A stretch of DNA of 49,968 bases from a virus, in the IMG/VR virus record IMGVR_UViG_3300049793_000122, positions 1 through 49,968 of that record. The stretch is one strand, 5' to 3'. Position numbers and translations under genes: made by a program. The notes below the pieces were generated by a model. It was not told where the DNA came from and did no database searches. It saw only the letters and a list, made by a program, of their open reading frames with translations. Of the stretch, positions 1 to 49,968 are shown one piece after another (positions within the stretch are counted from its first letter, which is position 1; every line of letters starts with the position of its first letter).

Positions 1-471
1 CTGCCCGGTGGTGCCAACATCACCACGGCTGCCAGTGATCGCGCCTGCTTTGTTCAGGACGCCAGCGACAACGTCATCTGCCTGCTTTATCTCAGGGCGG
101 ACGGATCGCCGCTCAACACTACGGTCCTGCGCTCCAACACGACCGCCAATCTCACGGCCGGTTACACCACCTCGGCCTATTCAGCAGGCACCAAATCGAG
201 CGGTACTTTCACGCCGGACCCAGCCAACGGCAACCTGCAATACGCCACCAACGGCGGCGCTCATACCCTGGCACCGCCATCTACTGGCGGCGGTGATGCG
301 CTGACGATGGTGATCCAGTACACCAACAACGGCAGCGCAGGCGCGATCACTACCTCCGGGTTCACAAAAGTGACTGGCGATGCCCTCACCACAACGAATA
401 CGAGCAAATTCCTGATGCACATCACGGTGATAAATTCTGTGTCGCATCTCAATGTGGTCGCGCTGCAATGA
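1..471 (+). CDS. Tail fibre / structural protein, C-terminal part (5' end outside window)
   Basis: An open frame enters from the window edge and stops with TGA at 469-471, giving 156 residues. The protein is rich in Thr, Asn, Ser and Gly with almost no long charged stretches, as is usual for beta-structured phage fibre or virion surface proteins. No specific fold was recognised. It overlaps the start of the next gene by ATGA, so the two are translationally coupled, and it lies just before the lysis cassette, where tail fibre genes commonly sit. That it is part of the tail is inferred from composition and position only. Confidence 0.6.
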   Translation: MPGGANITTAASDRACFVQDASDNVICLLYLRADGSPLNTTVLRSNTTANLTAGYTTSAYSAGTKSSGTFTPDPANGNLQYATNGGAHTLAPPSTGGGDALTMVIQYTNNGSAGAITTSGFTKVTGDALTTTNTSKFLMHITVINSVSHLNVVALQ

Positions 472-1697
472 CCTTTCCGTTCCCCATGGTCGTCCCAACA
501 AGTGTTGCAACCCAAGTTTATACCATGCTCGATTCCGCCACCAAGGGCAGCAATGTCACCTTGAGCAACAGCAATCTGACTTCGGTAAATGGTGGGTCCA
601 GCCGAACCGGCGCGCGCAGCGTGCAGTCCAAGGCATCGGGCAAGTTCTATTTCGAGGTCACGGTCAATTCGCGGGTGAGCGGATCGCCAAACGAGCATCT
701 CATCGGCATCGCCACCGAAGAAATCCCTTATGTCGATATCTGTAAGGCCGCCACGATGGCGGCCGGCATCTATCTCGACAACAACGCCGGCTCGACGATC
801 TACATCAATGGGCTGAACTCTGGCACCTCCCTGACGGCGGCGGCGAACGGCGATCGGTTCGATTTCGCTGTCGATCTGGACAACGGTAAAATCTATATCC
901 GGCGCAATGGCGGCAACTGGAACAACAGCGGTTCCGCCAATCCGGCGACGAACACTGGAGGGCTTGCCTTCACCAACATGACCGGCATGGCCTTCGCGCC
1001 GGTCTGGGTGACGCCTGTTTCCGGTGATCAGGTCACATTTAATTTTGGCGACTCCGGTTTCTCGGGGTCCGTTCCAAGCGGGTTTACCGCCAATTGGCCG
1101 CAAACCCCGGACGATGCCAACACCAGCACAGGCTATACATCGTTCCTCAGCCCGAACAATGTGAACGTCACCCTGTCGAACAGCGACAAGACGGTCACCC
1201 ATGCGAATACATCGGCGGCTATCGCCAGAGCCAAGCATCAGAAATCGACCGGGAAATATTACATCGAGTATGTCGCTTCGGATTGGGCCGGCGCCAATGA
1301 CGGCTGCGGCTTTGCCGATGCTCAGGCGACCGCTGCGAATGTCGGCTCGAATGGGACTCATTGCGCCACGGTCTATCGCAGCGGCAATATCTATAGCAAC
1401 GGCTCCAATAGTGGCAGCAGCCTCGGTTCCGTAGCGGACGGCGACCGGATTGGCTGCGCAATCGACCTGGACAATCAAAAAGTGTGGTTCCGTAAAAACA
1501 ACGGCAACTGGAACAACAGCGGTTCCGCCAATCCGGCGACGAACACTGGAGGCATCGCGACCAGCACATATCCGTCGCTCGCGCCGCATTGTTCACTGGA
1601 TGGCGCCGGAAGCCAGGTCACCAATGGCAATTTTGGCGATTCTGCCTTCACCGATACCGTGCCAAGCGGGTTCACTTCTGGATGGCCGGTGACATGA
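468..1697 (+). CDS. Tandem SPRY-domain virion/tail protein
   Basis: This 409-residue protein has two SPRY-like (B30.2-type) repeats, roughly residues 20-205 and 225-405. Each shows the order GKFYFEV or GKYYIEY, then GDRFDFAVDLDN or GDRIGCAIDLDN, then a WNNSGSANP segment, and each ends in SVPSGFTANW or TVPSGFTSGW. SPRY domains bind ligands, and in phages they occur in tail-tip or receptor-contact proteins, so host-surface binding is the likely role. Its ATG overlaps the stop of the upstream fibre gene. A 51-base stretch is identical in the two repeats. The family call is fairly firm; adsorption is an inference. Confidence 0.75.
   Translation: MTFPFPMVVPTSVATQVYTMLDSATKGSNVTLSNSNLTSVNGGSSRTGARSVQSKASGKFYFEVTVNSRVSGSPNEHLIGIATEEIPYVDICKAATMAAGIYLDNNAGSTIYINGLNSGTSLTAAANGDRFDFAVDLDNGKIYIRRNGGNWNNSGSANPATNTGGLAFTNMTGMAFAPVWVTPVSGDQVTFNFGDSGFSGSVPSGFTANWPQTPDDANTSTGYTSFLSPNNVNVTLSNSDKTVTHANTSAAIARAKHQKSTGKYYIEYVASDWAGANDGCGFADAQATAANVGSNGTHCATVYRSGNIYSNGSNSGSSLGSVADGDRIGCAIDLDNQKVWFRKNNGNWNNSGSANPATNTGGIATSTYPSLAPHCSLDGAGSQVTNGNFGDSAFTDTVPSGFTSGWPVT
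911..961 (+). repeat. 51-bp exact direct repeat, copy 1
   Basis: This stretch is identical to 1502-1552. The offset is 591 bp, a multiple of three, so both copies are read in the same frame and encode the same segment of each SPRY unit. Confidence 0.95.
1502..1552 (+). repeat. 51-bp exact direct repeat, copy 2
   Basis: Second copy of the in-frame repeat at 911-961. The surrounding SPRY sequence is clearly diverged, so the exact identity here suggests recent gene conversion or duplication. Confidence 0.95.
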
Positions 1698-1762
1698 TGG
1701 ATCTGGTCGGAAAGTGGTGGCGAAATATTACGTCGAATACGTGTCGACAAAGTGGACCACCA

Positions 1763-1981
1763 TCAATATCCGATAACTTTCAGCGGCCACAACACGGCAT
1801 CGAACATCGCATTATAGGTGGCGTCGAATAGATTTAGATCGGTGTTCATCTCATAGGCGAGGATGCAGGACGTGATCCATGCCGGGAAGATGCCGAGCAC
1901 ATAGACACTGAGCACGAAGGTCAGCGGATCAGTCCTCAGTTTGTTGATGGACCATTGCCATGCTTCGCGAGCCTGTTCCAT
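1763..1981 (-). CDS. Small membrane protein, antisense to the lysis operon
   Basis: A 72-residue protein starting at ATG 1981 (MEQAREAWQWS), with GAGG upstream. Its middle (about residues 20-42) is a hydrophobic segment ending in WITSCILAYEM, consistent with one membrane helix, followed by an acidic stretch and a second weakly hydrophobic part. It is convergent with the SPRY gene and divergent from the holin gene, with only 62 bp between the two starts. No family recognised. It could be an independently expressed accessory gene, or an antisense frame with chance hydrophobicity. Confidence 0.4.
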   Translation of the reverse strand: MEQAREAWQWSINKLRTDPLTFVLSVYVLGIFPAWITSCILAYEMNTDLNLFDATYNAMFDAVLWPLKVIGY

Positions 1982-2043
1982 CGGCACAATCTGCCTCGAC
2001 AATTCGAACAACGCAACTTCCGCGATCACGGAAAGGCACACAC

Positions 2044-2316
2044 ATGACCGATACGCCGCCGACCGTGACTGCGAAGATCGCGGCACAGTTGCCGACACCG
2101 CTGCCGCATTGGAAGCGGGTGCTGAAACGAGCATGGAGTATTCGGCTCAACGCGGCGGCGATCGTGCTGACCGGGCTCGAAATGGCCGTGCCCTATCTCG
2201 ATGGCGTGTTGCCGATCCCGCGCGGTGCGTTCGGCGCTCTGGCCGGGCTGGTGTCGATGGCGGCGATCTACGCCCGCATCGTCCAGCAGAACAATCTCAA
2301 GGGGACGCAACCATGA
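2044..2316 (+). CDS. Holin
   Basis: A 90-residue protein with a short charged N-terminus, two predicted membrane segments (about residues 28-46 and 52-72, including LNAAAIVLTGLEMAVPYL and GALAGLVSMAAIYARIV) and a polar tail. This matches the short two-helix holins that precede the lysozyme gene in alphaproteobacterial phages. It would permeabilise or depolarise the inner membrane to trigger lysis. The ATG follows a GGAAAGG ribosome site. Its stop overlaps the endolysin start (ATGA), so the two are coupled. Confidence 0.75.
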   Translation: MTDTPPTVTAKIAAQLPTPLPHWKRVLKRAWSIRLNAAAIVLTGLEMAVPYLDGVLPIPRGAFGALAGLVSMAAIYARIVQQNNLKGTQP

Positions 2317-2777
2317 CCAACCGTCTCAGGAACGGCACGGCTGCCGCCGGCATGGCCGCAGCCCTCATCGGCGGCTTCGAAGGCCTGCGCCAGAACGCCT
2401 ATCCCGATCCGGCGACGGGGGGCAAACCGTGGACGGTGTGCTTCGGCGAAACCAAGGACGTGCACAGGGGCGACTACCATACTATCGCCGAATGCAAGGC
2501 GATGCTCATCGACAGCCTGCAGAAGTACGCCAACGGCATCTCGGCCTGCGTCATCGTTCCGATGCCGGATGACAGGTTCGTGGCGCTCACCAGCTTCGCG
2601 TACAATGTCGGCGTCGGCGCGGCGTGCAGCTCCAGCGTCGTTCGCTACATCAACCATGGGCAGACCCAGATGGGCTGCGATGCGCTGATGAAGTGGAATC
2701 GCGCCGCCGGCATCGTTTTCCCCGGCCTCACCCGCCGCCGCGCCAAGGAGCGTGAACTTTGCCTGCGTGGCGCGTGA
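2313..2777 (+). CDS. SAR endolysin, GH24 (T4/P21-type) lysozyme
   Basis: A 154-residue muramidase. The N-terminus is a weakly hydrophobic Ala/Gly-rich segment (about residues 8-22), typical of a signal-arrest-release domain that exports the enzyme through Sec and holds it in the membrane. The catalytic part follows directly: E23 in GGFEGLR, D32 in AYPDPATGG and T41 in PWTVCFGET match the Glu-Asp-Thr triad of the family. Helix segments such as LTSFAYNVGVGAACSSS and the C-terminal RRRAKERELCL are also characteristic. It cleaves peptidoglycan after the holin collapses the membrane potential. Length is typical for the family. Confidence 0.9.
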   Translation: MTNRLRNGTAAAGMAAALIGGFEGLRQNAYPDPATGGKPWTVCFGETKDVHRGDYHTIAECKAMLIDSLQKYANGISACVIVPMPDDRFVALTSFAYNVGVGAACSSSVVRYINHGQTQMGCDALMKWNRAAGIVFPGLTRRRAKERELCLRGA

Positions 2778-2890
2778 TGGAAGGCCGCATCGAACTCGCC
2801 GCCGCATGGCTCGCCGATGCCTTCGATCGCGCGCTGCCCTATCTCGTCATGCTCGCCATAGCGCTGGCGCTGTTCATGGTATGGGCGTGA
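2777..2890 (+). CDS. Small single-helix membrane protein in lysis operon
   Basis: A 37-residue frame whose ATG overlaps the endolysin stop (TGATG). It has an amphipathic N-terminus and one hydrophobic stretch, YLVMLAIALALFMVWA, running to the C-terminus. Stop-start overlap and position make it a credible gene, perhaps an antiholin-like or auxiliary lysis peptide, but no family is recognised. The following 165 bp (2891-3055) hold no gene I can support. Confidence 0.5.
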   Translation: MEGRIELAAAWLADAFDRALPYLVMLAIALALFMVWA

Positions 2891-3055
2891 GGCGGGCCGG
2901 GCGCGACTGCAGCCTTTCGCAAACTGCGAACTTCCAACCCCGTCTGGTCGACCTCCCCGCAAAAAAAGAGCAGGGTTCAGGGATTGAAGGCGTGTCTCTC
3001 TGGCTCACCGAGCCGCGTTTCCCACGCCGCCGCCTCACCCGGAGAACATAGCAAA

Positions 3056-3442
3056 ATGGCTTACCTTCGGCTAGGCGTCGCCGCCGCAATCCTGATCATT
3101 ATCCTCGGGCTCGCGACAACCGCTTTTTGGTATCGAGGAAACGCAATAGCAGCCCGCGTAGAGGCCGCACAGGCGCGCGCGGACCTTGCGACGGCAGTTA
3201 CCGTCAACAAGGCCAATGAAGCCACCATGGCACGCCTGAACGCCGACAAGGCTGCATCTGACAAACTTGCGGCCGATCTCGCCGATGAAATCGAAGCTGC
3301 GAACAACTCCACGCTGACCATGGCCAAGACGCTGGCCGATCTGAGGGCGAAAAATGCTGATGTTGACGCGTATTTGCGCTTGCCTGTCCCCGCTGCTCTG
3401 CGCGGCCTGCTCGACCACTCCAAAGCCGCAGGTGGTCATTGA
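3056..3442 (+). CDS. Rz: Rz-like inner-membrane spanin (i-spanin)
   Basis: A 128-residue protein with one N-terminal membrane anchor (about residues 5-25, AILIIILGLATTAFW), followed by a long Ala-rich coiled-coil periplasmic region (residues 33-105). This is the standard layout of the Rz subunit, which joins an outer-membrane lipoprotein to span the periplasm and fuse the two membranes in the last step of lysis. The Rz1-type lipoprotein gene starts inside it in another frame. The identification rests on this architecture and context, since spanin sequences are poorly conserved. Confidence 0.8.
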   Translation: MAYLRLGVAAAILIIILGLATTAFWYRGNAIAARVEAAQARADLATAVTVNKANEATMARLNADKAASDKLAADLADEIEAANNSTLTMAKTLADLRAKNADVDAYLRLPVPAALRGLLDHSKAAGGH

Positions 3443-3623
3443 GCAAAAGATCGTCGAGCGTCATATCCCGTCGACGTTGAAACGGCCATGCCCGCCGATC
3501 TGGTCGAAGCCAGGCGGCCCGGAAGTCACCGGCGATCTCATAGACCGCGGCGATGTGAACGAAGCCGGCCTGCGCATTTGCTCGGCTCGCATGAACAAAA
3601 TTATCGCTTGGGACAAGCAATGA
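3354..3623 (+). CDS. Rz1: Rz1-like outer-membrane lipoprotein spanin (o-spanin), overlapping Rz
   Basis: An 89-residue protein starting inside the i-spanin gene in another frame and extending 181 bp beyond it. It has a lipoprotein signal with lipobox LCAAC, giving a mature protein that begins with a lipidated Cys followed by STTPKP, then a Pro-containing periplasmic domain. Partial overlap with the Rz gene is one of the recognised spanin gene arrangements. It would pair with the Rz product across the periplasm. Either ATG 3354 or ATG 3360 could be the start. Confidence 0.8.
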   Translation: MLMLTRICACLSPLLCAACSTTPKPQVVIEQKIVERHIPSTLKRPCPPIWSKPGGPEVTGDLIDRGDVNEAGLRICSARMNKIIAWDKQ

Positions 3624-3694
3624 AAGCGTGGCTGATCTTCATGGTCGTGTTCTTCATCGTCTGTCTCATCGTGATCGCCAAGACTTCGATCTGA
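3620..3694 (+). CDS. 24-residue membrane peptide
   Basis: A tiny frame whose ATG overlaps the o-spanin stop (ATGA). Nearly the whole peptide is one hydrophobic helix (MKAWLIFMVVFFIVCLIVIA) with a Lys at each end. The overlap and the strongly membrane-like composition support translation. It may be a holin-like or lysis-tuning peptide, but the function is unknown. Confidence 0.5.
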   Translation: MKAWLIFMVVFFIVCLIVIAKTSI

Positions 3695-3714
3695 AACCTG
3701 AAAGGAGAAACACC

Positions 3715-3876
3715 ATGCTGCAACGCTTTGATGTCCTGCTGATCATCCTCATAGTGCTTGCCGTCACTGGCTGGCCGTCCGGCTTCGCTGGCGGTCGCTT
3801 GCCGCAGCCGCTCGTCACGATTGCGGTCATCGTGATCTTGCTCGTCCTTCTGCTTTTGGGCGTCGTCAGATACTAA
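3715..3876 (+). CDS. Small two-helix membrane protein, DUF3309-like
   Basis: A 53-residue protein after a good ribosome site (AAAGGAGAAACACC-ATG). It has a hydrophobic start (LLIILIVLAVTGWP), a Gly-rich turn and a second helix of Ile, Val and Leu ending in GVVRY. The pattern resembles the short DUF3309 membrane proteins common in alphaproteobacteria and their phages. The role is unknown; the position suggests lysis or membrane modification. Confidence 0.55.
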   Translation: MLQRFDVLLIILIVLAVTGWPSGFAGGRLPQPLVTIAVIVILLVLLLLGVVRY

Positions 3877-3926
3877 AACAGGCAACAGCAGTGCATGGGC
3901 TTGGACTGTGAGAATGGCGGACGGGC

Positions 3927-4157
3927 ATGGACGAGAATGTGATCGGTCAGATCATTGCCTTTTTTATCGCCCAAGGTTTGTCGGGGGTGATGATCCTGGG
4001 GCTGGGATTTGCAGTCTACAAGCTGTACAACCGGAACCAGGAGCTTGCGGAAACGTTGCGGGAAGTAGGGCGGGAAAGCGTCAAGGCCAACGAACAGACG
4101 GTAGCAGCGCTGAACCGATTGTCGGACCTCCTCCTGCGCGCGAGAGCGCCCAAATGA
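3927..4157 (+). CDS. Small membrane-anchored coiled-coil protein
   Basis: A 76-residue protein with one N-terminal membrane helix (about residues 6-30, through GVMILGLGFAVYKLY) and a charged helical tail (residues 34-76) likely to form a coiled coil. Proteins of this shape are often labelled holin-like in phage lysis regions. Its stop overlaps the next gene (ATGA). A second holin or antiholin is possible but unproven. Confidence 0.55.
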   Translation: MDENVIGQIIAFFIAQGLSGVMILGLGFAVYKLYNRNQELAETLREVGRESVKANEQTVAALNRLSDLLLRARAPK

Positions 4158-4354
4158 GCTTCAAGATGGTTGCTTTGCTCAAAGCTATTTTCCAGCCAAA
4201 GGACGGGACGCGACAGCGCGTCAAAGAGGAAGTGATGTCGTCCCGCCGCAAGGTAGAATATGCTGCCTCCCAGTTTGAGTTGACAATTAGAGAGTTGCTT
4301 GATCGCAACGATAGACTGACGGGCCGGGCACCATACCATGATGATCGCCACTAG
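4154..4354 (+). CDS. Small basic protein of unknown function
   Basis: A 66-residue frame coupled to the upstream gene by ATGA. The protein is basic and helical (KDGTRQRVKEEVMSSRRK near the middle) with no membrane segment or known motif. It overlaps the next gene by 17 bp. Confidence 0.45.
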   Translation: MSFKMVALLKAIFQPKDGTRQRVKEEVMSSRRKVEYAASQFELTIRELLDRNDRLTGRAPYHDDRH

Positions 4355-4829
4355 CAGGGTTGTTCTCGTCATCGCCGCGGTGGTGGGGGTGTTCACCGCA
4401 TCTCTCTACGCCCTCAGCGTGGATAGGGTGATCATCGTCCTGAACGCGTTGTTTGTCGGGACAAGCGTCGCAATCGCCGTCTCATATTGGCGACTGTTCA
4501 TCAATGCGCTGGCGGGCCATTCGCCATACGATCGCGTTCGTCAGATGACATGGGGCTTCTTCCTGTGCTGGCTCGCTATCGCGTTCGGGACGTTCGGCTC
4601 GATCTATACCAGGCTCTATGAGCTTCCGACGCAGACGACTGTCCTGCTTGCGCTGTCGAGGTTCTTTGCCATCGGTGCCGCCATCCTTCAAGTAACGGCG
4701 CCTGATTTCGGACAGGGCCTTTTCCACGGGAGGGACCGCAAACTGCTCGCCGGCAGCATTGTCATCGGATTGGCGGTCGCGATCATCCTGATCTATGGGC
4801 AAGGGGTGTCAGTCCTCGCACACGAATAG
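4338..4829 (+). CDS. Four-helix integral membrane protein, unknown
   Basis: A 163-residue protein with about four membrane segments (near residues 5-27, 30-50, 70-92 and 135-157), a conserved-looking loop HSPYDRVRQM and a short cytoplasmic end. It is the last gene of the rightward late segment; a terminator follows 115 bp later. No family recognised. Lysis timing and superinfection exclusion are both possible. Confidence 0.6.
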   Translation: MMIATSRVVLVIAAVVGVFTASLYALSVDRVIIVLNALFVGTSVAIAVSYWRLFINALAGHSPYDRVRQMTWGFFLCWLAIAFGTFGSIYTRLYELPTQTTVLLALSRFFAIGAAILQVTAPDFGQGLFHGRDRKLLAGSIVIGLAVAIILIYGQGVSVLAHE

Positions 4830-4893
4830 CACTCCCCATCCTCCCCGAAGAACCTTGCCCGCTGGCTTTAGGCCTAGGGCTCGAGCCCACCCT

Positions 4894-4928
4894 CGTCAAA
4901 ATCCGTCAGATTTCGTCAGAATTTGACG
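4894..4928 (+). repeat. Three 7-bp iterons with 10-bp period plus inverted end
   Basis: CGTCAAA at 4894, CGTCAGA at 4904 and CGTCAGA at 4914 are spaced by exactly one helical turn and are followed by TTTGACG (4922-4928), the inverse of the first copy. This looks like a protein-binding array in the gap between the last lysis-region gene and the terminator. Confidence 0.5.
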
Positions 4929-4943
4929 ATATTCACCAACCTT

Positions 4944-4977
4944 GCCCCGGCGCCCTTTGTGGTGTCCGGGGCTTTTT
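4944..4977 (+). terminator. Rho-independent terminator after lysis region
   Basis: Perfect 7-bp stem GCCCCGG (4944-4950) and CCGGGGC (4966-4972), followed by TTTTT (4973-4977). It is oriented to stop plus-strand transcription from the tail/lysis operon. There is no matching U-tract for the converging minus-strand transcripts. Confidence 0.85.
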
Positions 4978-4981
4978 GCGT

Positions 4982-5386
4982 TCATGTAGCGTAGCTTTCA
5001 GGAGGCCACTGCTCGTAATCCTCGAATGGGGTGTCGCCGCGATGGTTGTTGCAGCTAAGGCAGGCGGCTACACCGTTTTCCTTCGTCATCTTCCCGCCGC
5101 GCGACTTGGGGAGTTTGTGGTCAAACGTGGCGCGGCTCTCAGCGTCGCGGTGCTCTAGCGGTAGCATGGACTGCACGCGAGGACGCCACATCAGATGGCC
5201 GCACCAATAGCACTCGCCGTTTTGTTCCGCCATGAGGGCCGCAGTCAGGTACATGCTGCGGAGCGCTGACCCTCGCCGCTCCTGAACGCCCGGCGACAGA
5301 CGCATCATGCCGGGCGGCGGCGTCATGTCGATAATCGGATTTTGGTCGTTGTAAGGCCTACTTGGGTCGCACCGCTTACCGCTCAT
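4982..5386 (-). CDS. HNH endonuclease
   Basis: A 134-residue protein with the zinc-binding HNH layout: CYWCGH near residue 58, then ATFDHKLPKSRGG with the catalytic His region, then ACLSCNNHRGD near the C-terminus. ATG 5386 (MSGKRCDPSR) is chosen because a longer upstream frame would read through the tRNA-Trp gene. It lies directly behind the two tRNA genes on the same strand. Free-standing HNH nucleases in phages act in DNA packaging or as homing enzymes. Here, far from the terminase, homing is more likely. Confidence 0.85.
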   Translation of the reverse strand: MSGKRCDPSRPYNDQNPIIDMTPPPGMMRLSPGVQERRGSALRSMYLTAALMAEQNGECYWCGHLMWRPRVQSMLPLEHRDAESRATFDHKLPKSRGGKMTKENGVAACLSCNNHRGDTPFEDYEQWPPESYAT

Positions 5387-5412
5387 ATCATCACCGCTCG
5401 TTACCAAAGATG

Positions 5413-5487
5413 TGGCACCGGAGCCCGGAATCGAACCGAGATTTGTGGTTTTGGAGACCGCCGTCTTAGCCATTAGACCACTCCGAT
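5413..5487 (-). tRNA. tRNA-Trp (anticodon CCA)
   Basis: A 75-nt cloverleaf on the minus strand. The acceptor is ATCGGAG/CTCCGGT with one G-U pair, the D stem GTCT/AGAC, the anticodon loop CTCCAAA (CCA) and the T arm CTCGG-TTCGATT-CCGGG. CCA is encoded at the 3' end. One C-A mismatch sits in the anticodon stem. It is separated from the tRNA-Arg gene by a single base, so the two are surely co-transcribed. Confidence 0.88.
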
Positions 5488-5488
5488 G

Positions 5489-5565
5489 TGGCCTTCGCGG
5501 CTGGACTTGAACCAGCAACAATCCGATTAGAAATCGGGCGCTCTATCCTATTGAGCTACGCGAAG
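5489..5565 (-). tRNA. tRNA-Arg (anticodon TCT)
   Basis: A 77-nt cloverleaf on the minus strand. Acceptor CTTCGCG/CGCGAAG, D stem GCTC/GAGC, anticodon loop TTTCTAA (TCT, reads AGA), T arm GCTGG-TTCAAGT-CCAGC, and encoded CCA. AGA is rare in GC-rich hosts, so the gene may help phage translation. The same anticodon occurs in the tRNA fragment at attP, 0.9 kb away, but the sequences differ clearly. Confidence 0.9.
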
Positions 5566-5656
5566 GAGCAGATGTCCTTCGCCAAGTTCTTAAACTGTTA
5601 GGAGCGCGGTTCATGACGGATTGTCTAGCACAGCCGTCGATTCCGCGCTATAGGTA

Positions 5657-5917
5657 TTAGCGAGGCGGCGGCGTGGAAAGTAGACACGCGACCAGCGGTG
5701 TAAGAGTAACGATGATGTCGGCAAAGCCGAGAGCATCAAGCACCGGACGGAGCCGCAGATAGTCGATAAAAGCCAGCGATGGTTGGCGAGTAGTCGATTG
5801 TAGGTCAGCCGTGAACCAAAGCTCAGAGCAGGGGTAACGACCTGCACGCCTCAATCTTCCCCTCTCCCAAGCCCCAGTGTCTGCGTCACCGCTGCGCAAG
5901 CGCATTGCGGCGTCCAT
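5657..5917 (-). CDS. Hypothetical protein (weak)
   Basis: An 86-residue frame starting 4 bases after the stop of the upstream gene, with GCAGGAG nine bases before its ATG, which is the main support. The protein is Arg- and Leu-rich with a hydrophobic C-terminal part (IIVTLTPLVACLL). No family recognised, and a chance frame is possible. The 91 bp between it and the tRNA genes show no gene. Confidence 0.35.
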   Translation of the reverse strand: MDAAMRLRSGDADTGAWERGRLRRAGRYPCSELWFTADLQSTTRQPSLAFIDYLRLRPVLDALGFADIIVTLTPLVACLLSTPPPR

Positions 5918-5921
5918 CTAG

Positions 5922-6179
5922 CTATTCTCCTGCAGGGGTGCGAGCAGCATCGATCATTGCCGTGAAGATGCGAGACGGGCGCTTGCCGTCCCAAGGATAA
6001 TCGCCAACTTGGGCGCCTGCAAAGTTCATGGCGTCGTTCGGGTTTCGCATGGCCTCGATAGCAGCGCGGGCGCGAGATCGATAGGCGTCCTTGACGTTGG
6101 TGCGGCAATCTTCCCAAGATACGGCACCTTCGCTGTCATGGGCGGCAAGAGCCCTCGCCACACGCTCAATCATATCCAT
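5922..6179 (-). CDS. Small phage protein of unknown function (ERVARAL family)
   Basis: An 85-residue protein beginning MDMIERVARALAAHD and continuing with YRSRARAAIEAMR. This N-terminal helix pattern recurs in many small early proteins of alphaproteobacterial phages. ATG 6179 is preferred over ATG 6191 because GGAG lies six bases upstream. The C-terminal part (DYPWDGKRPSRIF) has no recognised motif. Function unknown. Confidence 0.65.
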   Translation of the reverse strand: MDMIERVARALAAHDSEGAVSWEDCRTNVKDAYRSRARAAIEAMRNPNDAMNFAGAQVGDYPWDGKRPSRIFTAMIDAARTPAGE

Positions 6180-6212
6180 CTCAATCTCCAAAAGCCTCAG
6201 GCTAAGAACGGC

Positions 6213-6524
6213 TCAGGCCGCGCGGACGGCCTTGCGAATTGCATTGCCGCTGGTGATCATAGTGTAGCCGTCCTCGAAAACCACGCAGATGCTGTTGAAC
6301 TTGCCGCGAGCCATGACCTTGCATGTCTGGCCTTTGCGGCCCTGTCGATCCCAACGATAGATGTAGAGCTGCTTTTCCGAGTTCCAAGTTTCTCCGTCTG
6401 TTCCGCATGGAAACGCAAGCTGTTTCTCGGAACTTCCATTGAAAATACTGGCTTTCGCCCGGCCTTCTAAGCCGATGGTCACAGGTTCGAATCCTGTCGG
6501 GATCGCCACTATTTTCAACGACAT
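6213..6524 (-). CDS. Small conserved phage protein whose 5' end overlaps attP
   Basis: The C-terminal 50 residues (YRWDRQGRKGQTCKV, then ARGKFNSICVVFEDGY) look like a real small basic phage protein. The only in-frame ATG upstream (6524) and a TTG at 6573-6575 both force translation through the antisense of the tRNA-Arg fragment. If so, integration would replace the N-terminal codons with host sequence. No ribosome site is visible at 6524. The motif SEKQL occurs twice 25 residues apart, hinting at a local duplication. The true start is uncertain and may lie left of attP. Confidence 0.5.
   Translation of the reverse strand: MSLKIVAIPTGFEPVTIGLEGRAKASIFNGSSEKQLAFPCGTDGETWNSEKQLYIYRWDRQGRKGQTCKVMARGKFNSICVVFEDGYTMITSGNAIRKAVRAA
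6459..6508 (+). other. attP: attP core: 3' half of a tRNA-Arg(TCT) gene
   Basis: From the anticodon stem onward the sequence is an intact tRNA 3' half: loop CTTCTAA, stem GCCGA, variable loop, T arm ACAGG-TTCGAAT-CCTGT, acceptor strand CGGGATC, then GCCA. The 5' half is absent. This is the usual structure of a phage attachment site that restores a host tRNA gene on integration. It lies 71 bp from the end of the integrase gene, and phage genes flank it on both sides. Confidence 0.85.
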
Positions 6525-6578
6525 AGTATCACGTCGCGTGGAAAAGTTCCAACTGCCTTCGTGGTCGAGTTCCAACTT

Positions 6579-7703
6579 TCAGTCATTATTTGTTCTCGCG
6601 CGCAGCCTTGTGCGACCTAGCCGGCGGGCTGCATCTGCCTGCCGAACCGTCTCCAGATCGACCGGCTGATATGTCTTGTGCAAGGCGTTCGAGGTCGAGA
6701 TCGAGTTTGCCATTTTCGCCGCTGTCTCCGACGGCGTCGCGCCGCCGGCCTGTCCTTCAATCGCACCCGAGCGCCGCATATCGGCCAACGTCCGCGTGTC
6801 GCCAGGGAAGCAAAGCTCGCGCACGGTGGCGAAGTCATCCGGCAGCGTGAAGCGGGAATAGATCGCACCCGACCGATTGCGTAAGATCGCCCCGACCTCA
6901 CATGGGAAAAGGGTCAAATAGTCATCCATCAAGGCGAGGGAGCGCCGTCCAAGCGTTCCGATGGCTGAGCGGCCCGACTTTGCCCTCTGGATAGGAAAGT
7001 GCCGTCCTGAGCCTTCCCCTGTAATACCTGCCTTGGTCAGGCCGCGAAGGTCTGCCGGCGAAAGCTGGGTGTCCCACGCAAAGGCGATGGCGACCGCCAG
7101 ACCGTAGAACTTTTCCCGCCATGCTTTCTTGGCGAGGATGACAGCCTCCCACTCGACCCAGATCTTTGACCGGGGAGCCGGCTGTGAATTGGTGATCGAC
7201 AGGGCGGGGTCTCTCTTGCCGTAGGTGTATTGCAGTGAGGCGCAGACGTTCCACAGCGCCCTCCATATCTTGATGGCCCGCCATGCCTCGCGCGCCGAAA
7301 CCTCATGGAAGACCATCGCCCGGAATCGAGACAGGGTTTCGAGGGTGATATCGTCGCTCGTCGGCGGAAGATCCCCGAACACCGGAGCAATGCGCGACCA
7401 TGCGCGCTCCCATTCCTCGCGCGTCCTCGGCTTCTTGACCTCGGTCCATTCCGTTGTTTTCCGGTAGCGGTCGAACGCTTCACCGATCGAACCAACCGGC
7501 CATCTTGGCAAAGCGTCCTGTTCCAGACTCTGCCGGTGACGCTGCCAGCGTTCATTCCATTGGGTGGCGACCGCCCAAGCTGCTGGCCCATTCCTCCCGC
7601 ATCTGATGTTTTTGAAGCCGTCAGCCTTCATGGCCGGCGTCGGCTGCCAGTACCCGTACACGCCCTTTTTTATGACGTAGTAGGGGATATCCACCTTACC
7701 CAC
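6579..7703 (-). CDS. int: Tyrosine-type integrase
   Basis: A protein of about 374 residues. The N-terminal part contains an arm/core-binding-like region (GVYGYWQPTP, then AVATQWNERW). The C-terminal catalytic domain has MRRSGAIEGQAGG, matching the second catalytic Arg box, and ALHKTYQPVD with the nucleophilic Tyr. The first Arg box (SPADLRGLT) and the second His box (MANSIST) are divergent. The start is taken as GTG 7703, overlapping the stop of the upstream gene; GTG 7694 is an alternative. It lies next to attP and behind an excisionase-like gene. It would catalyse integration at tRNA-Arg. Confidence 0.85.
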   Translation of the reverse strand: MGKVDIPYYVIKKGVYGYWQPTPAMKADGFKNIRCGRNGPAAWAVATQWNERWQRHRQSLEQDALPRWPVGSIGEAFDRYRKTTEWTEVKKPRTREEWERAWSRIAPVFGDLPPTSDDITLETLSRFRAMVFHEVSAREAWRAIKIWRALWNVCASLQYTYGKRDPALSITNSQPAPRSKIWVEWEAVILAKKAWREKFYGLAVAIAFAWDTQLSPADLRGLTKAGITGEGSGRHFPIQRAKSGRSAIGTLGRRSLALMDDYLTLFPCEVGAILRNRSGAIYSRFTLPDDFATVRELCFPGDTRTLADMRRSGAIEGQAGGATPSETAAKMANSISTSNALHKTYQPVDLETVRQADAARRLGRTRLRARTNND

Positions 7704-7968
7704 CCATCTTCTCCAGCCTTGCGATGACAAGGCCGGAAGGTTGCGCACGCGGTGCGGACTGTGGCAAGGTTCGGGTGTGACGTTTCGCGCGCCATGCGTC
7801 GATGGCGTCGAGGTCGTAGTTACCGGTATCTGGGTCGGACGGCGGAAAACCTCTCCCAAGCAAACGCGGTAGAATCGCCGTAAACTGCTCCAAAGACAGG
7901 CCCATGCGACGCGCGGCCTTTTCTGGCGGCACGTCTCGCGGCTCGACTTGGAAGCGCAAAGTGGTCAA
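7696..7968 (-). CDS. Excisionase-like / HTH DNA-binding protein
   Basis: A 90-residue protein with RDVPPEKAARRMGLS followed by FTAILPRLLGRGFPP, DPDTGNYDLDAIDAW and an Arg-rich end. The early part fits a winged-helix/AlpA-like fold in which a recognition helix is followed by a small sheet, as in recombination directionality factors. It starts at TTG overlapping the previous stop (TTGA) and ends overlapping the integrase start. Position directly upstream of int supports a role in excision. The fold is inferred. Confidence 0.6.
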   Translation of the reverse strand: MTTLRFQVEPRDVPPEKAARRMGLSLEQFTAILPRLLGRGFPPSDPDTGNYDLDAIDAWRAKRHTRTLPQSAPRAQPSGLVIARLEKMGG

Positions 7969-8207
7969 TGCTTGCCCCCGATATCCACAGGCTCGCCCAC
8001 CTCTTCAGGATGTGAAGGGGGCTTTGGAAGCGACGTGACGACGCGGCCAGAACCGCAGCCGCACCGCCCATTGTGCAGGAATGTGGCGCTCTCGCAATCG
8101 GTGCAATAGCCGTCGAACCCGAGCGCTTTGGCCTTCTCCAGCTTTATGCGCAGATCGGAGCGCCACCCGTTCTCGTCAGCTTCGCTCATGCTCCGCTCCT
8201 GTGACAT
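7965..8207 (-). CDS. Small zinc-ribbon-like protein
   Basis: An 80-residue protein with a helical N-terminus (LRIKLEKAKALGFDGY) and two Cys pairs, CTDC and CGCG, about 15 residues apart, which could bind one zinc. It overlaps the upstream gene by 32 bp and ends coupled to the HTH gene. Function unknown. Confidence 0.6.
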   Translation of the reverse strand: MSQERSMSEADENGWRSDLRIKLEKAKALGFDGYCTDCESATFLHNGRCGCGSGRVVTSLPKPPSHPEEVGEPVDIGGKH

Positions 8208-8868
8208 CTAGGCGGCCCTCGCGTTTCAGATTGGCCGACCGTGCGATGCCTATGAGCAAATCGCGGAAGGGTTCTGGCGTTGCATTGCGGATGCGCGTCT
8301 TGTCCTTACCGCCGACCATGGCCATCATTCCGATACGGCGGGCCTTTTCATAGCCATGGCGTTCAAGCGCTATCGGATGGATGCGCTGCTCACCGGCGCC
8401 CCAGGTCAGCGAGGGAACATCGACGCCGTGGGCATACAGCCAAGTTCCCTTGCGGGACATGTGTCCATAATGCCCTTGCTCGACATAGCAGGTCCACCCG
8501 CCTTCAAAATCGGCCGCCACCCAGCCACCGCTACGGGGCGGCGCATTGAGGCGGAACGCCTTCCAAGCGTGGGAGCCTTCCGGGTGTTCAAGGACACCGC
8601 CCCAACGGCGCACGGCAGCGAGCGCAGCGGAAAAACAGCCTTCGTCGTCACCAAGCTTGTATTGATGAGGCTTGTTCGGCGCTCCATGCCAGTATCGGCC
8701 CCAACGCTGACAGGGTGGGTGCGCCACCACCGGCCAGGGGCCATTGTAGGTGCGCGCGTCTCTTGCCTCATCCCAAGCGTCTATGCATGGCAGGTCGAAA
8801 TAACCGCCACCTGTCTCGACGTAGAGCGCAGCGATCCGTTCCCCGCTTCCCCCGTGGCTATATGTCAT
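8176..8868 (-). CDS. Phage DNA-methylase-like protein with PPC motif (function unproven)
   Basis: A 230-residue protein containing VVAHPPCQRWGRYW, a Pro-Pro-Cys motif like the catalytic loop of C5-cytosine methylases. This is followed by GCFSAALAAVRRWGGVLEHP, a Trp-rich region and a C-terminal EPFRDLLIGIARSA. It looks like a conserved family that is widespread in alphaproteobacterial phages. It lacks a recognisable full SAM-binding domain at the start, so it may be a reduced or altered methylase. ATG 8868 overlaps the previous stop. Confidence 0.6.
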   Translation of the reverse strand: MTYSHGGSGERIAALYVETGGGYFDLPCIDAWDEARDARTYNGPWPVVAHPPCQRWGRYWHGAPNKPHQYKLGDDEGCFSAALAAVRRWGGVLEHPEGSHAWKAFRLNAPPRSGGWVAADFEGGWTCYVEQGHYGHMSRKGTWLYAHGVDVPSLTWGAGEQRIHPIALERHGYEKARRIGMMAMVGGKDKTRIRNATPEPFRDLLIGIARSANLKREGRLDVTGAEHERS

Positions 8869-9131
8869 CGGGTGGCCTCGCGGGCGGCGCGGAAATCGCC
8901 TACTGTCAGTCCGCGTTCAATGACTTTCTCGTCATTGTGCCAGCTCTCTGGCATAAGCTTCTTCGCGAATGGCTCCAGCGCAGCACTTAGCGTTGCAATC
9001 CGAGCTTCGAGGCTTTCGATGTGGGCGGCGGCTTCGTGCTGAATGGACGGCGAAGATTTCTCCACCAGATTGCCCGTGCTGCGATGAAGCTGGCGGTGTG
9101 GCTTCCGCAGCCGTTCGATCAGGTCGCTCAT
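8865..9131 (-). CDS. Small coiled-coil early protein
   Basis: An 88-residue protein beginning MSDLIERLRKPHRQ with a central heptad-like helix (AAAHIESLEARIATLSAALE). Small proteins with this layout are common in phage early operons (Ead/Ea22-like). It overlaps both neighbours by ATGA. Function unknown. Confidence 0.6.
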   Translation of the reverse strand: MSDLIERLRKPHRQLHRSTGNLVEKSSPSIQHEAAAHIESLEARIATLSAALEPFAKKLMPESWHNDEKVIERGLTVGDFRAAREATR

Positions 9132-10351
9132 TTCTCGCCCTCCACAAGCCCTTCGAAATTGCCGCCGGTGTAGGCGTCAGGCTGTGTGGTTTCGGTGGCG
9201 AGACGCTTGAAAGCTCGCGCGATAGCATCAACGGCTTGGCCCTTGCTGATATTGCCCTCATCGCCTGTGAAGTGCATTGCCCAGATGCGGATTTCATGCG
9301 CCGCCGCATCGACAAGCTGTGCCGCAACGTTCATCTGACGGGCCGCGATGCGCTGCTCCATTGACGCTACAGTGGCAGCAGAAACGACGCCGAGCGTGGC
9401 GCGCATCATTTGCGTGCGCTGCCATGTGTCCCGCTCGCCCTTGGTGAAAGCGATGTAGCCGTTTCTGAGGATGGCATCGACCAGAGAATGGGCCAGAGAT
9501 TTCCGCGCATATCTTTCATATTCCGGACCCTCGTCGTGAACGGCGAGCTCTGCGCCGTATTTGACCATAGCCACGTTGTCTTCTGAAGCTTTAGGCGCGC
9601 ATTCTGGGCAGGGATATTGACGGCTCGTTTCCTCCATAGTCGTTTGCATGGTGATGTTGGGGTCAAAGCTCACGGCCATCTCGCGGTACAGCGGCAACCG
9701 GATGGTTCGACTGCCTCGACAAATCGGGCATGGCGACTTTTTCATCGTCCGTCCCCCCGTGCCTTGCTTTGGGAGAGGTTGTGCGGCGAGAGCGATCCAA
9801 CCACATGCATCTATCTCGGCATTGCACCCTGTGCAAAACTTGTATCGTTTCGACGGGATATGGTAGGTCGCATCGTTGTGAGGGCACTGTTTGCGCGTTG
9901 GAGCCTCTACAGGGGTGCTGTGTGCGAGGGCGGAACGGATGCGCGTTTCGAAGTCGGCTTGCGCGGCGACTTTGGCGTCATCCAAAGTATTGGCGATGGA
10001 TGAGAATTCGCCCGGACCTTCAATCGTAAAGCCGGGATACTCCTTCCAGCTCTTCCATTCGATGCAGTAGGTTCCGAACGGGCTGATCGCGCGGCTGTGG
10101 TCATAGAAGCTGCTATGGTCAGGCGCTGACGGCTCGCTCCATTCGAGGCGCTTGACCGCCACCCCTCCATCTTGCCGCCCTTCGGGGGGAGATGCGATCT
10201 CCGGCTTGGGTGTTGCTGTTCCTGTGAGGGTGGGGGCAGTTGCTTCGACACAGCATCGCGGGCAGCATTGTGGCGCTCCACAGCGGTAGCATTGATCAAT
10301 CAAGCCTGTACCACAGGCTTCGCAGATAAAGCCGTTTGATGCGGCAGTCAT
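9128..10351 (-). CDS. Cys-rich multidomain early protein, possibly a fusion
   Basis: A 407-residue protein with three parts. Residues 10-34 hold four CxxC or CC clusters suitable for zinc. Residues 66-145 hold a domain starting VKRLEWSEP and ending VAAQADFETRIRSAL, related to the gene at 17361-17681. Residues 203-405 begin MKKSPCPICRG with another CxxC pair (YPCPECAP), then a helical tail. An internal ATG at 9745 preceded by GGGGGG could allow separate synthesis of the last part. Function unknown. Confidence 0.6.
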   Translation of the reverse strand: MTAASNGFICEACGTGLIDQCYRCGAPQCCPRCCVEATAPTLTGTATPKPEIASPPEGRQDGGVAVKRLEWSEPSAPDHSSFYDHSRAISPFGTYCIEWKSWKEYPGFTIEGPGEFSSIANTLDDAKVAAQADFETRIRSALAHSTPVEAPTRKQCPHNDATYHIPSKRYKFCTGCNAEIDACGWIALAAQPLPKQGTGGRTMKKSPCPICRGSRTIRLPLYREMAVSFDPNITMQTTMEETSRQYPCPECAPKASEDNVAMVKYGAELAVHDEGPEYERYARKSLAHSLVDAILRNGYIAFTKGERDTWQRTQMMRATLGVVSAATVASMEQRIAARQMNVAAQLVDAAAHEIRIWAMHFTGDEGNISKGQAVDAIARAFKRLATETTQPDAYTGGNFEGLVEGEK

Positions 10352-10686
10352 GGCTGGCTCTCCGGTAGGGCAGCGATCAGGGCGCTGCGCACTACGCCAT
10401 CATCGAGCGCTGCCTTCGCCTTTGCCAACAATTCGTCTGGTGCTGCGCCAGGTGCAGCGTCCACATGCAGCGTCGAGCGATCTTCGAAAACCGAAAGAGT
10501 AAAAGTCGCCAACAGCCCGCCCTTTGGACCCATCCTTGCAGCACAGAGTGCCTCAGCTATGTTGACGAGCAAGTCGTTCGGGATTGGTGTGCCGTCGATG
10601 CGCTTGAACCATTTGGCGTTGTGCGGCTTTGCGGCCCAGGTATCGAAGCCGGATTGCGCGGTCTTCATTGCTTCAACGAAGTTCAT
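10348..10686 (-). CDS. Hypothetical early protein
   Basis: A 112-residue protein starting MNFVEAMKTAQSGFDTWAAK, with WFKRIDGTPIPNDLLVNIAEAL in the middle and an Ala-rich helical end. Both ends overlap neighbours by ATGA, so it belongs to the leftward operon. No family recognised. Confidence 0.6.
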   Translation of the reverse strand: MNFVEAMKTAQSGFDTWAAKPHNAKWFKRIDGTPIPNDLLVNIAEALCAARMGPKGGLLATFTLSVFEDRSTLHVDAAPGAAPDELLAKAKAALDDGVVRSALIAALPESQP

Positions 10687-11000
10687 GATTGCACCGCCAA
10701 AATAGTTTCGGCCATTGCAAAGCCGCAGTCCTTGTCGTGGGTATTGAACGGGTTGCTGTGCGGGAACTCTGGCGGTATGCGCAGCTTCCCATAGTCACAG
10801 TAGGTACAGCCGTGCGGATTGGCGACGAGCGCGGCGATAGCCTTGTGGGCTGGCACAATCTGCGTGTCGTGAATCTCCTTGTGAAGCGCCTCGAACGTCA
10901 TCTCAATGAAGCGGGCAAGACATTTCGTGACAATGCTGCGCTCCGCGAGATTGGCCGCCAGTTCCTTAAACGACAATTCGTTTTTCGGCCTGCGTTTCAT
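10683..11000 (-). CDS. Hypothetical early protein with Cys pair
   Basis: A 105-residue protein. ATG 11000 is chosen because AAAGGAAA lies just upstream; a longer frame has no such signal. It starts with a basic stretch (MKRRPKNELSF), has a helical centre and a CTYCDYG pair followed by a His/Asp-rich loop that may bind metal. Function unknown. Confidence 0.6.
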   Translation of the reverse strand: MKRRPKNELSFKELAANLAERSIVTKCLARFIEMTFEALHKEIHDTQIVPAHKAIAALVANPHGCTYCDYGKLRIPPEFPHSNPFNTHDKDCGFAMAETILAVQS

Positions 11001-11044
11001 TTGCTTTTTCCTTTGAAAAACAGTAGCATAGATGGCAAAACAGA

Positions 11045-11524
11045 TCAACGAAAACAGGCTTTTGCCTTCTCGATAAGGCCGCCAATTTCCGATTTCATCC
11101 AATAGGCGTCGTGGTCGTGCCCGGATGCGTCTCGCGTAGGAAGTGCTGCAATTTCAGCATCGAGCCACTCCACCACCCCTGTATACTGAGGGGCCTGAAG
11201 CGCGGAGAGATAGGCACTGATTGCTGCCTCAGTAGATTTGGCGTAGGCTTCCCATGTTTTTACCTTCGGGCCGAACAGCTTCTTCCCATCGGGGTCGTAG
11301 CCATCCAGTCGGCAAAGCTTGCGCGCGGCTGCTTCCAGTCCCGCCGCATCCAGTTCTCCCCCTATCGTATCGCTAGACGGGCGAGGGGCGTAGAGCGGTT
11401 CAACAGTGAAGCCGGGGCCTTCAAGCCACGTCGGACGTATCTTGATGAAGGTCCATGCCTCCCAGTCGGTGCGGTTTTCAGGCTTCCACCGCCACGCGAT
11501 GGGTTCCGTGCTTGATACGCTCAT
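11045..11524 (-). CDS. Hypothetical early protein (EPIAWRW type)
   Basis: A 159-residue protein. The opening EPIAWRWK followed by GPGFTVEPLYA is a recurrent phage motif (often written EPVAWRYR...EPLYA). The rest is helical (AAISAYLSALQ) with an acidic C-terminal part. A 44-bp gap separates it from the next gene's ribosome site. Function unknown. Confidence 0.6.
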   Translation of the reverse strand: MSVSSTEPIAWRWKPENRTDWEAWTFIKIRPTWLEGPGFTVEPLYAPRPSSDTIGGELDAAGLEAAARKLCRLDGYDPDGKKLFGPKVKTWEAYAKSTEAAISAYLSALQAPQYTGVVEWLDAEIAALPTRDASGHDHDAYWMKSEIGGLIEKAKACFR

Positions 11525-11739
11525 GGCTTGTCTCCGATTGCTTTTCGGCCGGCATCGGTGATTTCAATCCTGTCGCCGTAGTTTTCCCAGTCGTAAATAA
11601 GCCCTTCTTCACGAAACCTGTTCCGCATCATTGACGCCGTGGAATGACGCATCTGAAAGTGCTGCACCCAACCGTAAACTGTCGGACGAAACCGGGAGAT
11701 GTAGGTCAGGACCGCAATGTGTTGTTCGGTCAGGTTCAC
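11521..11739 (-). CDS. Small winged-helix (MarR-like) DNA-binding protein
   Basis: A 72-residue protein with the order of a winged helix: LTEQHIAVLTYISRF, a second helix with TVYGWVQHF, recognition helix TASMMRNRFREEGLI, and a wing with GDRIEITDAGRKAI. It starts at GTG overlapping the previous stop (GTGA). It may regulate phage or host genes. The target is unknown. Confidence 0.6.
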   Translation of the reverse strand: MNLTEQHIAVLTYISRFRPTVYGWVQHFQMRHSTASMMRNRFREEGLIYDWENYGDRIEITDAGRKAIGDKP

Positions 11740-12104
11740 GGAGTCGTCCTCTCGAACATTGCCCTATACGGCAGGGGGGATTTGCCGACGCGAGCGGGTT
11801 TGTCGGGTTTGGGAAAAGCAGGGCCGCGAAGCTTGCCGGCTGGCCTGATGGCACCTGACGCCTTGTCGCGGGCGCGGTCGGCCTTGCGGATTTCTACGAT
11901 GCGATCGGCTGTCTTTTCCTTGTGGCACTGCGAGCAAAGAACCTGGGCATTCGACAGCACCGGTTCACCGCCCAGCGCGTCTTCAAGAATATGGTCGACC
12001 TCGGCCTCACCCTTCTTCAGGACGGCGTGGCATTTCTCGCAGCAGCCGGCGGCGCGGGCGATTGCTGCGGCTTTGATCTTGCGGGGGAATTCGCGGCGGG
12101 CCAT
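11736..12104 (-). CDS. HNH endonuclease
   Basis: A 122-residue protein with CCEKCHAVLKKG, then AEVDHILEDALGGEP and VLCSQCHKEKT, the Cys4-HNH pattern. ATG 12104 is used because it overlaps the upstream stop. The C-terminal 40 residues are basic and Pro-rich. It is embedded in the early operon, so a role in recombination or degradation of host DNA is as likely as homing. Confidence 0.85.
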   Translation of the reverse strand: MARREFPRKIKAAAIARAAGCCEKCHAVLKKGEAEVDHILEDALGGEPVLSNAQVLCSQCHKEKTADRIVEIRKADRARDKASGAIRPAGKLRGPAFPKPDKPARVGKSPLPYRAMFERTTP

Positions 12105-12370
12105 CAGAACAAATCCATCTGGTTCGGATCGTTCTTGTCGAGATGGAACATCGCGCACTGATCGTTCGAAAGCCCGTCCTTTGCCGGCGGGATGAGAAGA
12201 TCAAGCATGTGCTTGGCGTTGCTCGTGCTGTTGCACTCCTCGTAGGAATACAGAAGGTGCGCCAGCCAAACGGCACAGCCGCCGCTCTCGTCAGTGCCGC
12301 GATGGACGCACCGAGAGCAAAACCTGTCCTCGTAATCCATGCCTTCGGAGCCGTTCGAGAAGTAGCCCAT
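12104..12370 (-). CDS. Cys-rich conserved early protein
   Basis: An 88-residue protein with CSRCVHRG, then GCAVWLAHLLYSYEECN and QCAMFHLD near the end, giving at least five Cys that could hold zinc or an iron-sulfur cluster. The same spacing seems familiar from other alphaproteobacterial phage proteins of unknown function. ATGA overlaps at both ends. Confidence 0.65.
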   Translation of the reverse strand: MGYFSNGSEGMDYEDRFCSRCVHRGTDESGGCAVWLAHLLYSYEECNSTSNAKHMLDLLIPPAKDGLSNDQCAMFHLDKNDPNQMDLF

Positions 12371-12561
12371 CAGCGCTGCGCCTCCTGCGGATAGACGCGA
12401 ACGGAGCCCTTGTTGCGCCTGACGCCGAAGAACTTCCCCGCCTTGCCCATACCGAACAGGCCGCCTTCCTCAATGCCGGAATCGATCGCCGCTTGAGCGG
12501 CTTGAACCTGAAGGATCAGATCGCCTTTGGCGTCGATGATGATGCGCTCGATCTCGGACAT
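12370..12561 (-). CDS. Hypothetical small early protein
   Basis: A 63-residue protein starting at ATG 12561 (MSEIERIIIDAKGDL), chosen because it overlaps the stop of the upstream gene. It is helical, then Gly-rich (GGLFGMGKAGKFFGV), then basic. Function unknown. Confidence 0.6.
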   Translation of the reverse strand: MSEIERIIIDAKGDLILQVQAAQAAIDSGIEEGGLFGMGKAGKFFGVRRNKGSVRVYPQEAQR

Positions 12562-13076
12562 CACGGAACCTCGCCGTGCAGATCGCTGAATGATTTCCAA
12601 CCGGCCGGCGTCCAGTCTTTGGAGTAGACCTCGCCGCGCGGCTTTATGGGCGCCCAAGCCTCGTCGCAGAAGAGTCGGTAATGATAGACGTCACGAGCCT
12701 TGCCAACGTCTGTATATGGCGGCTCGATCCACGTCGCACTAACATCTGACCCAAAGAAGGCATTGGCCCATTTGGCGCCCATCCGCTTGTCGAACGGAAG
12801 CGCATGAGATTGGCCGCGCTCGAATGCGACGAAGCTCATGGACAGATGATAGCAGCGCTCGTAATCGGGGTTCTTCCACCAGCCAGACGAATGATGGCCG
12901 GTGTCCCTTGTGAACAAGATGTTGCACTGCGTCGGCCCATGGTAATGGGTGCAATCGACGATGTACCGGCGAGAGGCGGGGCTATCGCGCCCATCAAAAA
13001 CCAGCTTGGCCGCACGAAGCTTTGCCCATGACACAAGAGCTTGGCTCGGCACGGCTATTCGCAAGAGGTTCGCCAT
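12561..13076 (-). CDS. Hypothetical early protein, Trp/His-rich
   Basis: A 171-residue protein with CTHYHGPTQCNILFTRDTGH, then SGWWKNPDYERCYHLSMSF and WIEPPYTDVGKARDVYHYRLF. The conserved-looking His, Cys and Trp positions suggest an enzyme or metal site. No family could be named. Operon overlaps on both sides. Confidence 0.65.
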   Translation of the reverse strand: MANLLRIAVPSQALVSWAKLRAAKLVFDGRDSPASRRYIVDCTHYHGPTQCNILFTRDTGHHSSGWWKNPDYERCYHLSMSFVAFERGQSHALPFDKRMGAKWANAFFGSDVSATWIEPPYTDVGKARDVYHYRLFCDEAWAPIKPRGEVYSKDWTPAGWKSFSDLHGEVP

Positions 13077-13282
13077 CAGCGCGCACCCCGCATATCGGCA
13101 TGCAGCGCGTCACGCTTGGCCGCTACAGCAGCGCCGATGCCACGGCTATCATTCCTTGCACGAGCACGGCGTTCGCGTCTGACGGCGTCCGCATAGGCTG
13201 GAATGGCCATCGCAAGCGTCCGGTCTGGATGAATGCCGCGCCACCATGAGCGAACGCGCGCGATGTGCTGGCGTAAGGTCAC
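13076..13282 (-). CDS. Small basic early protein
   Basis: A 68-residue Arg-rich protein (RSWWRGIHPDRTLAMAIPAY, then RRERRARARN) that starts at GTG overlapping the previous stop and ends overlapping the next start. Nucleic-acid binding is plausible from charge alone. Confidence 0.5.
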   Translation of the reverse strand: MTLRQHIARVRSWWRGIHPDRTLAMAIPAYADAVRRERRARARNDSRGIGAAVAAKRDALHADMRGAR

Positions 13283-14103
13283 AGCAATCCCTCCAGGTAA
13301 TGCCGCGCGACAGGCGCAGACAGTTCGCCCTTGACGACCTTGTTCGCCGTGTCCGTGCAGGCTTTGACGAAATCGAGATCAGTCGGCAGCGACTGCTTCC
13401 ACGCTTCCTTCGCGAAGATGACGGTTTCCTGCCGATCCTTAGCGCTTGGTATCGTCGGATCGGTTGCCGCGGCGAGGAATTTGGAGATGCATTCGCGTTT
13501 CAGTGTGGTGATGTCGCCGGCCGACGAAGCTACGGGTTCTTCCCGCGCTTCTGTTTCGTCGACCGGCGCAGGCCCGCCAACGGGATCTGAAGGATCGGCA
13601 GCGGGATCAGAAGGGGCAACAACCGCCCCGCTGCCGTCACCTTCCACTTGCGCGGCTGGTGTCTCTTGTTCGTCTTCGCCTACATCGGCGGCTTCCTTTT
13701 TCAGCGTCAACGGGTCGACGCCTGTCACATCGAACAGATAGCCCATCGCCTCCTTGAAAAACCCCTCATATTCCGGGTCTTCCATGAGCTTCGTGCTCTT
13801 GAGCGTGACCTTCAATTTGCCGCTGTCGTCAAACTTGGCATTGACGAAGCCGAGCTTCAGCTTGATGTGGTCGTGCAGATCCTCGGCTGTGCGCTGCTTG
13901 ACGCCGCATGTCGTGATGACTCGGTCAAGAATCGCCCAGTATTTGCGCTCCATCCATCGCGGCTTATCCTGCGTGACGTAGGCGTTGACGGTCGAACGGT
14001 TGCGATACGACAGCAGCCGTTCCTGGTCCCATGCGGATGCAGGCACAAGGCGCCCGTCCTCGACTGTCAACTTCAGCGCTGGAGCTTCGCGCTTGGACAT
14101 CAT
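13279..14103 (-). CDS. DUF1367/Nin-like phage protein with acidic linker
   Basis: A 274-residue protein. Residues 40-130 (RWMERKYWAILDRVITTCG, TAEDLHDHIKLKLGFV) resemble DUF1367-type recombination-region proteins. Residues 145-195 are a Pro-, Ala- and acid-rich linker. The rest is a helical domain (ECISKFLAAATDPTIPSAKD). Position two genes downstream of Bet supports a role in recombination or replication. The family call is tentative. Confidence 0.5.
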   Translation of the reverse strand: MMSKREAPALKLTVEDGRLVPASAWDQERLLSYRNRSTVNAYVTQDKPRWMERKYWAILDRVITTCGVKQRTAEDLHDHIKLKLGFVNAKFDDSGKLKVTLKSTKLMEDPEYEGFFKEAMGYLFDVTGVDPLTLKKEAADVGEDEQETPAAQVEGDGSGAVVAPSDPAADPSDPVGGPAPVDETEAREEPVASSAGDITTLKRECISKFLAAATDPTIPSAKDRQETVIFAKEAWKQSLPTDLDFVKACTDTANKVVKGELSAPVARHYLEGLL

Positions 14104-14390
14104 TCTGCTCCTGTCGGGCCGTCGAAGCCGTCGCTACGGGCCTTCTCCAGTGCTGAGGCGGCGGCCTTGAATGCGGCTTCTGCGCACTTCGGGCAAAGGT
14201 CAGTGAAATCCAGGCGTTCCTTGCCGGTGCCGTATGTCTGCTGGCAGATGCGGCCACCTTGGGCATTCATCGAACCCCACAGGCGCGGCTTGGCGAATTG
14301 GCGGGATGCGCCCGCGCCGGAAACCGCCTTCTCGACAGTCTCGCCGCAATTGTCGCAGCGGATTTTCGGGATGATGTCGACCTCAGCCAT
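14100..14390 (-). CDS. Zinc-ribbon protein
   Basis: A 96-residue protein from ATG 14390 (MAEVDIIPKIRCDNCGE), with CDNC near residue 12 and LCPKCAEAA near residue 66, a classic split zinc ribbon. It overlaps the upstream gene by 8 bp. Function unknown. Confidence 0.6.
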   Translation of the reverse strand: MAEVDIIPKIRCDNCGETVEKAVSGAGASRQFAKPRLWGSMNAQGGRICQQTYGTGKERLDFTDLCPKCAEAAFKAAASALEKARSDGFDGPTGAE

Positions 14391-14580
14391 TGGCGGCCTC
14401 CAGCGCGACAGGCGAGCCATCCAAGAACGTTAGGCGATCGTCGGCTTCGGTCGCAGCGCTCGTGCTGCCGAGACCATAGCGGACAAACACAAGGTTCGCG
14501 CCGACGTTGACTGAGGTGACTGTTCCTTGCTCGCCCTTGGCGCCGGGATAACTGGCGGTGTAGACGACCGCCGTCGCCAT
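14383..14580 (-). CDS. Small beta-rich early protein
   Basis: A 65-residue protein (MATAVVYTASYPGAKGEQG, then NLVFVRYGLGSTSAATEADD) with alternating hydrophobic residues, as in a small SH3-like barrel. It starts overlapping the Bet stop (TAATG). Function unknown. Confidence 0.55.
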   Translation of the reverse strand: MATAVVYTASYPGAKGEQGTVTSVNVGANLVFVRYGLGSTSAATEADDRLTFLDGSPVALEAANG

Positions 14581-15590
14581 TACCTCGCTCCCACGCGCTG
14601 GACATGCGTCCGCTTGATCGACATGGCGAGCGCCTGGCTGTCCTCGTCGCCTTCGAACTTGGACAGCGGGTCAGCATCGTTCCAGACTTCGGCGATCTCG
14701 GCGGCAGTGGTTGCGGCCTCCATCGCCGTTTCGAGCCGGGTGAAATAATCGCCGAGGGTTTCAGTCTCCTCGATAATGGCGTCCGTCGCCTCGCCGGTTT
14801 CTGTGACAGTCTCGCGCTCGTCGATGATCTCGCCGGTTTCGGCGTCGACGACTTCGGCATGGTGAGCGATCTGCTGCGACGGCGGGACGGGCGGCTTGGG
14901 CGGGACAGGCGGCGCACTGTGTTCGATCACAGCGCCTTCCAGTGACCGGCCTTCCATCTCCTCGGCGGCGTAGGTATTGCCAAGTTCTTCCGGGAATGCC
15001 TTGCGCAGCGCCGCGGCCTCGACGCACTTGTCCAGTTGTCCGCGCGGCCGCTTCGCCCACATGTCGTTCGGAACTTCCGACTTGCCGATCGATGCGTAGG
15101 TTTCTTCCCAGAAGACTTTCGCGTGATAGGCCGATTTTTGGCCGGCGACGATGCGATAGACAATGACCGAAGCCCATTCGGGGAACCGGACTTTCTTCGT
15201 CATGGTGCTTTCGTTCTGGCCGCTGCCGACCGAACCGCTGAAAGAGCGTTCAAGCATCGGGCCGAACTCAACCGCGTCGATGCCGGCATACTGCCCGGTG
15301 CGGCTGGCCGTGGTGCGGATCTCGGCAATGCCAGGCCAGACCGTTTCGACCATCGCCTTCTTGGTCGACGACCACATGGGGACGATGTGAACAGGCTTCT
15401 TGAAGATGTCGAGGTTGCGCTTGCGGCAGTAGGCCAGTGCCATCATGACAGCCTCGACAGACTTGGCGGCCGGGAAAATCTGGTCGACTAGCACCCGCCA
15501 TTCCGCCGGCGCGATTTCGAACTCCTTGGCGACCGCCGCCGGGATCGGCATGCGGGACGGCTGGATGGTGGCTATGGCGTTCATGGTCAT
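14580..15590 (-). CDS. bet: Bet/RecT-type single-strand annealing protein
   Basis: A 336-residue protein. The core (residues 8-235) carries the Bet family pattern: ALAYCRKRNLDIFKKPVHIV, TVWPGIAEIRTTA, YAGID, KVFWEETYA and LDKCVEAAALRKAFPEELG. The C-terminal 90 residues are acidic and Pro-rich. It anneals complementary single strands in phage recombination and concatemer formation. ATG 15590 overlaps the upstream stop and has AGGGAT five bases before it. No lambda Exo-type partner nuclease was recognised nearby. Confidence 0.88.
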   Translation of the reverse strand: MTMNAIATIQPSRMPIPAAVAKEFEIAPAEWRVLVDQIFPAAKSVEAVMMALAYCRKRNLDIFKKPVHIVPMWSSTKKAMVETVWPGIAEIRTTASRTGQYAGIDAVEFGPMLERSFSGSVGSGQNESTMTKKVRFPEWASVIVYRIVAGQKSAYHAKVFWEETYASIGKSEVPNDMWAKRPRGQLDKCVEAAALRKAFPEELGNTYAAEEMEGRSLEGAVIEHSAPPVPPKPPVPPSQQIAHHAEVVDAETGEIIDERETVTETGEATDAIIEETETLGDYFTRLETAMEAATTAAEIAEVWNDADPLSKFEGDEDSQALAMSIKRTHVQRVGAR

Positions 15591-15820
15591 TTGATCCCTA
15601 TGGTGTGCGGCAGTGGGTATGGTTCGCTGCGATGGCCGGACGGATTCCAGCAAGTCGTTTCGCCGACCTGCGCCTTCTGCGCACCGCCCAAGAACTTTGC
15701 TGTGTCTGGATATTTGGCCTTGAGGATGTCGATCATTGAACCGCCGGACCACAGGTCGAACGTCGTAATGCACTTGCAGCGATCAGCGGTTCCTGCTTCC
15801 GTAAGTCCGGTCATATCCAT
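15587..15820 (-). CDS. Hypothetical small early protein
   Basis: A 77-residue protein with CKCITTFDLWSGGSMIDILK followed by KYPDTAKFLGGAQKAQVGE. It sits between Bet and the coiled-coil protein and overlaps Bet by 4 bp. No family recognised. Confidence 0.55.
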   Translation of the reverse strand: MDMTGLTEAGTADRCKCITTFDLWSGGSMIDILKAKYPDTAKFLGGAQKAQVGETTCWNPSGHRSEPYPLPHTIGIK

Positions 15821-15822
15821 GG

Positions 15823-16932
15823 TCAGATGACCTTTTCCTGTTCTTTGACTTCCATGCCGTCGAACGGCATACCGGCCTTGGCGGCTCGCTGCGCAAGCCT
15901 GTCGATCTCGGCGATGAAATCGGGATGCTTCATGGCAACGAGCGCTGCCGCGGCCTTCGCATAGTCGGTCACCACGCCGACCTTCTCTGTCCGCAGCGAT
16001 GTCTTGGCGCCAGTGCGGCCGACAGAGACGGAGCGGGCCTGTGCTTCGCGCTCGGCATCAGCCAGGCGCTTGGCGGCTTCCTCTGCCGTCTTGCGCAGTT
16101 CCTCGGCTTCCTCAGTGCTAGGTCCATCAGCCGGGCCAGCGTCGGCCTCCCTCGCCGATGCCGCTTCCTGTGCCATACGGGCGGCCTCAGCGGCTTCCTC
16201 GGCCTCGCGGCGTATCTTTGCCGCTTCGGCCAATGCTGCTTGCTGGCGGGCGTTCTCCTCGTCGCGTTTTTGCTTCAGGAATGCCTCGACACCGCACCGC
16301 GCCTTTTCGATCATGATGACCGGATCGCTGTCCTTGTCGTGTGCTAGATAGCGGTACTTCTCATCGATCTGGCGCGACTGCAGCAAGACTGGTGCCTTCT
16401 CCGCCGTGAACATCAAACCGGCGCGCGACTTGATCTTCATGATCCGGTCCTTCCAGATCGATACGCGGTCGGCATCGGCCTGGGTCTTGACGCCTTTCTT
16501 CAGGGCTTCCTCAAGCTGTTCCTTCTCACCGATGTACTCGATGCGGAGCGCTTCCAGTTGATCCGCGTCACCGCTGTTGTCGCCAATTGTCGGGGCTGGC
16601 GGCTCGTCATCGAATCCCTTGCCGTCGACCGCAGCCTGGTATTGTTCGTAGCTGATCGGATTGGTGGCGCAGTAGGTCCACACATCATCGGCGTGAACCT
16701 CTTTGCCATTCCGATAGGCGACGAGATCGGTGGAGCTTTCCGGAAAGAAGATGGCGATCGGCTCCCACTGCCCGCCTTTCGAACGAGCTCGAAAATATCC
16801 TTGGCTCGGCTCATGGTGGAGCGGGATGGATTTGCCGATCTCAGCCGGCGACTTGAGCGCGGCAAAATACCAGGCCCATGGATCCACAATCTTCGCGGCA
16901 ACGGCGCCGGCCTGCTGAAACGTGTCGGTCAT
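15823..16932 (-). CDS. Large coiled-coil early protein next to Bet
   Basis: A 369-residue protein. The N-terminal 110 residues include WYFAALKSPAEIGK and FFPESSTDLVAYRNG. The centre is a long charged coiled coil (about residues 125-310, with a very Ala/Glu-rich stretch at 225-300). The C-terminus is helical and ends in KEQEKVI. Proteins of this shape often accompany RecT/Bet in phage operons. A structural or recombination-mediator role is possible, but no family was recognised. Confidence 0.65.
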   Translation of the reverse strand: MTDTFQQAGAVAAKIVDPWAWYFAALKSPAEIGKSIPLHHEPSQGYFRARSKGGQWEPIAIFFPESSTDLVAYRNGKEVHADDVWTYCATNPISYEQYQAAVDGKGFDDEPPAPTIGDNSGDADQLEALRIEYIGEKEQLEEALKKGVKTQADADRVSIWKDRIMKIKSRAGLMFTAEKAPVLLQSRQIDEKYRYLAHDKDSDPVIMIEKARCGVEAFLKQKRDEENARQQAALAEAAKIRREAEEAAEAARMAQEAASAREADAGPADGPSTEEAEELRKTAEEAAKRLADAEREAQARSVSVGRTGAKTSLRTEKVGVVTDYAKAAAALVAMKHPDFIAEIDRLAQRAAKAGMPFDGMEVKEQEKVI

Positions 16933-17297
16933 AGCTTGACCTCGATGATGCGATCGGCAGGGACGAGCCGCGAAAGCGTGTCCACAGGATGCTCACGGCG
17001 CCCGTGGGTGCCTTCGACGACGTCGATGGTTTCGCCGTATGTTGCGACAGCCTTGCGCGCAGCGGCCTCGTAGTCGGCCTCCGCTTCGGCCGCAGTCGGC
17101 ATGTCAGGGAATTGCCGATAGCCTTCCGACTTGTAGGCGTCCAGCGTCGGCGCATGGATAAGCTCATGCGTCCAGATCGGCGCGCCGAACAGATGGGATG
17201 CGATTTCCTGGACGCGCGAATAACTGATGTCCTCGCATAAGCCGATGCCAGTCAGGCATGTGGCAACGTGCAGCGTCGGAAAGGTTTTGGTATTCAC
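16929..17297 (-). CDS. DUF7736-like early protein
   Basis: A 122-residue protein with VATCLTGIGLCEDISYSRVQ followed by HLFGAPIWTHELIH, similar to small phage proteins of the DUF7736 type. Its GTG start at 17297 is confirmed by AGGAGG seven bases upstream, one of the strongest ribosome sites in the operon. Function unknown. Confidence 0.65.
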   Translation of the reverse strand: MNTKTFPTLHVATCLTGIGLCEDISYSRVQEIASHLFGAPIWTHELIHAPTLDAYKSEGYRQFPDMPTAAEAEADYEAAARKAVATYGETIDVVEGTHGRREHPVDTLSRLVPADRIIEVKL

Positions 17298-17360
17298 GGC
17301 ATTTCCTCCTGAATTTTCTGCCAGCGCCAGCGGCGTTGAGGTCTTTGGTGAGGTGGTCAG

Positions 17361-17681
17361 TCATGGCCCGCTCCCATGCTTCGGAACTAGGCGACCAACA
17401 TCCTCGACAAGAACAGCGCGAATATTGGCTTCGAAGTCAGCCTGCGCGGCGGCTTTGGCGGCTTCGATAGTCAGGTGTTCCGTGAAGACAAACTCGTCTC
17501 CGTCTTCGGCTCCCCAAAGCAGATAGCCCATGTTGTCAGGGCTCTTGATGCGCACGAGTTGCCGGTTGCTGATGTGGTATCGTCCACCGACGCCATGAGC
17601 GACAAGGATGCTGCTGTCTTCCATGTCCTGCGGATGATCGGTCGGCTCGTACCAGTCGAGCGGCTTGATGGTGATCGTCAT
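17361..17681 (-). CDS. Small early protein, paralogous domain (IKPLDW type)
   Basis: A 106-residue protein starting MTITIKPLDWYEP and ending with AAKAAAQADFEANIRAVL. The same framework occurs in residues 66-145 of the protein at 9128-10351. ATG 17681 is preferred to an overlapping GTG at 17684. Function unknown. Confidence 0.6.
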   Translation of the reverse strand: MTITIKPLDWYEPTDHPQDMEDSSILVAHGVGGRYHISNRQLVRIKSPDNMGYLLWGAEDGDEFVFTEHLTIEAAKAAAQADFEANIRAVLVEDVGRLVPKHGSGP

Positions 17682-17881
17682 CACGCGGCTTCCTTGGTGC
17701 GCAGGTCCAGCATCGCGGCTTCGATGCCATGGTCCACTGTCGCGCCTTCGCCAAATCCGCAGATTTCAAAATCCGGGTGGACGTAGACCGCAAACGGCTT
17801 TTCGCGGTTCGGCCAAACACCGACCGACATCATGAGCAAGCCATGCTTGACGCAGAGCGCCTTCAATACCTGTTCCATCAT
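17681..17881 (-). CDS. Hypothetical small early protein
   Basis: A 66-residue protein (MMEQVLKALCVKHGLLMMS, later YVHPDFEICGFGEGAT). It overlaps both neighbours by 1-4 bases. No family recognised. Confidence 0.55.
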   Translation of the reverse strand: MMEQVLKALCVKHGLLMMSVGVWPNREKPFAVYVHPDFEICGFGEGATVDHGIEAAMLDLRTKEAA

Positions 17882-18042
17882 GCGGCCTCCTGTTGGTGAG
17901 CGCGATCTGCTGCAGCGCGGCGCACAATGCGCTCTGCCTCGTCGGCATCGACGCCTGCCGTGAGCAACATTTCGTACCAGTGAAACCGGCGTTCCCAGTC
18001 GGTCTGGAAACGGAGCAGGCGGGCGGCGTCGAGAATGTCCAT
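17878..18042 (-). CDS. Hypothetical small early protein
   Basis: A 54-residue helical protein. ATG 18042 (MDILDAARLLRFQ) is chosen because GGGAGGG lies seven bases upstream. Contains WERRFHWYEMLLTAGVDADE. No family recognised. Confidence 0.55.
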   Translation of the reverse strand: MDILDAARLLRFQTDWERRFHWYEMLLTAGVDADEAERIVRRAAADRAHQQEAA

Positions 18043-18043
18043 T

Positions 18044-18325
18044 TCATGCCCTCCCAAAAGCGCCAGCACGGCGCATTGCAGCAGTCCGGTTGATGCGGTA
18101 TTCTGGCGCTTCGTCTTCCTCGGGGAAGAAATCCGCCGTCACGTCCCTGACGATCTCGCCCTCAGTGACGCGGTGAACATGAACCGAAGCAGGGTTCTTC
18201 GAATACGAGACGAGTTCGCGAGCATCGTCGGCGCCGACCATCGCTTCTGTCAGCTTGGCGGCGATCGCTTCCCGCGCCATACCGGCGAAATCAACACCGG
18301 GCATTTCAAAACTCATCGAGGCCAT
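18044..18325 (-). CDS. Hypothetical early protein
   Basis: A 93-residue protein starting at ATG 18325 after GGAGACGGAAG. It has an Ala-rich helix (MAREAIAAKLTEAM), then an acidic patch (FFPEEDEAPEY) and a basic end. Function unknown. Confidence 0.55.
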   Translation of the reverse strand: MASMSFEMPGVDFAGMAREAIAAKLTEAMVGADDARELVSYSKNPASVHVHRVTEGEIVRDVTADFFPEEDEAPEYRINRTAAMRRAGAFGRA

Positions 18326-18366
18326 CTTCCGTCTCCATTGCAGCGGTATTCAGTCTTGTGTGGGGT

Positions 18367-19092
18367 TCAGGCGGCGACAGCTTCGGTAAGCTCCAGCCAC
18401 ACGCAGCCGGGTGCCTTCATGTCGATCAGCATTTGCACAACGTCTTCCGCGAACTCGCTCAGAACCTTGTCGCGGATTTCGGCGCGGTCGGCGTAGGCGT
18501 CGGCGGAGGCGGAGGCGTAGGCGGAGGCGTCGGCGTAGGCGTAGGCGTAGGCGGAGGCGTCGGCGTCGGCGTAGGCGGAGGCGTAGGCGGAGGCGTAGGC
18601 GGAGGCGGAGGCGGAGGCGTCCCTTGCTACGTCTCGCGCTTCACGAGCGGCTTCCTTGGTGCCGTCCTTCTCGCAGCGCAGCGCCGCGTCCAGAAGCTTG
18701 GCCTTGTGGGTACTATCGGGATGGCAGGAAGCCGCAGCCCGCAGTGCGATCGGCACTTGCTTACGAATGGCGAGGTCCACAAGACGGCGCGAAAATTCCT
18801 TCGGGTCCAGATTGTCCTTGCTGCCGAGCTGGGCTACGGCGAGCCGGCGAAGGCCGAGAGCGCGGGCTGCATTCGAAGACCACGAACTGTCGTTCAGCCG
18901 GATTTTCAGCGAGCGAAGCAAGGGCGAAACACACTTCGGATCGTCCCCATGCGGCAGGCCGAGTGCGAAACACACGGCTGCCTCAACGCACATCTCACCC
19001 GGCTTCGGCGAACCGAGCCCGCTGGAAAGGCCGGCGTCTACAACTTCAAGAACCTTGCGGGCTACGTCGCGGGTGATTTCGATTTTGGTCAT
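18367..19092 (-). CDS. First gene of leftward operon: helical protein with Ala/Tyr/Ser repeat region
   Basis: A 241-residue protein. Residues 1-155 are helical with no recognised fold. Residues 156-200 alternate Ala with Ser, Tyr or Asp, encoded by a hexanucleotide repeat tract. The tail (residues 201-241) is helical and acidic (FAEDVVQMLIDMKAPG). The ATG follows GGAG with good spacing and lies about 45 bases downstream of the presumed leftward promoter under OL1. Similar Ala-rich repeat proteins occur in other phages without known function. Confidence 0.65.
   Translation of the reverse strand: MTKIEITRDVARKVLEVVDAGLSSGLGSPKPGEMCVEAAVCFALGLPHGDDPKCVSPLLRSLKIRLNDSSWSSNAARALGLRRLAVAQLGSKDNLDPKEFSRRLVDLAIRKQVPIALRAAASCHPDSTHKAKLLDAALRCEKDGTKEAAREARDVARDASASASAYASAYASAYADADASAYAYAYADASAYASASADAYADRAEIRDKVLSEFAEDVVQMLIDMKAPGCVWLELTEAVAA
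18486..18621 (+). repeat. Degenerate hexanucleotide repeat tract (GGCGNA/GGCGTC)
   Basis: About 22 near-continuous 6-bp units of GGCGTA, GGCGGA and GGCGTC on the plus strand. The gene on the minus strand reads them as an alternating Ala-Ser/Tyr/Asp segment. Because the unit is 6 bp, expansion or contraction keeps the frame. Confidence 0.85.
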
Positions 19093-19142
19093 GTCCGTCT
19101 CCAGTTGCCGCCAAATGGCGACGTGTGCTTGGTCTGCTGGAG

Positions 19143-19148
19143 ATATTA
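19143..19148 (-). promoter_or_regulatory. Candidate leftward early promoter PL (-10)
   Basis: TAATAT on the minus strand, 17 bp from the -35 position with the operator OL1 exactly filling the spacer. The -35 itself is weak. Start of transcription would be near 19136, giving a short leader before the first leftward gene at 19092. Confidence 0.45.
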
Positions 19149-19165
19149 GTGGCAGAAAATGCGAC
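19149..19165 (+). promoter_or_regulatory. Operator OL1 (GTnGCA-N5-TGCnAC)
   Basis: GTGGCA-GAAAA-TGCGAC matches the dyad consensus in both arms. The same 17-bp pattern occurs at 19192, 21242 (partial) and 21276, at both ends of the repressor region. Confidence 0.7.
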
Positions 19166-19191
19166 TAACCGCAATAGGTAAAACGAAGAAA

Positions 19192-19208
19192 GTTGCAGAA
19201 AGTGCCAC
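19192..19208 (+). promoter_or_regulatory. Operator OL2 (GTnGCA-N5-TGCnAC)
   Basis: GTTGCA-GAAAG-TGCCAC. Both arms match, and it is almost the inverse of OR2 (21276-21292). Its centre is 43 bp from that of OL1, about four helical turns, which suits cooperative binding. Confidence 0.7.
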
Positions 19209-19239
19209 AAAGAATTTGCGTCACTTAGAACCGCGTGGC

Positions 19240-19275
19240 AAAAGAAAAGCCCCGGCGGGATGATCCGACCGGGGC
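19240..19275 (-). terminator. Rho-independent terminator of the leftward lysogenic operon
   Basis: On the minus strand, stem GCCCCGG (19275-19269) pairs with CCGGGGC (19255-19249), followed by TTTTCTTTT (19248-19240). It would end transcripts coming from the repressor operon before they reach OL and the early leftward genes. Confidence 0.8.
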
Positions 19276-19641
19276 GCGCAACAACAGAACTCGAATGGAT
19301 AAGTCAGCAGTTATGTATCACGGCGATCAGACCGGAACAACTGCAAAAGCCGTTGCGCGGCGCAAAAATCACAAACTGTTGTGTCTGCTCGGTGGTTCCC
19401 GGCAACAGGTGGTGTTCAGCGCGCGAAAGCGGCGATCTTCCAAGGGACTTGGCTCGCCAGCTACGATCAGTCCGGAAACACAATCCCAAGCGGTGGCCTT
19501 CTGCCAGGCTCAGAAGGAATCAAAAAATTGCGCGGAACCGTGGCCCATAGGACGCGCGGCCTTGAGAAGCTCGGCAACCCCGAGAACGGTGGAGAGCGGC
19601 GTTTGACATCAGCGGGCTGACCTCCCGTCTGTCGAACGACG

Positions 19642-19780
19642 TAGCGGCGCCGAAAAAAGCCGCTAGCGGAACGTGCAGGGACAATGCACGGCCCCGTCAT
19701 GGGGAAGGGATACCAAGTACGCGGGACTTCGGTCCTTCCTGTGGTCGGGGACTTGAGCGGGCCGGCGCCCATACCTCAAG
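19642..19780 (+). ncRNA. Candidate structured RNA: five tandem hairpins (strand uncertain)
   Basis: Five perfect short stems follow one another: TAGCGGC/GCCGCTA (19642-19665), CGTGCA/TGCACG (19672-19690), CCCC/GGGG (19692-19704), GGAC-TTCG-GTCC (19724-19735, a UUCG tetraloop on the plus strand) and CTTGAG/CTCAAG enclosing GGGC/GCCC (19752-19780). They lie in the 604-bp stretch 19276-19879, where I can support no protein gene on either strand. The UUCG loop favours the plus strand; the downstream terminator on the other strand favours minus. Pairing is seen; a functional RNA is inferred. Confidence 0.4.
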
Positions 19781-19879
19781 GCGGAAAGGGCAGAGCTATG
19801 CAGAGAGAAAGGAAGAGCGCTATGTGGAAATGGCTAAAGCGGCGGCTCGGAAACTCAAGCGAACGCAACGGTCTCACAA

Positions 19880-20239
19880 TCAATCAGACGATGGTTGCTG
19901 CTTTCGTTTGAAGGCGTCGTCTATATCCCTGAATAGGAAAGGCGTGACTAATGCCCCATAAATTTTCCGCCAGAACCGAATATACCAGTAAAGCGCGAGG
20001 CCGCCTGACACTCCGAGAAGTCCAACGGCTGCGAGAAGAGTGGCGCCGTGCATTCGTTGGAAAAGGTCTATGGCAAATCCTTCAACTGTCTCTGGCGCGA
20101 TTTGCCAAAACCACGCGGCGGTCAGGAAAACCACGATCAGCGCCAAGTGAAACACCGCGCAAGCGAGCCACATGATCACCAGCGAGAGCCGCCCTAGCAG
20201 CGAATGCAGAAATTCGAACGGCTGGATTATATCCTCCAT
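19880..20239 (-). CDS. Membrane protein in the rexB position
   Basis: A 119-residue protein with about two long membrane segments (near residues 17-45 and 66-88), a conserved-looking aromatic loop (LYWYIRFWRKIYGALV) and a charged C-terminus. No ribosome site is obvious at ATG 20239. It is the last recognisable gene of the leftward operon that begins with the repressor and would therefore be expressed in the lysogen. By position it is the counterpart of lambda RexB. Exclusion of other phages is a guess from context. Confidence 0.65.
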   Translation of the reverse strand: MEDIIQPFEFLHSLLGRLSLVIMWLACAVFHLALIVVFLTAAWFWQIAPETVEGFAIDLFQRMHGATLLAAVGLLGVSGGLALYWYIRFWRKIYGALVTPFLFRDIDDAFKRKQQPSSD

Positions 20240-20265
20240 GCGATTGAGCGTTTAGCTTGCTGCGC

Positions 20266-20685
20266 TCATGGCGCCATGTCGAGTATTGGTAAGCCGGCTC
20301 CACGACACGAACCGCCGATCATCAGAGCAGCGTTCGGAGATTGGTCCCCGGTCGCCACCAACTGGAATTGCCCTGTAGTTGGGGAAAGCTTTCCTTCGAA
20401 CGGTTGCATCCCAACGTATCCTCCGAAGCTGTTTTTGGAATTCACATAGCCGCAAGCGACGATCTCGTTCTGGCCTTGCCATACGCGCTGGCCGGCGATG
20501 ATCGTTCCAAACATGGCTGAGTACGGGTCTTTCATCCCATGGCGCACGCCATTCTCGATTGCGGTTCTAATCTCCGGGGTGAGGTCGATGCGCTGGACCG
20601 GATAGAGCTGCTGTTGCTGTCCAGATGCCACACATCCACCCAAAAGCGCGACAAGCGCTAAAAATCCAAAAGTCGAACGGCGCAT
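20266..20685 (-). CDS. Lipoprotein in the rexA position
   Basis: A 139-residue lipoprotein with signal MRRSTFGFLALVALLGGC (lipobox LLGGC) followed by a periplasmic domain containing KDPYSAMFGTIIAGQ, ACGYVNSKNSFGGYVGM and PFEGKL. The motif pair resembles a small lipoprotein family seen in rhizobial genomes and phages. ATG 20685 is chosen over GTG 20697 because GGAGG then has proper spacing. It sits between repressor and membrane protein, so it should be made in lysogens and could alter the cell surface. Confidence 0.75.
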   Translation of the reverse strand: MRRSTFGFLALVALLGGCVASGQQQQLYPVQRIDLTPEIRTAIENGVRHGMKDPYSAMFGTIIAGQRVWQGQNEIVACGYVNSKNSFGGYVGMQPFEGKLSPTTGQFQLVATGDQSPNAALMIGGSCRGAGLPILDMAP

Positions 20686-20776
20686 CATCCCCTCCACTGT
20701 AACCCAGACAACGACCCGGCCATTCTACTGCTCCTATGGCAAATCCACAGACCCATCGGTGCAGCCAAGGCTGATC

Positions 20777-21205
20777 TTAGTTGCGGGTTCCAGTCCGCAT
20801 AGGCAGTGTCAATTCCACGATGGTCTTCAGTTTCTTGACGTCCTCGGGATCGCTTTGTTGGATTCTGCGAGCAATCCAGTCGAGGTCGGGGTGACGCAGA
20901 AGCCCACTCGGGTCTGGTTCGTTGGTCTCGACATCACAAATTTCAAGCGCGCCAGCAATCCGCTTCTGCATGGCCGCTTGCGGGAGCTGCCCTTTGAGCC
21001 ACCGATAGACCTGGCTCTTGTCTACTGCCGGAAGGGACGTGTCGCCTTCGTTCAAGATGCGCAACAGGTCCATGGCATCCATCTCCCGCATCTCGAGCCA
21101 TTCGTTGATGAAATGGGGCCTGTTGGGTGTCTTTTGCTGATGGATCTTGCTGACTGGCTTTTCGTTGCCCGTCATTTCCTTCGGATTGTTTCTCGGTTTT
21201 CCCAT
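20777..21205 (-). CDS. Lysogeny repressor (XRE-type HTH)
   Basis: A 142-residue protein. Residues 28-90 fit an HTH domain: RPHFINEWLEMREMDAMDLL, then SLPAVDKSQVYRWLKGQLPQ as the recognition region, then AAMQKRIAGALEI. The C-terminal part ends in a helix (DPEDVKKLKTIVELTLP) that may serve dimerisation. It lacks a LexA-like peptidase domain, so induction would not follow RecA-driven self-cleavage. ATG 21205 lies 8 bases after TAAAAT, implying a leaderless or near-leaderless mRNA. It is divergent from the cro-like gene. Confidence 0.75.
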   Translation of the reverse strand: MGKPRNNPKEMTGNEKPVSKIHQQKTPNRPHFINEWLEMREMDAMDLLRILNEGDTSLPAVDKSQVYRWLKGQLPQAAMQKRIAGALEICDVETNEPDPSGLLRHPDLDWIARRIQQSDPEDVKKLKTIVELTLPMRTGTRN

Positions 21206-21206
21206 G

Positions 21207-21223
21207 GTGGCAGATTTTACCAA
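21207..21223 (+). promoter_or_regulatory. Possible operator OR3 (half site)
   Basis: GTGGCA-GATTT-TACCAA has a perfect left arm and a poor right arm. It overlaps the -10 region of the repressor promoter, where a third operator would serve autoregulation as OR3 does in lambda. Confidence 0.35.
21214..21219 (-). promoter_or_regulatory. Repressor promoter (PRM-like) -10
   Basis: TAAAAT on the minus strand, 8 bases before the repressor ATG. The -35 position (21237-21242) reads GCGACG, a poor match, and abuts OR1. A weak -35 next to an operator suggests activation by bound repressor. Confidence 0.5.
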
Positions 21224-21241
21224 TCAGCCAAAAAACCGTCG

Positions 21242-21258
21242 CCTGCACAAAATGCGAC
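21242..21258 (+). promoter_or_regulatory. Operator OR1 (partial consensus)
   Basis: CCTGCA-CAAAA-TGCGAC. The right arm is identical to that of OL1 and the left arm matches 4 of 6. It covers the -35 positions of both divergent promoters. Confidence 0.55.
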
Positions 21259-21268
21259 GTAGGGACTT

Positions 21269-21274
21269 TACAAT
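21269..21274 (+). promoter_or_regulatory. Rightward early promoter (PR-like) -10
   Basis: TACAAT on the plus strand, between OR1 and OR2. The start of transcription would fall inside OR2, so bound repressor would block it. The -35 is weak (TGCACA at 21244, spacing 19). Confidence 0.45.
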
Positions 21275-21275
21275 A

Positions 21276-21292
21276 GTTGCACTTTCTGCCAC
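21276..21292 (+). promoter_or_regulatory. Operator OR2 (GTnGCA-N5-TGCnAC)
   Basis: GTTGCA-CTTTC-TGCCAC, both arms matching. It lies just before the cro-like start codon at 21302, and its centre is 34 bp from OR1. Confidence 0.7.
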
Positions 21293-21301
21293 CAATAGCG
21301 A

Positions 21302-21514
21302 ATGACCGAAGAAAAGCAACCTTTCGCCAAGTTCCGCAAAGAGGCCGGGCTGACCATCGCCCAAGCCGCTGAAAAGTTTCGCGTGGACCGCACGACCATC
21401 ATTCGATGGGAGAAGGGCGACCCGATGATTCCGCTCAAGCGGCTGGAGGATGCGAAGAAGATTCTCGCCGCCTCCGTGCGGGAACTGCGCCCGGACCTGT
21501 TCGAGGCAGCCTAA
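21302..21514 (+). CDS. Cro-like XRE-family HTH regulator
   Basis: A 70-residue protein that is little more than one HTH: FAKFRKEAGLTIAQAAEKF, then VDRTTIIRWEKGDPMIPLK, typical of XRE domains. It is divergent from the repressor gene with OR between them, so it is the natural Cro counterpart. No ribosome site is seen before the ATG, which lies about 22 bases from the presumed transcription start. Its stop overlaps the stop of the next gene on the opposite strand. Confidence 0.8.
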   Translation: MTEEKQPFAKFRKEAGLTIAQAAEKFRVDRTTIIRWEKGDPMIPLKRLEDAKKILAASVRELRPDLFEAA

Positions 21515-21765
21515 TGTCTCAGCATCTTCAACCTGTCCCCGCCGCAACAGGCTATTCCAAGCACCTGCATGGTAGCCTGCATCGAGGCAATGAGGGACGG
21601 GATAGGCCGGATCACGCGGTTCACCACGATGTATTCGACGCCATCGACGCTGAAGGATTTCTGCGGGACGTAGCCGGTGAACCGCATCGTTCCATCGCCC
21701 AAATCCTCTGGCAGGACACCGCTGACGAAAACGTCTTGCACAATAATCGGTTCGGTCAAAATCAT
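21511..21765 (-). CDS. Hypothetical protein, paralog of the gene at 21904-22122
   Basis: An 84-residue protein from ATG 21765 (MILTEPIIVQDVFVSG), continuing EDLGDGTMRFTGYVPQKSF and YIVVNRVIRP, then a helical end. GGGAG lies 10 bases upstream. Its first 60 residues align with the neighbouring gene product. It is antisense to the rightward early transcript. Function unknown. The 138 bp between the two paralogs hold no convincing gene. Confidence 0.6.
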   Translation of the reverse strand: MILTEPIIVQDVFVSGVLPEDLGDGTMRFTGYVPQKSFSVDGVEYIVVNRVIRPIPSLIASMQATMQVLGIACCGGDRLKMLRH

Positions 21766-21903
21766 GGTGGCAACACTCCCAAAAACAGCCATTTGTCGGC
21801 TTCTCATTGGGGTCATGCTCGGGCCAATCGCAGTGCAACAGCAAGGGCGCTTGTAGAAGAAATAACAGCGACCCGCCGGCATGGTTGCTCAATCGTAAAA
21901 TCC

Positions 21904-22122
21904 TCAGTTGTGGCCGGTGGCGAGAGCCTTTCGCAGATCGCGAGCCAAGGCGCGGGCGACGATGATTGGAAGCACCAGCCTGCCAACAATGCGGTGCTCA
22001 TCGGAATGCGTGGCCCACGCTATCAGCCGCACGTCGCCGTTGATCGGCTCGATGTCCACGCCTTCGGCAAAGACATCCGGAATGATGACAGGCTCACTCA
22101 GGGGCGGTTCGTCTTCGGCCAT
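21904..22122 (-). CDS. Hypothetical protein, paralog of the gene at 21511-21765
   Basis: A 72-residue protein (LSEPVIIPDVFAEGV, then LIAWATHSDEHRIVGRLVLP) with a beta-rich first part and a C-terminal helix. CCGGAG precedes the ATG. It is divergent from the plus-strand gene at 22146 with only 23 bp between the starts. Function unknown. Confidence 0.6.
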   Translation of the reverse strand: MAEDEPPLSEPVIIPDVFAEGVDIEPINGDVRLIAWATHSDEHRIVGRLVLPIIVARALARDLRKALATGHN

Positions 22123-22145
22123 CAGTCTACACTCCGGAGGTCAGC

Positions 22146-22634
22146 ATGAGCGCTCCGCATACATCTGGTCTCGCCCCTGTAGACGCCGCCAGTTGCCGCG
22201 CCATGGCTCGCCAGTGCGGTGTGAACGTCAAAGAATATGTTGCGCGCAGGAATTATCCGCAGGTTCGCAAAGAACTTGAGCGCGCCAAGGAACTGACGCT
22301 CCTCGCGCTCAGATTCGAGCAGGAAGAACAGGTTTCGGCGTGGGGGACTATTACCGTGACCGAGAGCGCTGGCGGGATCGACTCCTCCCCGGTCTCGCCA
22401 GCCGCGAATCCCATTCCGCTGTCGCCCCCCAACCCTAGCCAGGCAGCGGATACGGCCGGCGATGTAGCGTACCCTGCATCGTCGGCCGCCCCCATTCCCA
22501 TGCAAAGCCCATTGGCCGAGCAGGACAGCACGGTTGGCCTCGCACCGTCGGAACAAGGCGAGGCACTTAATCGCGCCGACGCTGACACCGACATCACCAT
22601 GAAGCATTCCAACATCGCAGGACAGAGCGCATGA
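22146..22634 (+). CDS. Hypothetical early protein with Pro/Ala-rich tail
   Basis: A 162-residue protein after GGAGG. Residues 10-60 are helical (CRAMARQCGVNVKEYVARRN, then KELERAKELTLLALRFEQEE). Residues 75-160 are a disordered, Pro-, Ala- and Ser-rich tail. It starts the continuous rightward early operon and overlaps the next gene by ATGA. Function unknown. Confidence 0.6.
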   Translation: MSAPHTSGLAPVDAASCRAMARQCGVNVKEYVARRNYPQVRKELERAKELTLLALRFEQEEQVSAWGTITVTESAGGIDSSPVSPAANPIPLSPPNPSQAADTAGDVAYPASSAAPIPMQSPLAEQDSTVGLAPSEQGEALNRADADTDITMKHSNIAGQSA

Positions 22635-23083
22635 AACACCTGCAGCCCGTTCCACTGGATTTGGAAAGCGCGAATGCTTTCGTCTCACTGCATCACCGCC
22701 ATCATCTGCCGGTCATCGGCCATAAGTTTTCCATCGGCGCCGCGGTAGGCGATCGCCTCGTCGGCGTGGTTATCGTCGGTCGGCCCGTCTCGCGCATCCG
22801 CGATAATGGATGGACGCTAGAAGTCACTCGGCTGGCGACGGACGGAACGCGGAACTCCTGTTCGTTCCTGTATGGCGCAGCGGCGCGCGCGGCCTTCGCG
22901 CTCGGATATCGCCGCATAGGCACGTACATCCTCGCCAGCGAGCCTGGAACGTCTCTAGCAGCTGCGGGCTGGCGGCAAGTCGGCGAGGTCAAGGGACGCT
23001 CCTGGTCCTGCGTTTCCCGGCCGCGCATCGATAAGCATCCGACAAGCGACAAGCTTCTCTTCGAACTTGGAGTTGCAGCATGA
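22631..23083 (+). CDS. XF1762-family (GNAT-like) protein
   Basis: A 150-residue protein with FVSLHHRHHLPVIGHKFSIG, GDRLVGVVIVGRPVSR, LEVTRLATDGTRNSCSFLYG, YRRIGTYILASEPGTSLAAA and GWRQVGEVKGRSW. These match the XF1762 family, small phage proteins with a GNAT-like fold. Acetyltransfer is suggested by the fold, but neither substrate nor activity is established. Confidence 0.8.
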   Translation: MKHLQPVPLDLESANAFVSLHHRHHLPVIGHKFSIGAAVGDRLVGVVIVGRPVSRIRDNGWTLEVTRLATDGTRNSCSFLYGAAARAAFALGYRRIGTYILASEPGTSLAAAGWRQVGEVKGRSWSCVSRPRIDKHPTSDKLLFELGVAA

Positions 23084-23160
23084 CCATCGGCCTTCTCTTC
23101 CTCACCTATCTCCTTGGCGTCGTCTTCATCGCCAAATTTTGCGGGATGAACGGGCTATGA
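23080..23160 (+). CDS. 26-residue membrane peptide
   Basis: Tiny frame coupled by ATGA at both ends, nearly all one hydrophobic helix (LLFLTYLLGVVFIAKF). The continuous chain of start-stop overlaps supports translation. Function unknown. Confidence 0.5.
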   Translation: MTIGLLFLTYLLGVVFIAKFCGMNGL

Positions 23161-23354
23161 GCGCCATCAAGTTCATCAAGTTCCAATGCGCTGCCGCTCT
23201 CGTGGCTATCGGCATATGGCTGAGGTCGGGACACTCACCTTTCCTGTTCATCGCTGGCATTGCGGTGGGTGCCGCGATTGTCGCAGCCGTCCTCGAATGG
23301 GAACAGCGGAACAGCCTTGATGTCGCCGAACGTCGGGAGCGGATCGACGCATGA
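23157..23354 (+). CDS. Small membrane protein
   Basis: A 65-residue protein with two hydrophobic segments (CAAALVAIGIWL and FLFIAGIAVGAAIVAAVL) and a charged tail. Start and stop overlap neighbours by ATGA. Function unknown. Confidence 0.55.
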   Translation: MSAIKFIKFQCAAALVAIGIWLRSGHSPFLFIAGIAVGAAIVAAVLEWEQRNSLDVAERRERIDA

Positions 23355-23461
23355 ACGCGAAGCCGAACCACGGATTGCTGGCATTTGTCTGGCTTTGCGC
23401 ATTCGTTGCGGGCCTGCTCGTCATCCCCTGCACCATTTTGTTCGCGTGGTGGGCATCATGA
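23351..23461 (+). CDS. 36-residue membrane peptide
   Basis: One hydrophobic helix (LLAFVWLCAFVAGLLVIP) after a short polar start, ending WWAS. ATGA overlaps on both sides. It is the third successive small membrane protein of this cluster. Confidence 0.5.
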   Translation: MNAKPNHGLLAFVWLCAFVAGLLVIPCTILFAWWAS

Positions 23462-23610
23462 CGATGATTGTCACCCAGGACGGCGTAGTTCTCGCATTCG
23501 ATCCCGAAGTCGGCACCGTCTCCGCTCGCACCGCATATGAAGCCAAGCTCGAAATCCGCCGCCGCAAGGAACTGAAGTTGCTGATGGCTTCGCAGCGGAG
23601 GCGGGTATGA
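23458..23610 (+). CDS. Small early protein
   Basis: A 50-residue protein (MTMIVTQDGVVLAFDPEVG) with a basic helical end (KLEIRRRKELKLLMASQRRR). Coupled to both neighbours by ATGA. Function unknown. Confidence 0.5.
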   Translation: MTMIVTQDGVVLAFDPEVGTVSARTAYEAKLEIRRRKELKLLMASQRRRV

Positions 23611-23855
23611 ACGCGCGGTCACATCTAACGAGCAATGCCGCCTCTGTGCTTGAACTGTTCCGCCTTGGCTGGGGAACAGATCGCATCGCCGAATATTGGA
23701 ACATTACCGAAGCCAATGCGCTCCGTCGCCTGAACGTCGAGCGTTCGATTGCGAAGGGACTTTCCGTCGAATTTCGTCGGTCGCCCTACATCGGCACGCC
23801 AGTCAAGGATTGGCTCGCCGGACTTCATCCAGGAATCGGCAGGAGCGGCCTATGA
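23607..23855 (+). CDS. Small HTH-like early protein
   Basis: An 82-residue protein with VLELFRLGWGTDRIAEYW followed by ITEANALRRLNVERS, which fits a helix-turn-helix of the sigma-70 region 4 or transposase type. The remaining part ends in a Gly-rich tail. It overlaps neighbours by ATGA. DNA binding is inferred. Confidence 0.5.
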   Translation: MNARSHLTSNAASVLELFRLGWGTDRIAEYWNITEANALRRLNVERSIAKGLSVEFRRSPYIGTPVKDWLAGLHPGIGRSGL

Positions 23856-23977
23856 CGTGGCTCGCTCGCTTCCTACGTCGCCCATGGCGGTCCTTGTCGC
23901 GCAATAGCATCGCGCAGCCCGTCAGGTTTGTTCGCATCTCCGCGTCCGATATAGAAACTGCGGTACGGGGCGACTGA
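23852..23977 (+). CDS. Small basic early protein
   Basis: A 41-residue Arg-rich peptide (MTWLARFLRRPWRSLSRNS) coupled to the upstream gene by ATGA. It ends the tight overlap chain; the next confident gene begins 205 bp later. Function unknown. Confidence 0.4.
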   Translation: MTWLARFLRRPWRSLSRNSIAQPVRFVRISASDIETAVRGD

Positions 23978-23979
23978 AA

Positions 23980-24219
23980 ATGGATCGTTCAAATTTGCCG
24001 GCCGCGGTCGGTCTTTCCTTCGAAAAAGGTCAAGCTGCGCTTCCGTCTGTCCCTGCAAGTTCAAGCGGCTGCGCATGCTGTTACTCTTTCGCCTACGTGC
24101 CAGCGTTTGATTTTGTTCCGGTTATTTCCGGTATGGCCGCTGGGTTCCATGGACAGGAACCTATCGGAAGGAAGAGCGACAATGTCCGCAAATGCGTCGG
24201 AGAAATCCAAAATGTCTAG
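23980..24219 (+). CDS. Doubtful small frame
   Basis: A 79-residue frame between two confident genes, starting two bases after the previous stop and overlapping the next gene. It has a Cys-Ala-Cys-Cys patch and little charge. No ribosome site is evident, and it may not be translated. Listed because the 205-bp gap otherwise holds nothing I can name. Confidence 0.2.
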   Translation: MDRSNLPAAVGLSFEKGQAALPSVPASSSGCACCYSFAYVPAFDFVPVISGMAAGFHGQEPIGRKSDNVRKCVGEIQNV

Positions 24220-24565
24220 CGTTGAGTTTGTTCAATCCACCCTTCGCGAGAGGGTCGCGCCGCCCTCCGTGGGCTCAGTAAAGGCGCGTATCCGCCATGC
24301 CTCCAGGCAACTGGGGTGGACGGCGACGAGGACTAAGGACGCTTGGTATGCCCATCCCCGCATATCGATCAGCGCCGATGAGTTGCGGCAACTCGAGAGG
24401 AAAACGGGACTTCGCTATGCACAAGAAGAACTTCGAACCAACGAAGACCTTATCGACCGAGCTGCGGCTCTCATGGTGGGCCACGAGGCGGATTTCTACA
24501 GCGCATTTTTTGCTGCGTTGCGCTCGCTGGCTCGCCCTGGCAATCGCTCCGGAAATAGGGAGTGA
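24182..24565 (+). CDS. Conserved phage early protein
   Basis: A 127-residue protein from ATG 24182, chosen because GGAAG lies seven bases upstream. SSVEFVQSTLRERVAPPSVG is followed by KARIRHASRQLGWTATRTKD, YAHPRISISADELRQLE and a helical end. Position and basic helical composition suggest DNA binding. The sequence looks like a family common in rhizobial phages but without known function. Confidence 0.6.
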   Translation: MSANASEKSKMSSVEFVQSTLRERVAPPSVGSVKARIRHASRQLGWTATRTKDAWYAHPRISISADELRQLERKTGLRYAQEELRTNEDLIDRAAALMVGHEADFYSAFFAALRSLARPGNRSGNRE

Positions 24566-24568
24566 ATA

Positions 24569-25270
24569 ATGGGTGTCTATTTCATCCGAAGGACGAGCGA
24601 TTCAGATGGCCTGATCAAGGTCGGTTTCACGCGCAACGTTGCGGCGCGCATGCAGTCGCTTTCAACGGCAACGCCAGGAGGGGTTGAACTTCTGGCTTCC
24701 TGCGCCGGTGACGCGTCTGTCGAGCGTCGCTTGCACCGGGAACTCGCCACGGATCACGTTGACGGCGAGTGGTTCCGGCCGACTGCGGCTGTCATGGCGG
24801 AGGTCGCCAAGGCCAAAGCCTCGCCAGACCCTTTTGAGGAAAGAGGCCCGGATAGGCAGAAGAGCCACCTTGTCGCGCCAGAGGATGAGTTCAGCGACGA
24901 CATCCGAGTCGAGAGCCGGTTCTACCTCAACGAACTAGTCAAGCGGGAGTGGCGCGGCGTTGGCGACACGCCCGAAGAGGCGCGCATCAGGGTTGCAGAG
25001 TGGTTCGGATTGTCGCCGGAGAAATGTCGGAAGATTTGGTATGGCATGGCGAGCCGCGTCGACGGCGATACCTACCGCATCCTGAACAACGAATATGCGC
25101 GGACGATGAACGCTGAAGGTCGCGCCGAACCGCGCCACATCGAGATACTGCGCATCGATCGGTACTTCCAAGAAAAACGAGCGAGAGAAAGCCATTCGCC
25201 GATGGGCGAAGGCGTGGCTAGCGCTCCGCAAGGCGCGGCGAGACGGGAAATAAATCAACGGAGGCCATGA
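24569..25270 (+). CDS. GIY-YIG nuclease-family protein (T5orf172/MUG113-like)
   Basis: A 233-residue protein. Residues 2-75 carry GVYFIRRTSDSDGLIKVGFT, RMQSLSTATPGGVELLASC, and RLHRELATDHVDGEWFRPT, matching the T5orf172 branch of GIY-YIG domains. The C-terminal half (residues 100-210) is helical and may bind DNA. AGGGAGTGAATA precedes the ATG. It may nick or cut DNA; whether it homes, restricts or processes is unknown. Confidence 0.8.
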   Translation: MGVYFIRRTSDSDGLIKVGFTRNVAARMQSLSTATPGGVELLASCAGDASVERRLHRELATDHVDGEWFRPTAAVMAEVAKAKASPDPFEERGPDRQKSHLVAPEDEFSDDIRVESRFYLNELVKREWRGVGDTPEEARIRVAEWFGLSPEKCRKIWYGMASRVDGDTYRILNNEYARTMNAEGRAEPRHIEILRIDRYFQEKRARESHSPMGEGVASAPQGAARREINQRRP

Positions 25271-25878
25271 TGGCAAAGCCAAAAGCAAGTGCAGCAGAGG
25301 CCGGTATCGGTGACAATTCGAAGGATCTGACTGAAGACGAGCGCAAGAGCCTGTTCTTCCATCACCTACGAAAGCGCATTGCGCACAACACTAACGTTGC
25401 CGAGGCGAATGCCGCCAAGAAGGCCGACGGCAAGATCGCCCAGGCTGACGAGGTCGTGCTCGGCGATCTGGACTACGCCATCAAGGCGATCAGCGCCGAC
25501 GACAAGAAGACGGTCACCGACCGCTTCGTTGCCGAGGGCGAAATTCTCTCATGGCTCGGCCTGTCGAGCGGTTTCCAATCTGACATGTTCCGCGACCGCG
25601 CGCCGGCTGTCGAGAAGATCGAGCGCGCTGGAGAACTCGCTGGCCTCGCAGCGCTGGCGCGTGAAAGCGGATACGCCTCCGGCTCCGATGAGGACACCCG
25701 TTGGCTTGCCGCCTACGACAAGGGGCAGGCGACCGTCCGCGACAACTTCGAAGCCGCGATGCTGAAGAAAAATGCGGCCCGCGCCGATGCCGACGAAATC
25801 ATCAAAGCCTCCAGCGACGAAGACCCATTCGAAAACGAATTCGACGCCGCCGATCCGGCCAAGCAAGCGGCGGAGTAG
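25267..25878 (+). CDS. Conserved helical early protein
   Basis: A 203-residue protein, acidic and helical, with GIGDNSKDLTEDERKSLFFH near the start, a long central helical domain (DLDYAIKAISADDKKTVTDR) and DEDTRWLAAYDKGQATV. It ends in a very acidic tail. It overlaps the GIY-YIG gene by 4 bp. The GIGDNS opening resembles the DNA-bound early proteins of several alphaproteobacterial phages. No function can be stated. Confidence 0.6.
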   Translation: MMAKPKASAAEAGIGDNSKDLTEDERKSLFFHHLRKRIAHNTNVAEANAAKKADGKIAQADEVVLGDLDYAIKAISADDKKTVTDRFVAEGEILSWLGLSSGFQSDMFRDRAPAVEKIERAGELAGLAALARESGYASGSDEDTRWLAAYDKGQATVRDNFEAAMLKKNAARADADEIIKASSDEDPFENEFDAADPAKQAAE

Positions 25879-25901
25879 GGGCGATGGGGCAGGGGGTTGA
25901 T

Positions 25902-26096
25902 ATGGCCCGCGTCGACGCACCGGAACACGCGGCGGCGATCGACAACATGAAGGATCAGCTTTTGCTGGTCCTCATCGCCCGTCTTGGCGGCAAGGTCGAT
26001 ATCCCGGTTGCTGAAATCGACGGGACCGGTGACCGCATGTTGCTGATGTCGTTCAAGGGCCGCACCTTCCATTTCGAACTGAGGCAAAAGCAATGA
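25902..26096 (+). CDS. Hypothetical small early protein
   Basis: A 64-residue protein. ATG 25902 is preferred to ATG 25884 because GGGGG lies five bases upstream. It has a helix (DNMKDQLLLVLIARLG) followed by a small beta part ending FELRQKQ. Coupled to the next gene by ATGA. Confidence 0.55.
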   Translation: MARVDAPEHAAAIDNMKDQLLLVLIARLGGKVDIPVAEIDGTGDRMLLMSFKGRTFHFELRQKQ

Positions 26097-26422
26097 GCGA
26101 CGAGCCGCGCCGCACGCTGTCCGATGGCACGCAAATCTATCCCGGCCACCGCGAGCTTGATCCCAAGACTGGCCAGCAAAAAGGCTATGTCGTCTTGGCG
26201 GAAGAGGAGCGCGCCAAGGGCTTTGTTCGCCCCGTGCGGCGCACCTACACGCACTTGGTTTGCCGGGTTGACACCATGATGGGCCAGACACTTGCTGAGA
26301 CCTACAGCCGAGATCCGCACTTCTATTCAGGCACGTTCTGTTGCGGATGCGGGAAGCATTTCCCAGTCGGCGAGGACGGCGAATTCGTCTGGAAAGGAAC
26401 GACCGAAAAGGTCGGCACGTAA
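26093..26422 (+). CDS. Hypothetical early protein with Cys-rich motif
   Basis: A 109-residue protein with GTQIYPGHRELDPKTGQQKG and FCCGCGKHFPVGEDGEFVW. The three Cys and a His may bind metal. It resembles small conserved phage proteins. Function unknown. Confidence 0.6.
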   Translation: MSDEPRRTLSDGTQIYPGHRELDPKTGQQKGYVVLAEEERAKGFVRPVRRTYTHLVCRVDTMMGQTLAETYSRDPHFYSGTFCCGCGKHFPVGEDGEFVWKGTTEKVGT

Positions 26423-26457
26423 ACCGCAAACCACCATCCAAACCGGGGGACTAAACA

Positions 26458-26811
26458 TTGAACGCACAAGCATTGGAAAACGACTTCGCCGAAACGCTCG
26501 AAAATGAGATGTCGAAGGTCGTCAATTTTCGTCCAAAACAGGAAGATGAACTTGAGCGCTTGGCTGGATATCATCGCCAAGGTGAACTGAAATACCGCCA
26601 GCGCGCGGCCGACACACGCCGTTCGATGAAGCTCAAAGAGACGATGTTCAAGGTCGACGAGAAAGCCGAGATCGCCCGCCACAAAGCTGCCATGGATCTC
26701 ATTGCCGAGCAGCGCGCCAACAACAAAGAACTCAGCGAGCGGGCGATTGCGGCGGATGAGAAGCTGGCGGCTTACAATCGCGCGGCCGTCGATATGCTGG
26801 CGGCGGAGTAG
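26458..26811 (+). CDS. Coiled-coil early protein (TTG start)
   Basis: A 117-residue, highly charged helical protein (ENDFAETLENEMSKVVNF, later NNKELSERAIAADEKLA). It starts at TTG 26458 with GGGGGA eight bases upstream and no in-frame ATG nearby. It ends 5 bp before the Dcm gene. Function unknown. Confidence 0.6.
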   Translation: MNAQALENDFAETLENEMSKVVNFRPKQEDELERLAGYHRQGELKYRQRAADTRRSMKLKETMFKVDEKAEIARHKAAMDLIAEQRANNKELSERAIAADEKLAAYNRAAVDMLAAE

Positions 26812-26815
26812 GGCG

Positions 26816-28456
26816 TTGCGCTTCCTCAGCCTTTGCAGCGGAATCGAAGCAGCCTCGGTAGCGTGGGCTCCGCTTGGCTGGAAAGCCGCCGCGGTGGCCG
26901 AGATAGAAGCGTTCCCGTCTGCTGTCCTGGCGCACCATTACCCAGACGTTCCGAATCTCGGCGACATCACCAAATTCAAGGAGTGGCCTGACCTTGGCGC
27001 AATTGACCTTATTTGCGGAGGCACCCCGTGCCAGTCCTTCTCGATCGCTGGCCTTCGCAAGGGCCTTGCTGACCCACGGGGAAACCTCTCCCTCACCTTC
27101 CTTGCAATTGTTGACCGATACCGGCCTCGCTATGTCATCTGGGAAAATGTGCCTGGCGTCCTGTCAGATGACGGAGGACGGTCTTTCGCTTCCATCGTCG
27201 GAGGCCTGGGGCAACTGGGGTACGGGTGGGCCTACCGGGTCTTGGACGCGCAATATGTCCGAGTGGACGGGCTTGGTCGCGCCGTTCCCCAACGACGAAG
27301 GCGTGTCATCGTTGTCGGATATCTTGGAGACTGGCGACGTGCCGCAGCGGTACTTTCTGAGCCCGAAAGCGTGCTCGGGAATTCTCCGCCGCGCCGAGAA
27401 GCGAGGGAGGGATTTGCCGCCGGCGCTCTTGCAGGCACTTCGCCAGGTGGCGGCTGGCGAGTTGGAGCCGACGAAGCCGCTGCAGGACAGCTAGTCGCCT
27501 TCGGCGGCGGCAATTGTTCTGGGCCGATTGAAGTAGCGGCCAGACTGGCCGCTCATGGCGTACGGCAGGACTTCGAAGTCGAGACGTTCGTCGCCAATCC
27601 ACTGCGAGCGCAGGCGCAGCATAGCCACAGGCTTGACAGCGACAATGACATTGTCGCTCCGCTGGTTTCGGCATGTGAAGTTGCCGACACGCTTTCAGTT
27701 GGGGCGAACCAAACCACGGGCTTCAGAGGCGATGACATCGCCTCTCGCATATCAGCGCATGATGTCGCCGAAACACTGACGAGCAACGGCGATGCTCACA
27801 GCGGCTTCCGGGAAGCTGCTGGACTGGTCGCGCACAGCCTTCGGGCCGAAGGCTTCGACGCCAGCGAGGACGGAACAGGGCGGCAAACGCTTGTACCCAT
27901 CGCCATCCAAGAGCGCGCCATATCCGAAAACCCAGACGCTGGACCTGATGGCATTGGAGTTCGTCAAGATGGCGCAGCCTACACACTCGAAGCGCGCACG
28001 GTCCCTCAGGCCGTTTCCTACGGCCTCTCAACCCAGCAAGAGCCGAAGTTCGGCGTCGATGTCAGCCCAACTCTCGCTCTGCCATCCAAGACAGGCGGCG
28101 GCCAAGTAACTGCGGTTGCCTTCCAGCCGCGCTTCGCCCGCAACGACCGGGGCGCACCATCTGAAATAGCCTATCCGCTCACTGCAGAAGCTGGCCGCAC
28201 CGGCAAGGGGGACAGCGCACAGTGCGTCCAGCTTGGCTGGGCAGTCCGACGCCTCATGCCCGTCGAATGCGAGCGCCTGATGGGCTTCCCTGACGGCTAC
28301 ACCGACATCCCCCACCGCGGCAAGCGAGCCGCAGACGGTCCCCGGTACAAAGCTCTCGGCAATAGCTGGGCGGTCAATGTCTTCCGCTGGGTCGGTCGCC
28401 GGATTGAGATGGTTGAGCAGATCGCGGCTGACCTCGAGAAGGAGGCGGCAGCATGA
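26816..28456 (+). CDS. Cytosine-C5 DNA methyltransferase (Dcm-type)
   Basis: A 546-residue enzyme. Motif I is FLSLCSGIEAAS (residues 3-14), motif IV GGTPCQSF with catalytic Cys72, motif VI ENVPG (110-114), motif VIII PQRRRRVIVVGY (158-169), and motifs IX/X near the end (CERLMGFPDGYT, ALGNSWAVNV). The target-recognition region (about 180-470) is long and contains loosely repeated ADTL/AETL and GFR segments. The start is TTG 26816 with GGAG upstream. It would protect phage DNA from restriction. A second gene overlaps it in another frame. Confidence 0.92.
   Translation: MRFLSLCSGIEAASVAWAPLGWKAAAVAEIEAFPSAVLAHHYPDVPNLGDITKFKEWPDLGAIDLICGGTPCQSFSIAGLRKGLADPRGNLSLTFLAIVDRYRPRYVIWENVPGVLSDDGGRSFASIVGGLGQLGYGWAYRVLDAQYVRVDGLGRAVPQRRRRVIVVGYLGDWRRAAAVLSEPESVLGNSPPRREAREGFAAGALAGTSPGGGWRVGADEAAAGQLVAFGGGNCSGPIEVAARLAAHGVRQDFEVETFVANPLRAQAQHSHRLDSDNDIVAPLVSACEVADTLSVGANQTTGFRGDDIASRISAHDVAETLTSNGDAHSGFREAAGLVAHSLRAEGFDASEDGTGRQTLVPIAIQERAISENPDAGPDGIGVRQDGAAYTLEARTVPQAVSYGLSTQQEPKFGVDVSPTLALPSKTGGGQVTAVAFQPRFARNDRGAPSEIAYPLTAEAGRTGKGDSAQCVQLGWAVRRLMPVECERLMGFPDGYTDIPHRGKRAADGPRYKALGNSWAVNVFRWVGRRIEMVEQIAADLEKEAAA
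27132..27494 (+). CDS. Overlapping gene inside the Dcm gene (alternate frame)
   Basis: A 120-residue protein in another plus frame of the Dcm gene, from ATG 27132 (a TTG at 26994 would extend it by 46 residues). It contains EDGLSLPSSEAWGNWG, PTGSWTRNMSEWTG, SLSDILETGDVPQRYFLSPK and CSGILRRAEKRGRDLPP. I recognise this motif series as a recurrent small phage protein usually found with Dcm genes. The same bases encode the Dcm PQRRRR-VVGYLGDWRRAA part, so both frames look conserved. Function unknown. Confidence 0.55.
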   Translation: MSSGKMCLASCQMTEDGLSLPSSEAWGNWGTGGPTGSWTRNMSEWTGLVAPFPNDEGVSSLSDILETGDVPQRYFLSPKACSGILRRAEKRGRDLPPALLQALRQVAAGELEPTKPLQDS

Positions 28457-28642
28457 TTACCGCTCGTCAGGATGCCGCTCCAGAAGCTCCAGAAAGGCGT
28501 CGAGCCATTCTGGTATCTCGCGGTCGCCAGCTTTCCACCGACGCATTGTGCGGGCGTCCACGCGCGTCCTACGGGCCAATGGCGATTGCCAGTCGGGACC
28601 GTAGACAGCAGCGGCACGAGTTTCCAGTTCAGTGGGAGTCAT
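28457..28642 (-). CDS. Small HTH protein of an antisense gene pair
   Basis: A 61-residue protein, MTPTELETRAAAVYGPDWQS, then LARRTRVDARTMRRWKAGD, fitting an XRE-like HTH. It overlaps the upstream gene by ATGA and ends exactly beside the Dcm stop. Together with the next gene it forms a leftward pair inside the rightward operon, driven by its own promoter. It may be an autoregulator or antitoxin; this is inference. Confidence 0.65.
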   Translation of the reverse strand: MTPTELETRAAAVYGPDWQSPLARRTRVDARTMRRWKAGDREIPEWLDAFLELLERHPDER

Positions 28643-28896
28643 GCGAGCGGCAGGATTTCAACGGAGACGACGCGAACAGTCTTGCCCGTCTCGCGGCTGA
28701 TGAGGTCACGGCCAATGTTACGCCGCTCGCCAATGGCCCAATTCTCAGCGGTTTTGGCGCAGCGCGTCTCATGGCGATACGTCTTGCCATCCGCATAGGT
28801 GGAGATGACGACATGCATCTTGGGCGCATTCAGAGCGGCGTTGATAAGCGCAGCAGTGCGCGGGTTCAAAGCGGCGAGGCGGTCTTGGTCGGCCAT
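28639..28896 (-). CDS. First gene of antisense pair, unknown function
   Basis: An 85-residue protein from ATG 28896 (MADQDRLAALNPRTAALINA), chosen because GGGAG lies eight bases upstream; the earlier ATG 28926 overlaps the promoter -10. Later parts read HVVISTYADGKTYRHET and RVVSVEILPLA, a beta-rich domain. It is followed by the HTH gene with ATGA overlap. No family recognised. Confidence 0.6.
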   Translation of the reverse strand: MADQDRLAALNPRTAALINAALNAPKMHVVISTYADGKTYRHETRCAKTAENWAIGERRNIGRDLISRETGKTVRVVSVEILPLA

Positions 28897-28923
28897 GTGG
28901 GCAACTCCCGTTTCGTTCATCCA

Positions 28924-28952
28924 CATATAGGGCCAATGGTCCTACATGTCAA
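28924..28952 (-). promoter_or_regulatory. Sigma-70-like promoter for the antisense pair
   Basis: On the minus strand, TTGACA (28952-28947), a 17-bp spacer, then TATATG (28929-28924). The -35 is perfect and the -10 matches 4 of 6. Transcription would start about 20 bases before the preferred start codon at 28896. It stands out because most genes here depend on long operons. Confidence 0.6.
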
Positions 28953-28974
28953 CAGTGAAATGAGGGTCGCATAA

Positions 28975-29340
28975 ATGCGCCGGGGGGCAGTAAACGATCT
29001 CACACCAGAACAGACCGCAGAAGCCACGGAACTCTTCGCCCTTGGCTGGTCCTATCGCCGGATCGGCGAGCGCATCGGCCGCAACTATGAGCAGGTCAAG
29101 CGCGCCATCGACGCGGACTATGCCGTCAACCGCCGTATCCAGCGCAAAGACGCTCCGCAGCGCCGATACAAGCCCGAGAAGCGCCTTGCCGGCCGCGAAA
29201 ATGCCTCCGCCATCAGCGTCAAGGAAGACGGCGCGGCAAGGCTGGCTGAAATACCGAAAGATGATCGTTCTCTCACGGGCATTCTATGTGGCGATCCTAT
29301 CGGTCCAAGATCAGCGCTTTACCGGAAGGCGATGCCATGA
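28975..29340 (+). CDS. HTH-containing early protein
   Basis: A 121-residue protein after GAGGG. LTPEQTAEATELFALGWSYR is followed by RIGERIGRNYEQVKRAIDAD, a resolvase- or sigma-type helix-turn-helix. The C-terminal part is basic and probably disordered. It resumes the rightward operon after the antisense pair and overlaps the next gene by ATGA. Confidence 0.6.
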   Translation: MRRGAVNDLTPEQTAEATELFALGWSYRRIGERIGRNYEQVKRAIDADYAVNRRIQRKDAPQRRYKPEKRLAGRENASAISVKEDGAARLAEIPKDDRSLTGILCGDPIGPRSALYRKAMP

Positions 29341-29636
29341 TCCGCCTCCTCGCTGCCACCTTGCTTTTCTCCGTTGCACAGGCAGAGGCGCATGAAGCTC
29401 CGACGGGATGGAGCTATCCTACAAATTGTTGCTCTGGAATCGACTGCCGCGAGGTTCCGGATCACGATATCATCGAAGGCGCGCGCGGCTATGAAATCCG
29501 CAAGACGCACGAACTGATCAACATGTCCGATCCCAAGGTTAAGCAGAGCCCCGACGGGCGGTTTCATTGGTGCAGCGTAGGCGGGCTCGATGACGGCCGG
29601 ACCATTTGTTTGTTCGTTCCTGGTCGAGGTACCTGA
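29337..29636 (+). CDS. Secreted Cys-rich protein
   Basis: A 99-residue protein with a cleavable signal peptide (MIRLLAATLLFSVAQAEAHE) and a mature domain carrying GWSYPTNCCSGIDCREVPD and FHWCSVGGLDDGRTICLF, which provide at least five Cys for periplasmic disulfides. The CCSGxDCR motif occurs in small secreted proteins of rhizobial genomes. An exported protein between DNA-metabolism genes is unusual and could act on the host envelope. Confidence 0.65.
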   Translation: MIRLLAATLLFSVAQAEAHEAPTGWSYPTNCCSGIDCREVPDHDIIEGARGYEIRKTHELINMSDPKVKQSPDGRFHWCSVGGLDDGRTICLFVPGRGT

Positions 29637-30316
29637 TGGCGCAAAACATCTCCACTGCCGTCATGCAGCGCCGGGTCGAGGCTCACGACAGTCTCGACGA
29701 CTTCCCCACGCCGCCATGGGCAACGCGCGCGCTCATCAAGCATGTAATCTGGCCGCGTTATGGCTTCATGCCGCCGGAAATCATGAAGCGCGAATCGGTA
29801 TGGGAACCGGCGTGCAATCGCGGGCACATGTCCAAGCCGCTTCGCGAGTTCTTCGGCTTTGTACGGACCAGCGATATCCACGACTACGATTCGCCCGAGC
29901 AAGACCGCGTGGTGGACTTCCTGTTTCCTGGCAGCGAATCGGCCTGCATCGCGACCCATGGGATCGACTGGATCATCACCAATCCGCCGTTTCGCCTTGC
30001 GACACAGTTCTTAGAGCGAGCCTTTCAACTTCAGCCTCGCGTTGGCGTGGCCATCATCGTGCGCTCTGCCTTCCTAGAGGGAATCGGCCGCTACCAAGAA
30101 CTGTTCAGCAAGAACCCACCTTCGATAATCGCGCAGTTCGCCGAACGCGTTGTCATGGTCAAAGGACGGCTTGACGCTACCGGGTCCACAGCCACCGCCT
30201 ATTGCTGGCTTGTCTGGATGATGGGCGAGCAAGGGCCAGTCTTCCAGTGGATACCGCCATGCCGGAAAGCGCTTGAGCGACCGGAAGATTATTCTTCTGT
30301 CAGCGAGGCGGCATGA
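29636..30316 (+). CDS. N6-adenine (or N4-cytosine) DNA methyltransferase
   Basis: A 226-residue protein with VWEPACNRGHMSKPL (SAM-binding motif I, residues 55-69) and DWIITNPPF (motif IV, NPPF at 116-119), then PRVGVAIIVRSAFLEG. The order is that of amino-methyltransferases. ATG 29636 overlaps the upstream stop (TGATG). With the Dcm gene the phage carries at least two DNA methylases, likely against restriction. Target site unknown. Confidence 0.85.
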   Translation: MAQNISTAVMQRRVEAHDSLDDFPTPPWATRALIKHVIWPRYGFMPPEIMKRESVWEPACNRGHMSKPLREFFGFVRTSDIHDYDSPEQDRVVDFLFPGSESACIATHGIDWIITNPPFRLATQFLERAFQLQPRVGVAIIVRSAFLEGIGRYQELFSKNPPSIIAQFAERVVMVKGRLDATGSTATAYCWLVWMMGEQGPVFQWIPPCRKALERPEDYSSVSEAA

Positions 30317-30969
30317 TCATCGAAGGCCTCGACATCGCGACAAGCTGCGGCGTGGCACAGGTTGAAAAGCCCGGCCGCCTGTCTTCCGCTCGCTGTCTCT
30401 GCCTCTATGCCGAAGGCGAGAACTCCGAGGAGAAGGCCGGCGAGCTCGCTTGGTTGCTGATGCAGCGCTACCGCGACACCACGGCGCGCCCGCAATTCGT
30501 GGCCATCGAGATGCCGATGCGCAACGTCATGACATTCCACAAGGAAGGCGCTGACCTAGCCGGCCAAACGCAGAAGGACACTATCAACCCCAACGCCTTG
30601 CAATTATCAGGCTTGGCCGGCGCAGCAGTGGCTATCCTCAATTGCTATCGCATCCCGTGGGGACTGGTCGCGTCCAAGACGTGGCGCAACGCCTATTTCG
30701 GCAAGCAGTTCGTTCCTCCGAAAGTCGTCGTCAAGAAGCGCAACCGCAAAACCGGCAAAATGGAAGAAACCTTAAAGGACGACTGGAAACAGGCGGCCAT
30801 CGATATGGCACTGCGCGAACGCATCAGTCTGCCGTCGACCAAAGCCGAGCAGCGTGACGCCGCCGAAGCGATCGGGATCGCGTGGGCATGGGAAGCCTGC
30901 ACGTTCATCCCTAAGCGGCATCAGGCTGCGTTCATGGCGCTGCGCACCGGACAGGCGAGGGCGGCGTGA
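30313..30969 (+). CDS. RuvC-like Holliday junction resolvase
   Basis: A 218-residue protein with the RNase H-like acid set: EGLDIATSCGVA near the start (D7), FVAIEMPMRN in the middle, and QRDAAEAIGIAWAWE near the end. LSGLAGAAVAILNCY and the insert with KKRNRKTGKMEE are also visible. It would resolve junctions before packaging. ATGA coupling on both sides places it directly before the helicase gene. Confidence 0.75.
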   Translation: MIIEGLDIATSCGVAQVEKPGRLSSARCLCLYAEGENSEEKAGELAWLLMQRYRDTTARPQFVAIEMPMRNVMTFHKEGADLAGQTQKDTINPNALQLSGLAGAAVAILNCYRIPWGLVASKTWRNAYFGKQFVPPKVVVKKRNRKTGKMEETLKDDWKQAAIDMALRERISLPSTKAEQRDAAEAIGIAWAWEACTFIPKRHQAAFMALRTGQARAA

Positions 30970-32402
30970 ACGAAGATCGCGAGAAGCCGAACAATATCGA
31001 AGCCGAGCAAGCCGTACTCGGTGCCATCCTAGTGAACAACGCGGCCTATACCGCTGTCTCCGGCGTACTGTCGGCCGCGCATTTCTACGAGCCGCTGCAT
31101 CGCAAGGTCTACGAAGTCGTCGGCGAGTTCATCAGCAAGGGCAAGTCGGCAACACCGATAACCATCAAGACGTTTCTGCCGGCAGGCGAAAAGGTCGGGC
31201 AACTCACCGTAGCACAATATGTTGGGCGACTCGCCAGCGAGGCGGTGACGGTCATCATCGCCATTGATTACGCGCGGGCGATCGTCGACCTCGCCATGCG
31301 GCGGGAACTGATCGTCATCGGCCAGGATATGGTCGAAGTCGCCTATGACGCGCCGGTGGACATGCCGCCGCGGCAGATCGCCTATGACGCCGAGGCAAAG
31401 ATGGAGGCTTCACTGGCCAACGTGCGCGATGAGGGCGGTGACGAAAGCGTCGACCGCACTGTCACCCAGATCATGGAAGCCTTTTCGGCGCAGTTGAAGA
31501 AGCCGTCGATCCCGCTGCCGCTCATCCAACTGCGTGACATTCTCGGCGGCGAGATGGAAATCGGCAGCCTCGTCGGCATGCTATCGGCAAGTGGAGAAGG
31601 AAAAACTTCATTGGCTGTCCAGGTCGTCGACTATGCCGCCTCGCTTGGCCACCCGGTCGAGGTGCTGTCGTTCGACCAGTCGGCCGACCAGATCATCAAC
31701 CAGATTGTGTCGCAGCGGACAGGGATCGAAAACACCCGCATCCGCAACCGGACGATGATGGAACGTGAGATCGAGAGATATCTCGACTGCCTGTCAGAAG
31801 TGCGCAAACTGCCGATCAAGATCCGCAAGTGCAATGCATCGTTCGACACCGCCGGGCATCTCGTCGACTACGTGAAGCGCTCGCTAGGGCCGATGTGCAG
31901 GAAGACGGACAAGCCTGGGCTGGTGGTGCTCGACCACTCCCGCAAGGTGAAGCCGAACGATCCAAAGGCGCATGAGGGTCGCATTGCCGCAGACATGAAT
32001 GGGATTTTCAAGGAAGCAGCCAGTAGCATGGGATTGGTCTGGTTCAACCTCATGCAGCGCAGCGGCTCCGGCGTAAAACGCAAGAACCCGCGCCCGATCG
32101 ACAGCGATATCTTCGGCGGCGAGATGGGTCGCGAGGATTATGACGCGGTGTTCTACCTCTATAGAGGGTGGAAATACTGGCAGAGCCAGCTTGCCACGGC
32201 AGACGACGCCAAGGACGAGGAGCGCATCAACGCGCGGTTCCAGCGCGAGAAGTGGGAAGCCGACCAGGCCGAGCTCGGCGTGCTCAAATGGCGATACGGC
32301 GACCCTAACAGGCGCTTCCGCGTTCGTTTCGAGGCTGAATACACCCGTTATACCTCGATGCGGCCTGAGCCGGTCGCTGAACTGTTCGGAAATGTCGCAT
32401 GA
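30966..32402 (+). CDS. dnaB: Replicative DNA helicase (DnaB-like)
   Basis: A 478-residue protein starting at GTG. The N-terminal domain begins PNNIEAEQAVLGAILVNN as in DnaB. The RecA-like domain has Walker A SASGEGKT (residues 207-214), then EVLSFDQSADQIINQIVSQR, GLVVLDHSRKV in the Walker B place (with His after Asp rather than a typical acidic pair) and LVWFNLMQRS. It would unwind phage DNA in the host replisome. Confidence 0.85.
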   Translation: MNEDREKPNNIEAEQAVLGAILVNNAAYTAVSGVLSAAHFYEPLHRKVYEVVGEFISKGKSATPITIKTFLPAGEKVGQLTVAQYVGRLASEAVTVIIAIDYARAIVDLAMRRELIVIGQDMVEVAYDAPVDMPPRQIAYDAEAKMEASLANVRDEGGDESVDRTVTQIMEAFSAQLKKPSIPLPLIQLRDILGGEMEIGSLVGMLSASGEGKTSLAVQVVDYAASLGHPVEVLSFDQSADQIINQIVSQRTGIENTRIRNRTMMEREIERYLDCLSEVRKLPIKIRKCNASFDTAGHLVDYVKRSLGPMCRKTDKPGLVVLDHSRKVKPNDPKAHEGRIAADMNGIFKEAASSMGLVWFNLMQRSGSGVKRKNPRPIDSDIFGGEMGREDYDAVFYLYRGWKYWQSQLATADDAKDEERINARFQREKWEADQAELGVLKWRYGDPNRRFRVRFEAEYTRYTSMRPEPVAELFGNVA

Positions 32403-32803
32403 ACGCACCCTTCGCCATCCCGCGCATCAACGTCAACACCGCCAGCCGAGAGAAGCTGATCGCGCATATCAATGCCTTGGAGGGAGCGCTCATCAATGCC
32501 TTGCCTGCCGAAATCGACGCGCACCGGTGCCAGTATGCATTCGGCCTGACGCTATCGGAAGCGATGGTGCTCGCTGCATTGGCCAAGCGAGGCCGCGCAT
32601 CAAGAGAGCATCTGCGCACGGCAAGCTGCCGATGGGGCGACCGGGAAAACGTCCGCGTCATCGATGTCCTGATGGTGCGTATCCGCGATAAGCTCCACCA
32701 CTTCAACATAGAAATCCTCAGCGATTGGGGTGTCGGCTATCTGATCGACCCTGAGAACCTGAAGCGGCTTCGCGGGCTGATCTCGGAAAGGGCGGCGGCA
32801 TGA
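32399..32803 (+). CDS. Winged-helix protein, OmpR/CtrA DNA-binding-domain-like
   Basis: A 134-residue protein. Residues 48-128 read LTLSEAMVLAALAKRGRASR, then DRENVRVIDVLMVRIRDKLH and GVGYLIDPENLKRL, the layout of the trans-reg-C domain of response regulators with the GxGYxL wing. The N-terminus is a coiled-coil-like helix instead of a receiver domain. Alphaproteobacterial CtrA has the same type of DNA-binding domain, so mimicry is conceivable. Confidence 0.65.
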   Translation: MNAPFAIPRINVNTASREKLIAHINALEGALINALPAEIDAHRCQYAFGLTLSEAMVLAALAKRGRASREHLRTASCRWGDRENVRVIDVLMVRIRDKLHHFNIEILSDWGVGYLIDPENLKRLRGLISERAAA

Positions 32804-33156
32804 AGCGCACGGTGCAAATTCACTTCGCCTGCAACGATCCGGATAACGGGCTGTTCGCCGGCAAGGCAATGATGGCGACGTATGGCGACATCGAAATGGA
32901 GGCGCCCGGCTGGCAGAGCTACGCCTTTACAGCGGGCGACAGTTTCATTCGCATCCATCGCCGCAACTTCAAAATCGTCGGCTCTCAAGATTGGGTCGGC
33001 AACTGGTGCTGGAACTCCTACAGCCTTCGGAGATCGGAAGCGAAGCGGCTCCTCGACACTTTGCGCAAGAACGGTTGGCGCTGCACCTGCGGACCCTGCC
33101 GTTGGTATGACTGGTTTAACCGTGAAGGCCGCTTTGCCGAGAGGGCAGCGGCATGA
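32800..33156 (+). CDS. Hypothetical early protein, Trp/Cys-rich
   Basis: A 118-residue protein with APGWQSYAFTAGDSFIRIHR, WVGNWCWNSYSLRR and WRCTCGPCRWYDWF. The CTCGPC motif could bind metal. Coupled to both neighbours by ATGA. Function unknown. Confidence 0.6.
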   Translation: MKRTVQIHFACNDPDNGLFAGKAMMATYGDIEMEAPGWQSYAFTAGDSFIRIHRRNFKIVGSQDWVGNWCWNSYSLRRSEAKRLLDTLRKNGWRCTCGPCRWYDWFNREGRFAERAAA

Positions 33157-33497
33157 GAACCTTCGCCCCAGATTACGGCGCCCTTCCAACCGCATCCGGC
33201 TATCGTCCTATGCACACATGGTTCGTAGAGGTGAAGCTCGCGCTGACACCCTTCAAGGACGGACCGAAGTATTTCGAGACCTGGCTGCAGGCGCGCAATG
33301 CGGCACGGGATTACGTCGCGGAGGTGATCAACTCGAAGACGCGGGCCGAGAAGGCGAAGGAATGCGCTGACGTGCTGGGGATTAGTGCATGGCACGAAGA
33401 TCGCGCCGCGCACGCCGCCGAGCAGCAGGAACAGGCGCTGGGTGGCGTGATCGCCGGCGGCAGGATTGTGAAAGTCGAGCGGAGGCAGAGGGTATGA
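33153..33497 (+). CDS. Hypothetical early protein
   Basis: A 114-residue protein with HTWFVEVKLALTPFKDGP and FETWLQARNAARDYVAEVI, followed by a charged helical tail. ATGA overlaps on both sides. No family recognised. Confidence 0.6.
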   Translation: MRTFAPDYGALPTASGYRPMHTWFVEVKLALTPFKDGPKYFETWLQARNAARDYVAEVINSKTRAEKAKECADVLGISAWHEDRAAHAAEQQEQALGGVIAGGRIVKVERRQRV

Positions 33498-33730
33498 GCA
33501 GCCGCGACGACTTCAAGCATATCGACGGCATTCCACTAGGCTTCGGCCTGAGAGCATCACGCATCATCCCCAAGGGTTACCATGTCCTCAAGCGTAGAGG
33601 TCAGGTGGTTTGGGTTGGACCCATCGGCGCACCGATTGAGGATGCCGATTGCGATTGCATAGTCATGCATCCTGATGATTGGGATAGGTGCGTCGAAGCT
33701 TTCAAATCTTACAGGGCAGACAAGAAATGA
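33494..33730 (+). CDS. Hypothetical early protein
   Basis: A 78-residue protein (RDDFKHIDGIPLGFGLRASR, VVWVGPIGAPIEDADCD) coupled to neighbours by ATGA. Mixed alpha/beta composition. No family recognised. Confidence 0.55.
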   Translation: MSSRDDFKHIDGIPLGFGLRASRIIPKGYHVLKRRGQVVWVGPIGAPIEDADCDCIVMHPDDWDRCVEAFKSYRADKK

Positions 33731-34131
33731 AAGTGTACGCGTGTTCCCACACACAGGCAGGCATAGAGCGCCTCGCACAGCAGCGGCAGCCGCTTCCGGC
33801 CATCGCAGCGCCGTCGAAGCCAGAACGCGCTCCACAGCCCGCCCCTGAGCCATGCACCATCATTCGGCTCGTCATCCCGCGCACCGAAGCGCAGCAGATC
33901 ATCCACGACATCGCGCACAAGCACGGCCTGACCTTTGCCGACCTAGTGGGCAAGGGGCGATACCGCCGCATCGTTACGGCGCGGGATGAGGCCATTGCCG
34001 CCGTCAAGGCGCTGACAAACGGCGACAGATGTTCATTCTCACTCCCTGTCATCGGCCGGATATTCGGCGGGAAAGATCATACCAGTGTCCTCGCGTCATT
34101 GCGGCGGCACGCAAAACGAACGGGGACATAG
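33727..34131 (+). CDS. Stand-alone DnaA domain IV-like protein
   Basis: A 134-residue protein. After a Pro-rich linker, residues 54-132 read IIHDIAHKHGLTFADLVGKG, RYRRIVTARDEAIAAVKAL and IGRIFGGKDHTSVLASL. The last includes the DnaA signature GGKDHTSVL (114-122), used to contact DnaA boxes. The ATPase domain is absent. It may mark the phage origin, load helicase with host factors, or compete with host DnaA. It lies 1.3 kb behind the dnaB gene. Confidence 0.8.
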   Translation: MKVYACSHTQAGIERLAQQRQPLPAIAAPSKPERAPQPAPEPCTIIRLVIPRTEAQQIIHDIAHKHGLTFADLVGKGRYRRIVTARDEAIAAVKALTNGDRCSFSLPVIGRIFGGKDHTSVLASLRRHAKRTGT

Positions 34132-34132
34132 A

Positions 34133-34711
34133 ATGGCACGACGCAAAAAGAAAAAGCCTGTGTCAGTATCGAAAATCAGCATCGGCCTTGCCACGGTGGA
34201 AAACCCAGATTGGCGCCCCGATAGGGACGGCGAGAAGGCTTTCCCGCGTCTGGTGTCGGTGCCAATAAACACCCGCGAGAGCGCAATCGGGACGCTGGTC
34301 GCACGCGGGCAACTCAACCCAGCCCAGGCGCTCGCCGCTGACACCTTCCGCAGACATTATGAGCGCATGGGAGGCAAGGGTGCATCGGCCATGGACTATT
34401 CCCGCGTGGTGGTCGACGGCGGCCCGATCGCTGATCCGATCAACCCCGGACAGATCGAGGCCGGACGGCAATTGCATAAGGCTTTCAAGGCGTTAACCAA
34501 GGCGCACGGGCTTTACGCGTACAAGCTGGTGAGCTATGTTGTGGGTGACGGATACTCCATGCACGACCTTGGCCAGACGCGCCGGCAGCGCGATACATTG
34601 ACCGACAACCTGCGCACTTACCTCGATTTGTTAGCGGAATGCTGGGGATATTCAAGAAAGCCAGGGGAAATGAACGGGCCGCCGGGTCAGATCAGAGCGA
34701 TGGCACTTTAA
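34133..34711 (+). CDS. DUF6456-like protein, possible late regulator
   Basis: A 192-residue protein with a basic start (MARRKKKKP). Residues 65-185 read ALAADTFRRHYERMGGKG, FKALTKAHGLYAYKLVSYVV, YSMHDLGQTRRQRDTLTDNL and LDLLAECWGYS, resembling the helical DUF6456 domain. It is the last gene before the endonuclease/terminase segment, a typical place for an antiterminator or late activator. That role is inferred from position only. Confidence 0.5.
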   Translation: MARRKKKKPVSVSKISIGLATVENPDWRPDRDGEKAFPRLVSVPINTRESAIGTLVARGQLNPAQALAADTFRRHYERMGGKGASAMDYSRVVVDGGPIADPINPGQIEAGRQLHKAFKALTKAHGLYAYKLVSYVVGDGYSMHDLGQTRRQRDTLTDNLRTYLDLLAECWGYSRKPGEMNGPPGQIRAMAL

Positions 34712-34732
34712 AGAAAGGCAGTGGCAATGGCA

Positions 34733-34759
34733 TTGACTACATGCGCGCATCAGCATAAT
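34733..34759 (+). promoter_or_regulatory. Weak promoter candidate before HNH gene
   Basis: TTGACT (34733-34738) and CATAAT (34754-34759), each matching 5 of 6, but with a short 15-bp spacer. It could give the following endonuclease gene its own transcript. Confidence 0.3.
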
Positions 34760-34780
34760 GATTTGCTCGGCTGAAAAATC

Positions 34781-35416
34781 ATGAGCGCACCGCGCAAGGC
34801 CCTCCCTCACAATTATGGATCTGAGCATGTGCATCTGGCGCAGATGTTCGGCCCAGACGAACACAAGCGGTTCAAGTGCTTTCGATGTAAGCGCGACATG
34901 CCGATGGACAGCTTTGAGCCACTGTTCCGCGTCACCGACAAAATAAGGGGCGGCGGACGGCGCTCCTTAGCTTGGGTTCAAGCACTGCATCCGAATTGCT
35001 GGACGTGCAGAAAGCAGCAGAGTGGGCAGTGGTCGAAGCATCCGCTTTACCTGCCAGATATTGATCGCTACTTCACCAATGCGTTGAGCGGTATACGGGC
35101 AAGCGCCTCAAGCCGCGGCATTGTCTTCGCCATATCAAAGGACGACATCCTTGGACGGTATCTGGAGCAAGGTGGCCTGTGCAATCTCACGGGCATGCAG
35201 ATGGACTTCAACGAAGCGGGAACGATAGGGCGCGGCAAGCGAGCCAAAATGACCCCGAGCGTCGATCGGATCGACAGCCATGGGAATTACACCGTCGACA
35301 ACATCCAGATAGTTTGCGCGGTCATTAACCTCATGAAGAACGATCTGGCGACGGATCAGTTCATTGCCCTATGCGAAAGGGTCGCAGGGCACCAGATGGA
35401 CAAGTTGTTCAAATGA
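34781..35416 (+). CDS. HNH-type homing endonuclease
   Basis: A 211-residue protein. CFRCKRDMP and CWTCRKQQ form a zinc pair near residues 32-80, followed by GIRASASSRGIVFAISKDDI, GLCNLTGMQMDF, PSVDRIDSHGNYTVDN and IQIVCAVINLMKND. The DRIDxxGxYTxDN segment is typical of a phage-borne HNH group. It stands alone upstream of the terminase region, consistent with a mobile gene. Confidence 0.8.
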   Translation: MSAPRKALPHNYGSEHVHLAQMFGPDEHKRFKCFRCKRDMPMDSFEPLFRVTDKIRGGGRRSLAWVQALHPNCWTCRKQQSGQWSKHPLYLPDIDRYFTNALSGIRASASSRGIVFAISKDDILGRYLEQGGLCNLTGMQMDFNEAGTIGRGKRAKMTPSVDRIDSHGNYTVDNIQIVCAVINLMKNDLATDQFIALCERVAGHQMDKLFK

Positions 35417-35462
35417 CAGCGCCCCGCCAGCGGGAGCAGCAGCGCAGGAAGCAGGCGGCGTG

Positions 35463-35582
35463 ATGGGCGCCGGCGAGATCATCCAGACCGTTTGCGCGGT
35501 AGTCATCATCGCCATGTGGCCGTTCATCATCTTCAACCTCGTGCGCACGGCGTACTATCTGTTCAAGATGCGCCGCCGCTAG
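35463..35582 (+). CDS. 39-residue membrane peptide
   Basis: One membrane helix (TVCAVVIIAMWPFIIFNLV) and a basic end (KMRRR). Its ATG overlaps the stop of a possible 16-residue leader peptide (35413-35463), which itself overlaps the HNH stop. Function unknown. Confidence 0.45.
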   Translation: MGAGEIIQTVCAVVIIAMWPFIIFNLVRTAYYLFKMRRR

Positions 35583-35602
35583 ACACGCACTGGACATCCC
35601 CC

Positions 35603-35704
35603 ATGCGCATCCTCATCCTCGCTGCCATGTTGGCGCTGTCGGCTTGTGCCTCGATGCAGCCATGCACCATGGATCGCTGGCTTGTCGACCAGAACTGCAA
35701 CTGA
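35603..35704 (+). CDS. Small lipoprotein
   Basis: A 33-residue peptide with a lipoprotein signal (MRILILAAMLALSAC, lipobox LSAC), leaving a mature lipopeptide of about 19 residues. Its stop overlaps the next start. It may be a surface or entericidin-like lipopeptide. Function unknown. Confidence 0.5.
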   Translation: MRILILAAMLALSACASMQPCTMDRWLVDQNCN

Positions 35705-36033
35705 TGGTACGCCAGATCGGCCAGCAGCACAGGCAGGTAGACCTGCGCTCTGCCCAGCCGATAGCGAAGAAGGCCGACGCTGAGCTGCTCACACCTGAGC
35801 ATAGAGCATGGCGCCAGCAGGTCTTGCGGCGCGCAGGCTACCGGTGCCAGGCCGTAGAGAACGGCAAGCGCTGCCATGTCAGCGCACCCTCAAGGCTGTT
35901 CGCTGACCACATTGTCGAGCGCAAGGATGGCGGCGCCCCTCTCGATGTCGCCAATGGGCAGTGTCTGTGTGGGTCTCATCATACAGCGAAGACGGTGGCA
36001 GAACGGGCGAAAAGGATGGCAATTCGCTACTGA
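35704..36033 (+). CDS. Terminase-associated HNH endonuclease
   Basis: A 109-residue protein with AWRQQVLRRAGYRCQA, RLFADHIVERKDGGAP and GQCLCGSHHTAKT, the HK97 gp74-like HNH pattern. Small HNH nucleases of this kind often sit directly before the terminase genes and assist terminase cutting at packaging. Here a second endonuclease gene intervenes. ATG 35704 overlaps the lipoprotein stop. Confidence 0.85.
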   Translation: MVRQIGQQHRQVDLRSAQPIAKKADAELLTPEHRAWRQQVLRRAGYRCQAVENGKRCHVSAPSRLFADHIVERKDGGAPLDVANGQCLCGSHHTAKTVAERAKRMAIRY

Positions 36034-36114
36034 TTCCGATAGGTTAGGCGGCTCGACCAAGTGCTGGAAACACGAGGCCGAGCCTGACCACAACCGATCG
36101 GATGAGGATCGACC

Positions 36115-37221
36115 ATGGCTACCGCCTTCATATGCGAAGAATGCCCGCGTTCGCTAGAGTGTCTGACCTGCGGCAATTCGTTCCCCTTCGTAAAATCAGG
36201 ATGCGGCCGGCTCCCTCGCTACTGTTCCGATGAATGCCGGAATCCTCGCAAGCCAAGGCCAATTCCGAAGGCGAAGGTTTCAATCCGCACTGAATTCGGA
36301 ACGTGCTCCACTTGTTCGGAAATATTTCAGGGAACTGGCCAGCGCGGTCGGATGCCGCAACATTGTTCACCGGCCTGCAAGGCGGCAATCATCAGGCCTA
36401 CTCCCAAGGCCAATATCCATAAGGCATGTGTCGTCTGCGGTGCGGCCTTCTCGACCTATAATCGGCGCACCGAAACATGCGGACGCGCATGCGGTAAGAT
36501 CAAGGGAGACATTGCTCGGGTAGACCGGGTGAGGCGTGAGCGAACCAGAGCCTGTGAGACATGCGGTGCTACCTTCGTGATGGGCAACCCATCCGGCAGG
36601 GCACGAAGCGGCAAGATAAAAGAAGGGCGCTATTGCAGCAGGGCATGCTCCGCTGATGGTAAGCGAGCGGCCTTCCCACACAGTACAGTGACCATATCGC
36701 CTTGCGGTCAATGCTCCCGCCTGTCCGTGTACAAAGGTAGCAGGGCGAGGCGCTACTGCTCGGACGTATGTCGGGTAGACGCCAAAGAGCCTCGCGTTCA
36801 TGTCCCGCGTTCATTCATCTGCAGGCAATGCAGCATCCCGTATGCGACGAGACCTGGCGAGAAGGCGAATACCTATTGCAGCCGTAAATGCCGCAAAGCC
36901 GCAGCCCGCATGCTGGCCATCGCCTCGGGATCAAGAGCAGCAAGCAGGAAAGCGCGCAAGCTGAAGCAGCGCGGTGTCACGGTAGAACTTGTCAATGCGG
37001 TCAGGATTCTCGAACGAGATAACTGGACCTGTCAGCTATGTGGGGTGAAGACCCCGCGCAAACTTCGCGGGACATTCGATGATCGTGCACCGGAAGTGGA
37101 CCACATCAGATCACTTGCAGAAGGTGGCGAGCATTCGTATCGCAATGTCCAATGCGCATGTAGGAAATGCAACCTCGCCAAGAGCGGTAGGTCCAAGGGT
37201 CAGATGCTTCTGTTTGGTTGA
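36115..37221 (+). CDS. Multi-zinc-finger HNH homing endonuclease
   Basis: A 368-residue protein. Residues 1-270 contain about six Cys4 modules of the form CxxC-G-x-F ... RYCSxxC (for example CLTCGNSF...YCSDEC, CETCGATF...YCSRAC). The C-terminal 80 residues hold the HNH nuclease: WTCQLCGVKTP, PEVDHIRSLAEGGEH and CACRKCNLAKSG. Such finger arrays would read a long DNA site. It is inserted between the packaging HNH gene and the terminase, a common homing location. GAGGAT precedes the ATG. Confidence 0.8.
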   Translation: MATAFICEECPRSLECLTCGNSFPFVKSGCGRLPRYCSDECRNPRKPRPIPKAKVSIRTEFGTCSTCSEIFQGTGQRGRMPQHCSPACKAAIIRPTPKANIHKACVVCGAAFSTYNRRTETCGRACGKIKGDIARVDRVRRERTRACETCGATFVMGNPSGRARSGKIKEGRYCSRACSADGKRAAFPHSTVTISPCGQCSRLSVYKGSRARRYCSDVCRVDAKEPRVHVPRSFICRQCSIPYATRPGEKANTYCSRKCRKAAARMLAIASGSRAASRKARKLKQRGVTVELVNAVRILERDNWTCQLCGVKTPRKLRGTFDDRAPEVDHIRSLAEGGEHSYRNVQCACRKCNLAKSGRSKGQMLLFG

Positions 37222-37325
37222 TTGCAACCTGGGGGGGTATCGGAAGAAATCCAGAGTTGCATGCCCCTCGCTACCGCCTGGGGGTCTTTCACGCGTTTTT
37301 TTTGCTGGCACTGCGAATTTCAGTC

Positions 37326-37715
37326 ATGGCCGGCAATAAAAACAGCGGCCGACCTCCGTTCGAGCCGACGGAGGACCAGCGCGAGAAAGTCCGCGTTTGC
37401 AAGGCTGGCGGCATGTCGAATGAAGCAATTGCCATTGCTCTTGGCATCGCGCCCCACACGCTGACCAAGCATTTTTTTGCGGACGTTGAACTTGGTGCCG
37501 CGAAGGTGACGGCCGAAATCCTGATGGCTCGATACCATTCAGCCAAGGCCGGGAACGTCGCCGCCCAGAACAGATTGCTGGAAACCGCCGGTGCCTTGCC
37601 GCCGAAGCCAGCCAAACCAGCGCCAAGAGTGCCGGCCAAGGGCAAGAAGGAAATCCTCGACGAGGAGGCCCAGGTTTCGCGGGCAAGCCCTGGCTGGGGT
37701 GACGTCCTGCAATGA
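37326..37715 (+). CDS. terS: Terminase small subunit
   Basis: A 129-residue protein with GRPPFEPTEDQREKVRVCKA, then AIAIALGIAPHTLTKHFFAD (HTH) and GNVAAQNRLLETAG, matching small terminases that bind packaging sites. The C-terminal part is Lys/Pro-rich and ends in SPGWGDVLQ. The 104 bp upstream contain CCCC/GGGG pairing and a run of eight T. It overlaps the large subunit by ATGA. Confidence 0.85.
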   Translation: MAGNKNSGRPPFEPTEDQREKVRVCKAGGMSNEAIAIALGIAPHTLTKHFFADVELGAAKVTAEILMARYHSAKAGNVAAQNRLLETAGALPPKPAKPAPRVPAKGKKEILDEEAQVSRASPGWGDVLQ

Positions 37716-39424
37716 CAGGATGGAATTTCGCGCAGCCTGACTGGTTCGCGCGGCTGAAATCGACAGGTCGACTGGTTCCCGATCTGCCACTGTTCACTGC
37801 CAAGGCCGACAAGGCGGTCAGGATATTCGACAAGCTGCGAGTGCCTGACATTGCCGACCAGCCGGCATTTGCCGAGGCGGCCGGCGACTGGTTCCGCGAT
37901 ATCGTCCGGGTGGTGTTTGGCTCGCTCGATGACTTCGGCGTCCGGCATGTGCCCGAGGTCTTCTCGCTGGTGGCGAAGAAGAACTCCAAGACGACCAACG
38001 GTGCCGGGCTGATGCTCACCGCGCTGCTGGTCAATGAGGTGCCGCGCGGCGAGTTCTTGTTCGTGGCGCCAACGCAAGAGATCGCCGACCTCGCCTTTCA
38101 ACAGGCGGCCGGCATGATCGATGCCGATCCAGAGGGGTATCTGCAAAAGCGGTTCCACGTCATCGAGAACCGCAAGACGATTCGCGACCGGACGAACAAG
38201 GCCTTCGTGAAGGTGAAAACCTTCGACATGAAGGTGATGACGGGCGCGAAGCCGATCGGAGTTTTGATCGACGAGCTCCACATCATGGGGCAGATGCATT
38301 TTGCGTCTCGGGTCATCGGGCAGATCCGTGGCGCGCTGCAATCGAAGAAGAACGGCTTCCTGCTGATCATCTCGACGCAAAGCGATGAGCCGCCGGCGGG
38401 AGTGTTCCGGGCCGAACTGATGTATGCCCGCGGCGTTCGCGATGGCCGCATTCCAAATTCGCGGATGCTGCCGATCGTCTACGAGTTCCCTGAGGAGATG
38501 CAGACCGATCAGTCGAAGCCATGGGCCGAGCCAGTCAACTGGCCGATGGTCACGCCGAACCTTGGCCGGTCGCAGCATCTCGACACGATGATCTCGGGTT
38601 TTGCCGAGGCGAGAGAAAAGGGCGACGGAGAGGAACGGCGCTGGGCTTCTCAGCATCTGAACATCGAAATCGGTCTGGCGCTGCATAGCGACAGATGGGC
38701 GGGAACAGACTTTTGGCTCGGCAATCCGAAGACCGGCGCATCGAACGTCGACAAGACGCTGACGATGCAGGAGGTCATCCGGCGCTCGGAAGTGATCGTC
38801 GTCGGGATTGACGGCGGCGGGCTCGACGATCTGCTCGGCCTGGCGGTGTTGGGTCGAGAGAAGGAAACCGGCAAACTGCTGCTCTGGTGCCATGCCTGGG
38901 CGCACGAGATCGTCAAGGAACGCCGCAAGGAAATCGCGCCCAAGCTCGACGATCTGGCAAAGGTCGGCGAACTGACCTTCGTCAAGTTGCCTGGTGAAGA
39001 TGTCGATCACCTCGCTGACATGGTGTTCGAGGTCGAGGCATCCGGGTTGCTGGCCGCGGAGAATACGGTCGGCGTCGATAGTTTCGGCGTTGCGGCCATC
39101 ACCAAGGCGCTGACCGGCGAGGACGGCATCGAGAAGGAACGCATCGTCGGCATCTCGCAGGGCTGGAAGCTGAACGGTGCCATCAAGGATACGGAACGCG
39201 ATCTCGCCGGCGGGAACATCATCCATCCCGGCCAGGCGCTCATGAACTTCGCCGTCGGCAACGCCAAGATCGTTCCGCGCGGCAACGCCATCTCGATCGA
39301 CAAGCAGGTCTCCGGATCGGCCAAGATCGATCCGCTGATGGCAACCTTACACGCAAAGGTGCTGATGGGACTGAGCCCACAGCCGAAGACGATACCGACT
39401 TACGAGCTTTTCCTGGTCGCCTGA
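37712..39424 (+). CDS. terL: Terminase large subunit
   Basis: A 570-residue protein of the Terminase_1 (HK97-like) type. Walker A is AKKNSKTT (residues 88-95), Walker B VLIDEL with D187-E188, followed by LIISTQSDEPP as the coupling motif. The nuclease domain starts at VVGIDGGGLDDLLGL. It powers DNA translocation into the procapsid and cuts concatemers. The last 25 bp overlap the end of an antisense gene. Confidence 0.92.
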   Translation: MTGWNFAQPDWFARLKSTGRLVPDLPLFTAKADKAVRIFDKLRVPDIADQPAFAEAAGDWFRDIVRVVFGSLDDFGVRHVPEVFSLVAKKNSKTTNGAGLMLTALLVNEVPRGEFLFVAPTQEIADLAFQQAAGMIDADPEGYLQKRFHVIENRKTIRDRTNKAFVKVKTFDMKVMTGAKPIGVLIDELHIMGQMHFASRVIGQIRGALQSKKNGFLLIISTQSDEPPAGVFRAELMYARGVRDGRIPNSRMLPIVYEFPEEMQTDQSKPWAEPVNWPMVTPNLGRSQHLDTMISGFAEAREKGDGEERRWASQHLNIEIGLALHSDRWAGTDFWLGNPKTGASNVDKTLTMQEVIRRSEVIVVGIDGGGLDDLLGLAVLGREKETGKLLLWCHAWAHEIVKERRKEIAPKLDDLAKVGELTFVKLPGEDVDHLADMVFEVEASGLLAAENTVGVDSFGVAAITKALTGEDGIEKERIVGISQGWKLNGAIKDTERDLAGGNIIHPGQALMNFAVGNAKIVPRGNAISIDKQVSGSAKIDPLMATLHAKVLMGLSPQPKTIPTYELFLVA

Positions 39425-39792
39425 GACCAATCCCGCAATTCGCGAAGGGTCTTTCTGCCCAAGTTTCCTATCCTGAGTAACTCTGAGTCGCTCTGGTTGC
39501 GGACCCAAGTTTTCCAGTCTGATTCAGCCCACGACCCGTATCCAGTGGTAGCCCACATAAGCACGCTCTGTGCCCTTATGGATAAGCTGGGGCAACTCTT
39601 AAGTTCGGCACGTTCGGTCAGCGTATGTTTTGGCTTGGGCTTCGGTGGCGATTTGCCGTTGAGTTCAGCGAGACGCTCACGGCGCTGCATCCACAACGAA
39701 GCCAGTTCGATCTGCTTCCCTTCGATCTGCTCGTTGATGTCGCTCAACAAGTAATCGTTCCAATGCTCATCGCGGGCTTTATGCGATGTCAT
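39400..39792 (-). CDS. Partner A of antisense HTH cassette: RNAP alpha-CTD-like protein
   Basis: A 130-residue protein from ATG 39792, with GGAGG seven bases upstream. Residues 1-60 are a charged helix and a KPKPK linker. Residues 68-122 end with ELLRIGNLGRKTLRELRDW, very close to the helix-hairpin-helix of the RNA polymerase alpha C-terminal domain (usual form LLRxPNxGRKSLNEI). It may contact DNA or transcription factors in place of host alpha. It is coupled to the HTH gene by ATGA and converges on terL. Confidence 0.65.
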   Translation of the reverse strand: MTSHKARDEHWNDYLLSDINEQIEGKQIELASLWMQRRERLAELNGKSPPKPKPKHTLTERAELKSCPSLSIRAQSVLMWATTGYGSWAESDWKTWVRNQSDSELLRIGNLGRKTLRELRDWSQATRKSS

Positions 39793-39965
39793 TTCCATTC
39801 CTCCAGCCGGTGATAGAGCGCAGCACAGGCGAGCGCCACGGTTTGGGGAGCGCCATCGCGCTTGTAACGGGTGATCGTGTTCGGCTTCACATCGAGCAGT
39901 TCGGCAGCCTTGGCGGCGCTGATCTGCATGGCCTTGAGCCAACTTTGAAATTCTTCGCTTGTCAT
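39789..39965 (-). CDS. HTH regulator of antisense cassette A
   Basis: A 58-residue XRE-like HTH protein: MTSEEFQSWLKAMQISAAKA, then LLDVKPNTITRYKRDGAPQT and CAALYHRLEEWK. It has the same length as the paralog at 44968-45144, and most residues are identical. The ATG lies 6 bases after the -10, implying a leaderless mRNA. It likely represses its own promoter through the adjacent palindrome. Confidence 0.85.
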   Translation of the reverse strand: MTSEEFQSWLKAMQISAAKAAELLDVKPNTITRYKRDGAPQTVALACAALYHRLEEWK

Positions 39966-39971
39966 GCCCCG

Positions 39972-40013
39972 AACCTAACCGGTTCGCAGAGCGCTGTCAT
40001 CACCAAAATGGTG
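39972..40013 (-). promoter_or_regulatory. Promoter and palindromic operator of cassette A
   Basis: On the minus strand: palindrome CACCA-AAA-TGGTG in plus notation (40001-40013), directly followed by -35 ATGACA (40000-39995), a 17-bp spacer and a weak -10 TAGGTT (39977-39972). Cassette B has the same order and spacing. Confidence 0.6.
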
Positions 40014-40053
40014 AATATATCGTGCTTTTGACGAGGCGTAACGTATATTAGAC

Positions 40054-40088
40054 GGGTCGATGAAGCACTTGCGATGCCTCACCGACCC
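40054..40088 (+). other. Long imperfect hairpin before GIY-YIG gene
   Basis: GGGTCGATGAAGC (40054-40066) pairs with GCCTCACCGACCC (40076-40088) with two mismatches and a 9-base loop. No U-tract follows, so it is not a standard terminator. It may structure the leader of the endonuclease gene. Confidence 0.5.
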
Positions 40089-40118
40089 TGACCTGACGAA
40101 CCTTTAAGGGAGGCTCGA

Positions 40119-40700
40119 ATGGCTCTACCAAAGGTGAGCGCTATTTATGAGATCGTCAACACGATCACCGGCCATCGTTATGTGGGTAGCGCGGTCAATC
40201 TGAGGCTACGGTGGGCACGACATCGGCATGATCTTCCAAAGGGAGTTCACCGGAACCGTTACCTGCAAAATGCGTGGAACAAGTACGGCAGGGATGCCTT
40301 CGAATTTCGGATCATTGAACTCTGCGCGCCGCAAGACCTCATCAGCCGAGAGCAGCACTACCTTGACGCCGGCTGCGATTACAATATCGCCAAAGTCGCC
40401 GGCTCGCCTCTAGGCACAAGACGATCTGCTGAAACGCGGGCGCTACTGTCCGCCATGCAGATTGGCAAAAAGTGTTCGCCCGAAGCGATTGCGAGATCAG
40501 CCGCCGGACATCGTGGTCTCAAGCGACCACCTGACGCTGTCGAGCGAACCGCCGCCGCCAATCGAGGCATCAAACGTACGCCAGAGGGTAGAGCCAAGAC
40601 TTCGGCTGCAATGATCGCGCGCATGAATGATGAACTGAGAGCCAAGATGTCGGCCTCATCAAGAGCCGCATGGGCTCGGCGCAAAGTCGCCAAAGTCTAA
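40119..40700 (+). CDS. GIY-YIG homing endonuclease with NUMOD3 repeats
   Basis: A 193-residue protein. Residues 8-95 carry AIYEIVNTITGHRYVGSAVN, LRLRWARHRHDL, NRYLQNAWNKYGRDAFEF and SREQHYLDAGCDYNI, a classic GIY-YIG domain. Residues 100-190 carry NUMOD3-like DNA-binding repeats (GTRRSAETRALLSAMQIG, GLKRPPDAVERTAAANRG). It follows GGGAGG and is inserted between terL and the protease-capsid gene. Free-standing mobile endonuclease. Confidence 0.9.
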   Translation: MALPKVSAIYEIVNTITGHRYVGSAVNLRLRWARHRHDLPKGVHRNRYLQNAWNKYGRDAFEFRIIELCAPQDLISREQHYLDAGCDYNIAKVAGSPLGTRRSAETRALLSAMQIGKKCSPEAIARSAAGHRGLKRPPDAVERTAAANRGIKRTPEGRAKTSAAMIARMNDELRAKMSASSRAAWARRKVAKV

Positions 40701-40732
40701 TAACTTCATCTGAATAGAATTGGAGGTCCGAC

Positions 40733-42700
40733 ATGGTCATGTCGAGCCGCGCATACTCCTTGCTTGATATCAAGGAGATGGACGATAAAACTCGCACATT
40801 CGTTGGCATCGCCACGACTCCGAGTACAGATTTGATGGAAGATATAGTAGAGCCGAAGGGCGGAGTCTTCCAACTACCTATCCCATTTCTTTGGCAGCAT
40901 GACAGCGATCGGCCGGTTGGCCATGTGATCAGCGCCAAGGTTTTGAATACCGGCATCGAAGTCAAGGTTAAGCTTCAGCAGACCGACGAACCGGGGCCGG
41001 TCAAGGATCGTCTAGATTCCGCGTGGCAGGACATCAAACTGCGGCTCGTGCGGGGACTTTCGATTGGTTTCAAAGGCATCGAGACTGCCCGCATAGAAGG
41101 CACTTTCGGCACTCGATTTATCAAATGGCTTTGGCTGGAATTGTCTGCGGTCACGATCGCCGCGAACAGCGAAGCATCGATTCTTTCAATCAAACAATTC
41201 GATACGAACGCTCGGGCCGCGACAGGCCACATCGAGCGTTCGTCGTCGAGACTTCCCGGCGCTACGGGATCTTCAACCCTGCAAATCAACTCCCAGTCGG
41301 GAAAAGGAACTACGAAAATGACTACCATTCTTGAGCTTCAGGAGAAGCGTAAGAACAACTTCCTCCGCATCGAGGAAATTGATGCATCGGCGAACGGACG
41401 CACGAAGACCGAGGATGAGCGTAAGGAATTCAAGACGCTCCGCTCGGAAATCGAGGCGCTCGATGTCGAGATCGACGAAAAGCAGTTCATTGAGACGGCC
41501 AAGGCCGGCACGGCGAAGGTCGTGAAGGCGGGCAATAGCGACGAAGGCACCGCATCGCGCGGCTGGACCGCGCCGGCCACAGCGAAGAAGAAGGAAGAGC
41601 CGGGCATTCGGTTCACGCGCTATTTGAAGGCGCGCGCAGTCAGCAAACTCGAAATGATGACGGTCGATGTCGTGGCCAAGGGTATGTATGGTCAGGATAG
41701 CGAGACTTATCATTTGGTCACCAAGGCCAACGAAGTGCTTCCAGGCACGACCGTCTCCGGCAATTGGGGCTACAATCTGATTTCGCAGGAAGGCGGCGCA
41801 ATGGCCGAGTTCCTCGAATTCCTCCGCGAAGGGACAATCGTCGGCAAATTCGGAACGAATGGCATCCCTGCGCTGCGCACCGTCCCGTTCTACCGTCCGA
41901 TCGTTTCGCAGACGGAAGGCGGCGACGGCTATTGGGTCGGCGAAGCAAAGCCCAAGACTCCTGTGGAGTTCGGCTTTAATCGCGACGTTCTTACTCCTCT
42001 GAAGATGGCGAACATTTGCGTCCTTTCGGACGAGAATATTCGTTATTCGACACCGGAATCGGATGTCATCATCCGCGACCAGCTTGCGAAGGCTCTGATC
42101 AAGGTCGAGGATCTGACCTTCGTCGATCCGTCAAATGGCGGCTCGTCCGGCGTCAAGCCGGCATCGATCACCAACGGCGCCCCGGCAATCGTGGCTACCG
42201 GCACCGGTGATGCCGACGACATCATCCTGGATATTCGCTCGCTGCTGGCGAAGTACACCGACGCCAACAACGATCCGACGACAGCGGTATTCATCATGTC
42301 GCCGAACAATGCCAATGCACTGGGCACGATGCTCAATGCCTTGGGTCAGTTGCAGTTCCCCACGATGAGTATGCGCGGTGGAATGCTGATGGGCTATCCG
42401 GTGATCGTGTCGAAACATGTTGGTACGAACGTCGTGCTCGTCAATGCAAACGACATTCTGATCAACAGCGGCAGCATTCAGGTCGATGTCAGCAACCAGG
42501 CCAGCATCGAAATGAAGGAAAACGGTCATTTCACGCAGGATGGTGCAGCCGGCACCGGCGCCTCGCTAGTCTCGCTGTGGCAGAACAATCTCGTCGCGTT
42601 CCGCGCAGAGAAAGTTTCGAACTGGATGGTGGCTCCGGAGCGCATTGCCGTGGCCTACCTCACCGCCACTGCATGGGGTGGTGCGGTCGTTCCGTCCTGA
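40733..42700 (+). CDS. Prohead protease-major capsid protein fusion (HK97 type)
   Basis: A 655-residue polyprotein. Residues 5-150 are an S78-type prohead protease (FLWQHDSDRPVGHV with His, RGLSIGFKG with Ser, ELSAVTIAANSEA). Residues 196-655 are the HK97-fold capsid protein with a helical delta domain (LELQEKRKNNFLRIEEIDA) and a body with VPFYRPIVSQTEGGDGYWVG. An internal ATG at 41318 preceded by AAAAGGA could also give free capsid protein of 460 residues. Forms the head shell. Confidence 0.9.
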   Translation: MVMSSRAYSLLDIKEMDDKTRTFVGIATTPSTDLMEDIVEPKGGVFQLPIPFLWQHDSDRPVGHVISAKVLNTGIEVKVKLQQTDEPGPVKDRLDSAWQDIKLRLVRGLSIGFKGIETARIEGTFGTRFIKWLWLELSAVTIAANSEASILSIKQFDTNARAATGHIERSSSRLPGATGSSTLQINSQSGKGTTKMTTILELQEKRKNNFLRIEEIDASANGRTKTEDERKEFKTLRSEIEALDVEIDEKQFIETAKAGTAKVVKAGNSDEGTASRGWTAPATAKKKEEPGIRFTRYLKARAVSKLEMMTVDVVAKGMYGQDSETYHLVTKANEVLPGTTVSGNWGYNLISQEGGAMAEFLEFLREGTIVGKFGTNGIPALRTVPFYRPIVSQTEGGDGYWVGEAKPKTPVEFGFNRDVLTPLKMANICVLSDENIRYSTPESDVIIRDQLAKALIKVEDLTFVDPSNGGSSGVKPASITNGAPAIVATGTGDADDIILDIRSLLAKYTDANNDPTTAVFIMSPNNANALGTMLNALGQLQFPTMSMRGGMLMGYPVIVSKHVGTNVVLVNANDILINSGSIQVDVSNQASIEMKENGHFTQDGAAGTGASLVSLWQNNLVAFRAEKVSNWMVAPERIAVAYLTATAWGGAVVPS

Positions 42701-42714
42701 TTCCTGACATCATG

Positions 42715-42738
42715 AGCGGGCGGCTACGGTCGCCCGCT
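42715..42738 (+). other. Strong hairpin after capsid gene
   Basis: AGCGGGCG (42715-42722) pairs perfectly with CGCCCGCT (42731-42738) around an 8-base loop. It is followed by TTCCCTCCTTG rather than a U-run, so it may stabilise the capsid mRNA 3' end or act as a weak attenuator. Confidence 0.6.
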
Positions 42739-42761
42739 TCCCTCCTTGAAAGGCCGGCAAG

Positions 42762-43190
42762 ATGAAGCTCACAGCAACGAAGTCCTTTTCCTACAATACG
42801 CGCAGGCTGCTAGCAGGCGATCATTTCGAGGCAAAGCCAGCGCACGGCCGGCTGCTGATCGCCGTCAAGAGGGCGCGCGAACAGCGCGAGCCGGGCAAGA
42901 TCAGCGCGCTGCCGAAGGCCATTGCCGAAAAGGTTAAGCCCCAAGTCGCCAAAGCAGAGCCGCCGGCAGAAGTCATTGCAAAACCTGTCGAGGTGACATC
43001 AGAGCCTGCCGCGGTAGAAGACCTTGCCCCACTGCGCGAGGAATATCAGGCCAAGGTCGGCAAACGTCCATTCATGGGCTGGGACGCAGAGACCCTGCGC
43101 GCTAAGATGGCAGAGGCTGATGTGCCGGCGGCTGACGAAGCCGATGTCGAGGAAACAGACGAGGATGACGACGAGACCGCCTCATCGTGA
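42762..43190 (+). CDS. Head-region protein of unknown function
   Basis: A 142-residue protein. The N-terminus (MKLTATKSFSYNTRRLLAGD) is beta-like. The middle is a Lys/Pro/Ala linker. Residues 88-120 (APLREEYQAKVGKRPFMGWD, then AETLRAKM) resemble a SAP-like helical motif, and the tail is strongly acidic. Position after the capsid suggests a head-decoration or completion role. Confidence 0.6.
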   Translation: MKLTATKSFSYNTRRLLAGDHFEAKPAHGRLLIAVKRAREQREPGKISALPKAIAEKVKPQVAKAEPPAEVIAKPVEVTSEPAAVEDLAPLREEYQAKVGKRPFMGWDAETLRAKMAEADVPAADEADVEETDEDDDETASS

Positions 43191-43741
43191 GGTGCCTGGA
43201 GATCGGGCCGAACAAGGCGAAGATCGCCGGATTCGAAACCCTCGATATAGTGGCCGGGCCGCTCGTCGATCATGTCGGTGATGCAAGCGCTCCGCCTTTT
43301 GCTGATGGGACGTTTGATCTCGTCTATTCGAGCCATGTCCTTGAGCATATCGAGTGGGAAGGTGTCGCCGACACTGTCAAGCAGTGGGCACGCATTCTCA
43401 AATCGGATGGCTGGCTCGAGGTGCATACCATCGATGCCCGCCGGCTGATGGCCGCGCTCCTGCACTTCGATGAGACCGGCGAGTGGACCGGCCCGAACCC
43501 GACATGGCGCGAGGCGCAGACCGGCGGCGATCCCTATCTGTGGTGCGTTGCCCGGTTGATGAACTATCCCAAGGGCGGCAACGAATATCAGAAGCACCGC
43601 ATGCTGCTGACGCCGAACTACCTGGCGCGCTGCTTCAAGGATGCCGGTCTGGTCGATCTGGAGCCGCTGACCCGCGAGGACGCGCGTGCATCTCGCCATC
43701 ATGCATTCATCAATCTCGGCCTGAAAGGGCGAAAGCCCTGA
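43187..43741 (+). CDS. SAM-dependent methyltransferase (class I)
   Basis: A 184-residue protein starting at GTG. CLEIGPNKAKIAGFETLDIV is motif I, then PPFADGTFDLVYSSHVLEHI and GWLEVHTIDARRLM, as in the Methyltransf_11 type used for sugars and small molecules. It overlaps the upstream gene by 4 bp and the PRTase gene by 1 bp. With the glycosyltransferases downstream it probably modifies a glycan or a sugar precursor. Confidence 0.8.
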   Translation: MRCLEIGPNKAKIAGFETLDIVAGPLVDHVGDASAPPFADGTFDLVYSSHVLEHIEWEGVADTVKQWARILKSDGWLEVHTIDARRLMAALLHFDETGEWTGPNPTWREAQTGGDPYLWCVARLMNYPKGGNEYQKHRMLLTPNYLARCFKDAGLVDLEPLTREDARASRHHAFINLGLKGRKP

Positions 43742-44565
43742 TGTTGAGCGTCCGCAGCATCGCCGATCTCAATCGGGCCATCATCGCCAACCTGCACCGG
43801 CTCGATCGCAATTCGTTCGATGTCGTTGTCGGCATTCCGCGCTCGGGCATGATCCCGGCATCGATCCTTGCAACGGCGCTGCAGTTGCCGCTGTCGGATG
43901 TGGAGAGTTTCGCCAGGGGATATGTGTTCGAGCGCTCTGGCCGGCTTGCCGGCGCGGGCAAGCGCATCCTGCTGGTCGACGACACAGTCAATCACGGCAC
44001 GGCGATGGCCAATGCTGTCAAGCGCATCGGCGCAGGCGTCGCGATCACACGGTTCTGCGTCTTCGGGCCGTACCGCGGCATTGACGGCCTGGTCGACATC
44101 TTCTGCGAGACCGTGCAGGGGCCGCGCGCCTTCGAATGGAACATTGTGAAGCACGCGCGCCTCAACCGCTGGTGCTTCGACTTCGACGGCGTCTTCTGCC
44201 GGGATCCGTCAAAAGAGGAAAACGACGACGGCGCGCGCTATCTGCGCTTCATCGACACCGCCGAGCCATTATTCATCCCGACGCGGCCGATCGGCCATAT
44301 TGTGACTGGCCGGCTGGAAAAATACCGCGCGGCAACCGATGCATGGCTTCGCCGCTACGGGATCCAATATTCGAGCATGACGATGATGCCATTTGCAACC
44401 AAGCAGGAAAGAATGGCGCACGGCGGGCGCGGGCAGTGGAAGGCCGAGAAATTCAGCCAGATCGGCGCCGAGTTCTTCATTGAGTCTGATCGCAAGCAGG
44501 CCGGCATCATTGCCGCCGCGAGCGGACTGCCTGTGTGGTGTGTCAAGACACAGAGCCTTGCATGA
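43741..44565 (+). CDS. Phosphoribosyltransferase-HAD-like fusion
   Basis: A 274-residue protein. Residues 1-135 form a type I PRTase domain with ILLVDDTVNHGTAM as the PRPP-binding motif and VVGIPRSGMIPAS before it. Residues 138-274 begin WCFDFDGVFCRDPS, the first motif of a HAD phosphatase, and contain FFIESDRKQAGIIA as a later motif. The enzyme could make and dephosphorylate a ribosyl compound. It lies in the sugar-modification cassette. Confidence 0.75.
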   Translation: MLSVRSIADLNRAIIANLHRLDRNSFDVVVGIPRSGMIPASILATALQLPLSDVESFARGYVFERSGRLAGAGKRILLVDDTVNHGTAMANAVKRIGAGVAITRFCVFGPYRGIDGLVDIFCETVQGPRAFEWNIVKHARLNRWCFDFDGVFCRDPSKEENDDGARYLRFIDTAEPLFIPTRPIGHIVTGRLEKYRAATDAWLRRYGIQYSSMTMMPFATKQERMAHGGRGQWKAEKFSQIGAEFFIESDRKQAGIIAAASGLPVWCVKTQSLA

Positions 44566-44971
44566 GAGCGGTGGCGATGCCCAGCAGCAATCGATCAGCG
44601 CGCGGGAACTGATCTTCGTCCAATACTTCTGCGAGATATTCCCCAAGCTGCCGAAGCGGCTCCGGAGACCTATCGATAGCAACGGAAAGGAAGTGTTCGG
44701 CTTCTTCGTGAGCGTCGATCCGCGCTGCCAACAGTATCTCAATTTCATCAGCGGCTTCCTCGAAATGGAGTGCATCGCCAAGGGCCGTTGCCGTTTCCTC
44801 GCTTCTGGCGGTTGCCGCACGTTCGCGTAGGCGATGTCTCAAATCGGACGGCTGTAGCGTGTCGCCAAGGCGCGCAAGAAGTTTCGCTGCATAGGCGTCG
44901 GCCCCTGCGTCGATGATTTCAGGATCGATGTCGTGCTTAAGAAAGTCTGCGATAACCTCAAGAGGCGTCAT
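44543..44971 (-). CDS. Partner B of antisense HTH cassette, unknown
   Basis: A 142-residue acidic helical protein from ATG 44971 (MTPLEVIADFLKHDIDPEII), with the same GGAGG-AATGGAA leader as partner A. Later parts include HFEEAADEIEILLAARIDAH and a Leu-rich end. It shares no visible similarity with partner A. Its last 23 bp overlap the PRTase gene tail to tail. It may be the effector of the cassette; function unknown. Confidence 0.65.
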   Translation of the reverse strand: MTPLEVIADFLKHDIDPEIIDAGADAYAAKLLARLGDTLQPSDLRHRLRERAATARSEETATALGDALHFEEAADEIEILLAARIDAHEEAEHFLSVAIDRSPEPLRQLGEYLAEVLDEDQFPRADRLLLGIATALMQGSVS

Positions 44972-45144
44972 TTCCATTCCTCCATCCGGTGATAGAGCGC
45001 AGCGCACGCAAGACTGACCGTCTGCGGGGCGCCTTCCTTCTTGTATCGGGTGATCGTGTTCACGTTGACGCCTAGCAGGCGAGCCGCCTCGGCGCCGGTG
45101 ATCTTCATGGCTTTGAGCCAAGTGCAAAATTCATTCGCTGTCAT
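44968..45144 (-). CDS. HTH regulator of antisense cassette B
   Basis: A 58-residue XRE-like HTH protein: MTANEFCTWLKAMKITGAEA, then LLGVNVNTITRYKKEGAPQT and CAALYHRMEEWK. It is a paralog of the product at 39789-39965. The ATG lies 6 bases after a perfect TATAAT, so transcription should begin at or next to the start codon (leaderless). It likely represses its own promoter. Confidence 0.85.
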   Translation of the reverse strand: MTANEFCTWLKAMKITGAEAARLLGVNVNTITRYKKEGAPQTVSLACAALYHRMEEWK

Positions 45145-45150
45145 ACCCCG

Positions 45151-45193
45151 ATTATAGGGACGTTTCGGCGCTCATGTCATCTACAAAATGTGG
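45151..45193 (-). promoter_or_regulatory. Promoter and operator of cassette B
   Basis: On the minus strand: near-palindrome CTACA-AAA-TGTGG in plus notation (45181-45193), then -35 ATGACA (45180-45175), an 18-bp spacer and a perfect -10 TATAAT (45156-45151). The order is the same as in cassette A. Confidence 0.75.
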
Positions 45194-45943
45194 ATTTTGA
45201 TGACCGACCTGTCGATTGTCCTACCGTACTATTTGAACCCTTCGATGCTTTCTCTGCAGTTCGCCAATTGGGCATCGTGGCCTGAGGCAATCAAGGACCG
45301 CGTCGAGATCGTCATCGTAGACGATGGCTCGCCGGAAGGCCATGCGATCGATGTGCTGCGGCCGGAGGGTCTGCCAAAACTGTCGATCTATCGCGTGCTG
45401 GAAGACCGCCCTTGGCATCAGCACGCGGCGCGCAATCTTGGCGCTGATGTCGCGAAAGGCGAATGGCTGCTGCTGACCGACATGGATCATGTGCTGAAGC
45501 AGGATGCGGCAGAGGCGCTGCTCAAGCGCATCAACCTCGGCAAACTCGACCGCAAAGCAATCTACACGCTGGCCAGGGTCGAGGCTGACACTGGACTGCC
45601 AACGATGAAGGACGGGCGCGAAAAGCCGCATCCAAACAGTTTCGTCGTCACCAAGGAGACGTTCTGGCACATCGGCGGCTATGACGAATCGTTCGTAGGC
45701 GTGTACGGCACCGATTCTCTGTTCCGCTCAAGGGCCTATTCCAGAGCCATTCATCAGCACTTGGACAAGGTGCCGCTGACCCGCTACTGGCGCGATCTCG
45801 TGCCGGATGCTTCGACCACGACGCTGCCACGTAAGGAAGGGCGCTGGCTCGGCGCACGCAAGGAAATATTGATGGGCAAGATCGCCCGTGGCGAGGAGAA
45901 CGTCGTCAAGGTGTTGCAGTTTCCGTGGGAGCAGCAGCTTTGA
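45188..45943 (+). CDS. Family 2 glycosyltransferase
   Basis: A protein of about 250 residues. LSIVLPYYLNPSMLSLQFAN is followed by VEIVIVDDGSPEG (nucleotide-binding Asp pair), HQHAARNLGADVAKGEWLLL and TDMDHVL (DxD-like metal site), then PNSFVVTKETFWHIGGYDE. This is the GT-A fold of GT2. ATG 45188 lies in the operator of cassette B, and ATG 45200 is an alternative. No ribosome site is visible at either. It transfers a sugar to an unknown acceptor. Confidence 0.85.
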   Translation: MWILMTDLSIVLPYYLNPSMLSLQFANWASWPEAIKDRVEIVIVDDGSPEGHAIDVLRPEGLPKLSIYRVLEDRPWHQHAARNLGADVAKGEWLLLTDMDHVLKQDAAEALLKRINLGKLDRKAIYTLARVEADTGLPTMKDGREKPHPNSFVVTKETFWHIGGYDESFVGVYGTDSLFRSRAYSRAIHQHLDKVPLTRYWRDLVPDASTTTLPRKEGRWLGARKEILMGKIARGEENVVKVLQFPWEQQL

Positions 45944-46914
45944 TCACGATTTTGGCATGGTACTGGAAACAGCCGGGCGGGCGCGTCGAATATCGGCCGG
46001 AACACGTCAACATCTGGGCTGATCAGGTCGCCCGCAACCTGTCGATGCCGCATCGTATCGCCTGCGTAACGGATTTGCCGGAAGGCATCGATCCCTCGAT
46101 CGAGATCATCGCGCCGCCGCGCGACTTCGAAAGCATCACCATCCCGACATGGGGCCCGGCCAGGCCGCAATGCCTGCGTCGGATTGCCATGTTCGGCCCG
46201 AAGGCAGCGGGAATCTTCGGCGAGCGCTTCGTCTGCATGGACATGGATTGCGTCGTCTCCGGGCCGCTCGATCCGCTGTTCGAGACCGATGCCGACTTCA
46301 AGATGTACCGCGGCACGGCACCGGGACGGTTCTACAACGGCTCGATGATGCTGATGAACGCCGGCGCAAGGCCACAAGTCTATGATCGTTTCAACGCGAC
46401 AGAGGCGGCAGAAGCGGGGCGCAAGTTCATTGGCTCAGACCAGGCATGGATCAGCCATGTGCTTGGACCAGGCGAACAGACATGGGGACCAGAAGACGGG
46501 GTGCGCTGGTGGAATCGTCAGCGCCGAGAGACGATGCCGGCGGATATCCGGCTGATGTTCTTCCCCGGCTATTTCAAGCCTTGGCAGTTCGCCGAGGGCA
46601 GTCTCGATGAGTGGGTCTCTGAACGTTATCGCAGGTCGCCGCAGGGGCGATGCCTCATCCTTGGATATGCCGAAACGGTCTGGGATGAAGCCGCCGCTGC
46701 GCTCGATAGCGGACCTTTCGACGCCGTGATCGCTTCGCCGGAAGCCGCAGAGCATTGGCCGGGGGACATCCTCGCCATCGCCAATGACGACACACAAGCC
46801 GAACGGATGGCGCGCATGCATGGTTTCGACGAGATCGTGTTCTGCGGCAGGACCGAGCCGCCAACACCGGAAGAGGAGAGAGAATTGATGCGTCTCTCCA
46901 TGAAGGTGGCCTGA
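45940..46914 (+). CDS. Glycosyltransferase (GT-A, GT8-like)
   Basis: A 324-residue protein starting at TTG 45940, which overlaps the GT2 stop and has GGGAG eight bases upstream. Key segments are MFGPKAAGIFGERFVCMDMD with the DxD metal motif, DPLFETDADFKMYRG, FYNGSMMLMNAGARPQVYD and FIGSDQAWISHVLG. This is the order of retaining GT-A transferases. The C-terminal 90 residues are an extra helical part. Likely acts with the GT2 on the same glycan. Confidence 0.75.
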   Translation: MITILAWYWKQPGGRVEYRPEHVNIWADQVARNLSMPHRIACVTDLPEGIDPSIEIIAPPRDFESITIPTWGPARPQCLRRIAMFGPKAAGIFGERFVCMDMDCVVSGPLDPLFETDADFKMYRGTAPGRFYNGSMMLMNAGARPQVYDRFNATEAAEAGRKFIGSDQAWISHVLGPGEQTWGPEDGVRWWNRQRRETMPADIRLMFFPGYFKPWQFAEGSLDEWVSERYRRSPQGRCLILGYAETVWDEAAAALDSGPFDAVIASPEAAEHWPGDILAIANDDTQAERMARMHGFDEIVFCGRTEPPTPEEERELMRLSMKVA

Positions 46915-48314
46915 TGCGCCTTCCTTTCGGCATTGAAATCACGCGCGGCAAGAAAGCGCTGTCCATGGTCGGCGCCGGCAGCGGTGGCTGGTGGCCATTG
47001 GTGCGCGAAAGTTTTGCGGGCGCTTGGCAAAAAAATGTCGAGATCAACGAGGCATCGGTCCTTTCCTTCCATGCCGATTTCGCCTGTCGGACGCTGATCG
47101 CCTCGGATATCGCCAAGCTGCGCGTCAAGCTCGTCCTCCAGGACGAAAATGGCATCTGGACCGAGACCAAGAACCCGGCCTATTCGCCCGTCCTGCGCAA
47201 GCCGAACGTCTTCCAGAATCGGATCCAGTTCTTCGAAAGCTGGGTGCTGTCGAAGCTGCAGAAGGGCAATGCCTACATCCTGAAACAGCGCGATGGCCGC
47301 GGCGTCGTGGTCAAGATGTACGTGCTTGACCCGAATCGCGTCACGGTTCTGGTGGCTGAGGACGGCAGCGTTTTCTACCAGCTCGCCGCCGACAACATCG
47401 CCAGCCTGCCGTCTCAGGTCATCGTGCCAGCGCGCGAGATCATCCACGATCGTTTCAACTGTATGTTTCATCCGCTGGTCGGCATCTCGCCGCTGTTCGC
47501 AAACGGACTGGCGGCGACGCAGGGGCTCAACATCCAGACGGAATCGGCTCTGCTGTTCAAGAACAACGCCATGCCGGGCGGCCTTCTGGTAGCACCGACA
47601 GCGATCACCAAGGATGATGCCGACAAGATCAAGGCGCAGTGGGAATCGGCCTTCGGCGGTGCCAATCGTGGCCGCGTCGGCGTGGTCGGCAATGGCGTCA
47701 AGTTCGAGAAGCTGCCGTTCTCGGCCGTCGAAGGCCAGTTGATCGAGCAGTTGAAATGGACCGCCGAAGTGGTCTGCTCGACCTATCACGTGCCGCCGTA
47801 CAAAATTGGTGTCGGCGAGATGCCGAAATTCACCAACGTCCAGGCGCTCAACATCGAATATTACAACCAGGCTTTGCAGCGCCACATCGAGGATATCGAG
47901 GTCTGCCTCGACGAGGGGCTTGGTATCGGTGAAGGCGTCGTAACCAGAACTGATGCAGACGGGAAGCCTGTTGTCTACGGAACCGAGTTCGATACCGAAA
48001 ACCTGCTTCGCATGGATTCCGTCACGCAGATGGAAGTGCTCGACAAGGGCAAATCCATCATGACGCCTGACGAGCAGCGGAATAAGTTGAGCCTCAAGCC
48101 AACGCCCGGCGGCAACGTCGTCTACCGGCAGCAACAGGATTTCTCGCTCCAGGCTTTGTCGAAGCGCGATGCGCAGGCTGATCCGTTCAAGACAAACGCC
48201 AATACCACAACCCAAGACGCTACACCGCCGCCCACGCCGCCCAAGAATGTCACCCCGTTAAAGGTGAAGACCAAATGGGCAGGAAGCTACCAGACGCGAG
48301 AGGAAGCCGCCTGA
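46914..48314 (+). CDS. Portal protein (HK97 family)
   Basis: A 466-residue protein with CRTLIASDIAKLRVKLV, KLQKGNAYILKQRDGRGVVV, VLDPNRVTVL, EIIHDRFNCMFHPLVGISPL, LLFKNNAMPGGLLV and STYHVPPYKIGVGEMPKFTN, all typical of the HK97 portal family. It forms the dodecameric ring through which DNA enters and leaves. It lies 4.2 kb after the capsid gene, an unusual order. It overlaps the next gene by TGATG. Confidence 0.92.
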   Translation: MRLPFGIEITRGKKALSMVGAGSGGWWPLVRESFAGAWQKNVEINEASVLSFHADFACRTLIASDIAKLRVKLVLQDENGIWTETKNPAYSPVLRKPNVFQNRIQFFESWVLSKLQKGNAYILKQRDGRGVVVKMYVLDPNRVTVLVAEDGSVFYQLAADNIASLPSQVIVPAREIIHDRFNCMFHPLVGISPLFANGLAATQGLNIQTESALLFKNNAMPGGLLVAPTAITKDDADKIKAQWESAFGGANRGRVGVVGNGVKFEKLPFSAVEGQLIEQLKWTAEVVCSTYHVPPYKIGVGEMPKFTNVQALNIEYYNQALQRHIEDIEVCLDEGLGIGEGVVTRTDADGKPVVYGTEFDTENLLRMDSVTQMEVLDKGKSIMTPDEQRNKLSLKPTPGGNVVYRQQQDFSLQALSKRDAQADPFKTNANTTTQDATPPPTPPKNVTPLKVKTKWAGSYQTREEAA

Positions 48315-49968
48315 TGGACCTGCAGGAAGCTTTCGACGACGGATTCGATGCCGTAAAAGCATATGTCGACAATTCCTTCGCCGCATTTGAGAAGCGGATC
48401 ATCGCTCTTGAACAGCGTCCGCAGCCGCGCGATGGCAAGGATGCCGATCCGAGCGCCATCGCAAAGCTGCATGATACCCATGCCGCCGGAATGGCTGCCC
48501 AAACGAAATTTAACGAAGACCTTAAGCGGTCCCTCAAAGACATCGAGCTCGCTTCCGAGGCCGAGATCAAGGCGCGCGCCGACGGCAAGGAAAAGCGCAA
48601 AGCGGCGCTCGCCGAACTCAAGGCGGGTATCCTGACCGAGTGCGAGACGATGGTGTCGGCCACGGTCGCCGATGTGGGCGTAGTGCTCAAAGACATCCAG
48701 GCGCTTCGATCGTCGGTCGAGGCGCTGCCCAAGAAGGCGCCTGAATTGCCGGACATCGCCGGCATGATCCGCGCTGAGTGTGACGTGGTCCGCGGCGATG
48801 TATGCCGGATACTTCCTGAGCAGATTATGGCCGCTCTCGCAGTAGCGCCTGCGGCGAAGGACGGCGCCGACGGTAAGGATGGTACACCCGGCGCGAAGGG
48901 CGAGCCCGGCGAAATCGGTCCTGCCGGCGCGCGCGGCACCGACGGCCTCAACGGCAAGGACGGCGCCGATCTCATCGGAACCCTGATGATTGATCGCAAG
49001 GGCGCGCTCATCCACACATTGTCCGATGGCACGACGCGCGATCTCGGCATCGTCGTCGGCAAGGACGTGGACATGGGCGCCGTCGAGGGCTTGGTCGACA
49101 AGGCCACTCACAAGGCAATCGCCGAAGCTTGGGCAGCCATTCCAGAGCCAAAGGATGGCGAGCGAGGGCCACAAGGCGAACCGGGCAAGTCGATCACAGC
49201 GGATGATGTCGCGCCGCTCATCGAAACATTGGTCGAGAAGCGCGCCGAAGTCATTGAGCGCATGGTTCCCGACGCGGTGAAATCGGCCGTTTCGGCAATC
49301 CCAGTCCCGCAGGCTCCGCAATTGCCAGACATCGGCGCGATGGTGACAGAAGCTGTCATGGCCCTACCGACCGCACAGGACGGCAAGGACGCCGATCCCG
49401 CCCTTGTGCAGTCGCTGGTGAAGGAAACGGTCGAACGCGTCGTGGCGGCCCTCCCTGTCGCCAAGGATGGCAAGAGCGTCACCATCGACGATGTTCGTCC
49501 GCTGATCGATGAGGCTGTGACAAAAGCTGGCACCCTCATCACAGTGAAGGATGGCGTCGACGGTCGCGATGGCGTCACTCTTGAGGAACTGGTTCCGGTG
49601 ATCGAGGATCGCATCCAGAAGGCGGCCGCTGCCATCCATGTCCCGAAAGACGGCAAGGACGGCGCCACGGTCGAGCAGTTGTTGCCACATATCGATGAGA
49701 CGATCGCCAAAGCCGTCTCGGCCATTCGCGTGCCAAAGGACGGCATTGATGGCAAAGATGGCCGCAATGCCGTCGACCTCGCTGATATGCTTGTCGTCGA
49801 GGGCGGCGATGTGGTTGCGACCTTCTCAGATGGCCGGACGAAAGTGCTTGGACCATTCCGCGGCAAGGACGGTGCACCAGGCGAAGCCGGCAAGGATGGC
49901 GTCGACGTGGATGTCGCTGCCGTCGAAAAGCTCATCGACGACAAGATCGCCAAGGTCGCTCCGCCCGA
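48314..49968 (+). CDS. Collagen-like structural protein (3' end outside window)
   Basis: 551 residues visible and still open. Residues 1-175 are coiled-coil-like. From about residue 176 short collagen-type Gly-X-Y runs (KDGADGKDGTPGAKGEPGE, GERGPQGEPGK, GKDGAPGEAGKDG) alternate with helical spacers such as ETVERVVAALPV and ETIAKAVSAIRV. Repeated KDGKDG units suggest a trimeric fibrous protein, perhaps a head fibre or a tail-fibre stalk. Start overlaps the portal stop. Confidence 0.8.
   Translation, partial: MDLQEAFDDGFDAVKAYVDNSFAAFEKRIIALEQRPQPRDGKDADPSAIAKLHDTHAAGMAAQTKFNEDLKRSLKDIELASEAEIKARADGKEKRKAALAELKAGILTECETMVSATVADVGVVLKDIQALRSSVEALPKKAPELPDIAGMIRAECDVVRGDVCRILPEQIMAALAVAPAAKDGADGKDGTPGAKGEPGEIGPAGARGTDGLNGKDGADLIGTLMIDRKGALIHTLSDGTTRDLGIVVGKDVDMGAVEGLVDKATHKAIAEAWAAIPEPKDGERGPQGEPGKSITADDVAPLIETLVEKRAEVIERMVPDAVKSAVSAIPVPQAPQLPDIGAMVTEAVMALPTAQDGKDADPALVQSLVKETVERVVAALPVAKDGKSVTIDDVRPLIDEAVTKAGTLITVKDGVDGRDGVTLEELVPVIEDRIQKAAAAIHVPKDGKDGATVEQLLPHIDETIAKAVSAIRVPKDGIDGKDGRNAVDLADMLVVEGGDVVATFSDGRTKVLGPFRGKDGAPGEAGKDGVDVDVAAVEKLIDDKIAKVAPP

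Follow-up and report, generated by a model that had tools for sequence, protein, structure and literature searches.

Reading the sequence together with its list of open reading frames, we find between positions 19149 and 21514 of the window (the whole analysed stretch of 49,968 nucleotides, IMG/VR record IMGVR_UViG_3300049793_000122) two palindromes, three leftward ORFs, three further palindromes and one rightward ORF, in this order. A preliminary description had named these elements as left operators, two accessory genes, a repressor, right operators and a cro-like gene, and their coordinates were confirmed by the ORFs, the repeats and a scoring matrix. For the region as a whole, DNA similarity to known phages was not found. 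Repressor, operators, promoters and cro hold the same positions in seven related loci. A single clade (support 100/95) unites seven loci, the window among them, whose operators are of GTGGC type; the operators of the others read GTTGC-N7-GCAAC.

The palindrome is 17 bp long (GTGGCA-N5-TGCCAC). It occurs twice on the left, as OL1 (19149-19165) and, 43 bp away, OL2 (19192-19208), and thrice between repressor and cro, as OR3 (21207-21223), OR2 (21242-21258) and OR1 (21276-21292), all given on the plus strand; left and right sites were paired directly by a repeat finder. Six relatives (L009-L012, L015 and L083) supplied 28 operator sites for a symmetric 17-bp matrix, from which the window was excluded. 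Among the ~50,000 positions of the window this matrix places the five sites at ranks 1-5: OL1 first (20.7 bits), OL2 and OR1 at ranks 2-3 (20.2 bits each), OR3 fourth (17.4 bits) and OR2 fifth (12.0 bits). The highest score anywhere in 200 first-order shuffles of the window was 18.0, the mean best score 12.9. Because the ranks come from a matrix of relatives alone, and in view of the shuffle scores, the five sites are not a product of chance. Judged by its score OR2 is weak alone, and the case for it rests on its conserved position: start to start, OR1 and OR2 are 34 bp and OR2 and OR3 35 bp apart in every locus of the clade, and the centre of OR2 lies 45 bp before the repressor ATG. The left pair is spaced by 43 bp in the window, by 43-44 bp in four relatives and by 34 bp in L015. 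Motif searches in the window and in its relatives found two left operators only, and no third.

Promoters were read by hand on the alignment from conserved spacing. The predicted pL (19146-19174, minus strand) has a -35 element TTGCGG (19174-19169), a 17-bp spacer containing OL1, and a -10 element CACTAA (19151-19146); similar arrangements (TTGC.., 17-18 bp, xACTAT-like) are also seen in the OL regions of relatives. The predicted pR (21267-21295, plus strand) combines TTTACA (21267-21272) and CACCAA (21290-21295) across a 17-bp spacer that holds OR1; the cro ATG follows 6 nt past the -10, and both the -35 and the distance to the ATG are conserved. For the repressor, a pRM-like promoter is predicted at 21214-21242 (minus strand), with a -35 GCGACG (21242-21237) abutted by OR2, a 17-bp spacer, and a -10 TAAAAT (21219-21214) covered by OR3; the repressor ATG lies 8 nt beyond, and seven loci conserve this spacing as well as a GGTA at the -10. 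A sigma-70 scanner reported no promoter-like site over 18000-22500, and the -10 elements of pL and pR are poor matches; we infer all three promoters from conservation. Because none of the seven loci has a Shine-Dalgarno sequence before repressor or cro (the longest match, in a single locus, is 4 nt), whereas most other window genes possess one, both mRNAs are probably leaderless. The repressor operon is closed before the left operators by a predicted intrinsic terminator (19239-19275, minus strand). Its 10-bp GC stem (19249-19275, -21.8 kcal/mol, z -2.28) is followed on the minus strand by UUUUCUUUU, a U-rich tail, which bears out the earlier claim of a separate terminator for the lysogenic operon at this place. 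Other hairpins with T runs occur near OL in L009 and L012.

The gene in the position of cI (20777-21205, minus strand) encodes a protein of 142 aa with the helix-turn-helix (HTH) segment DKSQVYRW and no peptidase domain. It is 44-53% identical to proteins encoded at the same place in IMG/VR phages and in an Aquamicrobium defluvii contig, and the size across the compared loci is about 120-142 aa. Modelled with AlphaFold (AF2; pLDDT 85), the window protein consists of helices throughout, has a long turn in the HTH and lacks a second domain. In Pfam, 25 of 38 repressor family members match HTH_31, 22 match HTH_3 and 16 match HTH_26, while the S24 cleavage domain is matched by none of the 38; the window protein itself, too diverged, has no Pfam match. 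The preliminary description saw no resemblance to lambda CI in any protein and considered a very diverged relative of lambda. The former is true of the window protein in Pfam, but the family does have a recognisable Cro/C1-type HTH; the latter is tenable for this DNA-binding domain, present in most family members, and not for the operators, the remainder of the repressor protein or the cargo genes. A Foldseek search with the model gave the N-terminal domain of TP901-1 CI with a probability of 0.97 but a non-significant E of about 0.9; the best row, the controller protein C.Csp231I, was non-significant as well. Since the repressor is without a peptidase (S24) domain, lambda's RecA route should not apply, and induction through RecA-driven self-cleavage appears unlikely. 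Kinship with lambda CII is not claimed: DKSQVYRW is similar to DKSQISRW of CII (PDB 1zs4, E 0.036), but the match is weak with a larger profile (0.044) and ordinary Cro/C1-type HTH proteins score better.

The cro-like gene (21302-21514, plus strand) encodes a 70-aa HTH protein (Pfam HTH_3, E 1.1e-8), and its homologues are found in divergent orientation to the repressor at more than 40 loci. Rightward follow genes for Mom-like and T5orf172 proteins, a methyltransferase, a DnaB-type helicase, terminase, head and portal. The leftward early operon begins with an ORF of Ala/Ser/Tyr repeats (18367-19092, minus strand; GGAG before the ATG) and includes a NinB-like gene as well as exonuclease and RecT/Bet-type annealing genes (14580-16932, minus strand; phrog_10477, E 1.2e-10; phrog_2449, E 3e-67), the RecT/Bet-type gene also matching TIGR01913 bet_lambda above cut-off. 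A divergent integrase (6579-7859, minus strand) was recognised via a phage homologue, the annotated integrase of Microcystis phage vB_MweS-yong2 (36% identity over 90%), there being no Pfam Phage_integrase match in the record. Its gene adjoins a candidate attP core (6461-6508, plus strand) that corresponds to the 3' half of tRNA-Arg(TCT); two Rhizobiales genomes, among them Aquamicrobium defluvii, have tRNA-Arg(tct) genes that contain the 27-bp end of this candidate with a single mismatch. Given the integrase and the adjoining tRNA-Arg attachment candidate, the phage is very probably temperate. The lambda-type reading is supported by this anatomy, i.e. integrase, tRNA-Arg attachment sequence, exo/RecT genes to the left and replication genes to the right. 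The proteins scanned included none recognisable as an antirepressor or as N- or CII-like.

Two genes occupy the slot between repressor and left operators. Accessory gene 1 (19880-20239, minus strand), a hydrophobic ORF, encodes a 119-aa membrane protein without a phage relative. Accessory gene 2 (20266-20697, minus strand) encodes a 143-aa lipoprotein with lipobox LLGGC that matches phrog_2320 (E 2.6e-20), a family annotated without function. Neither gene has a significant match in Pfam or NCBIfam or a relative in the compared loci, and in these searches neither showed a relation to rexA/rexB. Across the 55 loci with a clear left operator pair, 0 to 2,129 bp (median 539) separate the repressor stop from the first left operator. 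In 18 of the 55 the gap is at most 204 bp and holds no ORF of at least 60 aa; longer gaps carry unrelated genes (Arc-type ribbon-helix-helix, VasI-like, antitoxin-like HTH and others). As far as these sequences tell, the genes in this slot are optional cargo. If expressed in the lysogen, the membrane protein and the lipoprotein could plausibly exclude other phages. A defence role of the cargo is not claimed, as PADLOC matches are weak, concern few members of the cargo set and include none for the window membrane protein. Shared cargo was likewise set aside: a cargo protein of L061 matches the window lipoprotein only marginally (E 0.025, single pair). In the ~600 bp between terminator and accessory gene 1 (19280-19880) we found no convincing gene and no convincing Rfam match, and the folding energy is ordinary in the stretches folded.

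In an alignment search, viral contigs contributed 69 loci with relatives of the repressor and genomes another 11. All genome loci named to genus belong to Rhizobiales, and the named genomes include Aquamicrobium, Rhizobium, Brucella, Aureimonas, Kaistia and Methylobacterium; together with the Rhizobiales tRNA-Arg genes matched by the attachment-site candidate this agrees with the 'rhizobial type' proposed earlier. In the order of Aquamicrobium, 3 of 297 sampled genomes carry the locus. Among about 75 more distant loci, the GTTGC-N7-GCAAC form of the motif is seen again at the left as well as the right end, a left operator pair lies downstream of the repressor in 55 loci, and 156 motif matches were observed downstream of the repressor where shuffles predict 17.3. 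Repressors of the GTGGC clade share the segment DKSQVYRW, preceded by a longer turn. Their sister locus, L013, combines GTTGC operators with DKSQTSRW. We do not take this covariation as proof of binding, because the change from GTTGC to GTGGC with S to Y occurred once, on one branch, and two distant loci with Y retain GTTGC. It is weak evidence that the S/Y residue may read the T/G base of the operator.

By its anatomy, which is kept across a family, 19149-21514 is well supported as a lambda-type bipartite switch. The lambda-type order with operators at both ends, as described initially, is completely present and retained in relatives, as is the overlap of operators with predicted early promoters. 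We regard a temperate-phage immunity region working like that of lambda as the best explanation of the whole, and as a highly probable one. In such a lysogen, a dimer of the 20777-21205 product on OR1 and OL1 would silence both early promoters, and with them cro, modification and replication genes to the right and exo and RecT to the left. Bound to OR2, where it would touch the weak -35 of its own promoter, the repressor would probably stimulate its own synthesis; repressor or Cro on OR3, over the -10, would turn this promoter off. Cro made from pR would bind the same sites and favour lytic growth. The repressor mRNA, probably leaderless, would run leftward through the cargo slot and end at the 19239-19275 terminator before OL, so that membrane protein and lipoprotein would be made in the lysogen from the repressor message.

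Could the HTH pair and its palindromes instead form a merely local autoregulated pair, similar to restriction controllers or toxin-antitoxin systems, with the left sites incidental or belonging to another regulator? A small repressor devoid of an oligomerisation or cleavage domain, and C.Csp231I as best (non-significant) Foldseek row, would fit such a pair. However, OL1 and OL2 match the right sites in score and lie over the predicted promoter of the recombination operon, 55 loci have OL pairs, and no restriction or toxin gene is adjacent, which leaves this scenario very improbable. We give the same very low probability to a scenario of reversed or shared roles, in which 21302-21514 encodes the main lysogenic repressor and 20777-21205 a Cro-like antagonist. 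Both are HTH proteins expected at the same sites, and the 21302 product matches phrog_3, labelled 'transcriptional repressor'. Position and direction of 20777-21205, its weak promoter and OR2 at an activator position nevertheless fit CI, and this gene leads into accessory genes and a terminator whereas 21302 leads into lytic genes.

Least probable of all is a decayed remnant of a switch, in a phage that has lost its temperate lifestyle. Such decay would be in line with the gene-poor ~600 bp at 19280-19880 and with the nature of the record, an uncultivated contig on which end repeats were not found, but repressor, cro, five operators, RecT and integrase are all intact and conserved.

The working lambda-type switch that we favour shares with lambda (OL-rexB-rexA-cI-OR-cro) the gene order and directions, three 17-bp right operators, operators that here overlap predicted early promoters, an OR2 placed where an activator of the repressor promoter would bind, a leaderless repressor mRNA (predicted here), red-type genes on the left operon and, after the repressor, accessory genes that are optional. 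In lambda, CI activates pRM from an OR2 at about the same distance as that of OR2 here. The switch in the window nonetheless differs from lambda's own system: searches for a third left operator (lambda has three), for an S24 domain and for similarity to the C repressor of phage 16-3 were all negative, the operators differ in sequence and spacing (34/35 and 43 bp), the repressor is about half the size, cro is apparently leaderless too, and N or CII were not recognised. Rhizobium phage 16-3 (immC, NC_011103) is also an alphaproteobacterial temperate phage with its C repressor between OL and OR, and its record annotates OL1-2, OR1-2, pL, Pc and pR. In contrast to the window, its repressor has 263 aa, there are two right operators, no cargo lies between repressor and OL, and int is left of OL; BLASTP of the window repressor against 16-3 C gave a best E of 1.3 (single pair). 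The N15 repressor was bound at three sites in OR and two in OL, and in PY54 the cI and cro mRNAs are both leaderless according to RACE (PMC4488713). The window resembles N15 in the 3+2 operators and PY54 in the leaderless cI and cro predicted here. The immB regions of N15, PY54 and phiKO2, however, belong to linear plasmid prophages with different repressors and operators, and the OL sites of N15 control repA instead of a recombination operon. Rhizobium phage vB_RleM_PPF1, Pseudanabaena phage Pam5 and Microcystis phages Mwe-JY07/25 have repressors of the same family (30-37% identity), annotated merely as HTH regulator or 'C repressor'. They differ from the window in GTTGC-type rather than GTGGC operators and in their cargo; in PPF1 (IMG copy L049) both GTTGC operators and a left pair are present. 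An operator study of the PPF1, Pam5 or Microcystis phage repressors was not found in the literature searched.

The layouts of 16-3, N15 and PY54 already show that such arrangements arise with other repressors; new here are a repressor family of such breadth, a slot with optional cargo and a repressor that lacks the cleavage domain. We see an even chance that the locus represents an undescribed class of lambda-type switch that is widespread among temperate phages of alphaproteobacteria and whose members have a small cleavage-less repressor, leaderless repressor and cro messages and an exchange slot for lysogen-expressed genes between OL and OR. If this is true, a small repressor without cleavage domain would imply induction through a partner or an antirepressor, not through RecA-driven self-cleavage. 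The GTKGC-N7-GCMAC cluster with a second pair also provides a bioinformatic handle for locating the immunity regions of alphaproteobacterial prophages and their lysogeny cargo; repressors of such prophages are usually labelled merely 'HTH regulator'. Lambda supplies the textbook example of a genetic switch. A second, independently varied set of over 50 natural copies, in which operators, promoters and both regulators are readable in the sequence, allows one to ask which features (three right sites, OR2 beside the repressor promoter, a distant left pair, a leaderless repressor mRNA) evolution keeps once the proteins change.

The repressors of the window clade, the seven loci with GTGGC operators, differ from those of the GTTGC family in the turn between the two helices of the helix-turn-helix motif, which is extended by about ten residues. 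The extension coincides with the operator change to GTGGC. In five related phage repressor loci (L043, L053, L054, L011 and L049, the latter being the IMG copy of Rhizobium phage PPF1), small Arc/ribbon-helix-helix genes lie between the repressor and the left operators, directly before the latter and in the same direction as the repressor. These recurrent genes are reminiscent of arc in P22. The stretch of about 600 bp between the terminator and the first accessory gene of the window (19280-19880) contains no convincing gene, gave no convincing hit to Rfam and showed no exceptional folding; a comparable empty stretch of about 700 bp is located behind the repressor of the related locus L009. 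The first leftward gene includes a simple-sequence stretch (18480-18620), made up of units resembling GTAGGCGGAGGCG, that codes for a repeat of Ala/Ser/Tyr/Asp.

The attP candidate (6461-6508) duplicates the tRNA-Arg(TCT) sequence over its 3' half. Some 900 bp from this candidate lies a complete, phage-borne tRNA-Arg(tct) (5489-5565), which adjoins a tRNA-Trp.

Phosphoribosyltransferase-like and glycosyltransferase-like genes (43483-45943) are flanked by prohead/capsid and portal genes. The rightward early region harbors a Mom-like DNA modification gene (22631-23083) and a methyltransferase gene (26702-28456), and the presence of these two genes suggests that the phage DNA is modified.
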